A stretch of DNA of 64,000 nucleotides from Bhargavaea beijingensis (GTDB lineage: Bacteria; Bacillota; Bacilli; Bacillales_A; Planococcaceae): contig NZ_FNAR01000002.1 of NCBI RefSeq assembly GCF_900101985.1, positions 186,001 through 250,000 of the forward strand, written 5' to 3'. The notes below the pieces were generated by a model, which was not told the origin of the DNA, did not search any database, and worked only from the letters and a program-made list of their open reading frames with translations. Shown here in pieces: positions 1 to 64,000 of the stretch (the stretch's first letter is position 1; every line of letters begins with the position of its first letter). Made by a program: the position numbers and the translations under genes.

Positions 1-942
1 GCGTGTTTCATGGACGACATGCTCGCCGACCGCTGACAGTTCCTGCCCGATCGCCTCATCAAGCACGCGGTTCAAGACAAAGTCGCGGACTTCGTTCTGG
101 AAACGCTCGATCTTGACCGTGGCACCGGTCGAGAGGGCTGCACCTTCCGCGACGGCGCGGACTTTCGCGGTAACTTCTTCGGTCCGGGCCCAGGTTTCCG
201 CGCGGATAAAGAAGCGGGCGGAGGCATAGTCCGGGATGATGTTCGGTGCGTCGCCGCCGTGTGTGATGATGCCATGGATCCGGACATCTGCAGGCAACTG
301 CTGGCGGAGTGCGCTGATGCCGTTGAACAGGCCGATGACGGCGTCCAGCGCGTTGATGCCTTTTTCCGGGGAGCCGGAGGCATGCGCGGAGCGGCCGTAA
401 AAATGGAAATCAAGCGGATCGACGGCAAGCGTTTCGCCGGTCGGGGATGTCTTGGCGCCCGGATGGATCATCATGGCGACGTCGACATCCTCCAGGAAGC
501 CGTGGCGGACAAAGCTTCCTTTCGCGCTGCCGTTCGGGCCGCCTTCTTCGGCCGGCGTGCCCAAAACGACGACCCGTCCTCCGGTTTCATCCAGACGTTC
601 CCCGAGGGCAATTGCCGCGGCAACACTCGTTGTCCCGATGATGTTGTGCCCGCAGGCATGTCCCAGTCCCGGGAGCGCATCATATTCCGCCAGGTAAGCA
701 ACGGACGGGCCTTTTTTTCCGCTGTCTTTCACGGCGTGGAACGCCGTTTCATGGCCGGCGACATCCTTCGTAACGGTGAAACCGGCTTCCTCAAGCAGTG
801 CGGACAGCCGGCCGCTCGCATACACTTCCTCATTCCCGATCTCGGGCCGGGCATGGATATCATGGCTTACCCCGATATAACGCTCGCGGTTCTCATCGAT
901 CGTCTCCCAAACTTTCCCTCTCACATCCTGAACAATGGTCAT
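1..942 (-). CDS. M20 family metallopeptidase / amidohydrolase (3'-partial at window edge)
   Basis: Zinc-dependent hydrolase of the M20 family, AbgB / ACY1L2-like branch, expected to cleave an N-acyl or amide bond of an amino acid derivative in the cytoplasm. The translated N-terminal 314 residues show the family metal motif YDALPGLGHACGHN and the catalytic TPAEEGG. The start is ATG at 942 behind GGGGAGG. The C-terminus lies beyond base 1. It follows metQ by about 20 bases on the same strand, so it is probably the last visible gene of the SAM-riboswitch methionine operon. An N-acyl-methionine or related substrate is inferred from that position only. Confidence 0.88.
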   Translation of the reverse strand, partial: MTIVQDVRGKVWETIDENRERYIGVSHDIHARPEIGNEEVYASGRLSALLEEAGFTVTKDVAGHETAFHAVKDSGKKGPSVAYLAEYDALPGLGHACGHNIIGTTSVAAAIALGERLDETGGRVVVLGTPAEEGGPNGSAKGSFVRHGFLEDVDVAMMIHPGAKTSPTGETLAVDPLDFHFYGRSAHASGSPEKGINALDAVIGLFNGISALRQQLPADVRIHGIITHGGDAPNIIPDYASARFFIRAETWARTEEVTAKVRAVAEGAALSTGATVKIERFQNEVRDFVLNRVLDEAIGQELSAVGEHVVHETR

Positions 943-961
943 TCCGGTTTCCTCCCCTAAA

Positions 962-1828
962 TCACTTTTTCAGATCTTCAAATGCCTTGTCGAGTTCTTC
1001 CTGGGTGAGTTCGACGAGGATGGATCCGTCGTTCGTGTCTTCCTTGACGGCCTCGGCGATGTCTTTTTCCTGATAAAGCTCTGCGATGCGCTTGTACGTT
1101 TCATTGTCTTTGTCCTCGGCGCGTGCCGCGATGATGTTGACGTACGGGTGGACGTTTTCGTCGGTTTCATCTTCCACGAAGATCGCATCTTCTGCAGGGG
1201 AGAAGCCGGCCTGTCCGGCTACGCCGTTGTTGATGACCGAAGCGGCGACGTCAGGCAGGACGCGCGGCGTCTGCTGGGCGTTCATCGGAAGAATCTCAAG
1301 GTTCAGCTTGTTTTCCGCAATCTTGGACGGGTCGCCGAACATGCCGAAGTCGTCTGCCAGGGTGATCAGACCGGCACTCTCAAGAAGAAGGAGCGCGCGT
1401 GCCTGGTTGGACGGGTCATCCGGGATGGCGATCTTGTCGCCTTCCTCCAGTTCGGCAATGTCGGAGATCTTCTCGGCATACAGGCCCATCGGAGCGAACA
1501 TCGTGGAACCGATCGGGATGATGTCATGGCCGCTTTCCGTGACGTACTGGCCGAGGAACGCAATGTGCTGGAAGGCGTTCAGGTGGATGTCCTTCTGGGC
1601 GAGGGCGTTGTTCGGAAGCGTGTAGTCGGCGAACTCGACCAGTTCGATCTCGATGCCTTCTTTTGCCGCCTTTTCCTTCAGGAGCGGCCACTGCGCGCCG
1701 TCCGCGCCGTTGACGCCGATCTTCACTTTGACCGTTTCCCCGTCTGTTTCTTCTCCGCTTGCGCCGCCGCATGCCGCAAGGGCGAGGGAGGCGATGAGGG
1801 CAATAGCCAGAACCCCAATTTTCTTCAT
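962..1828 (-). CDS. metQ: methionine ABC transporter substrate-binding lipoprotein (MetQ/NlpA), copy 1
   Basis: Membrane-anchored receptor of the MetNIQ importer, which captures D- or L-methionine outside the membrane. A lipoprotein signal ends in the lipobox LAAC followed by GG, and the rest is a full-length NlpA domain. Two in-frame ATGs exist, at 1834 and 1828. AAGGAGA sits almost against the first and about 8 bases from the second, so 1828 (protein MKKIGVLA) is preferred. It is a close paralogue of the adjacent upstream metQ, which points to a tandem duplication. It lies downstream of metN, metI and the other metQ in one transcription unit. Confidence 0.93.
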   Translation of the reverse strand: MKKIGVLAIALIASLALAACGGASGEETDGETVKVKIGVNGADGAQWPLLKEKAAKEGIEIELVEFADYTLPNNALAQKDIHLNAFQHIAFLGQYVTESGHDIIPIGSTMFAPMGLYAEKISDIAELEEGDKIAIPDDPSNQARALLLLESAGLITLADDFGMFGDPSKIAENKLNLEILPMNAQQTPRVLPDVAASVINNGVAGQAGFSPAEDAIFVEDETDENVHPYVNIIAARAEDKDNETYKRIAELYQEKDIAEAVKEDTNDGSILVELTQEELDKAFEDLKK

Positions 1829-1844
1829 CGTCATTCTCCTTTTA

Positions 1845-2714
1845 TCAATCGTTTTTTAATCTGTCGTATGATTCATCAAGCTGCTCCCGGCTGAGATTAA
1901 TCAGGATCGAGCCGCCGTTCGTGTCTTCTTTAACTGCCTGTTCAATGTCCTCTTCCTGATAAAGTTCGGCGATGCGCCGGTAGGCTTCGTTGTCTTTGTC
2001 CTCGGCGCGAGCCGCGATGGTGTTGATGTAAGGGATGATGTTTTCATCGTTTTCATCTTCCAGGAAAATCGAGTCTTCGACAGGGGAGAGGCCCGCCTGC
2101 CCGGCAATGCCGTTATTGATCACGGAGGCCGTGACATCCGGAAGCGCGCGTGGCGTCTGCTGTGGTGTCATCGGGATGATGTCGAGGCCGAGCTTGTTTT
2201 CTTTGATCTTCGTCGGGTCATCGAACAATCCGAAATCATCCGAAAGGGTCAGGAGCCCCGCGCTTTCCAAGAGGCGAAGCGCGCGTGCCTGGCTGACCGC
2301 GTCATCCGGAATGGCGATTTTATCGCCTTTTTTCAGTTCGGAGACATCCTTGATCTTATCGGAAAACAGGCCCATCGGCGCGAACATCGTAGAGCCGATC
2401 GGGACAAGCTCATTGCCGCTTTCCCTGGAATACTGGGCAAGAAAGGCGATCGTCTGGAAGGCGTTCAGCTCGATGTCCTTCTGGGCGAGGGCGTTGTTCG
2501 GAAGCGTGTAATCGGCGAACTCGACCAACTCGATCTCGATGCCTTCTTTCGCCGCCTTTTCCTTCAGGATCGGCCACTGCGCGCCATCTGCGCCGTTCAC
2601 GCCGATCCGTACTTTGACGGTTTCACCGTCCGTGCTTTTTCCGCTTGCGCCGCCGCATGCCGCGAGGCCGAGGGAAGCAATCAGGGCGATTGCCACAATC
2701 CAGAACTTTTTCAT
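1845..2714 (-). CDS. metQ: methionine ABC transporter substrate-binding lipoprotein (MetQ/NlpA), copy 2
   Basis: Second NlpA-family lipoprotein (289 residues) with an N-terminal signal and LAAC lipobox. AAGGAG stands about 9 bases before the ATG at 2714. Long stretches match copy 1 exactly, such as the segment around KEGIEIELVEFADYTLPN, while other parts differ by conservative changes. The pair therefore looks like a duplication that has diverged, possibly to widen specificity (methionine, its sulfoxide or D-isomer). It is transcribed after metI and before copy 1. Confidence 0.93.
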   Translation of the reverse strand: MKKFWIVAIALIASLGLAACGGASGKSTDGETVKVRIGVNGADGAQWPILKEKAAKEGIEIELVEFADYTLPNNALAQKDIELNAFQTIAFLAQYSRESGNELVPIGSTMFAPMGLFSDKIKDVSELKKGDKIAIPDDAVSQARALRLLESAGLLTLSDDFGLFDDPTKIKENKLGLDIIPMTPQQTPRALPDVTASVINNGIAGQAGLSPVEDSIFLEDENDENIIPYINTIAARAEDKDNEAYRRIAELYQEEDIEQAVKEDTNGGSILINLSREQLDESYDRLKND

Positions 2715-2760
2715 AGCAGCAGATCTCCTTCTTTGGGGGATAAGTGCGGAGCGGCTTTGA

Positions 2761-3423
2761 TCACCGCCGCATGATTTTCCTTGAAACCGTGTTCCCGAGC
2801 CACTGCGCCAGTTGGACCAGAACGATCAGGATCAGCACGGTGACGATCATGACGCTGGCGTCAAATCGCTGGTAACCGTAAGTCATCGCGATATGGCCGA
2901 GGCCTCCGCCGCCGACCGTTCCGGCAACGGCCGAGAAGTCGATCAGGGTGACCGTCACGAACGTCAGGCCGAGGACGAGCGGACCGAGCGCTTCCGGAAT
3001 GAGGACCGTAAAGATGATCCGCATCGGGCTTGCGCCCATCGCCTGGGCCGCTTCGATGACGCCGGGATCGATGCTGACGAGGTTGTTCTCGACGACCCGT
3101 GCAATCGTGAAGCTGGCTACGATCGTCATCGGGAAGATGGCGGCAGCCGTTCCGATCGTCGTGCCGACCACAAGCCGTGTCAGCTGCGAGATGGCGACGA
3201 GGAAGATGATGAACGGCACCGGCCGGATGATGTTGATGATGAGGTTCAATAGATTAAAGACGAACTTATTCTCCAGAATATTGTTCTGGCGGGTCACAAA
3301 CAGGAGAAGCCCCATAATGATTCCAAGGATCGACCCAAAGATGAGTGTGGCAATGACCATCGTGATCGTCTGGCCCGTCGCCTCGACGATCCGCGGCCAG
3401 AAGGATGTCCAATCAACGTTCAA
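2761..3423 (-). CDS. metI: methionine ABC transporter permease MetI
   Basis: Integral membrane subunit of the methionine importer (220 residues, normal for the family). It has several hydrophobic segments and the permease EAA-type loop seen as EAAQAMGASPMRIIFTVLIPEA, which docks onto the MetN ATPase. Its start codon overlaps the 3' end of metN by 11 bases, a sign of translational coupling. It is followed by the two metQ genes. Confidence 0.94.
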   Translation of the reverse strand: MNVDWTSFWPRIVEATGQTITMVIATLIFGSILGIIMGLLLFVTRQNNILENKFVFNLLNLIINIIRPVPFIIFLVAISQLTRLVVGTTIGTAAAIFPMTIVASFTIARVVENNLVSIDPGVIEAAQAMGASPMRIIFTVLIPEALGPLVLGLTFVTVTLIDFSAVAGTVGGGGLGHIAMTYGYQRFDASVMIVTVLILIVLVQLAQWLGNTVSRKIMRR

Positions 3424-4438
3424 TTTCCTGCACCTCCCCGATGTCAGTCAGTGTGGCAATTTCCTTGATGGCGTTTTGGACGGCCGCGGGAGCGCCGAGG
3501 AATGAGACAATCAGATTCCCGAACAGCCGCTCCTCCAGCTCCCGGACGGAACCGTACACGATGTTGAAGGTGATGCCGTGCTTGGCCGTCACCGTCGAAA
3601 GCACCGGTTCGTTCGCAACCGGCCCCTTGAACTGGAGCCGGTACAGCTTGCCGCCTCCCGATTCCCGCCATTCGGCGAGGACATTCGGGGAAGGGAGGTC
3701 CTGCTGGACGGAGCGGATGAACCGCCTCGTCGTCCCGTGCTGCGGGTCCGTGAACACTTCGAACACGCCGCCCGACTCGATCACTTCACCGTTTTCCATG
3801 ACGGCGACCTTCGTGCAGACCGACTGGATCACTTCCATCTCATGGGTGATCAGGAGGATCGTGATCCCGAATTCCCGGTTGACCTGTTTCAGGAGCCGCA
3901 GCACATCAGCCGTCGTATCCGGGTCCAGCGCGGAAGTCGCCTCGTCACAGATCAGGATGTCCGGGTTGGTCGCGAGCGCCCGGGCAATCCCGACGCGCTG
4001 CTTCTGCCCGCCCGACAGCTGATCCGGATAATCCTTCGCTTTGTCCGCCAGCCCGACAAAACGGAGAAGCTCCTCGACACGCTTGTTGATCTCATGCCTC
4101 GGAGTGCCGGCAAGCTTCAGCGGATACGCAATGTTTCCGGCCACCGTCCGCGAATTGAACAGGTTGAAGTTCTGGAAGATCATCCCGATGTTCCGCCGCT
4201 GCTTCCTCAGCTCTTTGGCGGAGAGGGAGGTCACATTGACGCCCTGGATTTCGATCGAGCCCTCACTCGGCCGCTCCAGCAAGTTCACCAGCCGCAGCAA
4301 CGTGCTTTTACCGGCACCGCTAAAGCCGATTATTCCGTAGATGTCGCCCTGCTCGACTGTCAGCGACACATCCTTTACCGCGTGAACCTCACGCTTTCCA
4401 AGCCGGAACGTCTTGGACACTTGTTTAAATTCAATCAT
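3413..4438 (-). CDS. metN: methionine ABC transporter ATP-binding protein MetN
   Basis: ATPase that powers methionine uptake (341 residues). The Walker A is GFSGAGKST, the signature LSGGQKQR and the Walker B ILICDEATSALD. The C-terminal NIL domain (about residues 265-340) characteristic of MetN is present and normally binds methionine to give trans-inhibition. It is the first gene of the operon, directly downstream of a SAM-I riboswitch and terminator, so it should be switched on when S-adenosylmethionine is scarce. Confidence 0.96.
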   Translation of the reverse strand: MIEFKQVSKTFRLGKREVHAVKDVSLTVEQGDIYGIIGFSGAGKSTLLRLVNLLERPSEGSIEIQGVNVTSLSAKELRKQRRNIGMIFQNFNLFNSRTVAGNIAYPLKLAGTPRHEINKRVEELLRFVGLADKAKDYPDQLSGGQKQRVGIARALATNPDILICDEATSALDPDTTADVLRLLKQVNREFGITILLITHEMEVIQSVCTKVAVMENGEVIESGGVFEVFTDPQHGTTRRFIRSVQQDLPSPNVLAEWRESGGGKLYRLQFKGPVANEPVLSTVTAKHGITFNIVYGSVRELEERLFGNLIVSFLGAPAAVQNAIKEIATLTDIGEVQEIER

Positions 4439-4463
4439 CCGGCGAACCTCCCGTTGTCAAAAT

Positions 4464-4502
4464 AAAAAAATCTTCTTAATCTCACAAAGAGAAAAAGAAG
4501 AC
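4464..4502 (-). terminator. riboswitch expression platform terminator
   Basis: On the minus strand TCTTCTT...CTC-loop-GAG...AAGAAGA is followed by a run of seven T. The alternative antiterminator pairs TCTTTTTCTC (4490-4500) with GAGAAAAAGA (4515-4524), so SAM binding decides which hairpin forms upstream of metN. Confidence 0.8.
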
Positions 4503-4521
4503 CTGTCAGGGCCATCTTTTT

Positions 4522-4630
4522 CTCATCTTCCAGATGCAACTGCATCTGCAGGAATTAGCACGGTGCCGCCAACAATTGGGGTCCGCTGCCGAGACGTCCT
4601 AGGGCCTGTCCCTCGGTCTCTCTGGATAAG
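4522..4630 (-). ncRNA. SAM-I (S-box) riboswitch aptamer
   Basis: Read on the minus strand, this starts with CTTATCCAGAGAG and continues with the GAGGGA...GGCCC helix, the GGCAGCGGACC segment, GGTGCTAATTCC and a closing GATGAG. CTTATC pairs with GATGAG to form P1. These are the conserved S-box landmarks. It lies between the metN promoter and metN and should bind S-adenosylmethionine to stop transcription at the following terminator. Confidence 0.92.
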
Positions 4631-4670
4631 AAAAGATGTACATATTCGATTAGTGCAACAATTGGAACTA

Positions 4671-4699
4671 ACTCTACTTCGAACCGACAGGGAAGTCAA
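4671..4699 (-). promoter_or_regulatory. sigma-A type promoter of the metNIQQ operon
   Basis: On the minus strand TTGACT (4699-4694) and TAGAGT (4676-4671) are separated by exactly 17 bases and lie just upstream of the S-box leader. Confidence 0.75.
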
Positions 4700-4836
4700 C
4701 GACTTTTAAAAAGTATTTCTATTCTGATTAATAGTCAGTCGCCATGGAAGCGCTTGCTAACTGTTGAGGCGCATGGAAAGTGAGGAGGATAAAAAAAGTC
4801 GGGGACTCCGGGCTAAGGGAAACTGTTCAATAGCCG

Positions 4837-4982
4837 GTTTCGTCATTCGACGGTTTGGTTTCGTCATTCGTCCGTTCAGTTTCGGCATTGGACCGGAAAG
4901 TTTCGTCATTCCCCTCAATATGGCGGCCGAATGACGAAACTGGAGACCCGAATGACGAAACTTCTTCATCGAATGACGAAAC
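4837..4982. repeat. 21-bp-period repeat array A1 (GTTTCGTCATTCG family, inverted arms)
   Basis: Four direct units GTTTCGTCATTCG begin at 4837, 4858, 4879 and 4900. Three reverse-complement units CGAATGACGAAAC begin at 4928, 4949 and 4970. Every step is 21 bp except the central 28 bp between the arms. The 8 bases between cores vary freely. It lies between the 3' end of the ABC-2 permease gene and the metN promoter. No gene is convincing here, although open frames read through as heptapeptides. Confidence 0.92.
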
Positions 4983-4983
4983 T

Positions 4984-5012
4984 GAGCTCCGGCACTTAGT
5001 TGCCGGAGCTCA
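4984..5012 (-). terminator. hairpin after the ABC-2 permease gene
   Basis: GAGCTCCGGC-loop-GCCGGAGCTC is a perfect 10-bp stem directly downstream of the permease stop. The T-tract is weak because the repeat array starts at once. Confidence 0.55.
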
Positions 5013-5019
5013 AAATCAA

Positions 5020-5721
5020 TCAGTCCATCCGTCGTTTCCGGTAAACCACCACAGTCGCTGCAACAGACACCAACGCCCATACGGTCAGGATAAGAAAAGA
5101 TTCCCCGACGAACGATCCGCTTTCCAACCCGGACCAGATCTTCATCAGAAGTTCGTTTGGAAGATAATCCAGCACGGTCAAAATCGTTTCATTCGTAATC
5201 ATCGACTTGAACATCGACGACATTCCGAAAATCAGCATGACAGGCATGCCGATGATGCTCGTTTCCATGACGGTACGGGACAGCAATCCGAGAAGTGTGC
5301 CGATCGCGAGGAACAAGACGAGCGCGATGACAATGCTCAAAGCAAACAGCGGGAGGGAAGGGACCTTAAACTCAGCGAGCCAGATGCAGCCAGTCACGAC
5401 CGCCACGGTCATGATCCCGCTCAGCAGGCTTTTTCCAACAAACACTTCCGTCACGCTTGCCGGAGACAGCAGCAGTCCGCGCAACGTATTCTTTTCCTTT
5501 TCCTCCGCAACCATCGCCGCCTGCACGAAGGCACCGGCGATGACCAGGGCGAAGACGATCGGGAAGGCGATCATTTCAGCACTGTCCTCGCCGATTCGCC
5601 CGAGCCAGGCGGCGAAGAAGAGGGGCAGCGCCAGTGTAAACAGCACGTACGAGTTGCGCTGCAGGTCTTTCCAGTCTTTGACGAAAATCGCATTGACACG
5701 CTTTATCGAAAATGAGGTCAT
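5020..5721 (-). CDS. ABC-2 type transporter permease
   Basis: Membrane subunit of an ABC exporter (233 residues). Roughly six hydrophobic segments follow a short cytoplasmic N-terminus typical of ABC-2 permeases (FVKDWKDLQRN, then PLFFAAWLG). It overlaps the ATPase gene by one base at 5721, so the two form one exporter. The substrate is not evident. Such pairs commonly export drugs, lipids or peptides. It is the third gene of a unit headed by the LytTR fusion regulator. Confidence 0.85.
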   Translation of the reverse strand: MTSFSIKRVNAIFVKDWKDLQRNSYVLFTLALPLFFAAWLGRIGEDSAEMIAFPIVFALVIAGAFVQAAMVAEEKEKNTLRGLLLSPASVTEVFVGKSLLSGIMTVAVVTGCIWLAEFKVPSLPLFALSIVIALVLFLAIGTLLGLLSRTVMETSIIGMPVMLIFGMSSMFKSMITNETILTVLDYLPNELLMKIWSGLESGSFVGESFLILTVWALVSVAATVVVYRKRRMD

Positions 5722-6569
5722 TATAGGTTCCTCCCGGTCAGTTGTACGAACAGGTCGCCGAGTGTCGGTTCATTCGAGTGGATCGTCAGCAGGTTTCCGC
5801 TGGCCATGTAGCCGGCAATTGCGGCAGCGCCGGATTCATCCGGCTCGACGGTGACAGTCGTTTTGTCTTTCAATAAAAGCGAAATCGTCGGGCTGCCGGA
5901 CATTGTCCGCAGGTTTTGGGGCGTATCGAACAGCTTGATTTCTCCGTCATGGAGGAAGGCGACACGGTCGCACAGCGCTTCCGCTTCATCCATGTCATGA
6001 GTGGTGAGGAAGATGGTCGTCCCTTCCCGGTTCAGCTCCCGCAAGCCTTCATGAATCTGCTTCGTCGTCGTCGGATCAAGTGCCGAAGTCGGCTCATCCA
6101 GAAACAGGAGCGCCGGCTTGTGAAGGATGGCCCGGGCCAGTGTGACACGCTGCTTCATTCCCTTGGAAAGCTTTTTGACGGGGGTCCGCTCCTCGCCGAG
6201 AAGATTCACCATTGCCAGCACTTCACGGATACGCTCTTTTCTGACTCCGTACAAATCCGCATAGAGTGCGAGATTGTCCTGCACCGTCAGCCGGTCATAC
6301 AGGCCGCTGTTATCGGTGAGGATGCCGATCTTCTTCATGCGCGCAGGGTCTTTTAACAGGTGGGCCGGCTCCCCGAACACCCGGACATCTCCTGCCGTCG
6401 CGGCGAGCTGGGCCGTCAGGATCTTGATTGTCGTCGTCTTGCCCGATCCGCTCGGTCCGAGGAATCCGATCGTCTCGCCCTTGCGGACACAGAAATCCAC
6501 ATTTTTCAGCGCGGGTTTATCTCCGAATGATTTGACGAGGTTGTTGACCTCAATGATCTGTTCCATCAT
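5721..6569 (-). CDS. ABC transporter ATP-binding protein
   Basis: ATPase partner of the neighbouring ABC-2 permease (282 residues). It carries Walker A GPSGSGKTT, signature LSKGMKQR, Walker B LLFLDEPTSALD and the switch histidine in TTHDM. The C-terminal extension after the ATPase is the usual length for the drug/peptide exporter group. It starts MMEQIIE; either of the two ATGs may be used. It is probably controlled by the upstream LytTR-domain protein on the same strand. Confidence 0.92.
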   Translation of the reverse strand: MMEQIIEVNNLVKSFGDKPALKNVDFCVRKGETIGFLGPSGSGKTTTIKILTAQLAATAGDVRVFGEPAHLLKDPARMKKIGILTDNSGLYDRLTVQDNLALYADLYGVRKERIREVLAMVNLLGEERTPVKKLSKGMKQRVTLARAILHKPALLFLDEPTSALDPTTTKQIHEGLRELNREGTTIFLTTHDMDEAEALCDRVAFLHDGEIKLFDTPQNLRTMSGSPTISLLLKDKTTVTVEPDESGAAAIAGYMASGNLLTIHSNEPTLGDLFVQLTGRNL

Positions 6570-6721
6570 GTTCGCTCCTTTTCTGCCGTTCGTTTTCTTG
6601 ACCCCACTTTACCGCGCCGTTTAAAAGAACGCAGTAAGATCAAGGCGAAAGGAGCCCGAGACATGGTGAATGGAGTCTATTGCCGATGAACGGAGCGCTA
6701 ATATTAGTGCTGACAGAATGG

Positions 6722-7759
6722 TCAGATGCCGAGGAACGTTTTCAGCTCAGCATACTTGCCCCTGGAGAGGGGAACGGTGCTTTTATTGGGATCCTCCAGA
6801 ATCAGGCTGTAGCTGTTGCGTGTCCATGTGATCACTTCGCGCACACGCTGGAGGTTCACGATATACGACCGGTGGCAGCGGAAAAACCCGAACGGCTGCA
6901 GGCGCGTTTCGAGGTCCGCCATCTTGATGGCACACGGGAACGTTTCGCCCTGGACATGCAGCTGCGAGAGGCCTTCCACACTTTCAACGAATACGATCTC
7001 CGTCGGATCAAACAATATCAGCTTGTCATGGACTTTTGCCGGAATCTTGTTGAACTGGAGCTGGGGAACGGGAATGTCGTCTTCATGTACAGGCTCCGTT
7101 TTTTCTTCAGAAACAGGCTCCTCTGCAAGTTCGAACAGTTTCAGTCCGCCTGCATTGAGCCGGTAAACGGTATTGCCCAGTGTCACCGCATTCTCCAAAT
7201 TGCTCGTCGTCATAAGCACTGCGCCGCCACCCGCCGTGAATTCCGAGAGCACCCGCTGAAGGATGATCCGGCTCTCCACATCCAGATTCTGCTCCGGCTC
7301 CTGTAAAACCACCAATTCCGGTTGATGGATGAGCGCCCGTGCCAACTGCACACGTCGTTTTTCCGAATATGTCAGTTTTGAAATCCTCGTCCGGCCGCAT
7401 TCCTCCAGCCCCAGTCTCCTGAGCAAATCCTCAACCGGAGACCCGGCACCATGAAGATTGCGGAACAGCCGGAGCTGCTCGTCCGGCGTCAGCCGATCAT
7501 ATAAGGCATCATCCAGCAGCATCAAACCAACCCGCGAGGCCAGGTCCCGGAAATGCCGTCCGACCGGCTCTCCGGCAAACCGAACCTCCCCGTGGGAAGC
7601 GGGAGCCATCCCCGTCACCATCCCGATCAGCTGCACCCCTGCCTCATGCTCGCACTGCACAGCCGTTACCGCACCCGGCTTCACACTCAAATCAAAACGG
7701 GGAAAAACGACCTGATTCCCCGCCATCTTCTCCACCTGACGAAACTCCAAAATCCCCAA
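6722..7759 (-). CDS. degenerate ABC ATPase-like domain fused to LytTR DNA-binding domain
   Basis: A 345-residue putative transcription regulator. Residues about 1-215 follow the ABC ATPase fold, but the nucleotide motifs are lost. There is no GxxGxGKS/T at the Walker A position (EHEAGVQLIG), the signature reads LTYSEKRR, and the Walker B has Q for D (LVVLQEP). The last 100 residues are a LytTR domain (ILFDPTEIVFVESVEG ... FFRCHRSYIVNL). The start chosen is TTG at 7759, 8 bases after AGGAGG; the longer upstream frame has no such signal. It lies upstream of an ABC-2 exporter that it probably regulates. Confidence 0.82.
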   Translation of the reverse strand: MGILEFRQVEKMAGNQVVFPRFDLSVKPGAVTAVQCEHEAGVQLIGMVTGMAPASHGEVRFAGEPVGRHFRDLASRVGLMLLDDALYDRLTPDEQLRLFRNLHGAGSPVEDLLRRLGLEECGRTRISKLTYSEKRRVQLARALIHQPELVVLQEPEQNLDVESRIILQRVLSEFTAGGGAVLMTTSNLENAVTLGNTVYRLNAGGLKLFELAEEPVSEEKTEPVHEDDIPVPQLQFNKIPAKVHDKLILFDPTEIVFVESVEGLSQLHVQGETFPCAIKMADLETRLQPFGFFRCHRSYIVNLQRVREVITWTRNSYSLILEDPNKSTVPLSRGKYAELKTFLGI

Positions 7760-7868
7760 GATGCCAGCCTCCTGATGTCTGAGTCTTCTTATTACTATCA
7801 GTTTAGAGAAAAGAGGGAGTGCGGGCAATCCTGGCAAGTATCTTTGCTGAGATTAATAGTAACCGTCA

Positions 7869-7899
7869 TAAAAAGGAGCCTCCGGTTATCCGGAAGCTC
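7869..7899 (-). terminator. terminator of the rpiR-M20 unit
   Basis: On the minus strand GAGCTTCCGG-loop-CCGGAGGCTC is followed by CTTTTTATG, just after the M20 hydrolase stop. Confidence 0.75.
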
Positions 7900-7906
7900 A
7901 AAATGA

Positions 7907-9043
7907 TCATCGACTTGTCTGTTCGAGTTGGTAAGTATTTAAGATTGCCCGGTGGAGTATTTCGGCTCCATTGATCAGGGCTTCCTGATTAAAGGTCATC
8001 GCAGGGTGGTGTAATCCTGGACCGAGATCACATCCGAGTCCGACCATCGTGGCCTTTAAAGAGGGTTTGTTAACGGAATAATAATGAAAATCGTCGCCTC
8101 CTGGTGTAAGGAGTGGCTCATCAACCTGTTGTTCTCCCAAAACGTCTGCTATGGACTGCCGCATGATACCAACTGCCTCCTGGTGGTTTTCAGCCGCAAC
8201 TATTCCATGAGTGTGGGTGATGTTAATCTCTGTCTTGTAGAAGCTTTGAAGTGAGGAGAGTATCTCTTCAACCTTTCGGGTAAGTTCTTCCATCAACTGG
8301 TTATTCTGAGCTCTTAAATCTAACGAAAATGTTGCATTACCCGGAACAATATTCACATTCTTTCCGCCTGCTTGGAACTGTGTCATTTTCACAGAGTGGG
8401 GAATGCGGGGATCCAAGTGGATTTGGCGAATCATGTTTACAATCTGGACGCCTACTTCGATGGAATTGATATTTAGATGCGGTCTTGCTCCATGTGCATC
8501 ATGTCCTTTGATTTCTCCCACAATCATTTTGGTTGCACCGTGCACAATGACTGGAGTTGCTCTTCCAAGACTCGTTTCTTGTCCGGGTCGAAGGTGAATT
8601 CCAAATAAGTAGTCAACATCATCGATGACTCCCTGTTCAATCATCTTCAATGCTCCGGACCCTTTTTCTTCCGCCGGTTGGAAAATCAATTTTACAGCGA
8701 CTTTGTCTGCCAACTCCGGTTGCTCTCTCAGTTTCCACAACACACCCAAAACCATAGCCATATGGGCATCATGACCGCAAGAATGGTTCGGCTGGAACTT
8801 CCCGTCCACTTCCTGCCATAGGGCATCCATATCTGCTCTTACCGCTACTACCGGCAACCCTTTTTCGAAGTCCCCGAACTTCCCGATAACTCCAGTGCAA
8901 TCTTCGAACGTCGTTACCTCGCAGTCGTTCTCTTCTAATATATCTCTAATATACTTCGTGGTTTCCACTTCTTCCCAACTTATTTCGGGATGCCTGTGAA
9001 GGTACTCAAACGTTTCCTCTACCTGCTTTTTAATCGAAGTCAT
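7907..9043 (-). CDS. M20 family metallopeptidase / N-acyl amino acid amidohydrolase
   Basis: Cytoplasmic zinc hydrolase of the IAA-amidohydrolase / aminoacylase / carboxypeptidase branch. Metal and catalytic motifs are visible as RADMDAL, NHSCGHDAHMAM and FQPAEEKGSGA, and a dimerisation lid is present in the middle. The reading frame has ATGs at 9052 and 9043, both overlapping the end of the rpiR gene, so translation is coupled. Across the divergent promoter lie a peptide importer and a racemase of the N-succinylamino-acid type. Hydrolysis of an imported or racemised N-acyl amino acid or dipeptide is a reasonable inference. Confidence 0.92.
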   Translation of the reverse strand: MTSIKKQVEETFEYLHRHPEISWEEVETTKYIRDILEENDCEVTTFEDCTGVIGKFGDFEKGLPVVAVRADMDALWQEVDGKFQPNHSCGHDAHMAMVLGVLWKLREQPELADKVAVKLIFQPAEEKGSGALKMIEQGVIDDVDYLFGIHLRPGQETSLGRATPVIVHGATKMIVGEIKGHDAHGARPHLNINSIEVGVQIVNMIRQIHLDPRIPHSVKMTQFQAGGKNVNIVPGNATFSLDLRAQNNQLMEELTRKVEEILSSLQSFYKTEINITHTHGIVAAENHQEAVGIMRQSIADVLGEQQVDEPLLTPGGDDFHYYSVNKPSLKATMVGLGCDLGPGLHHPAMTFNQEALINGAEILHRAILNTYQLEQTSR

Positions 9044-9878
9044 AATCGTCATTTTTTCTCTCGCCGTCCTTTATAAAATATTTGAACATGCTAGCGGGAA
9101 TATCTGACTGGTCAACTTGTTTTACGATTTCAGTCAGTACGGAATTTACGATTGATAATATTACGGGGCCTTTCCTCAGCAAAGAGGCATCAGACAGGTT
9201 AATCGAGATCACATGATCAGCGAACTCTATTGCGGGTGATACTCGTGAGTCGGTGATCAAGATTACGGACAGCCCCTTTTTCTTCGCCTCTTCCGCAAAC
9301 CGGATTGTATCCATCGCATATCGATAAAAAGAAAATACAACTACACAGGAATTTTTGGGGGTGATATCGAGCAGTCTCGCATCGATATCCGGGCGATACA
9401 AATAGGCATTTCCGGTTATGTAGTTTAAGTTGAAGAAAAGCCAATAGGCAAAAGCCTGCGATTGATAATAGCCGACGACTATCACACGCTCGCTCTGACT
9501 CATCATTGCTGCAATGGATGATAGGCTATCTGGATCCATGTTCTCAAGGTTAGATTGAAGTATGTGTATATCGTCCTTTACATTTTGAGCAAAAGGATTC
9601 ATCTCGTAGGGTTCTTTTTCCGGTAGGGGTGCTCCTTGATGAAAGTGCATCATTTCTTTTCGTACTTCCTCTTGAAGCTGACTGAACCCCTCGTAGCCGA
9701 TAGAACGGCAAAACCGGATGATCATGGTTTCACTGACACCGATAATTTTTCCGATTTTCTTCGCAGGATGGATCGCAAATGTAATAGGATCATGCAGCAA
9801 ACATTCCGCTACCTTTTTCAATCCTTTACTGAGATCCGAAAAGACAAGTTCGGTTTCCGTGACATACTTTGGCGTCAT
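9030..9878 (-). CDS. MurR/RpiR family transcriptional regulator
   Basis: Regulator with an N-terminal HTH_6 domain (about residues 1-80; AKKIGKIIGVSETMIIRFCRSIGYEGF) and a C-terminal SIS domain (about 125-260) that normally binds a phosphosugar or other small anionic ligand (282 residues). It is divergent from the peptide transporter operon and cotranscribed with the M20 hydrolase. A dyad within the overlapping divergent promoters is the likely operator, so it probably senses a product of this pathway. Confidence 0.93.
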   Translation of the reverse strand: MTPKYVTETELVFSDLSKGLKKVAECLLHDPITFAIHPAKKIGKIIGVSETMIIRFCRSIGYEGFSQLQEEVRKEMMHFHQGAPLPEKEPYEMNPFAQNVKDDIHILQSNLENMDPDSLSSIAAMMSQSERVIVVGYYQSQAFAYWLFFNLNYITGNAYLYRPDIDARLLDITPKNSCVVVFSFYRYAMDTIRFAEEAKKKGLSVILITDSRVSPAIEFADHVISINLSDASLLRKGPVILSIVNSVLTEIVKQVDQSDIPASMFKYFIKDGERKNDDYDFD

Positions 9879-9914
9879 TTCATCACCTTTTTAAAGTTTT
9901 CGCAACATTTTGTA

Positions 9915-9943
9915 TTGAAATGAATTATACACTTCATTATAAT
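9915..9943 (+). promoter_or_regulatory. promoter of the oligopeptide transporter operon with embedded operator dyad
   Basis: TTGAAA (9915-9920) and TATAAT (9938-9943) are spaced 17 bp. The dyad AATGAA-N8-TTCATT (9919-9938) fills the spacer, which fits repression by the adjacent RpiR protein. Confidence 0.78.
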
Positions 9944-9952
9944 TCTTAACAA
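9924..9952 (-). promoter_or_regulatory. divergent promoter of the rpiR-M20 unit
   Basis: On the minus strand TTGTTA (9952-9947) and TATAAT (9929-9924) are 17 bp apart. This promoter overlaps the plus-strand promoter and shares the same dyad, so one bound protein could control both directions. Confidence 0.72.
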
Positions 9953-10009
9953 GTGATAATATTCTAATGATTTTGGATATTATCAGCGAAAACTAAAGGG
10001 GTGGAAAGT

Positions 10010-11587
10010 GTGAAGGGTAAATCGAAAATTGTCGGGCTGCTGCTGCTTATGCTGGTCTTGTTTCTCGCAGCTTGTAATGGAGATTCCGAACCGGAAGTCG
10101 AGGGCTCGGAACAAGGGAGTGGAGGGGAAGTCAAGACCGGGGGAACTTTGGAAGTGGCATATCCTACACAACCGCAGACATTAGATCCGCATGGAACTAC
10201 TGCTGAAGCAACTAGGGATGCGGCAAAAGTGATTTACGAGGGCCTCGTTACCATTAACGAAAATTATGAGGTCATTCCGCAGTTGGCTGATTCATTTGAG
10301 GTAAGTGACGATAATAAAAAAGTTACTTTCAAATTGCGAGAGGGTGTCCTATTCCACAATGGAGAAGAAATGACCTCTGCTGATGTCGTTGCATCGATGC
10401 AGAAGTGGGCAAAGAGCAAACCGGAACTTGGAGAACATGAATGGGTGGCAGCCGATGACTACACGGTGGAACTCAATCTGTCTAATCCCTCTTCTCTGAT
10501 CATGCACTTCTTGGCTGATGTTGGTAATCTTGCGGCAATCATGCCTAAGGAAGTAGCAGAATCTGCAGATGCGACCGGAGCAAAAGAATATATCGGAACT
10601 GGTCCATTCCAATTCGTTGAATGGAAGCAAGACGAAGTCATCCAGTTCAAGAAGTTTGAAGACTACGTAGCAGATGAAGATGCCACGGATGGTCTTGGTG
10701 GCAAAAAGGAAGCGTTTGTCGATTCGATCAATTGGAGGTTCGTACCAGATGCTTCTACTCGTGTAAATGGTCTGATGAGCGGTCAATATCACTTCGCGCA
10801 CATGCTGAGCTACGACTCGATTCCTCAGGTGGAAGGCAATCCGCAAGTTGAAGTGGATGTATGGCCATATGGAATTGAAGGGCTTGTCTTTAATAAAAAA
10901 GAAGGGCTGTTCACGGATGTAAAGGCTCGCCAGGCCGTTAACTATGCACTGGACATGGAAGTCATTATGAGCTCTGCGTTCACAGGAGAGGATTACTATG
11001 ACTTGGATCCAAGTCTATTCCTTGAAAGCCAAGTTGACTGGTACACAGATACAGGTAAGGAAAACTACAACCAAAAGGATGTAGACAAAGCGAAACAATT
11101 ACTCGAAGAATCAGGTTATAACGGAGAAGAAATTGTGATTCTCACGAGCCGTGACTATGAACACCATTACAACGCAGCGGTTGCAACTCAGCAACAATTA
11201 GAGGAAATCGGAATGAATGTAAAGCTGGATGTTTATGACTGGCCGACTCTTCTGGAACGCCGCAATGATCCGTCCGCCTACAATATTTTCTATACAGGGT
11301 TCTCGACAACGTTCACCCCTCATCAGTTTGTATTCCTTGATTCCGCAACAGAATGGCCGGGCTGGACAAATAACCCTGATATCGACCGTTTGCTGGATGA
11401 AATTAACGTTGCTGCTTCCCAAGACGAAGCAAAAGAACTTTATGCACAACTGCAACAGCTAATGTGGGAAGATCTGCCGATCATCAACACGGGGACAAAC
11501 TCACGTGTATCCGGCTATTCCAAGGACCTGAGCGGTTATACCAACCTGTCCGGTCCAAACTTCTGGAACGTGTCCATCAACCAATAA
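10010..11587 (+). CDS. peptide ABC transporter substrate-binding lipoprotein (SBP family 5)
   Basis: Extracellular receptor of an Opp/Dpp-type importer. The signal peptide ends in the lipobox LAAC, followed by an acidic linker and the family 5 fold (TLDPHGTTAEATRDAAKVIYEGL). The frame is open from GTG 10001, but AAAGGGG lies best for the GTG at 10010 (protein MKGKSKIVG). It is the first gene of the plus-strand operon, and a hairpin follows it that may keep its transcript abundant relative to the permeases. The substrate is probably a peptide or N-acyl amino acid, inferred from neighbours. Confidence 0.93.
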   Translation: MKGKSKIVGLLLLMLVLFLAACNGDSEPEVEGSEQGSGGEVKTGGTLEVAYPTQPQTLDPHGTTAEATRDAAKVIYEGLVTINENYEVIPQLADSFEVSDDNKKVTFKLREGVLFHNGEEMTSADVVASMQKWAKSKPELGEHEWVAADDYTVELNLSNPSSLIMHFLADVGNLAAIMPKEVAESADATGAKEYIGTGPFQFVEWKQDEVIQFKKFEDYVADEDATDGLGGKKEAFVDSINWRFVPDASTRVNGLMSGQYHFAHMLSYDSIPQVEGNPQVEVDVWPYGIEGLVFNKKEGLFTDVKARQAVNYALDMEVIMSSAFTGEDYYDLDPSLFLESQVDWYTDTGKENYNQKDVDKAKQLLEESGYNGEEIVILTSRDYEHHYNAAVATQQQLEEIGMNVKLDVYDWPTLLERRNDPSAYNIFYTGFSTTFTPHQFVFLDSATEWPGWTNNPDIDRLLDEINVAASQDEAKELYAQLQQLMWEDLPIINTGTNSRVSGYSKDLSGYTNLSGPNFWNVSINQ

Positions 11588-11600
11588 GTTCTGTTCATCT

Positions 11601-11622
11601 CCCCTATATGACTATATAGGGG
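11601..11622 (+). terminator. intercistronic hairpin
   Basis: CCCCTATAT-gact-ATATAGGGG is a perfect 9-bp stem between the binding protein and the permease gene, without a strong T-run. It is more likely an mRNA-stabilising or partial attenuating structure than a full stop. Confidence 0.55.
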
Positions 11623-11666
11623 AATGATGATTTTACTTGATTCCAACTCAGAAGAGGGGAGTAACT

Positions 11667-12617
11667 TTGAAGGCATATATACTCAAACGTCTGCTATCGA
11701 TGATTCCGGTTCTCCTCATCGTCGCGATCTTTGTATTTTTCCTGATTCATATGATACCCGGTGACCCAGCTGCAGTGATGTTAGGTCCTGAGGCCACACC
11801 TGAAGAAGTGGAGAGCCTTAAAGAAGAACTGGGGTTGAACCTTCCGATTTATCAACAGTTTTTCGAATGGTCTCTTCATGCTCTACAAGGAGATCTCGGT
11901 AACTCACTTTATATGAACCAGCCTGTTCTTGATGCCTTCATCGGTCATTTGGGCCCCACGTTATCACTTGCATTGCTTGCTCAAGGGGTGTCCATTTTTC
12001 TGGCAATCCCGATTGGTGTTCTGGCGGCAAGAAAACGGGGCACTGGCGTCGACCGGACCTTTATGATTATCGCCATGCTCGGAATGTCCATCCCCAGTTT
12101 CCTGCTTGCATTATTGCTGATGCTAGTATTCGGCGTTCAGCTGAATTGGTTGCCAGTTGCAGGATACTCGTCACTGGGTGAAGGACTGTGGGAGCATTTA
12201 AAGTATCTGATTCTGCCGGCAATCTCACTCGGTACGATACAGGCGGCAGTCATTGCCAGGATGACCCGGTCTTCTATGATCGACATTTTGAGCATGAATT
12301 TTATCAAAACAGCCAAAGCAAAAGGGCTCAAACAAAAAGTGGTGATCTACAAGCATGCCTTTAGAAATGCGTTGATTCCGATTCTGACCATTTTGGGAGA
12401 AACATTTGGTGCATTGATTACCGGAGCGGTTGTGACTGAAACCGTGTTCAACCTGCCGGGAATTGGTCAACTGGTGATCAACGCGATTACCAGAAGAGAC
12501 TATGCGGTCATCCAAGGAACGATTCTGTTGATCGCGGTCACTTATCTTTTCTTGAACCTGATCATTGACCTGCTCTATGGCCTTGTCGATCCGCGGGTCC
12601 GACTAAACCGTAAATAG
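11667..12617 (+). CDS. oligopeptide/dipeptide ABC transporter permease (DppB/OppB type)
   Basis: Inner-membrane channel subunit. The N-terminus MKAYILKRLLSMIPVLLIV is typical of DppB, followed by the conserved MIPGDPA and the cytoplasmic loop with ARMTRSSMIDILSMNFIKTAKAKG. The start is TTG at 11667 behind AGAGGGGAG; an ATG upstream lacks a ribosome binding site. It pairs with the DppC-type permease next to it. Confidence 0.92.
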   Translation: MKAYILKRLLSMIPVLLIVAIFVFFLIHMIPGDPAAVMLGPEATPEEVESLKEELGLNLPIYQQFFEWSLHALQGDLGNSLYMNQPVLDAFIGHLGPTLSLALLAQGVSIFLAIPIGVLAARKRGTGVDRTFMIIAMLGMSIPSFLLALLLMLVFGVQLNWLPVAGYSSLGEGLWEHLKYLILPAISLGTIQAAVIARMTRSSMIDILSMNFIKTAKAKGLKQKVVIYKHAFRNALIPILTILGETFGALITGAVVTETVFNLPGIGQLVINAITRRDYAVIQGTILLIAVTYLFLNLIIDLLYGLVDPRVRLNRK

Positions 12618-12633
12618 ATAGGAGGGGTTGGCA

Positions 12634-13542
12634 TTGGAAGTAGCAAAGCCTATCCAACAAAATCGACTTGCTGCACTTGAAAAAGACATAAAAAAGGAAC
12701 GGCGCCAGTTGGCTGTTAAACGCTTCTTTTCAAATAAAACTGTTTTGGCCGGTTCCATCATGCTGATTTTTCTGACACTGTTTGCATTTATCGGGCCACT
12801 GATCAGCCAGTTTACCCCTCTGCAGATTGACCCTGCCAATCGTTTGGCAAAGCCTTCTTCCGAGCATTGGTTTGGAACAGATAACTTTGGAAGAGACTTA
12901 TTCAGCCGGGTGGCACATGGAGCACAAGTCTCTATGGGGGTGGGTCTCTCCGTAGCCGTTTTGACAGCAGTGATCGGTATGGTGATCGGCCTCTATGCTG
13001 CGTATTACTCGACGCTTGACCATATTCTGATGCGCGTCAGTGACGCACTGATGGCATTCCCGGATATTCTGCTGGCAATCGCCATCATGGCTGTTTTGGG
13101 GCCACAGCCAGTCAATGTAGTGATTGCAGTGACACTCGCAAAAATTCCGGTGGTCGCAAGGATTGTCCGTTCGTCGGCTTTAGTCATCAAGGAACAGACT
13201 TATATTGAAGCGATGAGGGCGCAAGGGGCAAGTTCCTGGAGGATCATTTGGAGGCATATCCTTCCCAATACGGTGTCGCCTTTGATTGTGCAGGTAACGT
13301 ACGTCTTTGCCATTGCAATTATTCTTGAGGCGGCACTCAGTTTCCTTGGAGCAGGTGTTCCGGCTCCAGATCCAAGCTGGGGAAATATCCTGTATGACGG
13401 CAAAATCGTAATCTATAACGCATGGTGGATGACTGTATTCCCGGGTGCCTTTATTGTGATGGCTGTATTGGCACTGAATCTCTTCGGCGACGGGCTTCGT
13501 GATCTGTTGGATCCTCATTCTAATAAAGCATTGAAGGAGTAA
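12634..13542 (+). CDS. oligopeptide/dipeptide ABC transporter permease (DppC/OppC type)
   Basis: Second channel subunit with the OppC N-terminal segment, the FGTDNFGRDLFSRVAHGA motif and the EAMRAQGASSWRIIWRHILPN ATPase-docking loop. AGGAGGGG fits the TTG at 12634 (MEVAKPIQQ), whereas the TTG at 12628 lies too close to it. It ends in a short cytoplasmic tail 40 bases before the first ATPase gene. Confidence 0.92.
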   Translation: MEVAKPIQQNRLAALEKDIKKERRQLAVKRFFSNKTVLAGSIMLIFLTLFAFIGPLISQFTPLQIDPANRLAKPSSEHWFGTDNFGRDLFSRVAHGAQVSMGVGLSVAVLTAVIGMVIGLYAAYYSTLDHILMRVSDALMAFPDILLAIAIMAVLGPQPVNVVIAVTLAKIPVVARIVRSSALVIKEQTYIEAMRAQGASSWRIIWRHILPNTVSPLIVQVTYVFAIAIILEAALSFLGAGVPAPDPSWGNILYDGKIVIYNAWWMTVFPGAFIVMAVLALNLFGDGLRDLLDPHSNKALKE

Positions 13543-13585
13543 GGAACATAAGCGTTCAAACCATTCAAGACAGGGGGGATGAGTG

Positions 13586-14605
13586 ATGGAGGATTGCCCA
13601 TTGCTGGAAGTGAAGGAGTTGAGGACCCGCTTTTCTTCTGAAAAGGGAACAATCACAGCCGTGGATGGGGTGACGTTCAGGGTGGATCATGGTGAAACCT
13701 TAGGAGTCGTCGGGGAGTCCGGATGCGGAAAGAGTGTGACAGCTGAATCAATCATGCGATTATTGAACGAAAAATCGACGAGATACGATGGAGAGATAAA
13801 TTTCAAAGGCCGGAACTTGCTGTCACTGCCTGAGAAAAAAATGCTAGACATCCGAGGAAATGAAATATCGATGATTTTCCAGGATGCCATGACGTCACTA
13901 AATCCCGTCTTTACGATTGGTGATCAGATAGCGGAGTCTATTATTGTCCACCAAAATCTCGGAAAAAGAGAAGCAATGGAGAAGGCAGTGGAAATGCTTC
14001 GTCTGACGGGCATCCCTTCTCCGGAAAAAAGAGTACACGAATACCCTCACGAAATATCCGGCGGTATGCGTCAGCGTGTCATGATTGCAATGGCGCTTTC
14101 CTGCAAGCCTAGCCTGCTCATCGCCGACGAGCCGACGACAGCCCTGGATGTAACGATACAGGCTCAGATATTGGAAGTGATCAATGACCTCAAAGAGGAA
14201 CTGAACATGGGAGTGATGATGATTACCCACGATTTGGGGGTCGTTGCTGAAGTTTGCACCCGTGTAGCCGTGATGTACCTTGGACAGGTGATCGAAGAGT
14301 CCGATGTCGATACGCTGTTCGACAGCCCACGGCATCCGTATACAAGGGGACTGCTAAAATCCATTCCGACAATAACGGGAGATCGATCGCAAAAACTGCA
14401 CACGATTCAGGGGGTTGTTCCTGCACTTGATAATATCCCGAAAGGCTGCCGGTTTGCACCAAGGTGTCCGTATGCGACAGACCAATGCATCAGCGAATCA
14501 CCATTACTTGAAGCCCTTGAGAACGGGCAGAAGATCAGGTGCTGGCATCACGAAGAAATTATGAAACGGGAGGGCGTGACTGATGTTATTACAACAGCAA
14601 CTTGA
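13586..14605 (+). CDS. oligopeptide ABC transporter ATP-binding protein (OppD/DppD type)
   Basis: ATPase with Walker [10 protein letters not shown], signature ISGGMRQR and Walker B LLIADEPTTALD. Its C-terminal oligo_HPY region carries a CRFAPRCPYATDQC cysteine cluster that in OppD/DppD proteins can hold an iron-sulfur cluster. The start is ATG 13586, or GTG 13583, behind a G-rich ribosome binding site. Its end overlaps the start of the OppF-type gene by 23 bases. Confidence 0.93.
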   Translation: MEDCPLLEVKELRTRFSSEKGTITAVDGVTFRVDHGETLGVVGESGCGKSVTAESIMRLLNEKSTRYDGEINFKGRNLLSLPEKKMLDIRGNEISMIFQDAMTSLNPVFTIGDQIAESIIVHQNLGKREAMEKAVEMLRLTGIPSPEKRVHEYPHEISGGMRQRVMIAMALSCKPSLLIADEPTTALDVTIQAQILEVINDLKEELNMGVMMITHDLGVVAEVCTRVAVMYLGQVIEESDVDTLFDSPRHPYTRGLLKSIPTITGDRSQKLHTIQGVVPALDNIPKGCRFAPRCPYATDQCISESPLLEALENGQKIRCWHHEEIMKREGVTDVITTAT

Positions 14606-15596
14606 TGGAGATAAACCAGAGCAAAAAGACTCGTGCGCCCCCTTGCTGCAGGTAAGGAACCTTAAGAAGTATTTTCCGATTACTTCTCCATTCGGACGTT
14701 TAAAAGGACATGTAAAAGCAGTTGAAAGTGTGAATTTTGATTTGTACGAGAAGGGGACACTGGGTCTCGTTGGAGAGTCCGGATGCGGAAAAAGCACAAC
14801 CGGCCGATCCATTCTCAGATTGATTGAGCCGACAGAGGGCTCCGTGAATTATAGGGGGAAAGAACTTCTTCAGCTGAATCAGAGTGAATTCAAAGGGTTC
14901 CGCAAAGACATGCAGATGGTTTTTCAAGATCCACATTCTTCTCTTAACCCTAAGAAGAGAATCGGTGAATTGATTGAGGAACCAATGGAAATTCATAAAA
15001 TCGGAACAAAAGCCGAACGAATGGAGCGGGCCATGGATCTCCTTAAACGGACCGGCATCCGCGAAGACCAGTACTTTCGGTTCCCGCATGAATTTTCGGG
15101 GGGTCAACGCCAACGGATCGGCATTGCCAGAGCTCTGGCGGTAGACCCCTCCATCATCGTTTTGGATGAACCTGTCTCGGCCCTGGATGTGTCAATCCAG
15201 TCCCAGGTGCTGAACCTTCTGGAAGAGATACAGGACGAATTCAAACTGGCTTATCTGTTTATCTCCCATGACCTCAGCGTTGTCCGGCATACCGCCGATG
15301 AAATCGGTGTCATGTACCTTGGACACATGGTTGAGAAGGCGCCGACAGATGATTTGTTTGCAAATCCATTACATCCGTATACAAAAGCCTTGTTATCGGC
15401 AATACCCATCCCGGACAGGAAACAGAGGAGAGAACGAATCATCATCAAGGGAGACGTTCCGTCACCGATTGATCCTCCTACGGGGTGTGTATTCCACACG
15501 AGGTGTCCGTTTGTCATGGACCAATGCAAGACCATTAAGCCAGAGATGCTGCAGCAATCTGACGGTCATCAGGTTGCTTGCCATCTATATAATTAA
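14583..15596 (+). CDS. oligopeptide ABC transporter ATP-binding protein (OppF/DppF type)
   Basis: Partner ATPase (337 residues) with Walker [10 protein letters not shown], signature FSGGQRQR, Walker [13 protein letters not shown] and the C-terminal [14 protein letters not shown] cluster. GGGAGGG is positioned for the ATG at 14583, inside the end of the preceding gene. It completes the five-gene importer. Confidence 0.94.
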
Positions 15597-15610
15597 AGGG
15601 GATGAGCCGG

Positions 15611-16735
15611 ATGAAAATTGAAAAAATCGTATTGAGACGTATGCAACTGGAACTGAAGGAACCTTTCCAGACAAGTTTTGGTACACAGAAAGAACGAGAA
15701 TTTTTTATTGTAGAAGCCTATAGCAAAGATCATGTAGGCTATGGGGAATGCGTGGTCAATTCCCGCCCGCTCTATAGTGAGGAAACCGTTAAGACGGCAT
15801 GGCATATTGCGGAAGACTTCTTGATTCCGGCGCTATACAGCAAGGGAGAGATCAATCACCCGGATGAAGTCAGTGAAATCTTCAAGCCGTTTCGAAGGAA
15901 CAATATGGCGAAGTCTGCAATTGAAGGTGCAGTTTGGGATCTGTATGCAAAAGAAAACAACATCTCTCTTGCTGAAGCCCTTGGCGGTACCAAAAAACAG
16001 ATTGAGGTTGGCATCAGCATAGGTATTCAGGAATCTCCAGAGAAACTTATTGAAACAGTCGAGAAGTATCGCTCAGAAGGATACAAACGAATGAAAATCA
16101 AAATCAAGCCTGGAACCGACATCGAAATGTTAAGCGAAGTCCGGAAAAAGTACCCGAATATCGCCATGATGGCTGATGGAAACTCCGCCTATACACTGGA
16201 TGATGTTGAGCTCCTTAAAGAACTGGACGCTTTGAACCTCACCATGATCGAGCAGCCGCTGGCACACGACGATATTATTGATCACGCTACACTACAAGCA
16301 CAAATCAAGACACCGGTCTGCCTGGATGAAAGCATCCACTCTCTGGAAGATGCAAAAAAGGCAATTAAATTGGGTAGCTGTAAAATCATTAATATTAAAA
16401 TTGGGCGGGTTGGCGGCCTGACAGAAGCAAAGAAGATCCATGATTATTGTGCTGAACAGAACATTCCGGTCTGGTGCGGAGGAATGCTGGAGTCGGGAAT
16501 TGGTCGCGCGCACAACATTGCGATTACGACACTTTCCAATTTTACTTTGCCTGGAGATACAGCAGCGTCGTCAAGGTATTGGGCGGAAGACATCATTAAT
16601 CCTGAAGTTGTGGTAACGGACGGAGTAATTATTGTTCCTGATCAGCCGGGCATCGGCTATGAGCCGGTGGTAGAGCTATTAGACAAATACACTTTGGAAC
16701 TCAAAGAATATGAGAACGAGGCTTTGACAGTTTAA
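15611..16735 (+). CDS. enolase-superfamily racemase, N-succinylamino-acid racemase / o-succinylbenzoate synthase type
   Basis: Enzyme of the MLE / OSBS-NSAR group (374 residues from this start). The catalytic lysine pair is in RMKIKIK, the metal ligands in MMADGN, MIEQPLA and CLDESI, and the second-side lysine in [10 protein letters not shown], so racemisation chemistry is intact. The ATG at 15611 sits about 7 bases after AAAGGGGATG; an ATG at 15602 is too close. No menaquinone genes are nearby. The partners are a peptide importer and an M20 hydrolase, so interconversion of N-acyl D/L amino acids before deacylation is more likely than OSBS activity. This role is inferred. Confidence 0.88.
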
Positions 16736-16842
16736 GTGATTGTTCCGTGTAGCATTGGCGCAGTGATAATGGGAGCTCTGGGCCAATGAGAGCTTTGATT
16801 CGTGCTAAGATTAGGCTTTATGAAGGGTAATGTTAAGTGGAA

Positions 16843-16878
16843 GCGGGGCTGCCTGGTGGGCAGCCCCGCTTCATTTTG
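16843..16878 (+). terminator. terminator of the opp/racemase operon
   Basis: GCGGGGCTGCC-loop-GGCAGCCCCGC followed by TTCATTTT, about 110 bases after the racemase stop. Confidence 0.82.
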
Positions 16879-16896
16879 GAGTAAAACTCCGCGTTG

Positions 16897-17084
16897 GTTT
16901 CGTCATTCATCCGTTCAATCTCGTCATTGGACGGAAAAGTCTCGTCATTGGCGAGGAAAGTTTCGTCATTCGCCCCTGATAAGAGGGCGAATGACGAAAC
17001 TGAGCCCGTGAATGACGAAACCGGAGGACGGAATGATGAAACTGAGCCCGTGAATGACGAAACTGGTGCAGCGAATGGCGAAAT
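16897..17084. repeat. 21-bp-period repeat array A2 (GTTTCGTCATTCG family, inverted arms)
   Basis: Four forward units begin at 16897, 16918, 16939 and 16960. Five reverse-complement units begin at 16988, 17009, 17030, 17051 and 17072. All steps are 21 bp except the 28-bp step across the centre, exactly as in A1 and A3. It sits between two terminators of convergent genes. The open frames across it are heptapeptide repeats without a ribosome binding site and were not called. Confidence 0.92.
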
Positions 17085-17097
17085 CGGAAGGCATCAT

Positions 17098-17130
17098 AAA
17101 AACAGGGCCGCCTCGGTGGCAGCCCTGTTC
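17098..17130 (-). terminator. terminator of the GDPD gene
   Basis: On the minus strand AACAGGGCTGCC-loop-GGCGGCCCTGTTTTTAT, 12 bases after the stop codon. Confidence 0.82.
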
Positions 17131-17141
17131 CCATCCGCACG

Positions 17142-18005
17142 TCAGTGATTTTTCACCGGGTGCTTGTACACATGCTCCGTGTAGTCGGTGATGATGCCGT
17201 CCACGCCGAGGTCGAACAGGCGGAGGGCCTGCTCCTGTGAGCGGGAAGTGTACGGGTAGATCTTCATGTCGGCATCATGGACGTCAGCCACCATTTCGTG
17301 CGTGACGATGTTCATGTTCGGGTTAAAGTAGTCGGCGTATGTGGCGAACTCCGCCAACTGCTCGTCCGTCACATTTGCCCAGCTTGCCCCGGCGAGCACG
17401 CCGTGAGGGACGTTCGGCAGGAGCTCTTTGGACGTCTGCATCGACTGATGGTTGAATGACTGGATGATGATTTTTTCGTTGTTCGGATTGTGCAGGTTGC
17501 GCTCGATCAGCGCTTCCGCGACTTTCTCTTCAATTCCCGGATACAGTTCCGGCGCCTTCAGCTCGATCAGGATGCCGACCTTGCCGCGGAATGCATCAAG
17601 GATTTCTTCGAATGTCGGGACCTTTTCACCGGCAAACTCCGGGCCGAACCAGCTGCCCGCATCCAGCTGGCGGATTTCATCGAAAGTCAGGCTGCCCACT
17701 GCGCCAGTGCCGTCTGTCGTACGGTCGACGGTCGTGTCATGGATAGCGACGAGCTCGCCGTCTTTTGTCATCTGGACATCGATCTCGATATAGTCCGCTT
17801 TCATCTCAAAGCCTTTGTGGAACGCCGCCATCGTGTTTTCCGGCGCATGTCCGGACGCCCCCCGGTGTGCCACATTGATCATTTTCTGCTGTTCCTGCTT
17901 GGAAATGACGCTGTTCAGCTCGACGGGCTCAGCCGCCCCTGCAGTTCCTGCAAATGAACTCATCGCAATGCCGGCCCCTGCCAAAATCGTTACCATCCGC
18001 TTCAT
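17142..18005 (-). CDS. secreted glycerophosphodiester phosphodiesterase
   Basis: Hydrolyses glycerophosphodiesters to glycerol-3-phosphate and an alcohol (287 residues). An N-terminal signal peptide ends near AGTAGAAEP. The GDPD catalytic residues are visible in NVAHRGASGHAPENT, IEIDVQ and AIHDTTVDRTTDG. Secretion suggests action on phospholipid head groups or wall teichoic acid glycerol phosphate. It stands alone, with its own terminator. Confidence 0.93.
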   Translation of the reverse strand: MKRMVTILAGAGIAMSSFAGTAGAAEPVELNSVISKQEQQKMINVAHRGASGHAPENTMAAFHKGFEMKADYIEIDVQMTKDGELVAIHDTTVDRTTDGTGAVGSLTFDEIRQLDAGSWFGPEFAGEKVPTFEEILDAFRGKVGILIELKAPELYPGIEEKVAEALIERNLHNPNNEKIIIQSFNHQSMQTSKELLPNVPHGVLAGASWANVTDEQLAEFATYADYFNPNMNIVTHEMVADVHDADMKIYPYTSRSQEQALRLFDLGVDGIITDYTEHVYKHPVKNH

Positions 18006-18115
18006 CCAACCACTCCTTGTCCGTTTGTCGTCTCCAGTATAAGAATTGAATGTGAAGCAGAGATGAATAGACTATTAATAAGTGTTGAGATTCTATTAAC
18101 GATCTTCATAGAAGA

Positions 18116-18158
18116 TCAGCAATCAGCCCCCGGAACCATCCGGCAGGGGGCTGATTTC
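18116..18158. terminator. strong hairpin of uncertain role
   Basis: AATCAGCCCCC-loop-GGGGGCTGATT followed by TCTT on the plus strand. No gene ends here, since the GDPD gene starts on one side and a small gene lies on the other. It could end a short RNA or shield the small gene. The surrounding 300 bases hold nothing else recognised. Confidence 0.45.
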
Positions 18159-18303
18159 TTATGTAATTGCGGCACTACCGGGCGCTCACCCCGGCCGGAG
18201 CGGCGCGTGTTTGTTTTCCACTCTCCGTCAAGAGTGCCCATCCGCGCAGGACAGGGCGGTGCCGCGGCCCTGTGATGGATACAGGATATGCAGGAGAAAG
18301 CCG

Positions 18304-18630
18304 ATGTATACATACACCGTTAATCAACAGTCCGTTCTTACAGGTGCCGGTCCGCTTTTATTCACACGCCCAGCCCACATTCCCAACTGTGCATACGATG
18401 CATGTGATTCCTCAAAAAGGAGAGATCGTGTGGATCCGAGATTGGCGCAGCTTCTTCAAATGACGAGTTTGTACGGGACGTTGGCGAAGTTTTATGAACA
18501 CAGCGACCCGGAAAAACATATTTATTTCTACAAGAAGCACATCCAGTATGAGATGCAACTCGTACAGACGTATTGGGCTCTGCATGGCCAGCCGGAGACG
18601 CATGCCTGGGATGACCATTATCACGCGTAA
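18304..18630 (+). CDS. hypothetical protein, 108 aa
   Basis: Not recognised. The ATG at 18304 has CAGGAG nearby, and a clean terminator follows the stop, which supports a real gene. The N-terminal half is rich in threonine and valine (MYTYTVNQQSVLTGAG). The C-terminal half is helical and rich in histidine, tyrosine and lysine (HIYFYKKHIQYEMQLVQTYW) and ends DDHYHA. There is no signal peptide or membrane segment. An upstream extension of the frame lacks a start signal and was not used. Confidence 0.55.
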   Translation: MYTYTVNQQSVLTGAGPLLFTRPAHIPNCAYDACDSSKRRDRVDPRLAQLLQMTSLYGTLAKFYEHSDPEKHIYFYKKHIQYEMQLVQTYWALHGQPETHAWDDHYHA

Positions 18631-18633
18631 CCC

Positions 18634-18657
18634 AAAGGAGCCGCCCCGGCTCCTTTT
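18634..18657 (+). terminator. terminator of the 108-aa gene
   Basis: AAAGGAGCCG-cccc-GGCTCCTTTT, immediately after the stop codon. Confidence 0.82.
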
Positions 18658-18745
18658 GCCGTTTCCGCTAACTTTTGATTAACGGACGCCAGCGGAGAAG
18701 AACGGGAGCGGTGCTGCATATACTGGCTCAAAGGGAGGGGAAGCG

Positions 18746-19642
18746 ATGTGGACTGCCTTCTGGTCGGCCCGGCTGCGGCCCTTTTTGACGCGGTACTTGC
18801 CGCTGGTGCTGTACTTTGCCGGGCTGCTGTTTTTGCTGGGGGTCATCTTCCGCAATGTGCTGGCGTTCGGGGGCGTCCGGGAGTTTACCGAAGCGGAGCT
18901 GGAGAAGCTCAGTTTGTTCAAGCTGGCGCTGGTCGCGATCGGGGATTCGCCTGAGCTCCAGAAAATCTCGGTCAGCGTGTGCCTGATTTTGCTGTGGGTG
19001 CTGTTTTTTGTCGTCGTCCGGCTTGGCATGAAAAACCTGCAGCGACTGAAGGTCATGAATTTCGAGCTGGAAGCGGAAAGCCCGGAAAAGAAGATCGAAG
19101 TGCTGAAAGGGGAAGTGGAAGATTCGATCCACCCCGCGAAACTGATGAAATTCTTTTCGGGGCACGAGGTGTATGACTTTGTGTTCGAAGTGCTGCTCGA
19201 GGAAAGCTTTCAGCCCGCGGACCGGATGCGCCCGATCGGCGAGGTCTATGAATCTCTTCTTTCCGGCTACCTGGAGCAGACGGCCGATCAATACCGGAAG
19301 CATTATGGACACAGCTTTGACTATGAAATCATCACCGGCGCGGAGACGGGATCGCTCTCCAAGCCGATCAAACTCCTCGTGAACAAAGCGCGCCACTCGG
19401 CAGAATCGGTTTTCGTCAACCGCGAGGCGGACATCTGGCCGAAAAAGAACACGTTCGTCCACCGGCATGTGTTCGAAGAGCAGGAATACTTCACCATCCT
19501 TACGAGCTACGCCTATGCATTCCGGACGAGTGACGACTTCCTGTTTTCTGTGCTGCACAACATTCTGATCAGCAACATCGACCGCGCCCTCCACGTTATC
19601 ACCCTTTCACAACATCTGTTAGAGGAAGGAGATTCACAATGA
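18746..19642 (+). CDS. membrane protein of unknown function, 298 aa
   Basis: Not recognised. Two membrane segments lie at about residues 15-45 and 75-100. A soluble cytoplasmic part of about 200 residues follows, with a charged helix (ESPEKKIEVLKGEVEDS) and a C-terminal region whose spacing resembles small sensory domains such as GAF; that resemblance is weak. The start is ATG at 18746 after GGGAGGGGAAG. Its last four bases overlap the start of the next small gene, so the two are translationally coupled. Confidence 0.75.
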   Translation: MWTAFWSARLRPFLTRYLPLVLYFAGLLFLLGVIFRNVLAFGGVREFTEAELEKLSLFKLALVAIGDSPELQKISVSVCLILLWVLFFVVVRLGMKNLQRLKVMNFELEAESPEKKIEVLKGEVEDSIHPAKLMKFFSGHEVYDFVFEVLLEESFQPADRMRPIGEVYESLLSGYLEQTADQYRKHYGHSFDYEIITGAETGSLSKPIKLLVNKARHSAESVFVNREADIWPKKNTFVHRHVFEEQEYFTILTSYAYAFRTSDDFLFSVLHNILISNIDRALHVITLSQHLLEEGDSQ

Positions 19643-19845
19643 GAAATCGCCGGATCAACAAAGCGTTCATGGAAGCAGCTTCCCTGCGGGCGCAGCAGCA
19701 GATGAAGTCACATCTGGACCGCCTGAAGGAAGAGGGGCCCGCCCGCACTTGCCGAATCGACCCGAGGATCGCAGAGAAAACCCGTCTGTCGGACAATGAT
19801 GGAGCGGTGCTGGACATCAAAAAGAGAATCAGGAAAATCGACTGA
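19639..19845 (+). CDS. small basic hypothetical protein, 68 aa
   Basis: Short, strongly charged protein (MRNRRINKAFMEAASLRAQQ ... KKRIRKID) with no membrane segment. It begins with ATG inside the stop of the 298-residue membrane protein and has GAAGGAGA as its ribosome binding site. A terminator follows directly. Its function is unknown; coupling suggests it acts with the membrane protein. Confidence 0.68.
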   Translation: MRNRRINKAFMEAASLRAQQQMKSHLDRLKEEGPARTCRIDPRIAEKTRLSDNDGAVLDIKKRIRKID

Positions 19846-19847
19846 CG

Positions 19848-19878
19848 GGCATGCGCTGTGAAGGTGCATGCTTTTTCA
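19848..19878 (+). terminator. terminator after the small basic gene
   Basis: GCATGC-loop-GCATGC followed by TTTTT, just after the stop codon. Confidence 0.72.
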
Positions 19879-19947
19879 TTTGCAACGGCGATTCCGGTCC
19901 GATATATTGAGTGATAATCACAAACTATTCCGAAAAGGGGTGTTCGC

Positions 19948-20466
19948 ATGAATAAAAGATTCCCGATCGGCCAATTGAAGGTGCCTGATCAGGTCACATT
20001 AAACGACGTGCAGGGCTGGCTCAACCAGATCAAAACGTACACGCCCCGGCTGAGGGAGACGGTCGATTCCTTGAGCGAAAAAGAGCTGGGCCGGCAATAC
20101 CGGGAAGGCAGCTGGAACGTCCGCCAGCTCGTCCACCACATCGCCGACTCCCAGCTGAACATGTACCAGCGGCTGCGGCTCGCGCTGACAGACAACAGCC
20201 CGACCGTTCCCGGATTCGACCAGGACAAGTGGGCGGTTCTGCCGGATACCGGGCTTCCGGTGGAACCTTCCGTCAAAATGCTGGAAGGGATCAATGAGCG
20301 CATTGTCGCACTTGGCCGGAGCATCACCGAAGATCAGCTGAAGCGGTCATTTATCCATGAGGAAAACGGTGAAATCCCGGTTGCAACAAAGCTCGCAAAG
20401 CTATCATGGCACGAGGAGCATCATTTGGAGCATATCAAACTGGCCTTGTCAGATTCGGGTCAATAA
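19948..20466 (+). CDS. bstA: DinB-superfamily bacillithiol transferase, YfiT/BstA type
   Basis: A 172-residue four-helix metal enzyme of the YfiT family. The metal-binding histidines are seen in QLVHHIADSQLN and in WHEEHHLEHI, and YREGSWNVRQ is a family signature. In Bacillus, BstA attaches bacillithiol to electrophiles, which implies that this organism makes bacillithiol. AAAAGGGG precedes the ATG. The gene stands alone before a bidirectional terminator. Confidence 0.88.
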   Translation: MNKRFPIGQLKVPDQVTLNDVQGWLNQIKTYTPRLRETVDSLSEKELGRQYREGSWNVRQLVHHIADSQLNMYQRLRLALTDNSPTVPGFDQDKWAVLPDTGLPVEPSVKMLEGINERIVALGRSITEDQLKRSFIHEENGEIPVATKLAKLSWHEEHHLEHIKLALSDSGQ

Positions 20467-20475
20467 TTAATGAAG

Positions 20476-20512
20476 AAACGCCTGATTTCCCAATGGGAGA
20501 TCAGGCGTTTTA
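20476..20512. terminator. bidirectional terminator
   Basis: AAACGCCTGAT-loop-ATCAGGCGTTT between the convergent bstA gene and the 94-residue gene, with T-rich flanks on both sides. Confidence 0.82.
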
Positions 20513-20519
20513 TCTTGGT

Positions 20520-20804
20520 TCATTGGAAAAAATCCGAATGCTTGCCTCTTCCGGCAGGCTTAAGCAGGATCTGCTGACCGTCCGCCATGTCTACATCGAA
20601 TTTCCCGCCGATCAGAAGAGTGGGGTTGTTCATTACAACAAGGTTTGAAACCATCTCTTTTTCTGCGCGCAGCGTTTTGAAATGCTCGATCAGCGGCTGG
20701 TCGTCCGTGTGGATTTCTACATATTTCGGAGAATACCGGATTTTGCCCGAAGCCTGTTGTTCCCATTTTCCATGAGCCAGCTGACTAAACGTCACCCATT
20801 CCAT
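20520..20804 (-). CDS. hypothetical protein, 94 aa
   Basis: Not recognised. The frame runs far upstream, but the only start with a ribosome binding site is the ATG at 20804 after GGGGGG, giving MEWVTFSQLAHGKWEQQ. The protein looks like a small beta-rich soluble domain with charged segments (KTLRAEKEMVSNLVVMNN, KFDVDMADGQQILLKPAGRG). It is convergent with bstA and divergent from the GntR regulator. No signal peptide is present. Confidence 0.62.
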   Translation of the reverse strand: MEWVTFSQLAHGKWEQQASGKIRYSPKYVEIHTDDQPLIEHFKTLRAEKEMVSNLVVMNNPTLLIGGKFDVDMADGQQILLKPAGRGKHSDFFQ

Positions 20805-20887
20805 TTCAACCCCCCGTCCTGTCGATTGGTCCCTATTCGGTCCTATTCCCGTAAACTCCGTGTCCCGAAACCTAAGATCAAAAAAGT

Positions 20888-20939
20888 GTTGACGGGCAAT
20901 TCTGTTTTCTGTACGATTTGTATACAAAGAATGTATACA
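20888..20939 (+). promoter_or_regulatory. promoter with GntR-type operators upstream of the FCD regulator
   Basis: TTGACG (20888-20893) and TACGAT (20911-20916) have a 17-bp spacer. They are followed at once by TTGTATACAA (20917-20926) and TGTATACAA (20931-20939). TGTATACA palindromes are typical of GntR/FadR binding, so autoregulation is likely. Confidence 0.75.
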
Positions 20940-20963
20940 AATCCGGCGAGAAGAAGGTGCCCC

Positions 20964-21632
20964 ATGCGAAACACTGCCCAGGAATTCGCCTATTGCGAAA
21001 TCAAAAAACGGATCATCGACGGGAAACTGGTCCCGGCGCAGCCGGTGGTGGAGGAAGAGATTTCGGCAAGGCTGGAAATCAGCCGTACGCCTCTTCGGGC
21101 GGCCCTGCAGCGTCTGGAACACGAGAAGCTGGTTGAGCGGCTGGAAAACGGCCGCCTCAGGATTGCTGATATTTCCGCCAAGGAAGTCAAAGAACTCTTT
21201 ACCGTACGCTGCAAGCTGGAGGAAATAGCCGTTTTTGAGGCGACAGCACACGCCACGGAAGAAGATCTGGCGGAACTTGCCGGTCTCGCGGACAAGATCC
21301 GGGCCGCTCTGGAGTCGGGCAACCTGGACGACATCCTGGAATACGGCTCCCGGTTCCACACAGCCATCTACCGGCTGAGCCGGAACGAGACGGTCACCGA
21401 TTTTCTTTCACTGATCAATGACCGGATCCGCCGCTACCGCCGTCTGGTTCCGAACCACAGGCTGGAGAGGGCGATTGCGGAAGGGGAAGAGCATGACCAA
21501 ATTGTCCGCTGCATGGCCGAACGCGATGCGGAAGGCGCGGGGACGGCGATGAAGCAGCACATTGAAAACAGCCTGAAAACCGCCCTTGAAGCCGTCGAGC
21601 AATATGAGCGGAACAAACAAGAAGTCTGGTAA
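20964..21632 (+). CDS. GntR family transcriptional regulator, FCD (FadR) subfamily
   Basis: Winged helix at the N-terminus (VVEEEISARLEISRTPLRAALQRLEHEKLV) and an all-helical FCD ligand domain with the expected metal-binding histidine positions (SRFHTAIYRLSRN, HDQIVRCMAERD). It is 222 residues from the ATG at 20964, which follows GAAGGTG. It lies 20 bases before the PLP lyase gene and probably controls itself and that gene through the TGTATACA sites. Confidence 0.92.
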   Translation: MRNTAQEFAYCEIKKRIIDGKLVPAQPVVEEEISARLEISRTPLRAALQRLEHEKLVERLENGRLRIADISAKEVKELFTVRCKLEEIAVFEATAHATEEDLAELAGLADKIRAALESGNLDDILEYGSRFHTAIYRLSRNETVTDFLSLINDRIRRYRRLVPNHRLERAIAEGEEHDQIVRCMAERDAEGAGTAMKQHIENSLKTALEAVEQYERNKQEVW

Positions 21633-21652
21633 GCCAGAAGGAGGCAGTGACG

Positions 21653-22855
21653 ATGACAATGAAGAAACGCTTTAATACCGAAGCGATCCATGCCGAACAG
21701 TGCCCGGACGAACAGTCCGGAGCGGTGTCCCAGTCCATCATTCCGGCGGTCGCCTACTGTTTCGACGACGCGGAATCCGCGGTCGAAGTCGTTTCGGGCC
21801 TGAAAGACGCCACGTATTACGGGCGTTACGGAAACCCGACCACCCGGACACTCGAGAAAAAAGTCGCCCGGCTTGAACGGGCGGAAGACGCACTCGGCGT
21901 CAGCAGCGGCATGGCGGCCATCTCCATTGCCCTCATGGCGAACCTCCGGAGCGGCGACCACGTCGTCGTCACCAAGGACGTGTACGGCGGCACACACAAA
22001 TTCCTCTCCAACATCGCAACACGCTATGGGATTGAATACGACTTTGTCGACTGCACGGATGCCGGGACAATCGAACAGGCCATCCGGCCGAACACGCGGG
22101 TCCTTTACATCGAGACACCGTCCAACCCGACCCTGACACTGATCGACATCCGGGAAGTGGCCGCGGTCGCCAAGCGGCACGGGCTGAAAACGATCGTAGA
22201 CAACACCTTCATGACCCCTTATCTTCAAAAGCCGATCGAACTCGGGGCGGACATTGTCGTCCACAGCGCGACCAAGTACCTGAACGGCCACGGCGACGTC
22301 ATCGCCGGCATCATCTGCGGCACCAAAGCGGACATCGAATTCATGAAAAACAACATCATGGGAGACCTCGGCCAGAACCTGAACGCCTGGGAAGCCTTCC
22401 TGATTCTCCGCGGCATCAAAACCCTCGGCATCCGCATGGAACAGCACTGCCGAAACGCCCAGGCCGTCGCGGAATACCTAGAACAGCACCCGATGGTCAA
22501 ACGCGTCTACTACCCGGGCCTCCCGTCCCACCCGCAGCACGGCCTGGCAAAAAAACAAATGAACAACACAGGCGGCATCATTGCCTTCGAGTTGAAAGGT
22601 GACGTTTGTACCGGGAAAAACTTCATCAGCGCACTGGACATCGCCATGATCTCCTTTAGCCTCGGCGACCCCGAAACCCTCGTCCAGCACCCCGCCTCGA
22701 TGACCCACTCCTCCATCCCGGAAGACCAGTTGCATGAATTCGGCCTCTCCCAAGGCCTCATCCGGTTATCGGTCGGACTGGAAGATGTGGAAGACATCAT
22801 CGAAGATTTGGAACAGGCGCTGGCAACGGTACAGGGGGCAGTGGTGGGAAGGTGA
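21653..22855 (+). CDS. trans-sulfuration PLP enzyme, probable methionine gamma-lyase / cystathionine gamma-lyase
   Basis: Cys/Met metabolism PLP-dependent enzyme (400 residues). The cofactor lysine is in HSATKYLNGHGDVIAG, and the substrate loop YYGRYGNPTTRTLE, GVSSGMAAI and the C-terminal SVGLED are canonical. AAGGAGG points to ATG 21653 rather than GTG 21647. It could release methanethiol from methionine or H2S from cysteine or homocysteine. Family-level assignment is firm but substrate choice is not. It is controlled by the adjacent FCD regulator, probably in response to a sulfur amino acid. Confidence 0.9.
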   Translation: MTMKKRFNTEAIHAEQCPDEQSGAVSQSIIPAVAYCFDDAESAVEVVSGLKDATYYGRYGNPTTRTLEKKVARLERAEDALGVSSGMAAISIALMANLRSGDHVVVTKDVYGGTHKFLSNIATRYGIEYDFVDCTDAGTIEQAIRPNTRVLYIETPSNPTLTLIDIREVAAVAKRHGLKTIVDNTFMTPYLQKPIELGADIVVHSATKYLNGHGDVIAGIICGTKADIEFMKNNIMGDLGQNLNAWEAFLILRGIKTLGIRMEQHCRNAQAVAEYLEQHPMVKRVYYPGLPSHPQHGLAKKQMNNTGGIIAFELKGDVCTGKNFISALDIAMISFSLGDPETLVQHPASMTHSSIPEDQLHEFGLSQGLIRLSVGLEDVEDIIEDLEQALATVQGAVVGR

Positions 22856-22863
22856 ATACTTGA

Positions 22864-22893
22864 TGGGAAGAGCCGTTGATTGCGGCTCTTTTT
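22864..22893 (+). terminator. terminator after the PLP lyase
   Basis: AAGAGCCG-loop-CGGCTCTT followed by TTTT. Confidence 0.82.
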
Positions 22894-22931
22894 TGGTGGG
22901 GTGAGGGAGGGCATCGGGGCTGGGCGCGAGT

Positions 22932-23590
22932 GAGTGCTTTCAAACTGCGGGCGAGTGCTTCGACATCGGTGGAGAGTGCGTCCAAATTTATCGTGAGTGC
23001 TTCCAAACCATGGGCGAGTGCTTCGAAAATCGGACGAGCGGTCCAGGTTTCTCCTGGAGGTGAGTGCTTCGAAATTTGCAGCGAGCGCTTCCAAATTCAT
23101 CGAGAGTGCTTCCAAATCCCGCGCGGGTGCTTCGGATGATCGGATGGGTGGTCCAGGGTGCCCCTGGAGATGAGTGCTTCGAAATTGACGCCAAGTGCGT
23201 CCAAATTCATCGCGAATGCTTCCAAATCCCGCGCGAGTGCTTCGAAGATCAGGCAAGTGGCCAAGGTTTCTCCCTCTGGAGGTGAGTGCTTCGAAATTTG
23301 CAGCGAGTGCGTCCAAACTTATCGCGAGTGCTTCAGAACCATGGGTGAGTGCTTCGAAAATCGAACGAGTAGTCCAGGGTGCCCCTGGAGATGAGTGCTT
23401 CAAAATTGACGCCGAGTGCGTCCAAATTCATCGCGAGTGCTTCGAAACCATGGGCGAGTGCTTCGAATGATCAGGCGAGTGGCCAAGGTCTCCCCCCTGG
23501 AGGTGAGTGCTTCGAAATTTGCAACGAGCGCGTCCAAACTCATGGCGGGCCCTTCGAACCGCTTTTCCAGTGCAACGAAATTTCCCGCGG
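22932..23590. repeat. large 21-bp-period repeat array B1 (GAGTGCTTCGAAA family) with higher-order repeat
   Basis: Units GAGTGCTTCGAAA / GAGTGCTTCCAAA / GAGTGCGTCCAAA begin at 22932, 22953, 22974, 22995 and 23016, and then in blocks starting at 23062, 23172, 23284, 23393 and 23505. Within blocks the step is 21 bp. Each block ends with a linker carrying CCAGG-N5-CCTGG or a close variant. Blocks are about 110 bp long and alternate between two types (aaatttgcagc and aaattgacgcc), giving a super-repeat of about 220 bp. No gene was called, because the frames are unbroken only through the heptapeptide periodicity. Confidence 0.92.
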
Positions 23591-23778
23591 CCACACTCAA
23601 CTCAGTGACGAATCCGCCCAATTGTGTCCACCTTAAATCAGCAAAATCAAAATTCACCCCTACATCCCCCTGCGAATTTCAAAATTGGCATCACTTTTTG
23701 CTTCCTTTTCTAATTTTGCCGAGTTGTGTATCAAGCACATTCCAAGAGTGGTATTTTCTTGGATAGGGGGTGTTGACC

Positions 23779-24771
23779 ATGGGGCCACGAAAGTATCCGG
23801 TGGAACTTCTCCGGCTCAAGCGGCTGCACGTGCGGATGTATGCCCATGACCCGGAGCGGGGATACGTAGCGGAACTGATCAGCCGGGCGGAGGCGGGCTA
23901 CAAGGGAGAGACAACTGTGGTTAATTACCTGCGCGGACTCAGGCTGCCGGGCAAATCGATGCTCCTAAGGAATATTCGGCTACAGATCAGGGAGGAGTAT
24001 GTCGCGCAATTTGATACGCTGCTGATTACAGAGCGGGGGATATGGATCATCGAAGCGAAAATGATCCGCGGGTCGCTCCAGTTGCTTACGAATCCGAGTA
24101 GAATGGAGCGCACCGATGAATCCGGTGCTGTTCTGACGATGGACTGCCCGATTCTCCAGCTGGAAAATCAGAAGACCGGGCTGGGGGAGTGGCTGGAGGA
24201 GAGGGGCTTGTTCCTGCCGATCCGCGGTGTGGTCGCATTCGCCACCCGCAACACATGGACCGGCCTTCCGGAAAACGCTCCGATCGTCTCGGTGAAAGAA
24301 CTCAAGTCTATGCTGATAAAATCGGTCAACCGGTCACCTCCGCCGGACCCGAGCTTTAGTTCCCTGAATGAAGTCGTGAACCGTCTGGTCGCGGAAGAGT
24401 TGGGGCCAGACATGAGATCATTCGAAGAAATGGGGATTAAGCACGGCCCGTTGAAAGAGGGAACCATTTGCGAGAACTGTTTTGCTTCCCTGGAAAGGAA
24501 GGGGGAGAGAAAATTCCTATGCCCCCTATGCAAAGCGCAGGTTGAAGGGAACCCCGTCACGCGTGCGCTCCGCGATTATTTCCTAGTCTTCAAGCCATGG
24601 ATCACAAACCGAGAATTCTGCAAGTTTGCCGGCCTCCGGTGTCTTTCCACAGGCAATCGGTACTTGATGCAGCATGAACTGGACCGCGGACTGAGATCGG
24701 TTCATCACTTCGATGCAAGAAAACATTTGGAGGGAATGGAGCTAAGGAAAGTGAAACGCGATTCACTTTAG
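23779..24771 (+). CDS. NERD domain protein with C-terminal zinc-finger-like region (copy 1)
   Basis: Nuclease-related (NERD) domain protein of 330 residues. The core motif is seen in VAQFDTLLITERGIWIIEAKMIRG, and GVVAFATRNTW follows it. Near residue 235 CENC ... CPLC suggests a bound zinc ion. A C-terminal helical region follows. GGGGG lies 8 bases before the ATG at 23779; the GTG at 23770 is too close. It is a distant paralogue of the NERD protein near 52 kb. NERD proteins are presumed to act on DNA or RNA, but activity is unproven. It lies between repeat arrays B1 and B2. Confidence 0.85.
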   Translation: MGPRKYPVELLRLKRLHVRMYAHDPERGYVAELISRAEAGYKGETTVVNYLRGLRLPGKSMLLRNIRLQIREEYVAQFDTLLITERGIWIIEAKMIRGSLQLLTNPSRMERTDESGAVLTMDCPILQLENQKTGLGEWLEERGLFLPIRGVVAFATRNTWTGLPENAPIVSVKELKSMLIKSVNRSPPPDPSFSSLNEVVNRLVAEELGPDMRSFEEMGIKHGPLKEGTICENCFASLERKGERKFLCPLCKAQVEGNPVTRALRDYFLVFKPWITNREFCKFAGLRCLSTGNRYLMQHELDRGLRSVHHFDARKHLEGMELRKVKRDSL

Positions 24772-24865
24772 TGTTTTCGGAATTAATTATTGTTAAATGT
24801 AGGATTTTGTTTTACAAATTCGGGTAATTAATCTATAAATCTTTTTTTTGAAGGAGGGAGGGACC

Positions 24866-25024
24866 ATGGAAAAAAAGGAACGGACCCCAGAAGTAATGAT
24901 GTTTTCCTATGAACTCTTGCGGCTTTACAGCGACCGGATCCGATGCCGTGACAAAGAAATGCAGTCAAAAATAACCGATGACATTACACTATTAAAACAG
25001 GCATTAAAGGAATCGGTGGCTTGA
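24866..25024 (+). CDS. small hypothetical protein, 52 aa
   Basis: Short gene with a very strong AAGGAGGGAGG ribosome binding site before the ATG at 24866 and a perfect terminator after the stop. It encodes MEKKERTPEVMMFSYELLRL followed by a charged helix ending LKQALKESVA. It is a soluble, helical, unrecognised protein. The signals on both sides make it a credible gene in spite of its size. Confidence 0.62.
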   Translation: MEKKERTPEVMMFSYELLRLYSDRIRCRDKEMQSKITDDITLLKQALKESVA

Positions 25025-25040
25025 AAAGTCGGAACTACCG

Positions 25041-25076
25041 AAAAAGGCATGCGCTAAGACGGCGCATGCCTTTTTA
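25041..25076 (+). terminator. terminator after the 52-aa gene
   Basis: AAAAAGGCATGCGC-loop-GCGCATGCCTTTTT, near-perfect and symmetric. Confidence 0.86.
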
Positions 25077-25096
25077 CAATTTGTCCGCGTTCAAGT

Positions 25097-25180
25097 GAGT
25101 GCTTCCAAACATAACACGAGTGCTTCGAATCCCCATCCGAGTGCACGCAAATCGCCTGCGAGTGCATCGAAAGGGTTTCC
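25097..25180. repeat. repeat array B2 (GAGTGCTTCGAAA family)
   Basis: Four units begin at 25097, 25118, 25139 and 25160, with an exact 21-bp step and degenerate third and fourth units (GAGTGCACGCAAA, GAGTGCATCGAAA). It lies between the 52-residue gene terminator and glycerate kinase. Confidence 0.88.
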
Positions 25181-25212
25181 CATACCCTAAGCAGAATAAG
25201 AGAACAAACAGT

Positions 25213-25243
25213 AGAGGGACTGCCGCCGGGCAGTCCCTCTTTA
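25213..25243 (+). terminator. hairpin upstream of glycerate kinase
   Basis: AGAGGGACTGCC-loop-GGCAGTCCCTCT plus TT, a few bases before the glxK ribosome binding site. It could be a leftover terminator or an attenuator of glxK. Confidence 0.6.
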
Positions 25244-25260
25244 AAAGGAAGGTGATTCCG

Positions 25261-26409
25261 GTGAATATCCTCATCGCCATCGATTCATTCAAGGGCAGTC
25301 TCACTTCGGTCGAGGCGGGCGAGGCGGCTGCAGCCGGCATCCGAGCGGCCAGTCCGGACGCCGAAATCGAGGTCGTCCCGCTCGCGGACGGCGGGGAAGG
25401 CACCGTGGACGCGCTCGTCCGGGCAACGGGCGGCCAATCCATCCGCACCCAAGTGACCGGCCCGCTCGGCAATCCGGTCGACGCCGAATATGGAATCTTG
25501 GGCGACGGAACAACCGCCGTCATCGAAATCGCCGAAGCATGCGGCCTGCCGCTCGTCCCTGAATCTAAGCGCAATCCGCTTACAACCACCAGTTACGGTG
25601 TCGGCGAACTGATTCTGGATGCCGTATCGCACGGCGCTGATTCGCTCATTGTCGGCCTCGGCGGCAGCGCAACGAACGATGCGGGGGTCGGTATGCTGCT
25701 GGCGCTTAGCTGCCGCTTTCTGGATGAGACTGGGGAAGAAGTGCCGCGGGGCGGGGCGGCGCTCGGCGCCATCCGTTCTGTAGACGTCTCCGGCCTGCCC
25801 CCTGCCATTAAGCATTTCGACATCCAGGTCGCCTGCGACGTAAACAATCCGCTATACGGTGAGCAGGGGGCCGCTCATATTTACGGTCCGCAAAAAGGCG
25901 CAACACCAGAGATGGTGACGAAATTGGACGGGGGGCTACGCAACTTCGCGGAAGTGGTGAAGGCGGGGCTCGGAAAAGACGTCCAGGCCATTCCCGGAGC
26001 AGGAGCTGCCGGCGGTCTCGGTGCCGCCTTTGTCGGGTTTCTGAACGCCGGACTCCGGAGCGGGATTGAACTGGTCCTGGACGCGATCGGGCTGGAGGAA
26101 AAGGTCAGGCAAGCCGACTATGTCATCACAGGAGAAGGCCGAATGGACGCCCAGTCTTCCATGGGCAAGGCGGCGATGGGAGTCGCGGCACTGGCGAACA
26201 AACACGGCGTTCCGGTCATTGCACTTGCCGGCAGTGTCACAAAAGATGCGGCTCGGCTGAACGACAAAGGATTGACCGCCTATTTCTCGATTCTCCAAGA
26301 GCCGATTTCCCTTGAAGAAGCGATCCGCCCGGAAATCGCCCGCCGGAATATGGAGACCGCAGCGGAGCAGGTGTTCCGGCTGATCAGAGCGGTGAAACCA
26401 AGGGAATGA
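25261..26409 (+). CDS. glxK: glycerate kinase (GlxK/GarK family)
   Basis: Phosphorylates D-glycerate using ATP, feeding it into lower glycolysis (382 residues). Family signatures are NILIAIDSFKGSLTS at the N-terminus, PLADGGEGT, GLGGSATNDAGVGML and GEGRMDAQS. The start is the GTG at 25261 after AAGGAAGG; the longer open frame upstream runs through the repeat array and is not coding. It is a single-gene unit with a downstream hairpin. Confidence 0.95.
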   Translation: MNILIAIDSFKGSLTSVEAGEAAAAGIRAASPDAEIEVVPLADGGEGTVDALVRATGGQSIRTQVTGPLGNPVDAEYGILGDGTTAVIEIAEACGLPLVPESKRNPLTTTSYGVGELILDAVSHGADSLIVGLGGSATNDAGVGMLLALSCRFLDETGEEVPRGGAALGAIRSVDVSGLPPAIKHFDIQVACDVNNPLYGEQGAAHIYGPQKGATPEMVTKLDGGLRNFAEVVKAGLGKDVQAIPGAGAAGGLGAAFVGFLNAGLRSGIELVLDAIGLEEKVRQADYVITGEGRMDAQSSMGKAAMGVAALANKHGVPVIALAGSVTKDAARLNDKGLTAYFSILQEPISLEEAIRPEIARRNMETAAEQVFRLIRAVKPRE

Positions 26410-26450
26410 AAAAAGCGCCAAACTTGGCGCGCCGACCTACCACTACTCGG

Positions 26451-26480
26451 CTTCCGCTCCGGCGGAAGCCCTCCTTTTGA
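26451..26480 (+). terminator. terminator after glycerate kinase
   Basis: GGCTTCCG-ctcc-(gg)CGGAAGCC followed by CTCCTTTT. Confidence 0.7.
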
Positions 26481-26483
26481 AGA

Positions 26484-26566
26484 TTTGGAGGCACTCAGCG
26501 TCATTTTGGAAGCACTCACTCCCGATTTGGAAGCACTCAATACCGGCGATAAAGCACTCGCCATAT
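26484..26566. repeat. repeat array B3 (inverted GAGTGCTTCGAAA units)
   Basis: Units TTTGGAGGCACTC / TTTGGAAGCACTC begin at 26484, 26505 and 26526, with a degenerate one at 26547; the step is 21 bp. The minus-strand SMI1-like frame runs straight through it, adding SASK-type heptapeptides. Confidence 0.85.
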
Positions 26567-27139
26567 CTCGTTGCCTCCGCTCCTTTTCCTCCTCCGCCAG
26601 CAACTCTTCAAAAAACGCCCCATACCTCTCCCTCGCATCCGCCGGGAAGCGAGCGCTCAGTCGGCCCAATTCGCCGCATTGCGTTTCGGCAGTGTCCAGG
26701 ACAATCAGGCTTTCCAGCGGCTCGGCCAGCACGATGAAACGGGAGGGGAGACCGATACTTCCCCTCAGCCGCAGTGTTTCCCCTTTGATGTAGGGTTCGC
26801 AATCGCCCGGGATGGCAAAGTGGCTGATGCCGCCGAGAAAGCCGCTGCTGTAGAACACACAAATGTCCCGGAACGTTTCCGGAAGCCGGATGCCCAATGT
26901 CTTTTCGATGTCATCCAATTGCGTTTTTGCCGTTCCCTCGGCAGGGAAGTATGTGGTGTACCGCTGCTTAAGCGGAATTATCTGAATGCACCTACCCCGT
27001 CATCTGGTGATGAATAAAATGCCATGAATCATAGGGTAACGATCATCATATAACCTAAAGGGGGATTGCTCAGACAGTTCGCTGCCGGGTGACCCGGGAT
27101 GAAGGGGCTTTCTTAACACTCAACCAGCCGCGAATCCGT

Positions 27140-27167
27140 TTGAGAACCACGCCATCGGTGGTATAAT
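27140..27167 (+). promoter_or_regulatory. promoter of the putative antitoxin RNA
   Basis: TTGAGA (27140-27145) and TATAAT (27162-27167) are spaced 16 bp, and TGG precedes the -10 element. It faces the toxin gene from the other side. Confidence 0.62.
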
Positions 27168-27173
27168 AATGTC

Positions 27174-27322
27174 GATAAGAGTCGAACCCGCCAAAAAGCC
27201 ACCCGGGGGCAACCGGATGGCCCAGCGGATGCGGTGCAGGGGAACTCTGCCCGAAATATGGATCAAGCAAAAAATGACCTCACCATCGAGCGGCTATTCT
27301 CAAACGGGGGGGTCATTTTTTC
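27174..27322 (+). ncRNA. putative antisense antitoxin RNA
   Basis: A transcript from the TATAAT at 27162-27167 would run about 150 bases to the shared terminator and overlap the 3' end of the toxin message on the opposite strand. The geometry matches known Bacillus type I pairs such as bsrG/SR4 and txpA/RatA. No protein is needed from this stretch. The transcript is predicted from signals only. Confidence 0.55.
27268..27322. terminator. shared bidirectional terminator of the type I toxin-antitoxin pair
   Basis: AAAAAATGACC at the left and GGTCATTTTTT at the right form a long stem with T-runs on both strands. The toxin stop codon lies within the right arm. Confidence 0.75.
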
Positions 27323-27396
27323 TGTGCTGATTCCATAATAGTAGCGACAAGCGCCGCAAATGCGACAGCAAACATAAGTGCCTCATGAATAGACAC
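27313..27396 (-). CDS. putative holin-like type I toxin, 27 aa
   Basis: Small hydrophobic peptide MSIHEALMFAVAFAALVATI plus a basic tail MESAQKK, with a GTG start behind AGGGGGTGAGG. The pattern (xxxEALMxxxxF, one membrane helix, C-terminal lysines) fits the Bacillales holin-like toxin family, which kills by membrane insertion when antisense RNA is absent. It has its own extended -10 promoter at 27462-27467 (TGGTATAAT on the minus strand). The family call comes from pattern and context. Confidence 0.72.
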   Translation of the reverse strand: MSIHEALMFAVAFAALVATIMESAQKK

Positions 27397-27461
27397 AAGC
27401 CTCACCCCCTTTCGGCTGGGAGTGGGCAGATCACCCTTGCATGCCGCACCGCTGTCCTATA

Positions 27462-27470
27462 ATTATACCA
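27462..27470 (-). promoter_or_regulatory. extended -10 promoter of the toxin gene
   Basis: On the minus strand ATGGTATAAT gives a TGn extended -10 element. The predicted leader before the toxin is about 60 bases. Confidence 0.6.
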
Positions 27471-27636
27471 TTTGCCGATCAAAAACTTACTAGGCAAAGA
27501 GTAGGGAATACTATTCTATATAAAGGAATAAAGTAGCATTTTTGTATAAACGTTGTCTCTGAATTCGAGAATGAAGATGCTGATTGCCCTATAGGGGAGC
27601 GCATGCCGCCTTGATGGTCAACTATGGACAGATTTC

Positions 27637-27675
27637 AAAAAGAAGGTGCCCGCTGCGGGGCACCTTCTTTTCAAT
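27637..27675. terminator. terminator after nhaC (bidirectional)
   Basis: AAAAAGAAGGTGCCC-loop-GGGCACCTTCTTTT, a 12-bp or longer stem about 140 bases downstream of the nhaC stop. Nothing else was recognised between 27480 and 27815. Confidence 0.8.
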
Positions 27676-27815
27676 TATTATAGTAGTCATATCATAAGTA
27701 TAATAAACGAAGTCGGTCCTCTGCCATCCTTATTCATTCAACGCAAGAATGTTCCATCCATTCCTGCTTGACCGGATGCCTCGCCGCCATATTGCTGCTC
27801 AAGCTCTCCCCTAGA

Positions 27816-29195
27816 TCAACTCGGCTGTTTGGACAACCCGATCTGGGTCACGCCGCTCAGGATCGTCAGGACGGGGCTGAGCAGGCAAAACAGGGCGAAT
27901 GGCACGTAGTCCAAGGTCGGGACACCCAGCACGCCGGCGATGAACACACCGGCGACTCCCCACGGGACAAGCGGGTTGATCACCGTGCCGGTGTCCTCGA
28001 GCGCCCGGGATAACGTCTTTTTGTTGTAACCAAGCTTGGTGTATTGCCCTTCAAACGCTTTACCTGTGATGAGGATGGACAAGTACTGCTCGCCGACAAA
28101 GAAATTCAGGCCGATTGCCGTGAGGGCTGTTGCGGAAACGAGGCGCACCGCGCTTGTCAGCAGCGCTTCGACTGCCTGCAAAATCGTCGGGATGATCCCC
28201 AGCAAAAACAGCAGCCCGCCCATGCCGAGCGCCAGCAACACCAGCGAGATGGAGAACATCATGCTTTCGATACCGCCGCCGGAAAGCACGGCATTCAATT
28301 CCTCCACATCGCTGTCCATGACAAATCCGGAAAACAGAATGTCGGCCATTCCCGGAAACGTGATGGACCGGTCCTGGATAAAGGCGATCACCACACTGCT
28401 GACAATCCCGGCAGACAAAGTCGGAATCCCCGACACTTTCATCATCGCAAGAACGGCGACAATGACAAACGGGATGAACGCAGCCCAGCCAATATGGCTG
28501 TACTCTTTAAGTGCCTGCAGAAACGTTTCGATGTCTTTCGTGTTTTGTCCTCTTTCCGGCGAAAGCACCACAAACACGATGGCCGTGATGATAAACGCCG
28601 GAACAGTGGTCCACATCATGTTCTTGATATGTTCAAACAGGGGGACGCCGACGGTTTCGGAAGCGAGGTTGGTCGTTTCCGAAAGCGGGGACATTTTATC
28701 TCCCAGAAAAGCTCCGGAAACAATGGCGCCCGCCGTCACCGCCAAAGAGGCATCCAGCGCGGTCGCCATGCCGATAAACGCCACGCCGATCGTCGCTGCG
28801 GTCGTGAACGCGCTGCCGATCCCGATTCCCACAATCGACGTCACGACGAAAACAGAGAAATACAGCGGCAAATCCGAGAACAAGTGAAAGCCGTAATACA
28901 TGAGGCTCGGAATCGTCCCGCTCGCCATCCAGCTGCTGATCAGCATGCCGATAAAGAAAAAGATGTAGACGGCACCCAGGCCCGACGATGCCCCCTGAAT
29001 CAATCCCTTTTCGAGTTCATTAACGGGAAGGCCCTTGATCTTTCCGTACAGCATCAGGAAAATGATCGCAAAAATGATGGGAAGATGCGGGACCATGCCA
29101 AGCGCGATGATCCCGACGCTGATGGATGCGAAAATCACCAGCAACACCAAAACTGCTTCCCAAACCGGTAACCTTAACTTTGCCGACTGCAACAT
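27816..29195 (-). CDS. nhaC: NhaC family Na+/H+ antiporter
   Basis: Polytopic membrane antiporter (459 residues, about 11-12 hydrophobic segments) with the family patterns GIGSAFTTAATIGVAF, GDKMSPLSETTNLA and PLVPWGVAGVF. The start is the ATG at 29193-29195 after AAGGGGGAGAG; the frame upstream runs into the leader. It follows a T-box leader whose specifier reads as tyrosine, so the true cargo may be an amino acid exchanged for Na+ or H+ rather than Na+ alone. That role is inferred from regulation. Confidence 0.9.
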   Translation of the reverse strand: MLQSAKLRLPVWEAVLVLLVIFASISVGIIALGMVPHLPIIFAIIFLMLYGKIKGLPVNELEKGLIQGASSGLGAVYIFFFIGMLISSWMASGTIPSLMYYGFHLFSDLPLYFSVFVVTSIVGIGIGSAFTTAATIGVAFIGMATALDASLAVTAGAIVSGAFLGDKMSPLSETTNLASETVGVPLFEHIKNMMWTTVPAFIITAIVFVVLSPERGQNTKDIETFLQALKEYSHIGWAAFIPFVIVAVLAMMKVSGIPTLSAGIVSSVVIAFIQDRSITFPGMADILFSGFVMDSDVEELNAVLSGGGIESMMFSISLVLLALGMGGLLFLLGIIPTILQAVEALLTSAVRLVSATALTAIGLNFFVGEQYLSILITGKAFEGQYTKLGYNKKTLSRALEDTGTVINPLVPWGVAGVFIAGVLGVPTLDYVPFALFCLLSPVLTILSGVTQIGLSKQPS

Positions 29196-29229
29196 GGTTC
29201 TCTCCCCCTTTTTAAAAAAACGCACAAAA

Positions 29230-29450
29230 AAAGCCCTTCTCCAAATAGGGACGAAGAGGCTTCGCGGTACCACCCTAATTGACAAGAAAAGCTTGCCCAC
29301 TCTAATCATCTGTCTCAAGCATGCAGATGTAATTCACTTGGGGTCCGCTCGGATTTGCACCAACCATCCGATCTCTTTTTGCTGCGGGAAGCCGAAGCTA
29401 CTGCGTCTGCTGACAGATTGTCGTTATTTGCCGTGCTGAAGTGTAAGTCT
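29230..29450 (-). ncRNA. T-box leader of nhaC, probably tyrosine-specific
   Basis: On the minus strand the T-box AGGGTGGTACCGCG (29276-29263) is followed by a terminator AGCC(T)CTTC-loop-GAAGGGCT and seven T. Upstream lies a stem I with AGAGATCGG and, on its 3' side, GTGAATTACATCTGC, where TAC followed by A sits at the specifier position. Uncharged tRNA-Tyr would therefore turn on nhaC. Tyrosine T-boxes before nhaC-like genes are known in Bacillales. The codon assignment was made by eye. Confidence 0.85.
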
Positions 29451-29479
29451 AATTTACGGATGATCCGGCGATTTGTCAA
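29451..29479 (-). promoter_or_regulatory. promoter of the T-box/nhaC transcript
   Basis: On the minus strand TTGACA (29479-29474) and TAAATT (29456-29451) are spaced 17 bp, directly upstream of the leader. Confidence 0.72.
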
Positions 29480-29664
29480 CAAGCGGCCTGAAAAGGGAAC
29501 GGAGCCGGCCGGGGAAATAGCCCCGGTAAGACCGGTGTCCCGGGAATAAGGGCGGTGCCCAATCCCCTACAAATGGCACTGTCATAAACGATTCGGAATT
29601 GTTAAAATTAAAAACAACATCATGAACCGGCTTCGATTTGAATCTCTAAAGGGGAGGGGAAGAG

Positions 29665-30630
29665 ATGAAGCATTACGTTCGCGTGATTCCTCACACGGTG
29701 GTTCAGCAGGAAGAGTCCGTCAAAGAAGTGCCGAAGGGTGTGGAACTGATCCAGGCGCCGAAAATCTGGGACGAGACCAAAGGCAAGGGGATCAAAGTCG
29801 CTGTTTTGGATACGGGCTGTGACGTCAATCACCCTGATCTGAAGGAACGGATTATCGGCGGCCGCAATTTCACAGATGACGACAAAAGCAACCCCGAGAT
29901 TTATGAGGATTACAACGGGCACGGCACGCATGTGGCCGGCACGATCGCCGCGCAGGAAAACGATGCGGGTGTCGTCGGGGTCGCCCCGGAAGCCGACCTC
30001 CTCATCGTGAAGGTCCTGAACCGGAACGGGTCCGGCCAGTACGAGTGGATCATCAAAGGCATCCACTATGCGATCGACCAGGGCGCCGATATCATTTCCA
30101 TGTCCCTCGGCGGCCCCGTTGATGTCCCCGAGCTTTACAAAGCCGTCAAAGCGGCGGTCGGGGAAAACATCCTCGTCGTCTGCGCGGCGGGCAACGAAGG
30201 CGACGGCGATGACTCGACGGACGAATTCGCCTATCCCGGCTGCTACAACGAAGTCATCAGTGTCGGGGCGATCAACCTCGAGCGCGACCCGTCCGAATTC
30301 ACGAATTCCCATAACGAAGTGGATTGCGTGGCCCCCGGCGAGGAAATCCTCTCCACCCATCTGAACGGAAAATACGCCACGCTCAGCGGCACATCGATGG
30401 CCGCCCCTCACGTCTCCGGAGCACTGGCGCTGATCAAAGTGTACGCCACCCAGCAATTCGGAAGAAAGCTGTCGGAACCGGAGCTGTATGCCCAACTGAT
30501 CAAACGGACCGTTCCGCTCGGCAACTCGCCGAAGCTGGAAGGAAACGGCCTCGTCTATCTGACCGTTCCGGAGCACCTGGCACAAATCTTCACCGAAAAA
30601 GTAAAAGCCGCTGTCATGAGTGCGACATGA
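29665..30630 (+). CDS. isp: intracellular subtilisin-like serine protease
   Basis: Peptidase S8 of 321 residues without a signal peptide, matching intracellular subtilisin. The triad is clear: D in VAVLDTGCDVNHPDL, H in GHGTHVAGT and S in LSGTSMAAPHVSG, with the oxyanion Asn in AAGNEGDGDD. The short N-terminal extension (HYVRVIPHTVVQQ) matches the inhibitory propeptide of ISP proteins. AAAGGGGAGGGGAAG precedes the ATG. The stop overlaps the start of the nuclease gene (ATGA), so the two are translated together. Confidence 0.93.
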   Translation: MKHYVRVIPHTVVQQEESVKEVPKGVELIQAPKIWDETKGKGIKVAVLDTGCDVNHPDLKERIIGGRNFTDDDKSNPEIYEDYNGHGTHVAGTIAAQENDAGVVGVAPEADLLIVKVLNRNGSGQYEWIIKGIHYAIDQGADIISMSLGGPVDVPELYKAVKAAVGENILVVCAAGNEGDGDDSTDEFAYPGCYNEVISVGAINLERDPSEFTNSHNEVDCVAPGEEILSTHLNGKYATLSGTSMAAPHVSGALALIKVYATQQFGRKLSEPELYAQLIKRTVPLGNSPKLEGNGLVYLTVPEHLAQIFTEKVKAAVMSAT

Positions 30631-31418
30631 TCAAAGAACCCAGCATTTCGGAAGCGCGGATTGCCGCCCGGACCACCTATATCAACCGCGTGCTGAATGA
30701 ACCGTATTATGACTCGGAGAAGGATAAAGAAGTGCGGTCCGTCTACTACAGCCAAGTGGATTTCGGGGAAGGAAACCTTCCGGAACACATCCATCCTCTG
30801 CTCGCCGGCACGCACAGCCGCCCGCTAAAGTATGCACCGCATCAATACGTCTATCCGTGGGTGGACCTGCAGGAAAACTTCAAGCTGAAAAGCCTGTACT
30901 CCGGCACGAGCCTCGATCCGCTCAAGACCATCGAAGAAGACCTGATGCTCCTGCAGACGGAGGACGCCGGCAGCAAGAAACCCGTCTTCAACACGGAACA
31001 TGTCGTGCCCCAATCCTGGTTCGGTGAAAAAGAGCCGATGAGAGGGGACCTCCATCACCTGTTCGCCTGCGAACCCGCATGCAACAGCATGAGAAGCAAC
31101 TACCCATACCATGATTTCGAGTCGTACATCCCTGAATTCCGGGCAGAAAAAATCCGGAGCGGCTGCGGAATGGCCGAAGACGGCAAATTCGAACCCGAAT
31201 ATGGGAAGGGGATTGTGGCGCGGGCCGTATTTTATTTTGCGGTGAGATATAAAGACGTGCTGAGGAAAATGGACCTGGAGCTGTTGCTGGCATGGCACCA
31301 GGAACACCCCGTGAACGTCTACGAAAAACACCGAAACGCCGCCATCCAGGAACTCCAGGGAAACCGCAACCCGTTTATCGACTATCCGGAGCGGGCGCGG
31401 GAGATGCTTGGCAGATGA
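30627..31418 (+). CDS. endonuclease I family protein without signal peptide
   Basis: Endonuclease I / Bsn-type nuclease domain (263 residues). The metal finger is visible as NTEHVVPQSWF followed by GDLHHLFACEPACNSMRSNYP. Relatives such as B. subtilis Bsn/YurI are secreted, but no signal peptide is seen here (the protein begins MIKEPSISEARIAARTTYIN). Its start is fused to the stop of the intracellular protease gene. Cytoplasmic nucleic acid turnover alongside proteolysis is one possible role; leakage or a non-classical export route is another. Confidence 0.85.
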   Translation: MIKEPSISEARIAARTTYINRVLNEPYYDSEKDKEVRSVYYSQVDFGEGNLPEHIHPLLAGTHSRPLKYAPHQYVYPWVDLQENFKLKSLYSGTSLDPLKTIEEDLMLLQTEDAGSKKPVFNTEHVVPQSWFGEKEPMRGDLHHLFACEPACNSMRSNYPYHDFESYIPEFRAEKIRSGCGMAEDGKFEPEYGKGIVARAVFYFAVRYKDVLRKMDLELLLAWHQEHPVNVYEKHRNAAIQELQGNRNPFIDYPERAREMLGR

Positions 31419-31419
31419 A

Positions 31420-31449
31420 GAAAAGCCGCCTGAATCGGGCGGCTTTTTG
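31420..31449 (+). terminator. terminator of the isp-nuclease unit
   Basis: AAAGCCGCC-loop-GGCGGCTTTTT, starting at the stop codon. Confidence 0.86.
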
Positions 31450-31469
31450 GTTTCTATTGGGGGCGTTCC

Positions 31470-32045
31470 CGAGAGTGAGTACTTCCAAAACGGGGACGAG
31501 TGCTTCGAACGGGAGCCCCAGTGCTTCCAAATCCTTCGTGAGTGCATCAAAACTTCGCCCCAGTGGCTCGAATGATAGTTCCAGCACACTTAATTGCGGA
31601 AGGCCACGGCCTTCCTGCCGGATGAATCGTCCCCCTGAGATTCCGCCAATCAGGGGTGAGTGGTTACCTATGGACAGTGAGTGGTTACCCCGGATAGCTC
31701 ATTTCCCGATGGGAGGACATTCAGACTTGGGATTGATTTCTGCGGCTGATCAATCGCCGGCTGAATCCGGCGTTCCCTTAGAAGGTTTTTGCCTTTGGGG
31801 GGAGGCGAGTGCTTCGAACGAGAGCCCAGTGCTTCCAAATCCTCCGCGAGTGCTTCGAAACTTCGCCCAAGTGGCTCGAATGATAGTAATTGCGTAAGGC
31901 CGCGGCCTACCTTCTGATGAATGGCCCTCCACTGAGATCCGGCCAATCGGAGGTGAGTGGTTACCAACGGACGGTGAGTGGTTACCCCGGATGGCTCATT
32001 TCCCGATGGGGGCCATTCAGACTTAGGATTGATTACGCACCATGA
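31470..32045. repeat. left composite repeat block (two tandem about-300-bp elements)
   Basis: Each element consists of B-type units (GAGTGCTTCGAA), then GTGGCTCGAATGATAG, a palindrome AAGGCC(N)CGGCCTT or similar, CTGAGATTCCGCCAATC, two C-type units in reverse (GAGTGGTTACC, step 21 bp), CTCATTTCCCGATGGG and CATTCAGACTTGGGATTGATT. The first copy begins near 31470, the second near 31800. The same composite occurs twice in inverted orientation at 40935-41580. No gene was called within it. Confidence 0.9.
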
Positions 32046-32099
32046 TGACGACATCATTTAACCTGCCTATTTGATCCCAATCGACAGCAAGTACTTGAA

Positions 32100-32132
32100 A
32101 AAGAAAAGCACCAATTGCGGACGCTTTTCTTT
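32100..32132 (-). terminator. terminator of the distal PoNi-like gene
   Basis: On the minus strand AAAGAAAAGCGTCC-loop-GGTGCTTTTCTTTTT, starting at the stop codon. Confidence 0.75.
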
Positions 32133-32842
32133 CAGTCTTTATAATGAACCATGTCGTACGGGTAGTAGGGGACGTCTTTCAGGTTGCTATCATCCAGCCC
32201 CAAGATCTTCGCAACTGCACCACTCTCATAGCTCCAATAACCATTGTAAATGTCATCTTGATGCTTATGACTGTCATGCCACTCGGTGTCCTCGTGCCCA
32301 GGATACCAATGGTTTTCAAGGTATGCCTTAATCATCTGAATTTGCTCTTGTTTATCGTTTAAACGAGTGATGCTGATTAATTTTTGATAAGGGTCTTCTT
32401 GCAGCAAATAATCGGACAATATCTGTGGAGACGAAACCTTTGATGACAACAAGTAATCAATCAGCGAATCTTTCAAGTCGTGTTCTCTAATCAGTTTTTC
32501 TAATTGCTCGAAGTATTTTTGATCAATATCCAACATGATTCCAATAGAGAGAATCCAAAGCATCTCCAGATAATGGCCTTTCCATGCCTTCTGCATTGAC
32601 TCAATAACATCTGGAACAAAATCCTTGATTTCCTTGAGATCCCTTCCGCCTGAATACATGGCATTTAATTTATTGAAATGAAATAACCTTATTGCTCTAA
32701 GTCCGTTTTGTGCTCCTTTATCGTGTATCCCACGCTCTTCAATAACGGAGTTCAATAACTCTTTGAACTCTAAGATTGATTCATCTTCAAATTTAATATA
32801 TTTATCAAAGTACTGTTCATCTCTTAAAGGATCTCTAACCAT
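32132..32842 (-). CDS. PoNi-like immunity protein (DUF1910/DUF1911), module 5
   Basis: Predicted immunity protein of 236 residues. The N-terminal part (MVRDPLRDEQYFDKYIKFED) matches the DUF1910 pattern. The C-terminal part ends in the strongly conserved block GYWSYESGAVAKILGLDD ... DVPYYPYDMVHYK of DUF1911. Proteins of this type neutralise PoNe-family DNase toxins. AGGAGTG precedes the ATG. Its paralogues in this island differ mostly in the middle and N-terminal parts, as expected if each recognises a different toxin variant. No toxin is directly in front of it, only an immunity fragment. Confidence 0.85.
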   Translation of the reverse strand: MVRDPLRDEQYFDKYIKFEDESILEFKELLNSVIEERGIHDKGAQNGLRAIRLFHFNKLNAMYSGGRDLKEIKDFVPDVIESMQKAWKGHYLEMLWILSIGIMLDIDQKYFEQLEKLIREHDLKDSLIDYLLSSKVSSPQILSDYLLQEDPYQKLISITRLNDKQEQIQMIKAYLENHWYPGHEDTEWHDSHKHQDDIYNGYWSYESGAVAKILGLDDSNLKDVPYYPYDMVHYKD

Positions 32843-32988
32843 TTAACCACTCCTATTTTGCCGAGGTTCCTTCCACGCTCATTGATCAGCTGCTCCGCCA
32901 AACCCTCAAACTCAACGATTGCGGAATGATATTGTTCGATATAGTCCTTGAAATAATCCTTGTCTTTCAGGTGGTCTCTCATCAGCAT
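32824..32988 (-). pseudogene. N-terminal fragment of another PoNi-like gene
   Basis: A 54-residue frame reads MLMRDHLKDKDYFKDYIEQY, then AIVEFEGLAEQLINERGRNLG. This is the start of a PoNi protein, broken exactly at GGAAGGAACCTCGGC. The same sequence occurs at toxin-module junctions near 37410 and in the complete toxin near 39160. It then overlaps the next immunity gene start. A recombination scar is the best explanation. Confidence 0.7.
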
Positions 32989-33100
32989 CGATCCCCTTCA
33001 CTAGCTTACGATACCAACAGTTTACCATTTGGAGATGAGGGCATCAGTGCTGTCTGGGATGTGAGCGGTGACAGGGTCTTTAAAGGGGAAGGGTTTGAAA

Positions 33101-33134
33101 AAGAAAAGCGCCCATTGCGGACGCTTTTCTTTTA
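33101..33134 (-). terminator. terminator after the truncated immunity gene
   Basis: On the minus strand AAAAGAAAAGCGTCC-loop-GGGCGCTTTTCTTTTT, overlapping the stop. Confidence 0.75.
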
Positions 33135-33491
33135 GCCTTTATAGTGAACCATGTCATACGGGTAGTAGGGGACGTCTTTCAGGCTGCTGTCATCCACCCC
33201 GAGAATTTTAGAAACTGCGCCGCTTTCAAAGCTCCAGTAGCCGCTATAGATCGGATCCGGATGTTTGTGCGTGTCATGCCAGCCAGAATCTGAATGGCCA
33301 TTGTACCAGTACTTTTCAAGGTATTTTCTCAAATTCTCCACTTTATTTTCAGCATTAATGACATCTACCAGCTTAGCATAAGGGGTCTTAAACTTAAGAT
33401 GGCCCTCAAACGTTTCACTACCGTGCAGCTTACCTTGAATCAAAAAATCAAGAAGTCCGTCCTGCAATTCATAACTTCTTACCAATCCCAC
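33132..33491 (-). pseudogene. C-terminal half of a PoNi-like immunity gene
   Basis: A 119-residue frame covers only the DUF1911-type end (LQDGLLDFLIQGK ... GYWSFESGAVSKILGVDDSS ... YYPYDMVHYKG). Upstream it joins directly to a toxin fragment in another frame near 33495. The N-terminal half and the toxin's C-terminus were thus lost in one deletion. It could still be translated from ATG 33491 but probably gives a non-functional product. Confidence 0.75.
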
Positions 33492-33921
33492 AAGCCGATG
33501 GTGCTTTTTCTAATCGCTTTGAAGAATGGACCCATGGATCACCCATTTGTTTTCCGGATTTTGTCTGTTTAAGTCTTGAGCGATTGTATTTCGCCTCAGC
33601 AACAATGAATTTTGGCGGAGGACCGGCATCTTCGTATACTCCATCTATACCTTTAGTAATACTCTGGTCTAACTTCGTAACTCGATCTCTGCTAATTCTA
33701 TTGTATCCCTGACTCTCATAATGCACATCCATCATCTTCATCTCGCCGTAGTTGCCTTTTTGTTTATTAGTTCGGAGTTTAACATCTCCGGATTCGACGG
33801 ATTTGATGATGGAGCGCTGCTGAATCTGCGCAACTTCAGGGGCGGTGAAGTGGCGTTTTCCTTTGAGCGCCGTATTGTTGGCGTCGGTTTTGAACCACTT
33901 GCCGACGGGGGATTCCTTTCC
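33469..33921 (-). pseudogene. orphan PoNe-type toxin fragment fused to immunity remnant (module 4)
   Basis: The frame opens after a stop at 33922 with GKESPVGKWFKTDANNTALK and continues through the nuclease core (QKGNYGEMKMMDVHYES, GIDGVYEDAGPPPKFIVAEAKYN). It ends abnormally (RLEKAPSACGIGKKL) where it meets the immunity gene. The LXG delivery domain and a start signal are absent. One additional Met codon is inserted after GEMKM relative to sister modules. Confidence 0.75.
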
Positions 33922-33962
33922 TTAAAACCATCCTAAACAAATTACCAATAGGTTAACAACAG

Positions 33963-33990
33963 AAGACGCCCAAAGCGGACGCCTTCTGTT
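33963..33990 (-). terminator. terminator after immunity gene of module 3
   Basis: On the minus strand AGAAGGCGTCC-loop-GGGCGTCTTCT, directly after the stop. Confidence 0.65.
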
Positions 33991-34706
33991 TAATCGTTAT
34001 AGTGGACCATGTCATACGGGTAATAGGGGACATTCTTCAGGCTGCTGTCATCCAACCCCAATATCTTTACAATAGCCCCGCTTTCAAAACTCCAGTAGCC
34101 ACTGTAGATATCATCCCTATGTTTATGGGAATCATACCAGCCTGCATCACGATGTCCTTTGTACCAGTACTTTTCAAGATAGGTTTTCATCTTTTCAATC
34201 TGGTTCGTTTCTCCATCTGTTTGAATCACTTCAACCAAATTAGCGTAGGGATCCTCAAACAATAGGTTTTCTTTAATGGTTCTGGTGCGTTCTTTCTTGC
34301 CTTGAATCAGGAATTCAATCAGACTGTCGTGCAAGTCATACTTTCTGACCAAGCGTTCCAATCGGGCAAATTGTTCATCTTCTATATTGAGCATCACGCC
34401 GATTGAGAGCATCCAAAGCATTTTTACATAGTGTCCCCCATCCCAGGAATGTTCGATTGAATCGATCACTTCGTGAAAAAAATCACGTATTTCCGCGATA
34501 GAGCAACCTGCTGAGTACATGGCACGTAATTTGTTGAATTTATAATTGGTTAAAGAAATGAATCCGTTCCGAACACCCGGGTCCTCGGCTCCCCTTTGTT
34601 CGATTACTATAGAAATCCCATGTTTAAATTTTTTTATTTTCCTGTCTTCCTCAGCCAAGTACTTATCAAAGTAGGATTGGTCTTTGAATTGATCTCTAAT
34701 CATCAT
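33990..34706 (-). CDS. PoNi-like immunity protein (DUF1910/DUF1911), module 3
   Basis: Complete immunity paralogue of 238 residues. It has the MIRDQFKDQSYFDKYLAEED N-terminus, a helical middle, and the conserved end GYWSFESGAIVKILGLDDSSLKNVPYYPYDMVHYND. It starts immediately after the orphan toxin's stop, with AAGGGGGA as ribosome binding site, and either of the adjacent ATGs (34706, 34703) may be used. Toxin and antidote thus remain an adjacent pair even though the toxin has lost its delivery domain. Confidence 0.85.
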   Translation of the reverse strand: MMIRDQFKDQSYFDKYLAEEDRKIKKFKHGISIVIEQRGAEDPGVRNGFISLTNYKFNKLRAMYSAGCSIAEIRDFFHEVIDSIEHSWDGGHYVKMLWMLSIGVMLNIEDEQFARLERLVRKYDLHDSLIEFLIQGKKERTRTIKENLLFEDPYANLVEVIQTDGETNQIEKMKTYLEKYWYKGHRDAGWYDSHKHRDDIYSGYWSFESGAIVKILGLDDSSLKNVPYYPYDMVHYND

Positions 34707-35789
34707 CTAGTCCCCCTTAATAAATCCCCTGTTATCTAGAAATTTCTCAATGATTTCTCCATTAGCTTTAATTCTGATTAATTTACTTTGTACATTATTA
34801 GGATTCATAAGTTTTTCATACGCAACTTCTTCAGCTTTTATTTTTCCAATTGCATCCTCTAAACGTTCATCTATCCAGTCGTTGTTCATTTGCCTATGGT
34901 GTTTTGTATGTTGTAGCTGTGCTGAATTATATTTAGCTTCGGCTATAATGTACTTCGGTGGTGGTGACGAATTTTCATAAACTCCATCAATTCCTTTAGC
35001 AATAGGCTGATCTAACTTCGTTACTCGACCTTCACTAATCCTGGCATATCCCTGACTCTCATAATGCACATCCATCTTCATCTCGCCGTAGTTACCTTTT
35101 TGTTGATTGTTTTTCAATTTGGTTTTTCCGGATTCTACAGATTTTATAGCATTCCGCTGCTGGATTTGTGCAACTTCAGTGGCGGTGTAGTGGCGTTTTC
35201 CTTTGAACGCGACATCGTTGGTGTCAGCTTTGAACCACTTGCCGATTGGGGTTTCTTTCACCAGTTTAAATCCAAGCTTCCCGGCTTTTACGCCTTTGCC
35301 CATCGGCGTCATGCCGAAGATGGCGATGCCTTTTTGCAGGAGGGAGGAGTCCTTGTCGGTGATGGTTTTTAAATCGTCGAACAACATAGTGTCAGCAAAC
35401 TCTTTTGCAGCGTTGAGGAATCCGTTTTCGCTTTTTGCTTCAGGCTTTTTGGTGCTGTTTCCGATTGCCGCGCTAGGAGCGGTCATCAGCGATTCAGGCG
35501 GAAGACCTTCCAGGGTCGAGAATCCGAGTTGAGCAATCCACTGTTCCATTGCCTGGAGTTGGTCTGACACGGGCATCAGCCGGTTTGTCTGTGTGGCGTC
35601 GAATTCATTCAGATCACTGACGGTCTGATTCTTTTCCCGGCGTGCATCCAGTACGCCCTCCTGTACCTGACTGTCATCCAAGTGGGGGAGGCTGACGATA
35701 TCGGCAACCTGGTCCATAATGGCATTGGTCTCATCCGTCAGGTTACTGGAAATCCGGGCAATCTGATTTAGCCCATTCTCTACTTCACT
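34707..35789 (-). pseudogene. orphan LXG-PoNe toxin, 5' truncated (module 3)
   Basis: Opens after a TAG at 35790 with SEVENGLNQIARISSNLTD, which corresponds to residue about 120 of the full toxin, so most of the LXG domain is missing. Compared with the full toxin it also lacks about 55 residues between MEQWIAQ and STLEG. The linker and complete nuclease are intact (KGNYGEMKMDVHYES, GIDGVYENSSPPPKYIIAEAKYN, then a variant-specific tail ending NRGFIKGD). ATG 35717 has no clear ribosome binding site. It is probably a silent donor cassette, with its immunity gene directly after it. Confidence 0.8.
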
Positions 35790-35821
35790 CTAGGTAGTAA
35801 CTCATAGAAGTGTAGACGAAG

Positions 35822-35850
35822 AGAAGGCACCCGATGTGGATGCCTTCTTG
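35822..35850 (-). terminator. module terminator (copy 1 of 3)
   Basis: AGAAGGCA-loop-TGCCTTCT, directly after the module 2 immunity stop. The same hairpin recurs at 37582 and 40064 with its flanking leader. Confidence 0.75.
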
Positions 35851-36567
35851 TTACTTCTTATAATGGACCATATCATACGGGTAATAGGGGACATCTTTCA
35901 GGCTGCTGTCGTCGAGCTTGAGGATTTTTGCCACCGCTCCGCTTTCAAAACTCCAGTATCCACTGTATATTGGATCTCGGTGTTTATGAGAGTCATACCA
36001 CCCGGAATCGCTATGGCCGGTGTACCAGTACTTTTCCAGATAAAGCTTCAATTTTTTTAACTGCTCCTCTTTGTCCGGGTTGTCTATTACATCAGCCAAT
36101 TTGGCGTAAGGGCGATTGTAAAGAAGTTCACCACTAAGATTTTTTTTGTCACCTTGCTCTTTCCCTTTAATCAGAAATTCCAAAAGACCGTCTTGCACAT
36201 TGTATTTCCTCACGAGTCCAACCAGTCTGTCAAACTGGTCGTTTGCTACATCTAACATGACTCCAATGGATAACATGCGGAGCATCTCTTCATAGTTTTC
36301 TCCATTCCATGACTTCTCCAATACTCCAATGACATCAAGGAAAAAGTCTCGGACCTCATTTATAGGGTGACTTGAGGAATAAAGTGCCTCTAACTTTGAT
36401 AAGTAATAACCGGTCAATATGATGTATCCGACACGCACTCCATCATCATGTTCGCCTCGTTGCTGTATGACCATCTTTATTGCTTTAGAATACTTTTCAA
36501 TCCTGGCAGTTTCATCTTGAATAAATTTTTCGAAATAAAGGTCGTCTTTTAAAAAGTCCCTTGCCAT
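35851..36567 (-). CDS. PoNi-like immunity protein (DUF1910/DUF1911), module 2
   Basis: Complete 238-residue immunity paralogue (MARDFLKDDLYFEKFIQDET ... GYWSFESGAVAKILKLDDSSLKDVPYYPYDMVHYKK). AAGGAG lies 8 bases before ATG 36567. It follows the frameshifted orphan toxin of the same module by about 20 bases. Sequence divergence from its sisters is concentrated outside the C-terminal block. Confidence 0.86.
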   Translation of the reverse strand: MARDFLKDDLYFEKFIQDETARIEKYSKAIKMVIQQRGEHDDGVRVGYIILTGYYLSKLEALYSSSHPINEVRDFFLDVIGVLEKSWNGENYEEMLRMLSIGVMLDVANDQFDRLVGLVRKYNVQDGLLEFLIKGKEQGDKKNLSGELLYNRPYAKLADVIDNPDKEEQLKKLKLYLEKYWYTGHSDSGWYDSHKHRDPIYSGYWSFESGAVAKILKLDDSSLKDVPYYPYDMVHYKK

Positions 36568-36586
36568 TATGATTCTCCTTACAATC

Positions 36587-37413
36587 CTAATCGATTACTT
36601 TCTCGATTACTTCTCCACCCGGTTTTATACGAAGCAATTTCTTTTGGATGTTATCAGGATTATACAGCCTTTCAAATGCTATCTCATCAGCCTTTTCTAA
36701 GCCGACTGCATTCTTTAGACGACGTGCCTCAAATACCCAATTATCACTCATCTGTTGATTTCCCTTTTCGGGTCCTTAATAGTAGCTTTGCCAAGTCTCG
36801 AGGTATTATATTTTGCCTCTGCAATAATAAACTTTGGCGGAGGAGTTGAATTTTCGTAGACACCATCAATGCCTTTAGCAATAGGCTGATCTAACTTCGT
36901 TACTCGACCTTCACTAATCCTGGTATACCCCTGACTCTCATAATGTACATCCATCTTCATCTCGCCGTAGTTGCCTTTTTGTTGATTGTTTTTCAATTTG
37001 GTTTTTCCGGATTCTACAGATTTTATAGCATTCCGCTGCTGGATTTGTGCAACTTCAGTGGCGGTGAAGTGGCGTTTTCCTTTGAGCGCCGCATTATTAG
37101 CGTCAGCTTTGAACCACTTGCCGACTGGGGTTTCCTTCACCAGTTTAAATCCAAGCTTCCCGGCTTTTACGCCTTTGCCCATCGGCGTCATGCCGAAGAT
37201 GGCGATGCCTTTTTGCAGGAGAGAGGAGTCCTTGTCTGTAATGGTTTCCAGATCGTCGAGTAGTGCAAAATCCGCTAAGTCTTTTGCGACCTTGAGGAAT
37301 CCGTTCTCGCTGTCTGCTTCGGGTTTTCCGGTGCTGTTTCCGATTGTCGCGCTAGGAGCGGTCATCAGTGATTCAGGAGGAAGTCCTTCCAGGTTTGAGA
37401 AGCCGAGGTTCCT
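36587..37413 (-). pseudogene. orphan PoNe-type toxin, 5' truncated and frameshifted (module 2)
   Basis: Opens after a stop at 37414 with RNLGFSNLEGLPPESLMTAP, corresponding to residue about 245 of the full toxin, and keeps the linker and nuclease core. Near 36755 a one-base slip in CCGAAAAGGGAAATC ends the frame at 36748. The sister-like tail (QQMSDNWVFEARRLKNAVGL ... PGGEVIEKVID) continues in the next frame to 36587. Its upstream sequence is a near-copy of the leader and start region of the complete toxin, joined at the AAGGAACC motif. Confidence 0.82.
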
Positions 37414-37429
37414 TCATTCTCCATCACCT

Positions 37430-37625
37430 TCTTCTGCGGATTGCACAGCAAAAATCAATTACCAATAGTTTACCATTGGGGGTTGGCCGAGGGACTGCGA
37501 CGTTTAGCCCGTTTTTGCTAGAGGGTGGAAGGAGGATGGACGCTGTCTTATAGGTAAGAACTCACAGAAGAGCAGACGGAGAGAAGGCACCCGATGTGGA
37601 TGCCTTCTTGTTACTTCTTATAGTG
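37430..37625. repeat. duplicated module leader block (copy 1)
   Basis: About 190 bp nearly identical to 39905-40105. It includes CACCTTCTTCTGCGGA, TTACCAATAGTTTACCATTG, GGGACTGCGACGTTTAGCCC, GGTGGAAGGAGGATGGACGC and the module terminator. It marks the unit that was copied when modules were duplicated. Confidence 0.88.
37582..37611 (-). terminator. module terminator (copy 2 of 3)
   Basis: AGAAGGCA-loop-TGCCTTCT, directly after the immunity gene of the complete toxin. Confidence 0.75.
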
Positions 37626-38324
37626 GACCATGTCATACGGGTAGTAGGGTACACCCTTCAAACTCTCGTCATTCAGCCCCAAGATCTTCGCAACCGCACC
37701 GCTCTCATAGCTCCAATAACCTGTATAGATGGCATCCCAATGTTTATGGCTATCATGCCATCCGGTGTCTTCGTGGCCATCATACCAGTGAATCTCAAGA
37801 TATTCCTTCAGCTTTTGGACCTGCTGTTTTTGATTATCCAAGTAGATCAGGTTAAAAAGATTTTGGTAAGGATCTTCGTGCAGCAATGGGCTGTTGCTTT
37901 CATTGGAAGCCAGACCTCTCGAGGACAAGAGGAAATCGATCAAAGCATCTTCCAATTCATAGGTCCTGATCAGCTCTTCTAGCCGGGCTAAATCAGAGTC
38001 ATCTATTTCAAGCATGATTCCAATGGAGAGGAGCCAAAGCATTTGGATATAGTGACCGCCGCTCCATGCATTCTCCATTGTATCAATAACTTCTGGTATA
38101 AAGTCTCGTATATTTTCTAATGGAACGCCGCCTGAATACATGGCATTCAATTTATTGAAGTTGTAAGTGTTTAATGAAATAAAACCATTTTGCACACCTT
38201 CATCTTCTATCCCGCGTTCCGCAATCACGACTTTTAACAGATCTTTAAATTCGTCAATGCTCTCATTTTCGGACTCCAAATACTTTTTGAAATAGTTTTC
38301 ATCTCTTAAGGAATCTCTAACCAC
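37611..38324 (-). CDS. PoNi-like immunity protein of the complete LXG toxin
   Basis: Cognate immunity protein (237 residues; DUF1910/DUF1911 pattern). It begins MVRDSLRDENYFKKYLESEN and ends with GYWSYESGAVAKILGLND ... GVPYYPYDMVHYKK. The GTG at 38324 after GGAGTGA is preferred to the ATG at 38351, because it aligns with sister N-termini. It starts 5 bases after the stop of the complete toxin, the usual toxin-then-immunity order. It should bind the nuclease domain in the cytoplasm and prevent self-killing. Confidence 0.88.
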   Translation of the reverse strand: MVRDSLRDENYFKKYLESENESIDEFKDLLKVVIAERGIEDEGVQNGFISLNTYNFNKLNAMYSGGVPLENIRDFIPEVIDTMENAWSGGHYIQMLWLLSIGIMLEIDDSDLARLEELIRTYELEDALIDFLLSSRGLASNESNSPLLHEDPYQNLFNLIYLDNQKQQVQKLKEYLEIHWYDGHEDTGWHDSHKHWDAIYTGYWSYESGAVAKILGLNDESLKGVPYYPYDMVHYKK

Positions 38325-38328
38325 GCAA

Positions 38329-39900
38329 TCACTCCATTTCTTTAAAGCCATCCTTATTAAGATGTTTTATATCTGTTTTCCCCTCTTTGGATACTTTTAC
38401 AAGATCCTTTCTAACGTTGTTTGGGTTAAGGAGTTTCTCCTTGTTGAGTTCTTTGGTTTTTTGTTTGCCTATTGCATTTTCAAGTCTATCTGACACCCAA
38501 ATGTCATCCATCTGTCTTCTTCCATCTTTTAAATTCTTTAATCGGGATTTATTATATTTGGCTTCCGCAATTACAAATTTAGGCGGTGGGGATGAATTTT
38601 CATAAACTCCATCAATTCCTTTAGCAATAGGCTGATCTAACTTCGTAACTCGATCTCTGCTAATTCTATTGTATCCCTGACTCTCATAATGCACATCCAT
38701 TTTCATCTCGCCGTAGTTGCCTTTTTGCTGGTTGTTTTTCAGTTTGGTTTTTCCGGATTCTACATATTTTATAGCATTCCGCTGCTGGATTTGTGCAACT
38801 TCAGTGGCGGTGTAGTGGCGTTTTCCTTTGAGTGCCGTATTGTTGGCGTCAGTTTTGAACCACTTGCCTACTGGGGTTTCCTTCACCAGTTTAAAACCAA
38901 GCTTCCCGGCCTTCACTCCTTTGCCCATCGGCGTCATGCCGAAGATGGCGATGCCTTTTTGCAGGAGGGAGGAGTCCTTGTCCGTGATGGTTTCCAGATC
39001 ATCGAGTAGTGCAAAATCCGCTAAGTCTTTTGCAACCTTGAGGAATCCGTTCTGGCTTTCTGCTTCTGGTTTTTCGGTGCTGTTTCCGATTGCAGCATTA
39101 GGAGCAGTCATCAGTGATTCAGGAGTGATACCTTCGAGAGTGGAGGAGCCAAGGTTCCTTCCATTGTACAAAACATTCTGGGGGTTCTCCATGCCGTTCA
39201 GGCCGTTGACGCTATCCATCGTTGCGGATTGGTGTGCCAGTCCTTGCTGGAGCGGAGACCTGGCCACCACTGCGGCCCATTGCTGTGTAGGGAAATCAAC
39301 GCCAGTCAATCCGCTCTGGAACAAGGATTCGATTTGAGCGATCCACTGTTCCATTGCCTGGAGTTGGTCTGATACGGGCATCAGCCGGTTTGTCTGTGTG
39401 GCGTCGAATTCATTCAGATCACTGACGGTCCGATTCTTATCTCGGCGTGCATCCAGTACGCCCTCCTGTACCTGACTGTCATCCAGGTGGGGGAGGCTGA
39501 CGATATCGGCAACCTGGTCCATGACGGCATTGGTCTCATCCGTCAGGTTACTGGAGATCCGGGCAATTTGATTGAGCCCATTCTCCACTTCACTTTCAAT
39601 AAAACCTTCATCTATGTAGCCGTCGGGGGCAGGCTCCAGCGCATCCGCTGCGGATTCGATGCCGGCCAATGTGCTGTGGAAGTTCTCTTTGAACAGGAGA
39701 AAGTACTCGAGAAAAGGCAGGTGGCATTCCTGATAAAATCTCCTGATGGCGTCTCCGCCCTGGCCTTTCAGTGCTTCGTTCAGTTGGACCAGTTCTCTGA
39801 CGGAGTCCATAATGAGCGTCATTTCGCTCTCCAGCAGGTTCAATGTCTCCTTATTGCGCGCCAGCCCCTCCTCAAACGCGGGGGCATCCAACACCTTCAA
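38329..39900 (-). CDS. LXG-domain polymorphic toxin with PoNe-type DNase C-terminus (complete)
   Basis: A 523-residue predicted type VII-secreted antibacterial toxin. The N-terminal LXG domain (about 1-230) opens MKVLDAPAFEEGLARNKETL and includes LNEALKGQGGDAIRRFYQEC. A linker (about 245-370) is nearly identical in the orphan modules. The nuclease at about 395-450 has KGNYGEMKMD, GIDGVYENSSPP and FVIAEAKYN, fitting the E...D...ExK pattern of PD-(D/E)xK-like PoNe DNases. A variable tail ends DGFKEME. The start is TTG 39900 after GAAGGTGATGGAG. The cognate immunity gene follows. No secretion-system genes or small LXG partner proteins are in the window. Confidence 0.9.
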   Translation of the reverse strand: MKVLDAPAFEEGLARNKETLNLLESEMTLIMDSVRELVQLNEALKGQGGDAIRRFYQECHLPFLEYFLLFKENFHSTLAGIESAADALEPAPDGYIDEGFIESEVENGLNQIARISSNLTDETNAVMDQVADIVSLPHLDDSQVQEGVLDARRDKNRTVSDLNEFDATQTNRLMPVSDQLQAMEQWIAQIESLFQSGLTGVDFPTQQWAAVVARSPLQQGLAHQSATMDSVNGLNGMENPQNVLYNGRNLGSSTLEGITPESLMTAPNAAIGNSTEKPEAESQNGFLKVAKDLADFALLDDLETITDKDSSLLQKGIAIFGMTPMGKGVKAGKLGFKLVKETPVGKWFKTDANNTALKGKRHYTATEVAQIQQRNAIKYVESGKTKLKNNQQKGNYGEMKMDVHYESQGYNRISRDRVTKLDQPIAKGIDGVYENSSPPPKFVIAEAKYNKSRLKNLKDGRRQMDDIWVSDRLENAIGKQKTKELNKEKLLNPNNVRKDLVKVSKEGKTDIKHLNKDGFKEME

Positions 39901-39904
39901 TCTC

Positions 39905-40105
39905 CATCACCTTCTTCTGCGGAATGCACAGCATTGATCAATTACCAATAGTTTACCATTGAGTATTGACCAAGGGACTGCGACGTTTAGCCCGTTTTTG
40001 CTAGATGGTGGAAGGAGGATGGACGCTGTCTTATAGGTAAGAACTCACAGAAGAGCAGACGGAGAGAAGGCACCCAATGTGAATGCCTTCTTGTTAATTC
40101 TTATA
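39905..40105. repeat. duplicated module leader block (copy 2)
   Basis: Counterpart of the block at 37430-37625, here in front of the complete toxin, so any shared promoter should be in this stretch. I did not find a confident -35/-10 pair. Confidence 0.85.
40064..40093 (-). terminator. module terminator (copy 3 of 3)
   Basis: AGAAGGCA-loop-TGCCTTCT after an immunity remnant, upstream of the complete toxin. Confidence 0.7.
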
Positions 40106-40310
40106 GTGAACCATGTCATACGGATAATAGGGGACATTCTTTAGGCTGCTGCCATCCAGCCCCAAGATCTTCGCCACGGCACCACTGTCAAAACTCCAGT
40201 AACCGTGTAGATATCATCCCGGTGTTTATGAGTATCGTACCAACCAGCATCTTCGTTGCTGTCATACCATTACTTCTCAAGATATTCTTTTAATTCCTGC
40301 ATCACTAGTG
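40094..40310 (-). pseudogene. PoNi-like immunity remnant upstream of the complete toxin
   Basis: Reads MQELKEYLEK, stop, WYDSNEDAGWYDTHKHRDDIY. After a small deletion in another frame it reads SFDSGAVAKILGLDGSSLKN ... YYPYDMVHYKN. The premature TAA and the frameshift show decay. Its first bases overlap the end of the membrane-protein gene. Confidence 0.75.
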
Positions 40311-40714
40311 CGTAAGTGCTCCATTAATTTATCGAATGCTTGTTCAATAACCCAAAATATAAAAGCAGCAACTGCTCCAAAAAGCATAGACAGGAGAAAT
40401 GCGGGAATGATCACAGTATCGTACATTGTGAGTATCGCCAGCAGCACAGATATCCCTGCGCCACTGAGCAGATACACCTTTAGCTTTTTAACCTGACTGT
40501 CAACATATTGACTGACGGTCCATGACACGCCTATCCCAAAAATAAAATAGATCGGTGCAACGTAAAAAGAATATAAAATAAATAACTCGGTAAAGGCAAA
40601 ATGATAGACACCTGGTTCCATCTCATCCTTCGGCGTGTATCTCAATAGGCTGATTAATGCCGTTAGGATAGGTGTAGAAACCAGGGCTGCTAGGAATTTT
40701 GACAAATAGGCCAC
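40277..40714 (-). CDS. hypothetical membrane protein, about four transmembrane segments
   Basis: Not recognised (145 residues from GTG 40714; the frame opens at 40813). Four hydrophobic segments are visible (LAALVSTPILTALISLL, FTELFILYSFYVAPIYFIFG, VYLLSGAGISVLLAILTM, FLLSMLFGAVAAFIFWV). The open frame begins and ends within immunity-gene remnants, so this gene appears to have been inserted between two PoNi scars, with its last codons (DAGIKRIS) borrowed from the remnant. It could be an accessory or cargo gene of the island, or a membrane immunity protein. This is speculative. Confidence 0.55.
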   Translation of the reverse strand: MAYLSKFLAALVSTPILTALISLLRYTPKDEMEPGVYHFAFTELFILYSFYVAPIYFIFGIGVSWTVSQYVDSQVKKLKVYLLSGAGISVLLAILTMYDTVIIPAFLLSMLFGAVAAFIFWVIEQAFDKLMEHLRTSDAGIKRIS

Positions 40715-40789
40715 CCCATTCTCTCTGATATCTGCGCCGTGAATTCGCCTGCTTGCGCCGCTCAATTGAACGGGTTTACCCTTCTTATT

Positions 40790-40840
40790 AACCCTTATAG
40801 AAGACCATGTCATACGAATAGCAGGGGGCGTCTTTCAGGC
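40790..40840 (-). pseudogene. last codons of a further PoNi-like gene
   Basis: On the minus strand the sequence encodes SLKDAPCYSYDMVFYKG, a decayed match to the conserved immunity C-terminus (SLKDVPYYPYDMVHYKG). It marks the right border of the module array. Confidence 0.65.
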
Positions 40841-40934
40841 TTTTCTATTAGTTTAACTGAAATCGGTTGTTGTGAGTGGGGATTGATGGGAATTCACCGT
40901 TTGTACGTTGTTAGATTAGGGGTGGAGGTGGCAA

Positions 40935-41580
40935 TTCATCCAAAAGGAGAAGGAAGGCCGAGGCCTTCCTTCATTAAATGTGCTGGAACCCATCATTCGA
41001 GTCACTCGGGCGAAGCTTCGAAGCACTCGCATAGGATTTGGGAGCACTGGGGGCCCCGCTCGAAGCACTCGCCCTCACCACGGCAAACCCCTTCTGAAAG
41101 GAACGCCGGCCAAGGCCGGCGATTGAACTGCCGTAGAAATCAATCCCAAGTCTGAATGGACCCCATCGGCGATGAGCAACCCGAGGTAATCACTCGCGGT
41201 CCGTAGGTAACCACTCACCCCCGATTGGCGGAATCTCAGTAGGGCGCGAAGGCGGCTTTTCATTTAGAAGGAAGGCCTCGGCCTTCCTCCATTAAGTCTG
41301 CTGGAACTATCATTCGAGCCACTGGGGCAAGGTTTCGAAGCACTGGCGGGAGATTTGGAAGCACTGGGGCTCCCTTTCGAAGCACTCGCCACCATTTTGG
41401 AAGCACTCGCCCACGCCAATGCAAAACCCTTCTGAAGGGAACGCCAGCCACGGCCGGCGATTGATCTGGCGAAGTAACCATTCACAAGGCTGCAAGGCTC
41501 CCATAGGCAATGAGCCACCCGAGGTCATCATTCATCCCAAATTGGCAGAATCTCAGTAGGGGGCGAGGCGGGAGTTCATG
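40935..41580. repeat. right composite repeat block (two tandem elements, inverted to the left block)
   Basis: Two copies of the composite element described at 31470-32045, here on the opposite strand. Landmarks are GGAAGGCC(N)AGGCCTTCC or similar, ATCATTCGAGTCACT, CGAAGCACTCG units, CGCCGGCC...GGCCGGCGATTGA, AATCAATCCCAAGTCTGAATG, GGTAATCACTCGC / GGTAACCACTCAC units and CGGAATCTCAGTAGG. Together with the left block it brackets the toxin-immunity island as inverted repeats. Confidence 0.9.
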
Positions 41581-41597
41581 CCTTGTTCGTAGGGAAA

Positions 41598-41743
41598 GTT
41601 TCGTCATTCGTTTGCTCAGTTTCGTCATTGGGCCGTAAAGTTTCGTCATTCGCACCGGCGAGTAGCGCGAATGACGAAACCGGGGAGCGGAATGACGAAA
41701 CTAAGTGTGCGAATGGCGAAACCGGAGGGGCGAATGACGAAAC
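41598..41743. repeat. 21-bp-period repeat array A3 (GTTTCGTCATTCG family, inverted arms)
   Basis: Three forward units begin at 41598, 41619 and 41640. Four reverse-complement units begin at 41668, 41689, 41710 and 41731. Steps are 21 bp, with the same 28-bp central step as A1 and A2. It lies between the composite block and the SGNH gene terminator. Confidence 0.92.
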
Positions 41744-41815
41744 CGGCTGCCGCATGCTGTTTTCGTCGGATGCGTGAGCCTGCCGCTGCCAGGATGCCAG
41801 ATCACCTTCTAAGAC

Positions 41816-41849
41816 AAAAAGCCACCGGCGCCGCCGGTGGCTTTTCCTA
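41816..41849 (-). terminator. terminator of the SGNH hydrolase gene
   Basis: On the minus strand AAAAGCCACCGGC-loop-GCCGGTGGCTTTTTG, overlapping the stop codon. Confidence 0.85.
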
Positions 41850-42554
41850 TCGCTTCATCTTTTCCATCCATACGTCGTAGCCGGCGCCGTTCAGGTGGAC
41901 GCCGTCGATTGTGTATCGCTGATCAAGCTGGCCTTTATCATCCAGAAACGCCGGATGCAGATCGATCAAGTGGGCGCCACTTTCTTCGGCGACTTTCCTC
42001 AGGATCCCGTTATACTTCGCAATCTCCTCGTCACGGATCGAGTTCCCGATCAAATCATAGTTCACTGGAAGGATCGAAAATAGCGTCACCTCGGTTTTCC
42101 CATGATCGAACGCCCCGACGATTTTCCTGACATTCTTTTCGTACTCCTCCGGCCCGATGCCTTCCATGATGTCGTTGATGCCGACCAGTATGTACGCTTC
42201 CTTCGGTTCGCGCTCCGCGACTTCCTTGATGCGGTGCAGCACATTATAGGATGTGTCATCGCGGATCCCGCGGTTGATCACGGTTTCGCCGGGGAAATAC
42301 TCGCCGAACTGTCCGTGGTCGGTCAGGCTGTCGCCGATAAATGCCTTGTCGACCGGGGCATCGGCCGGCGCCGCCTCGAACACGGATTTCTGGTTCAGGT
42401 AATAGTCGTTGAACGGCTGGTCGGAAGTGAGCGCACGCCATTGCGTTTTAAGAAACCGCTCGCCGCCGTTCATCTGGATATAAAACGCTGCCGCCCCGAC
42501 CAGCAGCACATTCAGTGCAATCGAAACAATAAGTGCGGCCTTCATAATCTTCAT
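41847..42554 (-). CDS. membrane-anchored SGNH/GDSL hydrolase
   Basis: Esterase or acetylhydrolase-like protein (235 residues). One N-terminal membrane segment (AALIVSIALNVLLVGAAAF) is followed by an extracellular SGNH domain with FIGDSLTDHG (block I), NRGIRDDTS (block II), LVGINDI (block III) and DGVHLNGAGY (block V). Such enzymes often remove acetyl groups from surface glycans. The ATG at 42554 follows GGGAGATGACATC; the longer frame upstream is not used. It is divergent from the DUF2188 gene. Confidence 0.9.
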   Translation of the reverse strand: MKIMKAALIVSIALNVLLVGAAAFYIQMNGGERFLKTQWRALTSDQPFNDYYLNQKSVFEAAPADAPVDKAFIGDSLTDHGQFGEYFPGETVINRGIRDDTSYNVLHRIKEVAEREPKEAYILVGINDIMEGIGPEEYEKNVRKIVGAFDHGKTEVTLFSILPVNYDLIGNSIRDEEIAKYNGILRKVAEESGAHLIDLHPAFLDDKGQLDQRYTIDGVHLNGAGYDVWMEKMKR

Positions 42555-42656
42555 GATGTCATCTCCCTGCTGAGTCAATAATGGCTTTTTACCCGATTTG
42601 GCCGGCCGGGAATCAGGGTAGAGAATAATAAATTCAGAGTGGAAGGAATGAGGCAC

Positions 42657-42878
42657 ATGGGCAAGAACCAGCACGTTGTCCCGGTGAACGGCGGATGGGC
42701 AGTGAAAGCGGAAGGGGAATCGGAGCCGTCCCACACCGTTGGCACCCAGCAGGAAGCGTTTGAAATCGGCCGGAACATCGCGAAAAAAGAACGCTCCGAA
42801 CTTCTGATCCACGGTGAAGACGGGAAAATCCGGGAAAGGAACACCTACGGAAAAGACCCGCATCCGCCAAGAGGATAA
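42657..42878 (+). CDS. DUF2188 family small protein (copy 1)
   Basis: A 73-residue cytoplasmic protein of the DUF2188 type, with NQHVVPVNGGWAVKAEGESE, then helical TQQEAFEIGRNIAKKERSEL and a C-terminal IHGEDGKIRERN. Its function is unknown. The ATG at 42657 has GGAAGG and GAGG upstream. A close paralogue lies near 51 kb. C-type repeats and a terminator follow. Confidence 0.88.
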   Translation: MGKNQHVVPVNGGWAVKAEGESEPSHTVGTQQEAFEIGRNIAKKERSELLIHGEDGKIRERNTYGKDPHPPRG

Positions 42879-42892
42879 GGAACGAACCGGCA

Positions 42893-42930
42893 GGTAACCA
42901 CTCACAGCCGAAAGGTCATCACTCATAACC
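42893..42930. repeat. C-type 21-bp repeat pair (GGTAACCACTCAC family)
   Basis: GGTAACCACTCAC at 42893 and GGTCATCACTCAT at 42914, one 21-bp step apart. Confidence 0.8.
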
Positions 42931-42939
42931 GAAACCGGC

Positions 42940-42976
42940 CGCCGTTGTCTCCATTGGGAGAACAGCGGCGTTTTTT
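42940..42976 (+). terminator. terminator of the DUF2188 gene
   Basis: CGCCGTTGTCTCC-attg-GGAGAACAGCGGCG followed by six T. A decayed copy of its right half recurs at 44116-44140. Confidence 0.85.
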
Positions 42977-43053
42977 AGTTCAAAGAATTTCGTCGCTTCA
43001 ATTAAAAAGGGACCCCGGCCACAGTACCGGAGTCACATGATTGCTGTCTTTTT

Positions 43054-43716
43054 TCACACTGAAGCTTCGCACTGATACTGGACCAGGCCCACTTCATTTG
43101 CATAGAGCGCAGCTTGTGTACGATCGCTGAGGTCCAACTTCGCGAGAATTTGGCTCATATGCTTTTTTACAGTGTTTTCGGTTATGAATAGTTTTTTGGC
43201 TATTTGCTTATTGGAATAACCTTTCCCCAAAATCCGCAATACTTCTTTTTCTTTCGAAGTTAATAGCTTCAACCGCTTACTGTGCGGGTGAGGCTTATGT
43301 TGACTATGCAGAATCATATCCATAATAGCGGGGTCGTAATACTTTCCGCCCCGATAAATGGTTTGTAAGGCATAAACGAATTCTTCAGGATACGCACCAA
43401 GGGAAATATATCCTTCTACTTTTGTATCCATGGTTAAGGGTGACAGGAACGGGACTGTCTCATTTAGAGGAATAAGAACGGCGAATTTGCAAGTCACCCC
43501 CAATTCTCTCACCTCAGCAATCAAATCAAATCCATTTTCTTTTCCCAACTGAATATGGACAATCACCAAGTCCGGTTTTTTCTTTTGAATGAGGTCCAAT
43601 GCTTCTTGTTTGTTTTTCGCTTCTCCTTTTATATCCATCCGTTCTTGCAGGGATAGGATGGAACGAAGACCTTTCCTGACAAGAGTCTGATCATCCACTA
43701 ATATAATTTTCATCAA
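43054..43716 (-). CDS. NarL/LuxR-type response regulator lacking the phospho-acceptor aspartate
   Basis: 220 residues: a receiver domain (about 1-120) and a C-terminal LuxR helix-turn-helix (LTSKEKEVLRILGKGYSNKQIAKKLFITENTVKKHM). The acidic pair VDDQ is kept, but the phosphorylation site reads PDLVIVHIQLG with His at position 54 in place of Asp. The conserved Lys is also replaced (EGYISLGAYPEE). No histidine kinase is adjacent. It is therefore likely to work without phosphorylation. It is divergent from the pilus operon and could regulate it; this is inference. Confidence 0.88.
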   Translation of the reverse strand: MMKIILVDDQTLVRKGLRSILSLQERMDIKGEAKNKQEALDLIQKKKPDLVIVHIQLGKENGFDLIAEVRELGVTCKFAVLIPLNETVPFLSPLTMDTKVEGYISLGAYPEEFVYALQTIYRGGKYYDPAIMDMILHSQHKPHPHSKRLKLLTSKEKEVLRILGKGYSNKQIAKKLFITENTVKKHMSQILAKLDLSDRTQAALYANEVGLVQYQCEASV

Positions 43717-44319
43717 TTTCGTCCCCTTTACTCAGATAGATGAACGCCGGATGCAAGCGACAGGTAACGCATTTAAGGAAGAAAAAAATTAACTCTAAGA
43801 TGAGTGAAGCACTCTATTTGATCTGGAGACTGTAAACGCTGCGGCAAGAAGTGCAGGGGCAAATAGACTATGTATGAATATATTAGCAAAAAGTGGTATA
43901 GATGGAATGGTCCAAATGTACCATAACCATTCGCCGTCAGAGGGGGTCAAAACTACCCGATAGAGGGGCGAGCAATCAGAATCCACTCTATATACTAGCA
44001 ATAGTTCCATTCGTTGAATTTTGGAAACTCTGAGGGAGGAGGTTGGCGCGCTTCAAAAGTCATTTGAAAATGGAAGTTCGATGCGAATTACACAGTCATG
44101 GTGCGCCTCCGAGGGGAGAACAGCGGCGGCTTTTTTGGTAATGCCTCAAACTGTTACATAAGTCCTCGTTGAAGGAAAACGGTTAATCAAAATTTATTTC
44201 CGGTTTGGGTCATAATCCCTCTTAAGCTTTCATAAATATAGGTATGTAGGGCTTGTTTTGCTCTATCATCAAGTATTTTGCGAGTTGAACAACTACAGAT
44301 AGCGAAAGGAGGAGGGGTC
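43717..44319. other. intergenic region between the response regulator and pilus operon
   Basis: About 600 bases without a supported gene. It contains a decayed copy of the DUF2188 terminator arm (GGAGAACAGCGGCGGCTTTTTT, near 44116) and an AT-rich stretch before the pilin gene. I could not assign a promoter with confidence. Confidence 0.5.
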
Positions 44320-47046
44320 ATGTCGAGACTCAAGGGGCTATCGGCTGTGCTGGCTGTGCTTTTAGTCCTGCAGCTGATGGTTCCGGTTTTCGGAAACGCA
44401 CAGTCGGATGATGCCGGCCGGATCAAGATCGAGAAAACCTCCCAAACCGCGGAGTCGGTCCAATGGCAAGTGACCGTGAATGCGTCCGGCGCCGAACATG
44501 ACGGCATCCGGGCGAAGATCACCTTCGGCGCAGGCCTGACACCGGCAGCAGTCGCCGGGATCCCGGCCGATCAGGTGTCCGACACGGGCGACGGCTACTC
44601 GGTCCAGCTGCCCGCGGGCAGCGGCGCCTCAGCCATCAAGGTAACGGCGAGCGTCACCGACTCCATCCCTGACTTCCATGAGATCAAAGCCGTCGCCGAC
44701 TACCCGGATGGGACATTCCAGGCAGCCGACCGAGCCGCAACGATCAAACCTGAGGTCAAGGAAGAGGACAAGCCGGCTGAAAAGCAGGACACCAAAGCCG
44801 AGGAGACGGTAACAAAGGAAAACACCGAGCCGGCTGCGCAGTCCGAAAAAGAAGCGGAGCAACCGGCCGAAGAAACGAAGTCCCCTGCAAAGGAAGCCGC
44901 TCCGGCTGAGCAACCTGAGGAACAACCGGCCGGAAACGAAACCGCTCCTGAGCCATCTGCAGATCTTGAAGAGGCGGACCAAGCAGAAACACCGCCTAAA
45001 GAAGCAGAACCGAAAAAAGACGACTCCGCCCCTGAAAAAGCACCGGCAGGCAAGACAGAGTCGGACGTTATAGAAAAAGAAACCGTCTTTGGCACTGCGG
45101 CGCCGGTTGCCGTGGAGGCGGAAGTGATGGCGTCGTTGAATGTGCCTTCTCCGTATTACGCCCTTGATCCGAATGCCATAGTCGTCCCGACCACTCTGGA
45201 AGGGGTTTCGACCAACTCACATACGATGCCGCTTCTGATGTGGGTAAACGGCAACACGGTTTACGTGGCGGTCAGATCCACGCATGAACTTAACTATATG
45301 GAATTGGCAGGGGTCAAAACGACCGATTCCAACAAGCATGCGTCCATGCAATCAATTTTTATCGGTGGTGCAGAGAAAAAACCTGATGCAGGTATCCAAG
45401 GAAATACCAAAGATGCGCGGTGGACCGTATACAAGTTTAATAAGGATGCTCTTAATCTACTCGACAACGCCACCCATAAATTCTTCGTCGATGGAATCGG
45501 TAACGGCCATGACGTAGGCGGGCAACTGGTCGTCACCATCCCCAACACCACGGTAACCGGCAACAAAGTCTGGGTCGGCGGAACCGAGCGGCCTGCCATC
45601 ACGCTGCAGCTGATCGCCCAAGCGCTAGGTGAGACAAAGCGGACCCTCGGAACAAAGGTCGTCAACGGGACGGAAACTCCGGCCTGGACGCATACATGGA
45701 CATATGTCCCTAAGTACAATCCGGTCGGCAGTCCCTACACCTACACCCTAGACGAAGCATCCGTCCCGCCCAACTACACGAAAACGCTCGACGGCCTGAC
45801 CGTGACGAACACGTACAATCCCGAGCAGCTGAAGATCAACGTCAACAAAGTCTGGATCGGGCCGGAGGACGGACCGGTCACCGTTCGGCTGATCGCCGAC
45901 GGCAGGGACACCGGAAAAACCGTGACGCTTGATCGGGAGAAAAGCTGGGCGGGTTCGTTCACGGTGAACCGGTTGGATGACAAAACCGGCAAGCCGATCA
46001 GCTACACCGTAAAGGAAGTGCCGGTGCCCGGGTATTCCACTCAACTGACCGGATCCGTCAAAGACGGGTTCACGTTTACGAACACGCACGACGGGACGGT
46101 CGACATCAAGGTAAATAAAGTATGGATCGGCCCGGCGGCGGAGTCGGTGACGGTCAGCCTTCTGGCGGACGGCACGCCGACCGGGAAGACGCTCATTCTT
46201 AATGAAGGAAATGACTGGCGCGGCGCGTTCTCCGGCCTCCGGAAGTATGATGCGAAAACCGGAGCGGAGATCGCCTATAGCGTGGAAGAAGTCCGGGTAC
46301 CGGACTATTCCCCGAAAGTGACCGGCTCACCGGAAACCGGCTTCACCCTCACCAATACGAATGACGCCACGACAAGCGTCGATGTCCGCAAAGAATGGGT
46401 CGGGCCTGAAGCCGGACCGGTCACGATCGAGCTTCTGGCGGACGGCGAGGCAACCGGGGAAACAGTCGTCCTGAGCGGGGAAAACAATTGGTCCGGCGCG
46501 TTCCGTGACCTCCGGATGTACGATGCCGAGACCGGTGAGGCGATCCGCTATACCGTGACGGAGTCCGAAGTGCCGGAGCGGTACGAAGTGTCCTACAGCA
46601 CCGGTGAAAATGGCGAGTTCATCGTCACGAACACCGCGATCAGCGGCTCGCTCACCGTCACCAAGGTCGATGAGGCCGGTGACCCGCTCGCCGGAGCCGA
46701 ATTCGAGCTCCGGAACCAGGACGGAACCGTCATCGGCACCGGAACGAGCGGGGCGGACGGCAAGATCATCTTTGAAAACCTCGACTGGGGCAACTATTTG
46801 CTTGTCGAAACGAAAGCGCCGGAAGGCTACCGGCTCCTGACGAAACCGATTGAGATCAAAATCGGCGCAGACCGATTGGATATCAAAGAGACGGTCGAAA
46901 ACACCCCGACGGACTGGGAGCTTCCTGCCACCGGCGGCTTCGGCACCATTCCGTTCTACATGGCGGGCGTCATGATGATGGCAGCGGCGGTGTTCACGCT
47001 GCGGAAGAAAAAAGAGAATGTACGAGTGAGAGGAGAATGGAAATGA
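44320..47046 (+). CDS. LPxTG-anchored pilus adhesin/ancillary pilin with repeated Cna B-type domains
   Basis: Surface protein of 908 residues. It has a signal peptide (about 1-28), a globular N-terminal part, an acidic Pro/Glu/Lys-rich stretch (about 145-250) and a second globular part. Four Cna-B domains follow from about residue 410 (repeated NKVWIGPEDGPVTV / RKEWVGPEAGPVTI and FTVTNT-like ends). Then come a SpaA-type domain (GSLTVTKVDEAGDPLAGAEF, E-box LLVETKAPEGYRLL), the sorting signal LPATG near 868, a membrane segment and a positive tail. GGAGGAGGGG precedes ATG 44320. Its stop overlaps the next pilin start. It is probably the tip or minor pilin. Confidence 0.92.
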   Translation: MSRLKGLSAVLAVLLVLQLMVPVFGNAQSDDAGRIKIEKTSQTAESVQWQVTVNASGAEHDGIRAKITFGAGLTPAAVAGIPADQVSDTGDGYSVQLPAGSGASAIKVTASVTDSIPDFHEIKAVADYPDGTFQAADRAATIKPEVKEEDKPAEKQDTKAEETVTKENTEPAAQSEKEAEQPAEETKSPAKEAAPAEQPEEQPAGNETAPEPSADLEEADQAETPPKEAEPKKDDSAPEKAPAGKTESDVIEKETVFGTAAPVAVEAEVMASLNVPSPYYALDPNAIVVPTTLEGVSTNSHTMPLLMWVNGNTVYVAVRSTHELNYMELAGVKTTDSNKHASMQSIFIGGAEKKPDAGIQGNTKDARWTVYKFNKDALNLLDNATHKFFVDGIGNGHDVGGQLVVTIPNTTVTGNKVWVGGTERPAITLQLIAQALGETKRTLGTKVVNGTETPAWTHTWTYVPKYNPVGSPYTYTLDEASVPPNYTKTLDGLTVTNTYNPEQLKINVNKVWIGPEDGPVTVRLIADGRDTGKTVTLDREKSWAGSFTVNRLDDKTGKPISYTVKEVPVPGYSTQLTGSVKDGFTFTNTHDGTVDIKVNKVWIGPAAESVTVSLLADGTPTGKTLILNEGNDWRGAFSGLRKYDAKTGAEIAYSVEEVRVPDYSPKVTGSPETGFTLTNTNDATTSVDVRKEWVGPEAGPVTIELLADGEATGETVVLSGENNWSGAFRDLRMYDAETGEAIRYTVTESEVPERYEVSYSTGENGEFIVTNTAISGSLTVTKVDEAGDPLAGAEFELRNQDGTVIGTGTSGADGKIIFENLDWGNYLLVETKAPEGYRLLTKPIEIKIGADRLDIKETVENTPTDWELPATGGFGTIPFYMAGVMMMAAAVFTLRKKKENVRVRGEWK

Positions 47047-48791
47047 AACAACGAAAAAAATCGCTCCGACTCTGGTCGGCGCTGCTGCTGTTCATGGCGC
47101 TGCTGATTCCCCAGATGGCGTTTGCCTACACGACAACGGGGTCTGCGGACAACCCGAGCCTCACCATCCACAAATTCGAGCAAGAGCCGGGAACGGGTGC
47201 CGGTGATGAAGGGGACGGGAATCCCGGGCAAAATGCTGAGGGCACGCCTGTCGAAGGTGTCGAATTCACCCTGACCCAGACGCACAGTTATAATCCTGAA
47301 ACCGATACATGGACAGAAAAGAGCGGCGCTGAAATCAAAGGCACGACAGGCGCTGACGGAACCGTCACCTTCACGAAGGCGAACGGCCTCGAGCTCGGCC
47401 GCTATGGAGTGAAGGAAACAAACGGCCCTGATCATATCGTCCTGAACACAGAAATCTTCTACGTCGACATCCCGATGACGAACAAGGAAGGGAATGCGCT
47501 CAACTACAACGTCCACATCTACCCGAAAAACGAAACGATCCGTTCCGGTGTAGAACTGAAGAAGGTGGATGAGAACGGGAAACCGCTGGCAGGCGTCACA
47601 TTCAAGCTCTTTAATGAAGACGGTTCTCCGGCCGTGGACAACGAAAACAATGAAGTTCCCGCACTTACCACCGATAACAACGGCCTGATCAGCGTCTCGG
47701 GCCTGGCAGCAGGCAAGTACTATTTCCAGGAAACCGCCGTTCCGGATGGCTACGCGCTGAACACCACAAAAGTCGCGTTTGCCGTGAAGAAAGTCGGCGA
47801 AAAACAAGAAATCAAAGTGGTCTGGGACAACGTCGCCCGGTTTGCGGAAAATGGCACCGTCACCAACTACGTGATCCCGACGGTCGACAAGGACGCCAAC
47901 GGCGAGAAGGAGCTCGACTTCGACCGCGACAAGGTGTACAGCTACAACATCACCATCAATACCCCTAAAGATATCGATCTGTACAAAGCGCTCGTCGTCA
48001 CGGATGAACTCGACAGACGCCTGACGTATGCCGGTAACTGGAAAGTGACCGGAGCGCCTGAGGGTAGCTTCACGTTCACCCAGGACGGCCAGACACTCAA
48101 GTGGACTGCAGATCCGAAACAGCTGACCGGAGGCGGCAAAATCACCATCACCTTCGACGCAAAGATCAAGCCGGACGCCATCGCAGAAGACGGCATCCCG
48201 AACACCGTCAAGCTCGACTTCGACAACAGCTTTGGCTGGTCCACCATCGACGGGCCGGCAAAACCAGAAGAACCGGAAACACCGCCGGTCGTCACACCGA
48301 CACAGGGTAACCTGAACGTGATCAAGATTGATGCGGCAGACGGCAAGAAACTGAAGGGAGCGGAATTCAAACTCACTTCCGATAAAGAAGGCAAAAACAT
48401 CATCGATACTTCTGCGATGGGCGATGTCGTCAAGTGGAACGGAAACACTTACAACGGGCCGCTTGAGACCTTAAAGACACGTGCAGACGGAACGTTCGAC
48501 ATCACGGGACTCACGCCGGGCACTTACTATCTCCACGAGACAAAGGCACCGACGTACACGGATGGCGAAGGCAACCTGAAGTCCTATCGCCTCCTGACAA
48601 CAGCGATCGAAATTAAGATAGTGGACGATGAGACAGCAAAAGCTGAGGTCAAAAACTCCAAGTCCGCCTGGGTCCTCCCGACAACCGGCGGTCTCGGAAC
48701 CACACTCTTCACAGGGGTCGGCCTCATGCTCATGATGAGCGCATCCGTGCTCTTCATGCGCCGGCGCCAAACAGATACGACGAAAGACTAA
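47043..48791 (+). CDS. LPxTG-anchored major pilin (SpaA/SpaH-type, isopeptide-forming)
   Basis: Backbone pilin of 582 residues. A signal peptide ends near AFAYTTT. The pilin motif appears as YNVHIYPKN near 160, whose Lys is the usual sortase linkage point. There are SpaA domains with E-box YYFQETAVPDGYAL, a middle fibrillar domain with the conserved DELDRRLTYAG region and a third domain with YYLHETKAP. The sorting signal LPTTG lies near 545. The chosen ATG is 47043 with AGAGGAG 7 bases upstream; it overlaps the preceding stop. It is polymerised by the downstream class C sortases. Confidence 0.94.
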   Translation: MKQRKKSLRLWSALLLFMALLIPQMAFAYTTTGSADNPSLTIHKFEQEPGTGAGDEGDGNPGQNAEGTPVEGVEFTLTQTHSYNPETDTWTEKSGAEIKGTTGADGTVTFTKANGLELGRYGVKETNGPDHIVLNTEIFYVDIPMTNKEGNALNYNVHIYPKNETIRSGVELKKVDENGKPLAGVTFKLFNEDGSPAVDNENNEVPALTTDNNGLISVSGLAAGKYYFQETAVPDGYALNTTKVAFAVKKVGEKQEIKVVWDNVARFAENGTVTNYVIPTVDKDANGEKELDFDRDKVYSYNITINTPKDIDLYKALVVTDELDRRLTYAGNWKVTGAPEGSFTFTQDGQTLKWTADPKQLTGGGKITITFDAKIKPDAIAEDGIPNTVKLDFDNSFGWSTIDGPAKPEEPETPPVVTPTQGNLNVIKIDAADGKKLKGAEFKLTSDKEGKNIIDTSAMGDVVKWNGNTYNGPLETLKTRADGTFDITGLTPGTYYLHETKAPTYTDGEGNLKSYRLLTTAIEIKIVDDETAKAEVKNSKSAWVLPTTGGLGTTLFTGVGLMLMMSASVLFMRRRQTDTTKD

Positions 48792-48794
48792 TAA

Positions 48795-48830
48795 AGAAGG
48801 GGAGAATTCACTTCTCCCCTGTTTGTTTTT
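48795..48830 (+). terminator. hairpin between major pilin and sortase genes
   Basis: AAGAAGGGGAG-loop-CTTCTCCCCT followed by GTTTGTTTTT. It is probably a partial terminator that keeps sortase expression below that of the pilins. Confidence 0.78.
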
Positions 48831-48897
48831 ATTGAAGGCCGGTCCACGGGTGGACGGGTGTTCAATGGAAATGAGCGTACGGGGATGGGGGAGCCGC

Positions 48898-49725
48898 ATG
48901 AAGAGAAAGATGGTGCTGATCGTGATATTCCTGATCGGGCTGGGGGTGTTTGCCTATCCGATCGTCTCCAACCTGTTTTCCACGCAAGTCCACCAGTCCG
49001 TCATCCGCGAGTACGACAAGACGGTCAAAGGCATGACTGCGGAGAAGATCCGGCTGGAAAAGGAAAAGGCGGACCGGCACAACGAGGAACTGGCCGGAAT
49101 GGATCACGAGTTCATCGATCCGTTTGCCGAAGGGGCAGGGTCCGGGGAAGAAGAAGAAAGCCGCAGCTACTACGATGCGCTGAACATCGGGCCGGCGATC
49201 GGATCGGTGGAGATTCCGAAAATCGATGCCGATCTGCCCATCTACCATGGCACGAGCGAGGAAGTGCTGTCACAGGGGGCCGGCCATCTCGAGCAATCGT
49301 CGCTTCCGACCGGCAAGCCCGGCACCCACAGTGTCCTCACGGCACACCGCGGGCTGCCGACCGCCAAGATGTTCCGCCATCTGGACAAGATGGAAGTCGG
49401 CGATACGTTTTACGTGAAGGTGCTCGATGACACGATGGCCTATGAAGTGCAGCATATCGAGGCGGTCCTTCCCGATGAAACCGGCTGGCTGCAGATGAAG
49501 GAAGGGGAAGAACTGGTCACGCTCCTGACGTGCGACCCGTATATGATCAACACCCACCGGCTGCTCGTCACCGGCAAGCGCGTTCCGTTTGAACCGGAAG
49601 ACGAGGCAACGATCGCGGCGGAGGAAGAAAAGCGGCAGTGGGTTCCGTACGCACTTGCCGCGCTCGTTCTCGGCTTCATCATCTATCTGGTCAGAAAGAA
49701 GGTGGCGAAACGTGAAGAAGTATAA
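48898..49725 (+). CDS. class C (pilin-polymerising) sortase 1
   Basis: Transpeptidase of 275 residues with an N-terminal and a C-terminal membrane segment. The class C lid is visible as FIDPFAEG. Catalytic His is in TAHRG (about 148), Cys in TLLTCDPY (about 210) and Arg in HRLLVTGKR. It should link pilin subunits through the LPxTG motif and pilin lysine. ATG 48898 follows GGGGGAG; the longer upstream frame reads across the terminator and is not used. Its end overlaps sortase 2 by 14 bases. Confidence 0.93.
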   Translation: MKRKMVLIVIFLIGLGVFAYPIVSNLFSTQVHQSVIREYDKTVKGMTAEKIRLEKEKADRHNEELAGMDHEFIDPFAEGAGSGEEEESRSYYDALNIGPAIGSVEIPKIDADLPIYHGTSEEVLSQGAGHLEQSSLPTGKPGTHSVLTAHRGLPTAKMFRHLDKMEVGDTFYVKVLDDTMAYEVQHIEAVLPDETGWLQMKEGEELVTLLTCDPYMINTHRLLVTGKRVPFEPEDEATIAAEEEKRQWVPYALAALVLGFIIYLVRKKVAKREEV

Positions 49726-50395
49726 GGGGATCATCTTGCTGTTCGCTGCAGGGCTTGTGATCATGGCCTACCCGCACATCGCCCAGCTCGTCAACCGCGA
49801 ACTGCAGCACCGCCAGGCGGAGGATTTCAGGACCGTCCTGGACGGCATGTCGGATTCGGACATCACCGAACTGATGAAGCGCGCACGGCGTTATAATGAA
49901 GACATCCATGAAGACCTCGACGGACTGCGCGACCCGTGGGGGGACCAGCAGGCCCTGATGGTTTCCTATAACGAAACGATGGGATTCGGAGACGAAGATG
50001 CATTCGGAGCACTTGAAATCCCGAAGCTCAATCTCCATACCCCGATTTACCTGGGCTCATCGGAAGCCGTGCTCAGCAAAGGGATCGGCCAGGTCGAAGG
50101 CTCCTCGCTGCCGCTCGGCGGCACGAGCACCCACACGGTCCTCGCCGGCCACCGCGGCATGTGGACCAAAACGATGTTCCGCCACCTCGACCAGCTCCGG
50201 CCCGGCGACCTCTTCTACGTCCATACGATCGACGGCAAACTCACCTACCGGGTCACTTCCCAGCAAGTGATCTACCCAGACGAAACCGACTCCCTCGAAA
50301 TCCAGGAAGGCAAAGACCTCGCCACTCTCCTTACCTGCCACCCGTACCCGCAAAACTACCAGCGGCTGCTGGTGCATGCGGAGCGGGAGCGGTAA
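49712..50395 (+). CDS. class C sortase 2
   Basis: A 227-residue sortase with an N-terminal membrane anchor, the lid motif RDPWGDQ, His in AGHRG (about 145), Cys in TLLTCHPY (about 207) and Arg in QRLLVHAERER. It lacks the C-terminal membrane segment of sortase 1. The start is GTG 49712 after AAGGTGG, within the end of sortase 1. Two sortases for two pilins suggest specialised roles such as polymerisation versus addition of the ancillary pilin or anchoring. Confidence 0.93.
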   Translation: MKKYKGIILLFAAGLVIMAYPHIAQLVNRELQHRQAEDFRTVLDGMSDSDITELMKRARRYNEDIHEDLDGLRDPWGDQQALMVSYNETMGFGDEDAFGALEIPKLNLHTPIYLGSSEAVLSKGIGQVEGSSLPLGGTSTHTVLAGHRGMWTKTMFRHLDQLRPGDLFYVHTIDGKLTYRVTSQQVIYPDETDSLEIQEGKDLATLLTCHPYPQNYQRLLVHAERER

Positions 50396-50423
50396 GGGAG
50401 GCGGGGGCGGGGGCGGAGGCGGA

Positions 50424-50456
50424 GGTAACCACTCATGGCGGCGGGGTAACCACTGG
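50424..50456. repeat. C-type repeat pair after the pilus operon
   Basis: GGTAACCACTCAT at 50424 and GGTAACCACTGG at 50445, one 21-bp step. The following 200 bases hold only an imperfect AAGCAGCT / AGCTGC hairpin near 50570-50605 and no gene. Confidence 0.8.
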
Positions 50457-50672
50457 AGAGTGAATGGACATACCTAATTAGGATAAAGCCTAGGGAATTA
50501 CAGGAAGATCTGCCTGAGCTGAGCGTGGGGTAATTGATTGCAAATAATTTAGCATCGGAACATCAAAAAAGCAGCTCTCTGTCAGAACAGAAAAGCTGCA
50601 GTTATTTGCCGTAGTATGAAGAGGATTCTGCCGTATGCGCATTCGGGTGACTTGGAAGCGCTCGTATTGCGT

Positions 50673-50709
50673 GGTAACCACTCACCCGTCGCAGGTAACC
50701 ACTCACTGG
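50673..50709. repeat. C-type repeat pair upstream of DUF2188 copy 2
   Basis: GGTAACCACTCAC at 50673 and 50694, with a B-like TTGGAAGCGCTCG immediately before them, keeping the 21-bp register. Confidence 0.8.
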
Positions 50710-50873
50710 AAAATCCGAGATTCATAGGTTTGCGGCGGTTTGACATCGGCCCGGAACCTCTTTATCATGACATTGCCACGAAGTCACGGTCACAGTGCCA
50801 GCCCGGATCCTCAAATAAGGTTCGGGGGCGCTCGAGAAGATAATTTGGAAGTTCGACTGAAGGAGTGAGTCTG

Positions 50874-51092
50874 ATGGCTCAGAGCCAGCATGTGATTCCA
50901 ATGGATGGAAAATGGGCGATCCAAGGTGAAGGCGAGCCGGAGCCGTTCTGTTTTGTGCAGACACAGGAAGAGGCGGTCAAAATCGCGGAGGACATCGCCA
51001 TGCGTGAGGAATCGGAGATGCTGATCCATGATGAGGACGGCCAGGTTCTGGAGCGGAATAGATATGAGAAGGATACATTTGAGGAGGAATAG
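50874..51092 (+). CDS. DUF2188 family small protein (copy 2)
   Basis: 72 residues, paralogous to the protein at 42657 (SQHVIPMDGKWAIQGEGEPE ... EEAVKIAEDIAMREESEMLI ... HDEDGQVLERNRYEKD). AAGGAG lies 8 bases before ATG 50874. Function unknown. A strong terminator overlaps its end. Confidence 0.88.
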   Translation: MAQSQHVIPMDGKWAIQGEGEPEPFCFVQTQEEAVKIAEDIAMREESEMLIHDEDGQVLERNRYEKDTFEEE

Positions 51093-51119
51093 GGCTGTCA
51101 GGCGACAGCCCTTTTTTAC
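51091..51119 (+). terminator. terminator of DUF2188 copy 2
   Basis: GGGCTGTC-agg-CGACAGCCC followed by TTTTTT. Confidence 0.86.
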
Positions 51120-51349
51120 TTTCTTGCGGTTTTCCGCGGCTTGGAGAACTTTTTCACTGCAAGCATCAGGAGGAACAGGAAGATGAAAATGACAATGTAG
51201 GAGGCGATCAGTGCCATGGCTGCGCTCACGGCGCCGTCCGCGAACATCTCCGAGAAATAAGAGGGGTTGTTCAGCACTTTGGTGATGCTTTTCAAGACAA
51301 AAATGGCTGCCGCCGCAATGAGTGCTTCCCTGAGTGTTTCTTTGATCAT
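51116..51349 (-). CDS. small membrane protein, 77 aa
   Basis: Two hydrophobic segments (about 8-22 and 40-66) separated by a polar loop, with a basic tail KKFSKPRKTARK. Not recognised, though it resembles small conserved Bacillales membrane proteins of unknown function. AGGTG is the only ribosome binding hint before ATG 51349. It is convergent with DUF2188 copy 2 and uses the same intergenic hairpin. Confidence 0.6.
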   Translation of the reverse strand: MIKETLREALIAAAAIFVLKSITKVLNNPSYFSEMFADGAVSAAMALIASYIVIFIFLFLLMLAVKKFSKPRKTARK

Positions 51350-51417
51350 CTGCTTGCACCTGCTTTCGTATGGATAAAACTATTAAACACCATTTTTCCG
51401 AGGGATGGAAGACAGTC

Positions 51418-51455
51418 AGGTCATCACTCGCGTGCCGGGGGCAACCACTCACGCC
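51418..51455. repeat. C-type repeat pair upstream of NERD copy 2
   Basis: GGTCATCACTCGC at about 51419 and GGCAACCACTCAC 21 bp later. Confidence 0.72.
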
Positions 51456-51605
51456 CGAACTGCCAAATTTCAATTTTGGATAAATGCTCATCCTTTTGCC
51501 TGCAAGGGTTTCCTGTTTTTTTAGCCTCTGAATATTGGATTTTAAGGCGGAATTCGCTTTCAAAATTGAAAAATGCCGGTTCGTCAACCTGGCGCTTTGC
51601 CTGTT

Positions 51606-52652
51606 ATGGTGATTCCGAAAGGGGGAATCACCATAAAAGTCATCCGCCGTTATCCGATTTACTTGTATGCGCTGGAGCGCGCTGTTGAGCGGGTCAAGAT
51701 GCCGGAGCTGAATGAGGTGAGGGAGGAGCTGTACCGCCAGCAGGCGGGCTATTTCGGGGAGATTGCGTCGGACAAGTACGTGCGCCGGACGCGGATTCCG
51801 GGAGTGGTGTTCACCGATGTCCAGATTGAAGCGGCACCGGGCGAGTTCGTCCAGATCGACACGTTTATCCTGACACAGCGGGCGATCTGGCTGATCGAGG
51901 CAAAGAAATACAAGGGCGTGCTCCGGTATCTGCAAGCGCCTAAACGGATCGAGCGGACGGAGCGGGACGGGTCCGTAACCGCTTTTCCGTGCCCGGCCGT
52001 GCAGCTTGAAAGCCAGATCCATGCGCTGAAGGGGTGGCTTGGTGCGCGGGGAATCGACCTGCGGGTCTTTGGCACGGTCGCATTCGCTTCGACGAACCGG
52101 TGGGAAGGGCTGCCGGCGGAATCTCCGATCATCCTAGTCAGGGAGATTCCGGCTTACCTGGAAAGGGCGTACAGGGAACTCGACGACTGTCTGACTGCCG
52201 AGGCATTCGTGCAACTCGCCGCAAAACTCGGTCTCCAGGAGAACCTGCTCGCCTGGGAACCCGTCTGCAAGCGGCTCGGCATCAACCCGAACCGCTTGAA
52301 ACGAGGGTTTCTCTGCCCGGTCTGCCACGACCCGCTCACCCGCGCCACCGAGCGCACCGGCCACTGCAAAAACTGCAACCGCGACCATAAGAAGGACTAC
52401 GGCCAACTGATCCTCCACTGGCTCCTGCTGATCCACCCGACGCTCAACAACGCCCAATTTCGGGCATTCGCCAAATTAAAGACAAAACAAGCCGCCAGCC
52501 GAATCCTCAACCGGCATGAACTGCGCATTATCGGCGCTTCCACCGGGACCGCCTACACACTGAACCCCTATACCGATCTGGATGGACTGGAAATCAGGAA
52601 GGGAAAGCCGCGTAGGGAGACCGTGGAAGAGGTAACCACTCACTCCCGGTAG
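51606..52652 (+). CDS. NERD domain protein with C-terminal zinc-finger-like region (copy 2)
   Basis: Paralogue of the protein at 23779 (348 residues from ATG 51606). The NERD core is VQIDTFILTQRAIWLIEAKKYKG with GTVAFASTNRW after it, and a zinc-binding pattern CPVCHDPL ... CKNCNRDH follows near residue 240. The start is uncertain: ATG 51606 lacks a ribosome binding site, whereas GGGGG stands 7 bases before an in-frame ATA that aligns with the start of copy 1. The last codons (EVTTHSR, stop) are read from a C-type repeat unit, so the repeat has become part of the coding sequence. Confidence 0.82.
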   Translation: MVIPKGGITIKVIRRYPIYLYALERAVERVKMPELNEVREELYRQQAGYFGEIASDKYVRRTRIPGVVFTDVQIEAAPGEFVQIDTFILTQRAIWLIEAKKYKGVLRYLQAPKRIERTERDGSVTAFPCPAVQLESQIHALKGWLGARGIDLRVFGTVAFASTNRWEGLPAESPIILVREIPAYLERAYRELDDCLTAEAFVQLAAKLGLQENLLAWEPVCKRLGINPNRLKRGFLCPVCHDPLTRATERTGHCKNCNRDHKKDYGQLILHWLLLIHPTLNNAQFRAFAKLKTKQAASRILNRHELRIIGASTGTAYTLNPYTDLDGLEIRKGKPRRETVEEVTTHSR

Positions 52653-52765
52653 GTAACTACTCGCCCCGCCGCCGCCATGATTCGCCGGCTGCCATCCCTT
52701 TGGAAGCACTCGCGTCCCCGTTCGAAGCACTCCCCGCCGTTTTGGAAGCACTCGGGCACCCGGTT
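52631..52765. repeat. mixed C-type and inverted B-type repeats, overlapping the NERD 3' end
   Basis: GGTAACCACTCAC at 52631 and GGTAACTACTCGC at 52652 (step 21 bp). The inverted B units TTTGGAAGCACTC, GTTCGAAGCACTC and TTTGGAAGCACTC follow between about 52699 and 52753, also at 21-bp steps. Confidence 0.85.
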
Positions 52766-52810
52766 TCAAGAACAGGATGCCACACCCGCTAGCTGAGCCC
52801 CCGCACTGTG

Positions 52811-52870
52811 GAGGTAATCACTTGCTATCGGTAGGTAACCACTCACCCCGCCGCCGTCATCACTCACTGA
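52811..52870. repeat. C-type repeat triplet
   Basis: GGTAATCACTTGC, GGTAACCACTCAC and CGTCATCACTCAC follow one another at 21-bp steps. Confidence 0.8.
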
Positions 52871-52941
52871 CTATCTGTCTTCAGGTATAACAGGTCACTC
52901 TATTGGCCAAGCTCTCTATATACAAGTATAGGGGAGGGGTC

Positions 52942-53175
52942 ATGGTGGGACAGAACTTGTTGGAGATCACGGAGGCGCAGTTTTATTTTTTGGCGGTGGA
53001 GTGGATGGAGACGTACCGTTCCAAGCCGGTTGACAGGGAAGGGGCTCTCCGGGAGCGGTTCCAGAGCATGACGACTTCCGAACTGATCAAGCTGTATGGA
53101 AGTGCGGGGCCAGAATTGGTGAAGAATGCGGTCCGGGAAGAGCTTGGCCAACGAAACATCCATCTTTCAGAGTAG
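52942..53175 (+). CDS. hypothetical protein, 77 aa
   Basis: Not recognised. A short soluble helical protein (MVGQNLLEITEAQFYFLAVEWMETYRSK ... ELIKLYGSAGPELVKNAVRE). GGGGAGGGG precedes ATG 52942. The stop is followed by an ordinary intergenic region leading to the LCP gene. Its charge pattern and size resemble small regulatory or accessory proteins, but no family was identified. Confidence 0.6.
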   Translation: MVGQNLLEITEAQFYFLAVEWMETYRSKPVDREGALRERFQSMTTSELIKLYGSAGPELVKNAVREELGQRNIHLSE

Positions 53176-53358
53176 GCTTCCGGCCGCACCGGGGGTCTTT
53201 TTCTTTGCGGGGGAACCTCCCGCTCACCGGTCCCGTCCAATCAGTGACAACCTGTGCACTGCCAATTTTTTCACATTACATAGAGCCTTTTTCCTTCACA
53301 TCGATTATAATGTTAACAATGTTTACACTTTACTATCAGAAAGACAGGGGAATGAGAT

Positions 53359-54300
53359 ATGGAAGAAAAGAAAAGACGGCGCCGGAAAAAACAGAAGCGC
53401 CGGATCTGGCCTTGGATTGTCGGGCCGATTGTTCTGATTCTGGCTGTGGTCGGTGTGTATGCGGCGGTGGTATATAAAGACTTCAAGGATACGCTGGATA
53501 CGGTGCATGAGCCGATTGACCGTGAGGCGTCGGATAAGCGTGAGAAGCCGGTAAGCCTGAGTGATCAGGAGCCGTTTTCTGTACTCGTTCTTGGTGTCGA
53601 TGAGCGGGAAGGGGACCGCGGCCGCTCCGATACGATGATCGTCCTCACTGTGAATCCGCAGGATAAGACGACGAAGATGGTCAGCATCCCGCGGGATACA
53701 TACACGGAGATCGTCGGCAAGGGCACGAAGGACAAGCTGAACCATGCCTACGCATTCGGCGGCATCGAGATGGCGATGGACAGCATGGAGAACCTGCTCG
53801 ATATCCCGATCGACTATGTGGTCCAAGTGAATATGGAAAGCTTCAAGGACATTGTTGACGCGGTCGGCGGCGTCACCGTGCAAAACAACCTCGCATTCTC
53901 ATCCGGCCAGTACACCTTCCCGGAAGGCCAGGTTGAACTGAACGGGGAAGAGGCGCTTGCCTACGTTCGTATGCGGAAGCAGGATCCGAACGGCGACTTC
54001 GGCCGTCAGGACCGCCAGAAAGATGTCATCATGGGCGTCATCAAGAAAGGCGCTTCCGCCAACAGCCTCCTGAACTATCAGAGCATCTTCGGAGCGGTCG
54101 GCAAGAACATCCGCACGAACATGACGATGGATGAAATGCTCGGCCTGCAGGATTACCGCGGCGCCATCGGCCAGGTGGATCAGCTGTATGTGGAAAAAGG
54201 CCAGGGGCAGACGATCAATGGCGTCTGGTACTACATGATGAATGACGAAGAACTCAATGCGATTTCGTCTGAATTGAAACAGCATCTGGAAATCAAATAA
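53359..54300 (+). CDS. LytR-CpsA-Psr (LCP) family wall-polymer ligase
   Basis: Attaches teichoic acid or capsule chains to peptidoglycan at the outer membrane face (313 residues). A very basic N-terminus (EEKKRRRRKKQKRR) precedes one membrane segment, then the LCP domain with VLVLGVDEREGDRGRSDTMIV, SIPRDTYTEI, KLNHAYAFGG and the arginine-rich GDFGRQDRQKDVI. ATG 53359 is behind AGGGGAATGAGAT. It precedes an O-antigen ligase-like gene and the exopolysaccharide operon, consistent with anchoring that polymer. Confidence 0.94.
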   Translation: MEEKKRRRRKKQKRRIWPWIVGPIVLILAVVGVYAAVVYKDFKDTLDTVHEPIDREASDKREKPVSLSDQEPFSVLVLGVDEREGDRGRSDTMIVLTVNPQDKTTKMVSIPRDTYTEIVGKGTKDKLNHAYAFGGIEMAMDSMENLLDIPIDYVVQVNMESFKDIVDAVGGVTVQNNLAFSSGQYTFPEGQVELNGEEALAYVRMRKQDPNGDFGRQDRQKDVIMGVIKKGASANSLLNYQSIFGAVGKNIRTNMTMDEMLGLQDYRGAIGQVDQLYVEKGQGQTINGVWYYMMNDEELNAISSELKQHLEIK

Positions 54301-54305
54301 ACCAA

Positions 54306-54344
54306 TGGACCGGCCCCACTATAGGGGGCCGGTCCGGTTTTTGG
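54306..54344 (+). terminator. terminator of the LCP gene
   Basis: GGACCGGCCCC-loop-GGGGGCCGGTCCGG followed by TTTTT. Confidence 0.86.
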
Positions 54345-54359
54345 AAGGAGGGAGCGAAT

Positions 54360-55641
54360 ATGTCCAATACCCCGATTCCGGGAGACAGCCCCGAGCCAAA
54401 AACTCCCGATCGTCGCAAACGGAAACTGGCCATCGATCCATTCATCATCTTGCTGTTCGCCCTGATCATGCTCCAGACGTTCGGCATGTTCAGTTCGTCT
54501 TTCCTGATCAGTACAGTAATGCTCGGCGGGCTATTGTTTTTTGCTGAAGCCGATGGCGGAGGAAGCACCGGACCGGCCATTTGTTGCCCGGGCGGAAGTG
54601 CCGCTGATCCTGCTGTTTGCCTGGGGATATATCAGCACACTGATCGTGGCTGATCCGGAGTTTTCGCTGCAATATTATCTGAAGATCCTCTTCCCGACAG
54701 CGGCGATTTTGTTGGGTGTGCTTTACGCCCGCCGTCCGAAGCTGTTGCTGACCGCCGTTATGGCAATCCTCGCCGCAGCGGGCACAGCACATGCGCTGTA
54801 CACGCTCGTCGGTTGGGCATTCGGTGACCGGACGGTAGAGGCTGGGCGCTGGCTGGCTGTGGAAGTCGGATCAATTGTGATGGATCAACGATATCTGGGA
54901 CCGCGCCTAACCGGCCTGACGCACAATCCAAATACGCTCGGCATCTGGGTGTTCTTCGCCCTGCTGGCGCTGCTTTATCTGAAGCGGGAGCGGATCATCA
55001 GAACCTGGCTGTTTGTTCCTGTATTAATCCTGAATGCCGGAGTGTTACTCCTCACGGAGTCCAGAGGGTCGATGGTCGCGCTTGCCGCATCCGTCGTGTT
55101 TTATGTGGCAGTCACGAAAGGTGTTCCGCAAAAGCTAAAGCTTTCAAAAAAAGGATTGCTGATTTCCATCATCCCGCTAGGAGCTTTGTTGCTTGTCGGA
55201 TGGTCGGCTGCGGAGCGGGTGTCAACCAGGATAGGCAGCGGACTGAACGGGCGGGAGATGGCATGGTCATACATTTTCCAGGTTGCACAGGAACACCCTG
55301 TGATTGGAACAGGTTTTGGAATGTCGGGCACAGTCCTGAAAGAGGCGGGCATCGGAATCGGACCGCATAGTTTCTATCTGAAGTTGCTTGCGGAAACCGG
55401 CTTTGTCGGACTCCATCTGTTTTTCTTGTTCCTCGGCATGATAGCTGTGCTTATCGTGTGGCGACTGAGGAGCAGGGTAGAGCCTGCGGCTGTGCTGTTC
55501 ATAGCCGCATTCCTTGTTGCCCTGCTGACGCACCAAATGGTCGAGGATCAGTTGTTCCGGGTTCATCCGATCCACTATCTGTTCGTCTTCTTGACCGCCC
55601 TCCTCATCAGGGGGTTCGACACCAGAAAAACAGCAGAATGA
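54360..55641 (+). pseudogene. O-antigen ligase / Wzy-like membrane protein, split by a frameshift
   Basis: AAGGAGGGAG precedes ATG 54360. The first frame gives a Pro-rich start, then ILLFALIMLQTFGMFSSSFL and MLGGLLFF. At the six-T tract 54535-54541 the frame changes. The rest (LKPMAEEAPDRPF ... LTGLTHNPNTLGIWVFFALLALLYL ... LTESRGSMVALAAS ... GTGFGMSG) reads from 54541 to 55641. About ten membrane segments and the large loop fit the ligase/polymerase family. One T fewer in the tract would restore a single protein of about 427 residues. It may be a pseudogene, a phase-variable gene or a sequencing error. Confidence 0.8.
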
Positions 55642-55645
55642 TTTT

Positions 55646-55693
55646 CTAAAAAAGAAGCTGCCGCCCGACAAAAGGGTGACAGCTTCTTTTGCA
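55646..55693. terminator. bidirectional terminator
   Basis: AAAAAAGAAGCTG-loop-CAGCTTCTTTT between the convergent ligase-like and SGNH genes. Confidence 0.8.
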
Positions 55694-55695
55694 TA

Positions 55696-56517
55696 TCAAG
55701 ATGCAATAAAGTACTCTTTCAGACTCTTAGCCCAAGCCTCTACACCTTTATCGGTCGGCTCATACTCATCATCCACATAGTCGAGAATCTCTTCAGAGTC
55801 CACGCCCGGCCACTGATTCCAGTGATCGATGAATGGGATGTCCTTTGCCTCTACAAACTCCCGAAGAGCATTGATTTGGGTCATGTAGTAATTGGGCTGA
55901 TGAATCGGCTGGGGCGGTGTGATAAAGAAGGTGGCGTCTTTGACTTCCTCAACAACTCGGCCTCGCAATTCAAGGGCATCTTCCTGTTCGTCTTCAATGG
56001 TGACAAGTCCATTGTTATAAAGCGTAAACGGCTCGTAGATGACGAGGTCATAGCCTTTGCCCCAGTCAATTTCTCCGACCTCTTTGCTCAGGAAGGTGTC
56101 AGACGTTCCTCCGAATGTTTGGACATCGGTTTCAATCCAATCTCCGTACGCATCATCCAATGCATCCGCCAATTGGTTGGCGGGTGCTTCGAAGGAGCTG
56201 CTTCCGACGGCGAGCAACTGGACCGGCTCGCCGGCATCGAGACGGCTCATCAGCATCTCAACCGTGCTTTCCGGCAGGTTGGCTGTCAGACTTGAGAGTT
56301 CCTCCCCTGACGGAGCCGCCACTTTCTCTGCGGGTTTTTCGTTTTCAGGATCCGCAGCCTGGTCACCAGTTTTCTTTGCCGGCTGCTCTTGCTTGATCGG
56401 CCGGTTTGCCGGTTCGGCGGCCGCTTCTTCAACTTTTGCATTCCAGGACAGGTAGCTGACTGCGAGAACTAAGACACAGGCAACCAGCACCAGCACGGTG
56501 GCAGGTCCTTTCTTCAT
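55696..56517 (-). CDS. membrane-anchored SGNH/GDSL-like protein
   Basis: 273 residues from ATG 56517, with AAAGGAGG upstream. An N-terminal membrane segment (TVLVLVACVLVLAVSYL) is followed by a Pro/Glu/Lys-rich linker and an extracellular domain whose block I is LLAVGSSSFEAPANQL. The catalytic Ser follows Gly as in SGNH proteins (GSSS rather than GDS), and IDHWNQWP lies towards the end. It probably modifies a surface polysaccharide, for example by O-acetyl removal. It is convergent with the ligase-like gene and divergent from the exopolysaccharide operon. Confidence 0.75.
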   Translation of the reverse strand: MKKGPATVLVLVACVLVLAVSYLSWNAKVEEAAAEPANRPIKQEQPAKKTGDQAADPENEKPAEKVAAPSGEELSSLTANLPESTVEMLMSRLDAGEPVQLLAVGSSSFEAPANQLADALDDAYGDWIETDVQTFGGTSDTFLSKEVGEIDWGKGYDLVIYEPFTLYNNGLVTIEDEQEDALELRGRVVEEVKDATFFITPPQPIHQPNYYMTQINALREFVEAKDIPFIDHWNQWPGVDSEEILDYVDDEYEPTDKGVEAWAKSLKEYFIAS

Positions 56518-56617
56518 AAAAGCTGGATCCTCCTTTCGCCAATTTGTTAACAGAATGTAAAAATGCATGATTTCTCTCTCATTTTAGCAGATAGATGAAA
56601 TTATTGTCACAATTTGT

Positions 56618-56640
56618 GGGGAGAGCGTGATATACTGAGG
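56618..56640 (+). promoter_or_regulatory. candidate promoter of the exopolysaccharide operon
   Basis: GTGATATACT offers an extended -10 element about 50 bases before the first gene. CACAATTTGTG just upstream is a near-palindrome that could be an operator. No good -35 match was found. Confidence 0.4.
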
Positions 56641-56681
56641 AAGTTATAGACAATTATTGAAAGAAAGATAAAGGGGCACAA

Positions 56682-57413
56682 GTGAGAATGGAAGAAACCA
56701 TCAGTCTTCAGGACTTGTTTAAGACGCTGCGCAAGCGGCTCTGGCTGATTGTCATGAGCACGGTCATTGCAGCCACCATTGCCGGAGTCATCAGTTTCCT
56801 TGTGATGACGCCGATCTATCAGGCATCCACGCAGATTTTGGTCAATCAGACGGAGCGTCAATCCGAAGCGTTCACTGCGCAGGATATCCAGACCAACCTC
56901 CAATTAATTAATACATACAACGTCGTCATCAAAAGTCCGGCGATCCTGAACAAAGTGATCGAGGAACTCGGGCTGGATGAGACTGCCGGCTCACTGAACG
57001 AGAAAGTTACTGTCAACAGCGAACAGAACTCTCAAGTGGTGACGGTGACCATACAGGATCCGAACCAGAAACAGGCGGTCGAGATTGCGAACACAATTGC
57101 CACTGTTTTCGAACAGGAGATCCCACAGCTGATGAACGTGGATAACGTCAACATCTTGTCACCTGCCGTCATGCCGGCCAATCCGTCTCCGGTGAAACCG
57201 GATCCGATGCTTAACATGGCAATCGGAGCGGTTATCGGCCTTATGATTGGCATCGGCATTGCATTCCTATTGGAATATCTGGATACGACAGTGAAGACGG
57301 AAGATGACATCGAGGAACTGACAGGGCTGCCGGTGATCGGCATGATCAGTCCGATTCCGGATTCCGATGTAAACGTGGCAAATGTTGTCCGGACGAGGAG
57401 AAGGAGGGGTTAA
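56682..57413 (+). CDS. polysaccharide chain-length determinant / BY-kinase modulator (CapA/YveK type)
   Basis: Wzz-family membrane activator of the tyrosine kinase that follows. Two membrane segments (LIVMSTVIAATIAGVISFLVM and the MLNMAIGAVIGLMIGIGIAFLLEYL region) flank an extracellular coiled domain, with the Pro-rich PANPSPVKPDP before the second. The start may be GTG 56682 or ATG 56688; AAGGGG is 5 or 11 bases away. It is the first gene of the exopolysaccharide operon. Confidence 0.9.
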   Translation: MRMEETISLQDLFKTLRKRLWLIVMSTVIAATIAGVISFLVMTPIYQASTQILVNQTERQSEAFTAQDIQTNLQLINTYNVVIKSPAILNKVIEELGLDETAGSLNEKVTVNSEQNSQVVTVTIQDPNQKQAVEIANTIATVFEQEIPQLMNVDNVNILSPAVMPANPSPVKPDPMLNMAIGAVIGLMIGIGIAFLLEYLDTTVKTEDDIEELTGLPVIGMISPIPDSDVNVANVVRTRRRRG

Positions 57414-57416
57414 TCG

Positions 57417-58133
57417 ATGGCAAGAAGAAAACAATCATCCAAAAAGCAATTGGAGCAGCGCGCGCGTAAACTCGTTGTCTCGGCGAACCCCCGGTCGGTC
57501 GTTTCCGAACAGTTCCGCACGCTCCGTTCAAACATCACGTTTTCTGCAGTCGACAAGGAACTAAAAACTATTTTGGTGACGTCTGCACTCCCGGGCGATG
57601 GGAAGTCGACGGTATCCGCGAACCTCGCCACTCTTTTTGCGCAGGACGGCAAGCGGGTGCTGTTCATTGACGCGGACATGCGAAAGCCGACCGTCCAATA
57701 CACGTTTAGCCTGACCAATGCGGCCGGCCTGTCCAGTGTCCTTACCCAGCAGAGACTGGCGGGCGAGGTTATCAGGGAATCGGAGATCTCCCCGAACCTT
57801 CACATCCTCACAAGCGGGCCCATCCCTCCGAACCCGGCGGAACTGCTTGGCTCGCGGTCGATGACCGTTCTCATGAACGAGATGGCCCAGCAATACGATC
57901 TGATCGTTTTTGATGCGCCGCCGGTCCTCTCAGTGACGGATGCACAAATCCTGGCGAACAAAGTGGACGGAACACTTCTCGTCGTGAACACAGGCATTAC
58001 AGAGAAAGAAAACGTAAAGAAAGCAAAGGAACTGCTGGGGAATGCTCAGGCCCGCATCCTCGGCGCAGTAATGAATAACTTCGAGATGGATAAAGATCAA
58101 AACTATTACCAGTATTACGGAACAGAAGAGTAA
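57417..58133 (+). CDS. CpsD/CapB family bacterial tyrosine kinase
   Basis: BY-kinase of 238 residues. It has Walker A' SALPGDGKSTVSANLA, Walker A LFIDADMRKPT and Walker B YDLIVFDAPPV. A short Tyr-containing C-terminal tail (DQNYYQYYGTEE) is the usual site of autophosphorylation. It regulates polymer length together with the preceding modulator, and its stop lies inside the following hairpin. Confidence 0.94.
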   Translation: MARRKQSSKKQLEQRARKLVVSANPRSVVSEQFRTLRSNITFSAVDKELKTILVTSALPGDGKSTVSANLATLFAQDGKRVLFIDADMRKPTVQYTFSLTNAAGLSSVLTQQRLAGEVIRESEISPNLHILTSGPIPPNPAELLGSRSMTVLMNEMAQQYDLIVFDAPPVLSVTDAQILANKVDGTLLVVNTGITEKENVKKAKELLGNAQARILGAVMNNFEMDKDQNYYQYYGTEE

Positions 58134-58160
58134 GAGGCCTGCCTCTTACTCTTTTGAACG
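58127..58160 (+). terminator. hairpin between kinase and phosphatase genes
   Basis: AAGAGTAAGAGG-cctg-CCTCTTACTCTT followed by TT, containing the kinase stop codon. It probably attenuates rather than ends transcription. Confidence 0.65.
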
Positions 58161-58182
58161 TTCAGGAAAGGAAGTAAGCCCT

Positions 58183-58950
58183 ATGATCGATATGCATACA
58201 CATATTCTGTTCGGTGTTGACGATGGACCTGAAGAACTATCCGGATCTATGAAGATGCTACGCCAGGCGGCCGAAGAAGGCATTACCGAAATCATCGCAA
58301 CTTCCCATGCGTGTCATCCGCAATTTCATGTTGACGCCAATCGTGTCTATAATGGCGTCGATCAGCTGCGTGAAGCGGCTGGAAAGGAAGGCCTGGGTAT
58401 CCGGCTGCATGCGGGCCACGAGATCCGGCTGAACGCCAACCTTCCTGAACGCCTCGATGCCGGTGAGATTTTGACGCTTGCCGGCTCCAAGTTCGTCATG
58501 CTGGAGCTCCCGAGCCAGGGCGTTCCGGACTATACAGTCGGCATTATCCAAGATTTGATGAACCGCGGCCTCATCCCGGTTATCGCCCACCCGGAACGCA
58601 ACAAAGCGATTGTCGAAAAACCGCAGCGCCTGTACCGACTTGTCAACCATGGTGCTCTCGCACAGGTAACGGCGGGTGCAGTGTGCGGCACATTCGGCTC
58701 GCGAATTAAAGATGCCGCACTCACGCTGATTGATTCCCACCTTGTCCATTTCTATGGATCGGACGCTCATAACACTGACAAACGAGGATTCCATTTTGAT
58801 GAGGGACTCTCCTATCTGGAAAAAAAGGGCCGTGCTGACATGGTCGACATCATGCTGGAGAACAACGCGCGGATTTTGGAGAAGCGCGACCCGGTATTAT
58901 TGGAACCGGAAGACCCGAAAGGCAAAAAAAAGTGGTTTATCTTCGGATAA
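58183..58950 (+). CDS. PHP-type tyrosine-protein phosphatase (CpsB/CapC/YwqE type)
   Basis: Manganese-dependent phosphatase of 255 residues that reverses the BY-kinase. Metal ligands are seen in MIDMHTHILFGVDDGP, TSHACHPQF, HAGHEIRL, VIAHPERNK and YGSDAHN. GAAAGGAAG precedes the ATG. The kinase-modulator-phosphatase triad is typical of Gram-positive polysaccharide loci. Confidence 0.94.
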   Translation: MIDMHTHILFGVDDGPEELSGSMKMLRQAAEEGITEIIATSHACHPQFHVDANRVYNGVDQLREAAGKEGLGIRLHAGHEIRLNANLPERLDAGEILTLAGSKFVMLELPSQGVPDYTVGIIQDLMNRGLIPVIAHPERNKAIVEKPQRLYRLVNHGALAQVTAGAVCGTFGSRIKDAALTLIDSHLVHFYGSDAHNTDKRGFHFDEGLSYLEKKGRADMVDIMLENNARILEKRDPVLLEPEDPKGKKKWFIFG

Positions 58951-58975
58951 CGTGTAAATATATGGTTGTTTTATG

Positions 58976-59004
58976 TTCCAATTATATGCAAGTGGTAGTA
59001 TAAT
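58976..59004 (+). promoter_or_regulatory. internal promoter before the dehydratase gene
   Basis: TTCCAA (58976-58981) and TATAAT (58999-59004) with a 17-bp spacer, about 50 bases before the start codon. Confidence 0.6.
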
Positions 59005-59051
59005 AGTCACCGCTGGAATATTCTTGTGGATGTCAGAAAGGAGTTAGGTGT

Positions 59052-60884
59052 GTGACTCATCCAAAACGTCTAATGCTGTTAGGGTTCATCGACTCCTGCA
59101 TTGTCTTTTTTTCAATTTATATCAGCTTCCTCATCCTGAATCCGAATATGAATGTGGTTCAGTCCAAGACGCTGCTGATCAGCGCACTAACCATCTTTAT
59201 TGCCCATCATCTGACCGCCGCTTTCTATGGTCTTTACAAAAAAGCTTGGGCGTACGCTTCGGTCGGAGAATTGAAAGCAATTTTTAAGGCGGTAACCATT
59301 TCGATTGCGGCCATTGCGGTTGTTCAGTTTATTGGACTCGGCCAGGTTTATGTACGGGCACTTGCAATCACTTGGATGCTACATATGCTTCTGATCGGCG
59401 GTTCCCGTTTTATGTGGAGAGTATACCGCGATTCCATTACGAAACGCTTGAAGCTCGGCGGAAGACGCACGATGGTCGTCGGCGCCGGACAGGCCGGTAC
59501 AATGGTCGTTCGTCAGATGAAGCAGAATCCTCAGAACGGCTTGATGCCAGTCCTGTTTGTTGATGATGACAAGACGAAGCAACACCTAGACATTTACGGG
59601 GTAAACGTTGCCGGCGGGGCAAAAGACATCCCCCGTCTCGTCAAAGCGCACAACATAGAGAACATCATCATCGCGATTCCATCCATGTCCAAGGCGGAGA
59701 TGGCGGAGCTCACCAAAGTCTGTGTCGAGACAGGCGCCAGAACTCAAACGATTCCACGGATTGAAGACGTTATGACCGGCAAGGTTTCTGTCAATGACAT
59801 CCGTGATGTAAAAATTGAAGATCTACTCGGGCGTGAAGAAGTGGCACTGGATATGAAAGCCATCGCGGACAAGCTCGAGAACAAAACGATTCTTGTCACG
59901 GGGGCAGGCGGATCCATCGGCTCTGAAATCTGTAGGCAGGTTATGAAGTTCAAGCCGGAAAAATTGCTGCTTCTTGGCCATGGCGAGAACTCAATCTATC
60001 TGATTGACCGCGAACTTCGTGGACTTAAGCAGTCCACAACTGAAATTGTTCCGATTATCGCAGATGTACAAGACCGGGAACGTATCTTTGATACAGTCGC
60101 CGAACACGCACCAGACGTGATCTATCACGCCGCGGCGCACAAACACGTTCCACTTATGGAAGCAAACCCATTTGAAGCTGTTAAAAACAACATCTTTGGT
60201 ACGAAAAATGTGGCAGAAGCTGCAGATACATTCGGAGTGGGCCACTTCGTCCTTGTCTCAACAGACAAAGCAGTCAACCCACCGAATGTCATGGGCGCAA
60301 CTAAGCGCTTTGCCGAGATGGTCGTCCAAAACTTAGCCAAGAACAGCAAAACGAAATTTGCAGCTGTCCGGTTCGGTAACGTTTTGGGTTCCCGGGGCTC
60401 TGTGGTCCCGCTCTTCAAAAAGCAGATTGCTGCAGGAGGACCAGTCACGGTTACAGACGAGCGTATGACCCGATACTTTATGACAATCCCGGAAGCATCC
60501 CGGCTTGTTATTCAGGCCGGCTCACTCGCCAATGGGGGAGAGGTATTCGTTCTGGATATGGGAGATCCCGTTAAGATTGTCGACCTTGCCAAGAACCTCA
60601 TCAACCTTTCAGGCTATGAGGTCGAAGATATCGGTATCACCTACTCAGGCATGCGACCGGGAGAGAAACTCTACGAGGAACTACTGGATCCATCTGAAAT
60701 CCAGAGAGAACAGATCTTCCCGAAAATTCATATCGGACGCGCTACGCCAATTGGCAGTTCGGAACAACAATACATTCTGGACAAACTGCTTGACATGAAA
60801 GAGGACGAACTGAAGAACACCTTGGTTTCCTTGGCTAATCGAAAAATTCCTGAATCACCTATTAAGGAATTTACTACAGCTTAA
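59052..60884 (+). CDS. membrane-bound nucleotide-sugar 4,6-dehydratase (CapD/PglF/EpsC type)
   Basis: 610 residues with four N-terminal membrane segments, a CoA-binding-like domain (MVVGAGQAGTMVVRQM) and a C-terminal SDR dehydratase domain with GAGGSIGSEICRQ, YHAAAHKHVPLME and STDKAVNPPNVMGATKR. The catalytic Tyr of many SDRs is replaced by Met in this subfamily, as in PglF. It converts UDP-GlcNAc to a 4-keto-6-deoxy sugar. The start is GTG 59052 after AAAGGAG. With the aminotransferase and acetyltransferase downstream it suggests a diacetylbacillosamine- or fucosamine-like sugar. Confidence 0.93.
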   Translation: MTHPKRLMLLGFIDSCIVFFSIYISFLILNPNMNVVQSKTLLISALTIFIAHHLTAAFYGLYKKAWAYASVGELKAIFKAVTISIAAIAVVQFIGLGQVYVRALAITWMLHMLLIGGSRFMWRVYRDSITKRLKLGGRRTMVVGAGQAGTMVVRQMKQNPQNGLMPVLFVDDDKTKQHLDIYGVNVAGGAKDIPRLVKAHNIENIIIAIPSMSKAEMAELTKVCVETGARTQTIPRIEDVMTGKVSVNDIRDVKIEDLLGREEVALDMKAIADKLENKTILVTGAGGSIGSEICRQVMKFKPEKLLLLGHGENSIYLIDRELRGLKQSTTEIVPIIADVQDRERIFDTVAEHAPDVIYHAAAHKHVPLMEANPFEAVKNNIFGTKNVAEAADTFGVGHFVLVSTDKAVNPPNVMGATKRFAEMVVQNLAKNSKTKFAAVRFGNVLGSRGSVVPLFKKQIAAGGPVTVTDERMTRYFMTIPEASRLVIQAGSLANGGEVFVLDMGDPVKIVDLAKNLINLSGYEVEDIGITYSGMRPGEKLYEELLDPSEIQREQIFPKIHIGRATPIGSSEQQYILDKLLDMKEDELKNTLVSLANRKIPESPIKEFTTA

Positions 60885-60987
60885 TAATAACTTGTTACAT
60901 TTTATATACAGAGCGGTGTGATTAGCAAAAACATCGCACCGCACTGTTCATTATTAAGTGAACAGAAATGGGAGAGAGGGAACTGAT

Positions 60988-62205
60988 ATGAGCAGAACGG
61001 ATAATAAAGTAATTCCATTCTCACCTCCTGATATTACTCAAGAGGAAATTGCTGAAGTTATAAAGGCACTAGAATCAGGATGGATTACAACGGGTCCGAG
61101 AACAAAAGAATTTGAACGCAAAATCGCTGAGTATGTAGGCGTTAATCGCGCAGTTTGCCTTAATTCAGCAACTGCAGCTATGGAAATGACATTACGTATC
61201 TTGGGGGTTGGGCCCGGGGATGAAGTCATTACAACGGCTTATACTTATACTGCTTCTGCATCAGTAGTTTCGCATGTAGGTGCAAAGTTAATACTGGTAG
61301 ATACAGCAAAAGACTCTTATGAGATGGATTACAACAAACTCAGAGAAGCTATTACGGAGAAAACAAAGGTTATTATTCCTGTGGATATCGCAGGGAGAAT
61401 GTGTGACTACGCAGCGATTTACCGTGCGGTTGAAGACAAAAAAGAAATATATCAAGCGAAAAACGATATACAAAAACAATTTGATCGCGTCATTGTAATG
61501 GCTGATGCAGCTCATGCACTAGGAGCTGAAAGAAGTGGAAAAAAGTGCGGACAAGTTGCAGACTTCACTTGCTACTCGTTTCACGCGGTGAAAAACTTGA
61601 CGACCGCAGAAGGTGGAGCTGTTGTTTGGCGAAATGATCGGGGACTCGATGACGATTGGATTTATCAACAATATATGTTGTATAGCTTACATGGTCAATC
61701 AAAGGACGCCTTGGCAAAAACGCAAAAGGGAGCATGGGAATACGACATTATCTTCCCGGCTTATAAGTGTAATATGACCGATATCACAGCAGCGATTGGA
61801 CTAGTTCAACTTCGAAGGTATGATGACTTGCTCAAGAAGAGAGAAGAATTGATTGAGCGGTACAATGAGGGGCTTTTAGAAATCAAAATCGATTCCCTGC
61901 TCCATTACAGTGACAACTATACATCTTCAGGCCACCTTTACTTTGTAAGGGTGCCAGGGATTAAAGAGAAACAGCGAAATGAAATCATTGTTCAAATGGC
62001 TGAAGCTGGAATCTCGTGCAATGTTCACTATAAGCCACTTCCGATGTTAACTGCATATCAAAGATTAGGCTTTGACATTGATGAATACCCAAACGCATTC
62101 CGACAATATGAAAATGAGATAACATTACCGTTAAACACTTTAATGACTACTAGTGACGTTGACTATGTTACCCAGAAATTTAAAGCAATAATTAATGCTT
62201 TGTGA
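60988..62205 (+). CDS. DegT/DnrJ/EryC1/StrS family PLP aminotransferase
   Basis: 405-residue sugar aminotransferase. The PLP lysine lies in SFHAVKNLTTAEGG, and LNSATAAMEMTLR, TAYTYTASASVV and MADAAHALGAERSGKKCG are family patterns. It should aminate the 4-keto sugar made by the preceding dehydratase. ATG 60988 follows GGGAGAGAGGG. From here on the DNA is visibly AT-richer and uses more A/T-ending codons than the upstream operon, suggesting acquired DNA. Confidence 0.92.
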   Translation: MSRTDNKVIPFSPPDITQEEIAEVIKALESGWITTGPRTKEFERKIAEYVGVNRAVCLNSATAAMEMTLRILGVGPGDEVITTAYTYTASASVVSHVGAKLILVDTAKDSYEMDYNKLREAITEKTKVIIPVDIAGRMCDYAAIYRAVEDKKEIYQAKNDIQKQFDRVIVMADAAHALGAERSGKKCGQVADFTCYSFHAVKNLTTAEGGAVVWRNDRGLDDDWIYQQYMLYSLHGQSKDALAKTQKGAWEYDIIFPAYKCNMTDITAAIGLVQLRRYDDLLKKREELIERYNEGLLEIKIDSLLHYSDNYTSSGHLYFVRVPGIKEKQRNEIIVQMAEAGISCNVHYKPLPMLTAYQRLGFDIDEYPNAFRQYENEITLPLNTLMTTSDVDYVTQKFKAIINAL

Positions 62206-62217
62206 GGTGCATAGTTA

Positions 62218-62826
62218 ATGTATAAGTCTGTTATAAAACGAATTCTAGACATAGTAGTTGCAATTGTAGCGTTACCATTTTTCTTGATTGTATTAGCTGT
62301 GATTGGTGCACTGATATACCTCCAAGATAAGGGGCCGATATTTTATAATGCTCAGAGATTGGGGCGCAACGGTAAAGTTTTTAAAATGTACAAGTTTCGT
62401 TCTATGAAGGTAAACGCTCCTGATTTGAGGAATGAAGATGGATCCACTTTCAATGCAGAAGATGATCCAAGACTAACTAAGATTGGTAAGTTCATAAGGA
62501 AGACTAGTTTGGATGAAACTCCCCAACTTTTAAATGTTTTGAAGGGGGATATGAGCATTATAGGACCTAGACCAGACTTGCCGGAACACCTTAAGTTGTA
62601 CGAAGGGGACGAGTCGAGAAAGTTAGAGGTTCGACCAGGACTTACAGGATATAATCAAGCTTATTTCCGCAATACAATTCCTTGGAAGCAACGTATTAAA
62701 AACGATATTTATTATATAGATCATCTGAGTTTTCTATTCGATGTCCGTATTTTTATTAGAACTGTCTTCTCTATTCTTAAAAGAGAATCTGTTTTTATTG
62801 AAACCTCCGAAGAGGAGAAAAAATAA
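62218..62826 (+). CDS. undecaprenyl-phosphate sugar-1-phosphate transferase (PglC/EpsL type)
   Basis: Initiating phosphoglycosyl transferase of 202 residues. It has one membrane-inserted helix (IVAIVALPFFLIVLAVIGALI) and the catalytic core AQRLGRNGKVFKMYKFRSMK ... DETPQLLNVLKGDMSIIGPRPDLP. It loads the first sugar phosphate onto undecaprenyl phosphate at the membrane. The short, single-domain form matches the bacillosamine-type enzymes. Confidence 0.93.
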   Translation: MYKSVIKRILDIVVAIVALPFFLIVLAVIGALIYLQDKGPIFYNAQRLGRNGKVFKMYKFRSMKVNAPDLRNEDGSTFNAEDDPRLTKIGKFIRKTSLDETPQLLNVLKGDMSIIGPRPDLPEHLKLYEGDESRKLEVRPGLTGYNQAYFRNTIPWKQRIKNDIYYIDHLSFLFDVRIFIRTVFSILKRESVFIETSEEEKK

Positions 62827-62845
62827 CTGGGAAGAGGTTTATCTT

Positions 62846-63574
62846 TTGGAGTCGCCTTATAAAATTCAGAAGCTTGACTGGGATACATCCTTTTTTGGAA
62901 TTAGTTGTGCAAAAGTAATTCTAAGCGAGCCAGTTCAAAAAAGTGACTGGAAACAAATAAAGCATGAAATCAACAACTATGATTTTGTTTCTATTGTCAA
63001 TGAAAATTCCGAGCCATTAAATGCTCAGTACATAGGACAAGAAACAAATGCGTTTCTATCGGATGTTAATATTCAATTTGAGAAAAAAACAGCATTTGAG
63101 CAGCCGTCAAAGGAATCTAATAGTATAGTGATTTCTTCCATGATGGAAGAAAATGATGAAATACTTAAACTTTCGGATTTCGGATTTTCGAAGTTCGTAG
63201 AAGATCCAGGCCTTAGGAGCAGGGGGGGAGATCAAGTCTATTATGAATGGCTTCGTAATGCCTTTAATCGTCAAGATAAGTTTTTTGCAGTAGATTATGA
63301 TGAGAAAAAGTCAGTAAACGGTTATTTGCTCTACTCAATTAATAATAGGAAATGTGTCATTGAGTTAATTGCAGTTTCACGAGATAAAGGAGCAAAGGGC
63401 GTTGGGACAAGGCTTTTTAAAGCTTTGGAAAATTGGTTGTTAAACAAAGGGATTGAGGTAATAAAAGTTGGAACACAACTAAGGAATATTGGCGCTATAA
63501 ACTTCTATCAAAAGATGGGATGTAAACAGGTGGCTAGCCATCAAATTTATCATAATTGGAATATCAATCCTTGA
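62846..63574 (+). CDS. GNAT family N-acetyltransferase
   Basis: About 242 residues. The C-terminal GNAT fold has the acetyl-CoA loop (VSRDKGAKGVGTRLFKALENW) and LRNIGAINFYQKMGC. The N-terminal extension (ESPYKIQKLDWDTSFFG) resembles WecD-like sugar N-acetyltransferases. GAAGAGG points to the TTG at 62846; the longer frame from 62741 overlaps the transferase gene and has no signal. It probably acetylates the amino sugar made by the preceding enzymes. Confidence 0.82.
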   Translation: MESPYKIQKLDWDTSFFGISCAKVILSEPVQKSDWKQIKHEINNYDFVSIVNENSEPLNAQYIGQETNAFLSDVNIQFEKKTAFEQPSKESNSIVISSMMEENDEILKLSDFGFSKFVEDPGLRSRGGDQVYYEWLRNAFNRQDKFFAVDYDEKKSVNGYLLYSINNRKCVIELIAVSRDKGAKGVGTRLFKALENWLLNKGIEVIKVGTQLRNIGAINFYQKMGCKQVASHQIYHNWNINP

Positions 63575-63596
63575 ATATAAAAGGAGTTATTAAATC

Positions 63597-64000
63597 GTGA
63601 AAGTGCTCTATATCGCCACATCATTTCCAGAGCCGCAAAAAGGAGCTACAATCTATACGGATTTGGCAGAGGCACTTCATGGAGCTGGGCATGAGATAAC
63701 GGTTGTTGTTTCGGAACAGAAAAGGAACAAAGAAAAAACAGAACTCGGTAATGAACGAGGGTTTGAAGTTTTAAGAGTTGTAACAGGAAACTATTATGAT
63801 GTCAGCCTTATTGAAAAAGGAATCACTTCCTTAAGGATGCCTTTAGTTATGAAGAAAGAAATGAAGCGGCATCTCCAGAATAGAAAATTTGACTTCATCC
63901 TATTTGAATCTCCTCCAGTTACAAATGCTAGTTTAGTTGCCTGGGCTAAGCGACATTTCAACTGCCCTGCGTATTTAATGTTAAAGGATATTTTCCCCCA
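63597..64000 (+). CDS. glycosyltransferase family 4-like protein (3'-partial at window edge)
   Basis: N-terminal 134 residues of a GT-B glycosyltransferase, beginning MKVLYIATSFPEPQKGATIY and continuing DLAEALHGAGHEITVVVSEQ, with DFILFESPPVTNASLVAWAK in the first Rossmann-like domain. The pattern resembles WbuB-type enzymes. GTG 63597 follows AAAGGAG. It would add the next sugar to the lipid-linked precursor. The rest lies beyond the window. Confidence 0.85.
   Translation, partial: MKVLYIATSFPEPQKGATIYTDLAEALHGAGHEITVVVSEQKRNKEKTELGNERGFEVLRVVTGNYYDVSLIEKGITSLRMPLVMKKEMKRHLQNRKFDFILFESPPVTNASLVAWAKRHFNCPAYLMLKDIFP

Follow-up and report, generated by a model that had tools for sequence, protein, structure and literature searches.

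Tandem repeats of constant unit size, 20-21 or 52 nt, have been described in noncoding DNA of Bacillus and other bacteria by Subirana and Messeguer (2021; PMC8161180), who report that the sequences are specific to a species yet retain a short conserved signature, and that one genome can hold several families of equal size. The same authors remark on two helical turns and propose a polymerizing DNA-binding protein, nucleoid stabilization or small RNAs (PMC8161180). The class is already described but poorly understood. The main text of that paper mentions neither Planococcus nor Sporosarcina, and our literature search, incomplete in coverage, returned no description of such arrays in Bhargavaea or Caryophanaceae.

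Array B1 of Bhargavaea beijingensis, a ~640-bp intergenic run of 21-bp repeats, is a member of this 20-21-nt class in all testable features. Unit length is equal, with core-to-core spacing of exactly 21 bp in 133 of 135 neighboring pairs (pairs at most 22 bp apart, two species). B1 is noncoding, lying between a Cys/Met metabolism gene and a NERD-domain gene. Several families occur per genome, namely three core words in the window (the whole 64,000-nucleotide stretch of DNA analyzed) and several in another genome of the genus, G004; and the words differ by genome.

Block structure of array B1

B1 is built of blocks of ~110 bp, each comprised of four or five 21-bp units and then a linker of 26-29 bp (Table 1). 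Within a block the spacing of units is 21 bp, shortened in some cases to 20 bp for the final unit. A first, sequence-only reading had placed a 21-bp array at 22932-23590, and the array is borne out, running from 22932 to ~23567; the block starts given there (23062, 23172, 23284, 23393 and 23505) are all exact. Block lengths are 110, 112, 109 and 112 bp and two-block distances 222, 221 and 221 bp, and TRF assigns B1 a 221-bp period with a score of 829, the top score of the window. ORFs overlapping B1 have no Pfam match, and B1 itself has no Rfam match. Because the block lengths are not multiples of 3, no fixed reading frame passes through the array; a coding 7-aa repeat was accordingly rejected, as one frame through all units is broken by the 26-29 bp linkers and 109-112 bp blocks. 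A terminator-like hairpin (~22868-22894) lies between the upstream Cys/Met gene and B1.

Table 1 Positions of array B1, its parts, its neighboring genes and related arrays in the window
Feature	Coordinates	Strand	Remarks
Second-word array	4810..5005	.	GTTTCGTCATTCG inverted about centre to CGAATGACGAAAC
Second-word array	16876..17100	.	16-bp central stem
Upstream gene, Cys/Met metabolism PLP-dependent enzyme	21647..22855	+	
Array B1, whole	22932..23567 (end ~23567)	+	21-bp units, GAGTGCTTCsAAA plus 8-nt spacer, grouped in blocks
Block 0	22932..23061	+	five units (fifth of 20 bp), linker L0 at 23036-23061
L0 stem	23042..23058		TCCAGG-TTTCT-CCTGGA, 6 bp
Block 1	23062..23171	+	four units, linker L1 at 23146-23171
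L1 stem	23152..23168		TCCAGGG-TGC-CCCTGGA, 7 bp
Block 2	23172..23283	+	four units (fourth of 20 bp), linker L2 at 23255-23283, inverted repeat broken
Block 3	23284..23392	+	four units (fourth of 20 bp), linker L3 at 23367-23392
L3 stem	23373..23389		TCCAGGG-TGC-CCCTGGA, 7 bp
Block 4	23393..23504	+	four units, linker L4 at 23477-23504, inverted repeat broken
Block 5	23505..23567	+	decaying terminal units, no linker
Downstream gene, NERD-domain protein	23770..24771	+	syntenic in B. massiliensis
Array with B1 core word	25081..25186	+	
Array with B1 core word	26461..26588	-	
Two ~310-bp super-repeats	31467..32034	+	21-bp units and hairpins inside
Inverted relatives of the 31467..32034 super-repeats	40950..41534	-	81% over 421 bp
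Second-word array	41564..41760	.	
Array with B1 core word	52670..52755	-	

Linkers L0-L4 are 26, 26, 29, 26 and 28 bp long, and each starts like another unit (GAGTGG..). All five had been read as CCAGG-N5-CCTGG or a variant of it; a true inverted repeat is present in three (L0, L1 and L3; shuffle P 0.008, 0.001 and 0.005), whereas in L2 and L4 the left arm, CCAAGG, has no counterpart on the right and folding is no stronger than in shuffled sequences (P 0.34 and 0.46). The single linker at the corresponding B. massiliensis locus, CCAAGG-GTGC-CCTTGG, has matched arms (P 0.004). L2 and L4 keep this left arm with a different right arm, as would be expected if linkers had recombined. Linkers as intrinsic terminators were rejected, given that GGAGRTGAGTGC follows the linkers, with no T run. 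The five bases by which a 26-bp linker exceeds a unit (21 + 5) amount to roughly half a helical turn, and 221 bp, the length of two blocks, corresponds to 21.05 turns; this may be chance.

The proposal that two block types alternate, giving a super-repeat of ~220 bp, stands for the linker type and the first two units and is otherwise weak. The linkers read, in order, TTTCT../GGAGGT, GTGCC/GGAGAT, TTTCTCCCT../GGAGGT, GTGCC/GGAGAT and TCTCCCC/GGAGGT, and the spacer of the unit after each linker alternates in step with linker type (TTTGCAGC, TTGACGCC and so on). For the first two units, pairwise gapped alignment gives identities of 0.88-0.95 between blocks of the same parity and 0.81-0.83 across parity. 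Over whole blocks, mean gapped identity across all columns is 0.79 at lag 1, 0.83 at lag 2 and 0.81 at lag 3, so that the two-block offset exceeds the one-block offset in the comparison that had been suggested as a check; the preference reaches 0.04 in a one-sided column bootstrap and p=0.15 under block-order permutation, in an array whose five full blocks are too few for a strong test. Ungapped self-match, the signal visible in a dot plot, peaks instead at 331 (three blocks, 0.61), above 221 (0.51), because the block lengths happen to sum there without indels, and for this reason ungapped self-match alone was rejected as a two-block test.

Units 3-4 break the parity, with CCCGCGC common to blocks 1 and 2 and CCATGGG common to blocks 0, 3 and 4. 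Pairwise block identity is 71-90% (78-90% among the five full blocks), which, together with the 21-bp spacing and the single B. massiliensis linker, supports the earlier view that B1 grew as blocks were duplicated while a fixed 21-bp register was kept. The other part of that view, a two-block unit duplicated cleanly, is one reading only: since block parts group differently, a mosaic left by several overlapping unequal exchanges is the better fit.

Related arrays in the window and in Caryophanaceae

B1 had been treated as an isolated case and is instead one of many 21-bp arrays in its genome. Three core words are represented among the ~15 arrays of the window: GAGTGCTTCsAAA, CGAATGACGAAAC (in arrays inverted about their centre) and GTGAGTGGTTACC. 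All 29 AGTGCTTCnAA sites of the window lie inside repeat arrays. When the window was scanned without a motif for periods of 10-44, only 21 and 42 were clearly enriched (430 and 147 positions), with 3 positions at period 15 and none at the other periods. The core words were not found in viral contigs. Arrays in divergent intergenic regions number 0 of 12 on the window's contig and 3 in B. massiliensis, counts that are not significant and depend on approximate gene calls. Other arrays of these genomes also contain super-repeats, with lengths of ~190, ~205 and ~310-350 bp, indicating that block duplication is usual for these 21-bp arrays. Hairpins of the form GGAAGGCC-nn-GGCCTTCC recur in the ~310-bp super-repeats (31596-31622, 41258-41292 and 40944-40976), and it may be that blocks in general combine a hairpin with 21-bp units.

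The inverted array copies at 31467-32034 and 40950-41534 bracket a low-G+C cluster (32132-39900) in which two LXG genes, one full-length (38329-39900) and one shorter (34707-35717), accompany four PoNi immunity genes. Positions 41541-41800, comprising an inverted-centre array and its flanks, match B. massiliensis at 96% identity across 260 bp, in a surrounding alignment of 88%. A minus-strand SAM riboswitch (4520-4632) lies upstream of minus-strand genes that probably form a predicted methionine transporter operon, and a 21-bp array lies just beyond. Rearrangement of positions 1-4671 was considered and ruled out by a wider synteny map, the match being paralogous.

A motif-free period scan finds 21-bp intergenic arrays with genome-specific words in many, not all, of the sampled Caryophanaceae genomes, several of which were picked for a prior pattern match, so that the scan shows spread and not frequency; it was used in place of a pattern search that demands GARTG by construction. 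Other 21-bp words include TTTATCACCACTC in G190 and G202, GAATGTTAAGCAAA in G004 and TTTGTTGCGCTAACT in G011. G004, of the same genus, has several different 21-bp words within 40 kb (L121 and L122), and two of its arrays, at L121:7203 and L121:8070, do not differ in the first 110 bases compared. A GART anchor is enriched overall, occurring in 29 of the 78 consensus units (null mean 5.6, maximum 13). When the two focal species are set aside it is present in 8 of 38, for which the null has a mean of 3.1 and a maximum of 9, and we do not claim GART as a family-wide anchor. The stretches sampled in two other genomes of the genus, G003 (120 kb) and G001 (60 kb), yielded no clear noncoding 21-bp array, and neither did those of G037 and G038, which are class-level relatives (60 kb in total). 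With none seen in sampled G003 and G001, the 21-bp arrays appear dispensable.

Core conservation and possible roles of the arrays

The NERD gene of B. massiliensis (protein 92% identical) is preceded by about seven units and one linker, compared with five linkers in B1, and block number therefore differs between the species. The single linker mixes features of both B1 types, which suggests that B1 was expanded in the window's species. Neither the GntR nor the Cys/Met gene that precedes B1 is present at the B. massiliensis locus, and the junction lies at the array edge; this cassette (20878-22931, compared with L063:4392) has homologues in G003 and G001.

Across 13 syntenic array segments, with cores ascertained in the window's genome only, the 13-bp cores are 92.8% identical between the two species (731/788) and the 8-bp spacers 75.1% (256/341), a difference with a locus-bootstrap CI of 0.13-0.23. 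Ascertainment in B. massiliensis instead yields 94.0% for cores and 75.0% for spacers, and neutral simulation of one-genome ascertainment gives core identities of 0.77-0.82, at most ~0.82. Other DNA aligned between the species, mostly genes, is 88.3% identical. A portion of the aligned units may be paralogs and not orthologs, but paralogy would not explain shared cores with differing spacers, because both parts of a unit are equally old. By this comparison of sequences, array cores are constrained across species while spacers drift, and a non-selective account would require a process that copies cores without spacers.

We give about an even chance to the interpretation that B1, like many other intergenic arrays dispersed through the genome, is a series of putative protein-binding 13-bp cores set two helical turns apart, with copies changing by unequal exchange. 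Periodicity and its exactness, conserved cores beside drifting spacers, the dispersal of arrays across the genome and the differing block number of the two species are direct observations. The core would be the predicted recognition site of a sequence-specific DNA-binding protein, which would assemble side by side along one face of the DNA, every two helical turns, with a putative role in chromosome organization or in insulation of adjoining genes. Units and whole blocks would be gained and lost through unequal exchange or replication slippage, perhaps aided by the hairpin-forming linkers, and one linker, the B. massiliensis state, would have become five in the window's species, leaving a mosaic with partial two-block alternation. 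Against this interpretation, the core constraint could act on RNA or reflect a core-rewriting copying mechanism, several words per genome would require several proteins or one of loose specificity, the arrays appear dispensable to judge from sampled G003 and G001, and two of the five B1 linkers have lost the inverted repeat. More tentatively, and with confidence well short of even, we suggest that chromosomes of many Caryophanaceae may be marked by genome-specific 12-13-bp words at invariant two-turn spacing, for which fast-evolving DNA-binding readers, or an enzyme that rewrites cores and not spacers, would be candidates.

A neutral minisatellite, changing by slippage and unequal exchange without function and owing its 21-bp period to one founding duplication, would explain the block mosaicism of B1, the copy-number difference between species and the lack of arrays in the sampled parts of some relatives. 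It would also fit a weak association between arrays and gene-content indels (7 of 14 indel sites compared with 6 of 40 elsewhere between genes, p=0.025; p=0.15 when the comparison is with intergenic sites of at least 150 bp), which is suggestive only. We nonetheless consider it unlikely, and as regards the cores it is already disfavored, as the cores are far more conserved than equally old spacers, and slightly more than their mostly coding surroundings, and unrelated words share a period of 21 bp, both inside single genomes and from one genome to another. That the arrays act as RNA, being transcribed structured repeats (a small RNA, a sponge, or 3' processing or termination signals), we judge improbable. 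The 52-nt satellites of Bacillus coagulans are reported to be transcribed (PMC8625621; PMC8161180), arrays of the second word turn over at their centre and include a stem of 16 bp, and three of five B1 linkers have hairpins; yet B1 is a direct repeat located beyond the terminator-like hairpin of its upstream gene, the other two linkers have no stem, Rfam offers no match in B1, and the strict 21-bp spacing of direct arrays has no obvious RNA reason.

Mobility, with the arrays either propagated as a MITE-like or REP-like element or serving as landing sites for inserted gene cassettes, seems to us quite improbable. The ~310-bp super-repeat at 31467-32034 does have inverted, 81% identical relatives at 40950-41410 with a toxin-immunity cluster between them, and the GntR and Cys/Met cassette adjoins B1 and is missing from the syntenic B. 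massiliensis locus. Copying of whole elements, however, would not be expected to leave loci with cores but not spacers in common, many arrays hold syntenic positions in both species, and no target-site duplication was noticed on unsystematic inspection.

Comparison with known repeat classes

Block duplication in B1 is in itself ordinary minisatellite behavior. Core constraint and spacer drift at strict two-turn spacing, on the other hand, are sequence evidence that something recognizes the arrays, and the Bhargavaea arrays offer an entry point to the question of what recognizes the conserved cores. The genus is also suited to comparing array gain and loss, as arrays are rich in two species and none was clearly seen in sampled G003 and G001.

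B1 differs from a CRISPR array, in which repeats of ~23-50 nt are separated by spacers of similar length, in having a 13-nt core and an 8-nt spacer, and from plasmid and phage iterons, direct repeats of ~20 bp beside a replication initiator gene, in that its flanking genes are not initiators. The REP/BIME elements of enterobacteria are dispersed intergenic repeats, some with hairpins, whose palindromic units occur in inverted pairs. B1 and its kin are similarly dispersed and intergenic, with some hairpins, but the B1 unit is a direct 21-bp repeat at exact spacing, with stems confined to some linkers. Like minisatellites and VNTR loci, B1 varies in copy number through block duplication; those terms denote a general genetic behavior and not a functional family, and core constraint, unexpected there, is present in the Bhargavaea arrays. 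The 52-nt repeats of Bacillus coagulans and relatives are likewise constant in size, variable in sequence and dispersed (PMC8161180, PMC8625621), and differ from B1 in their unit of 52 rather than 21 nt. To the constant-size 20-21-nt repeats, B1 adds super-repeats of four units and a linker, some with a hairpin, and the Bhargavaea arrays add a measurement of core versus spacer constraint between species.
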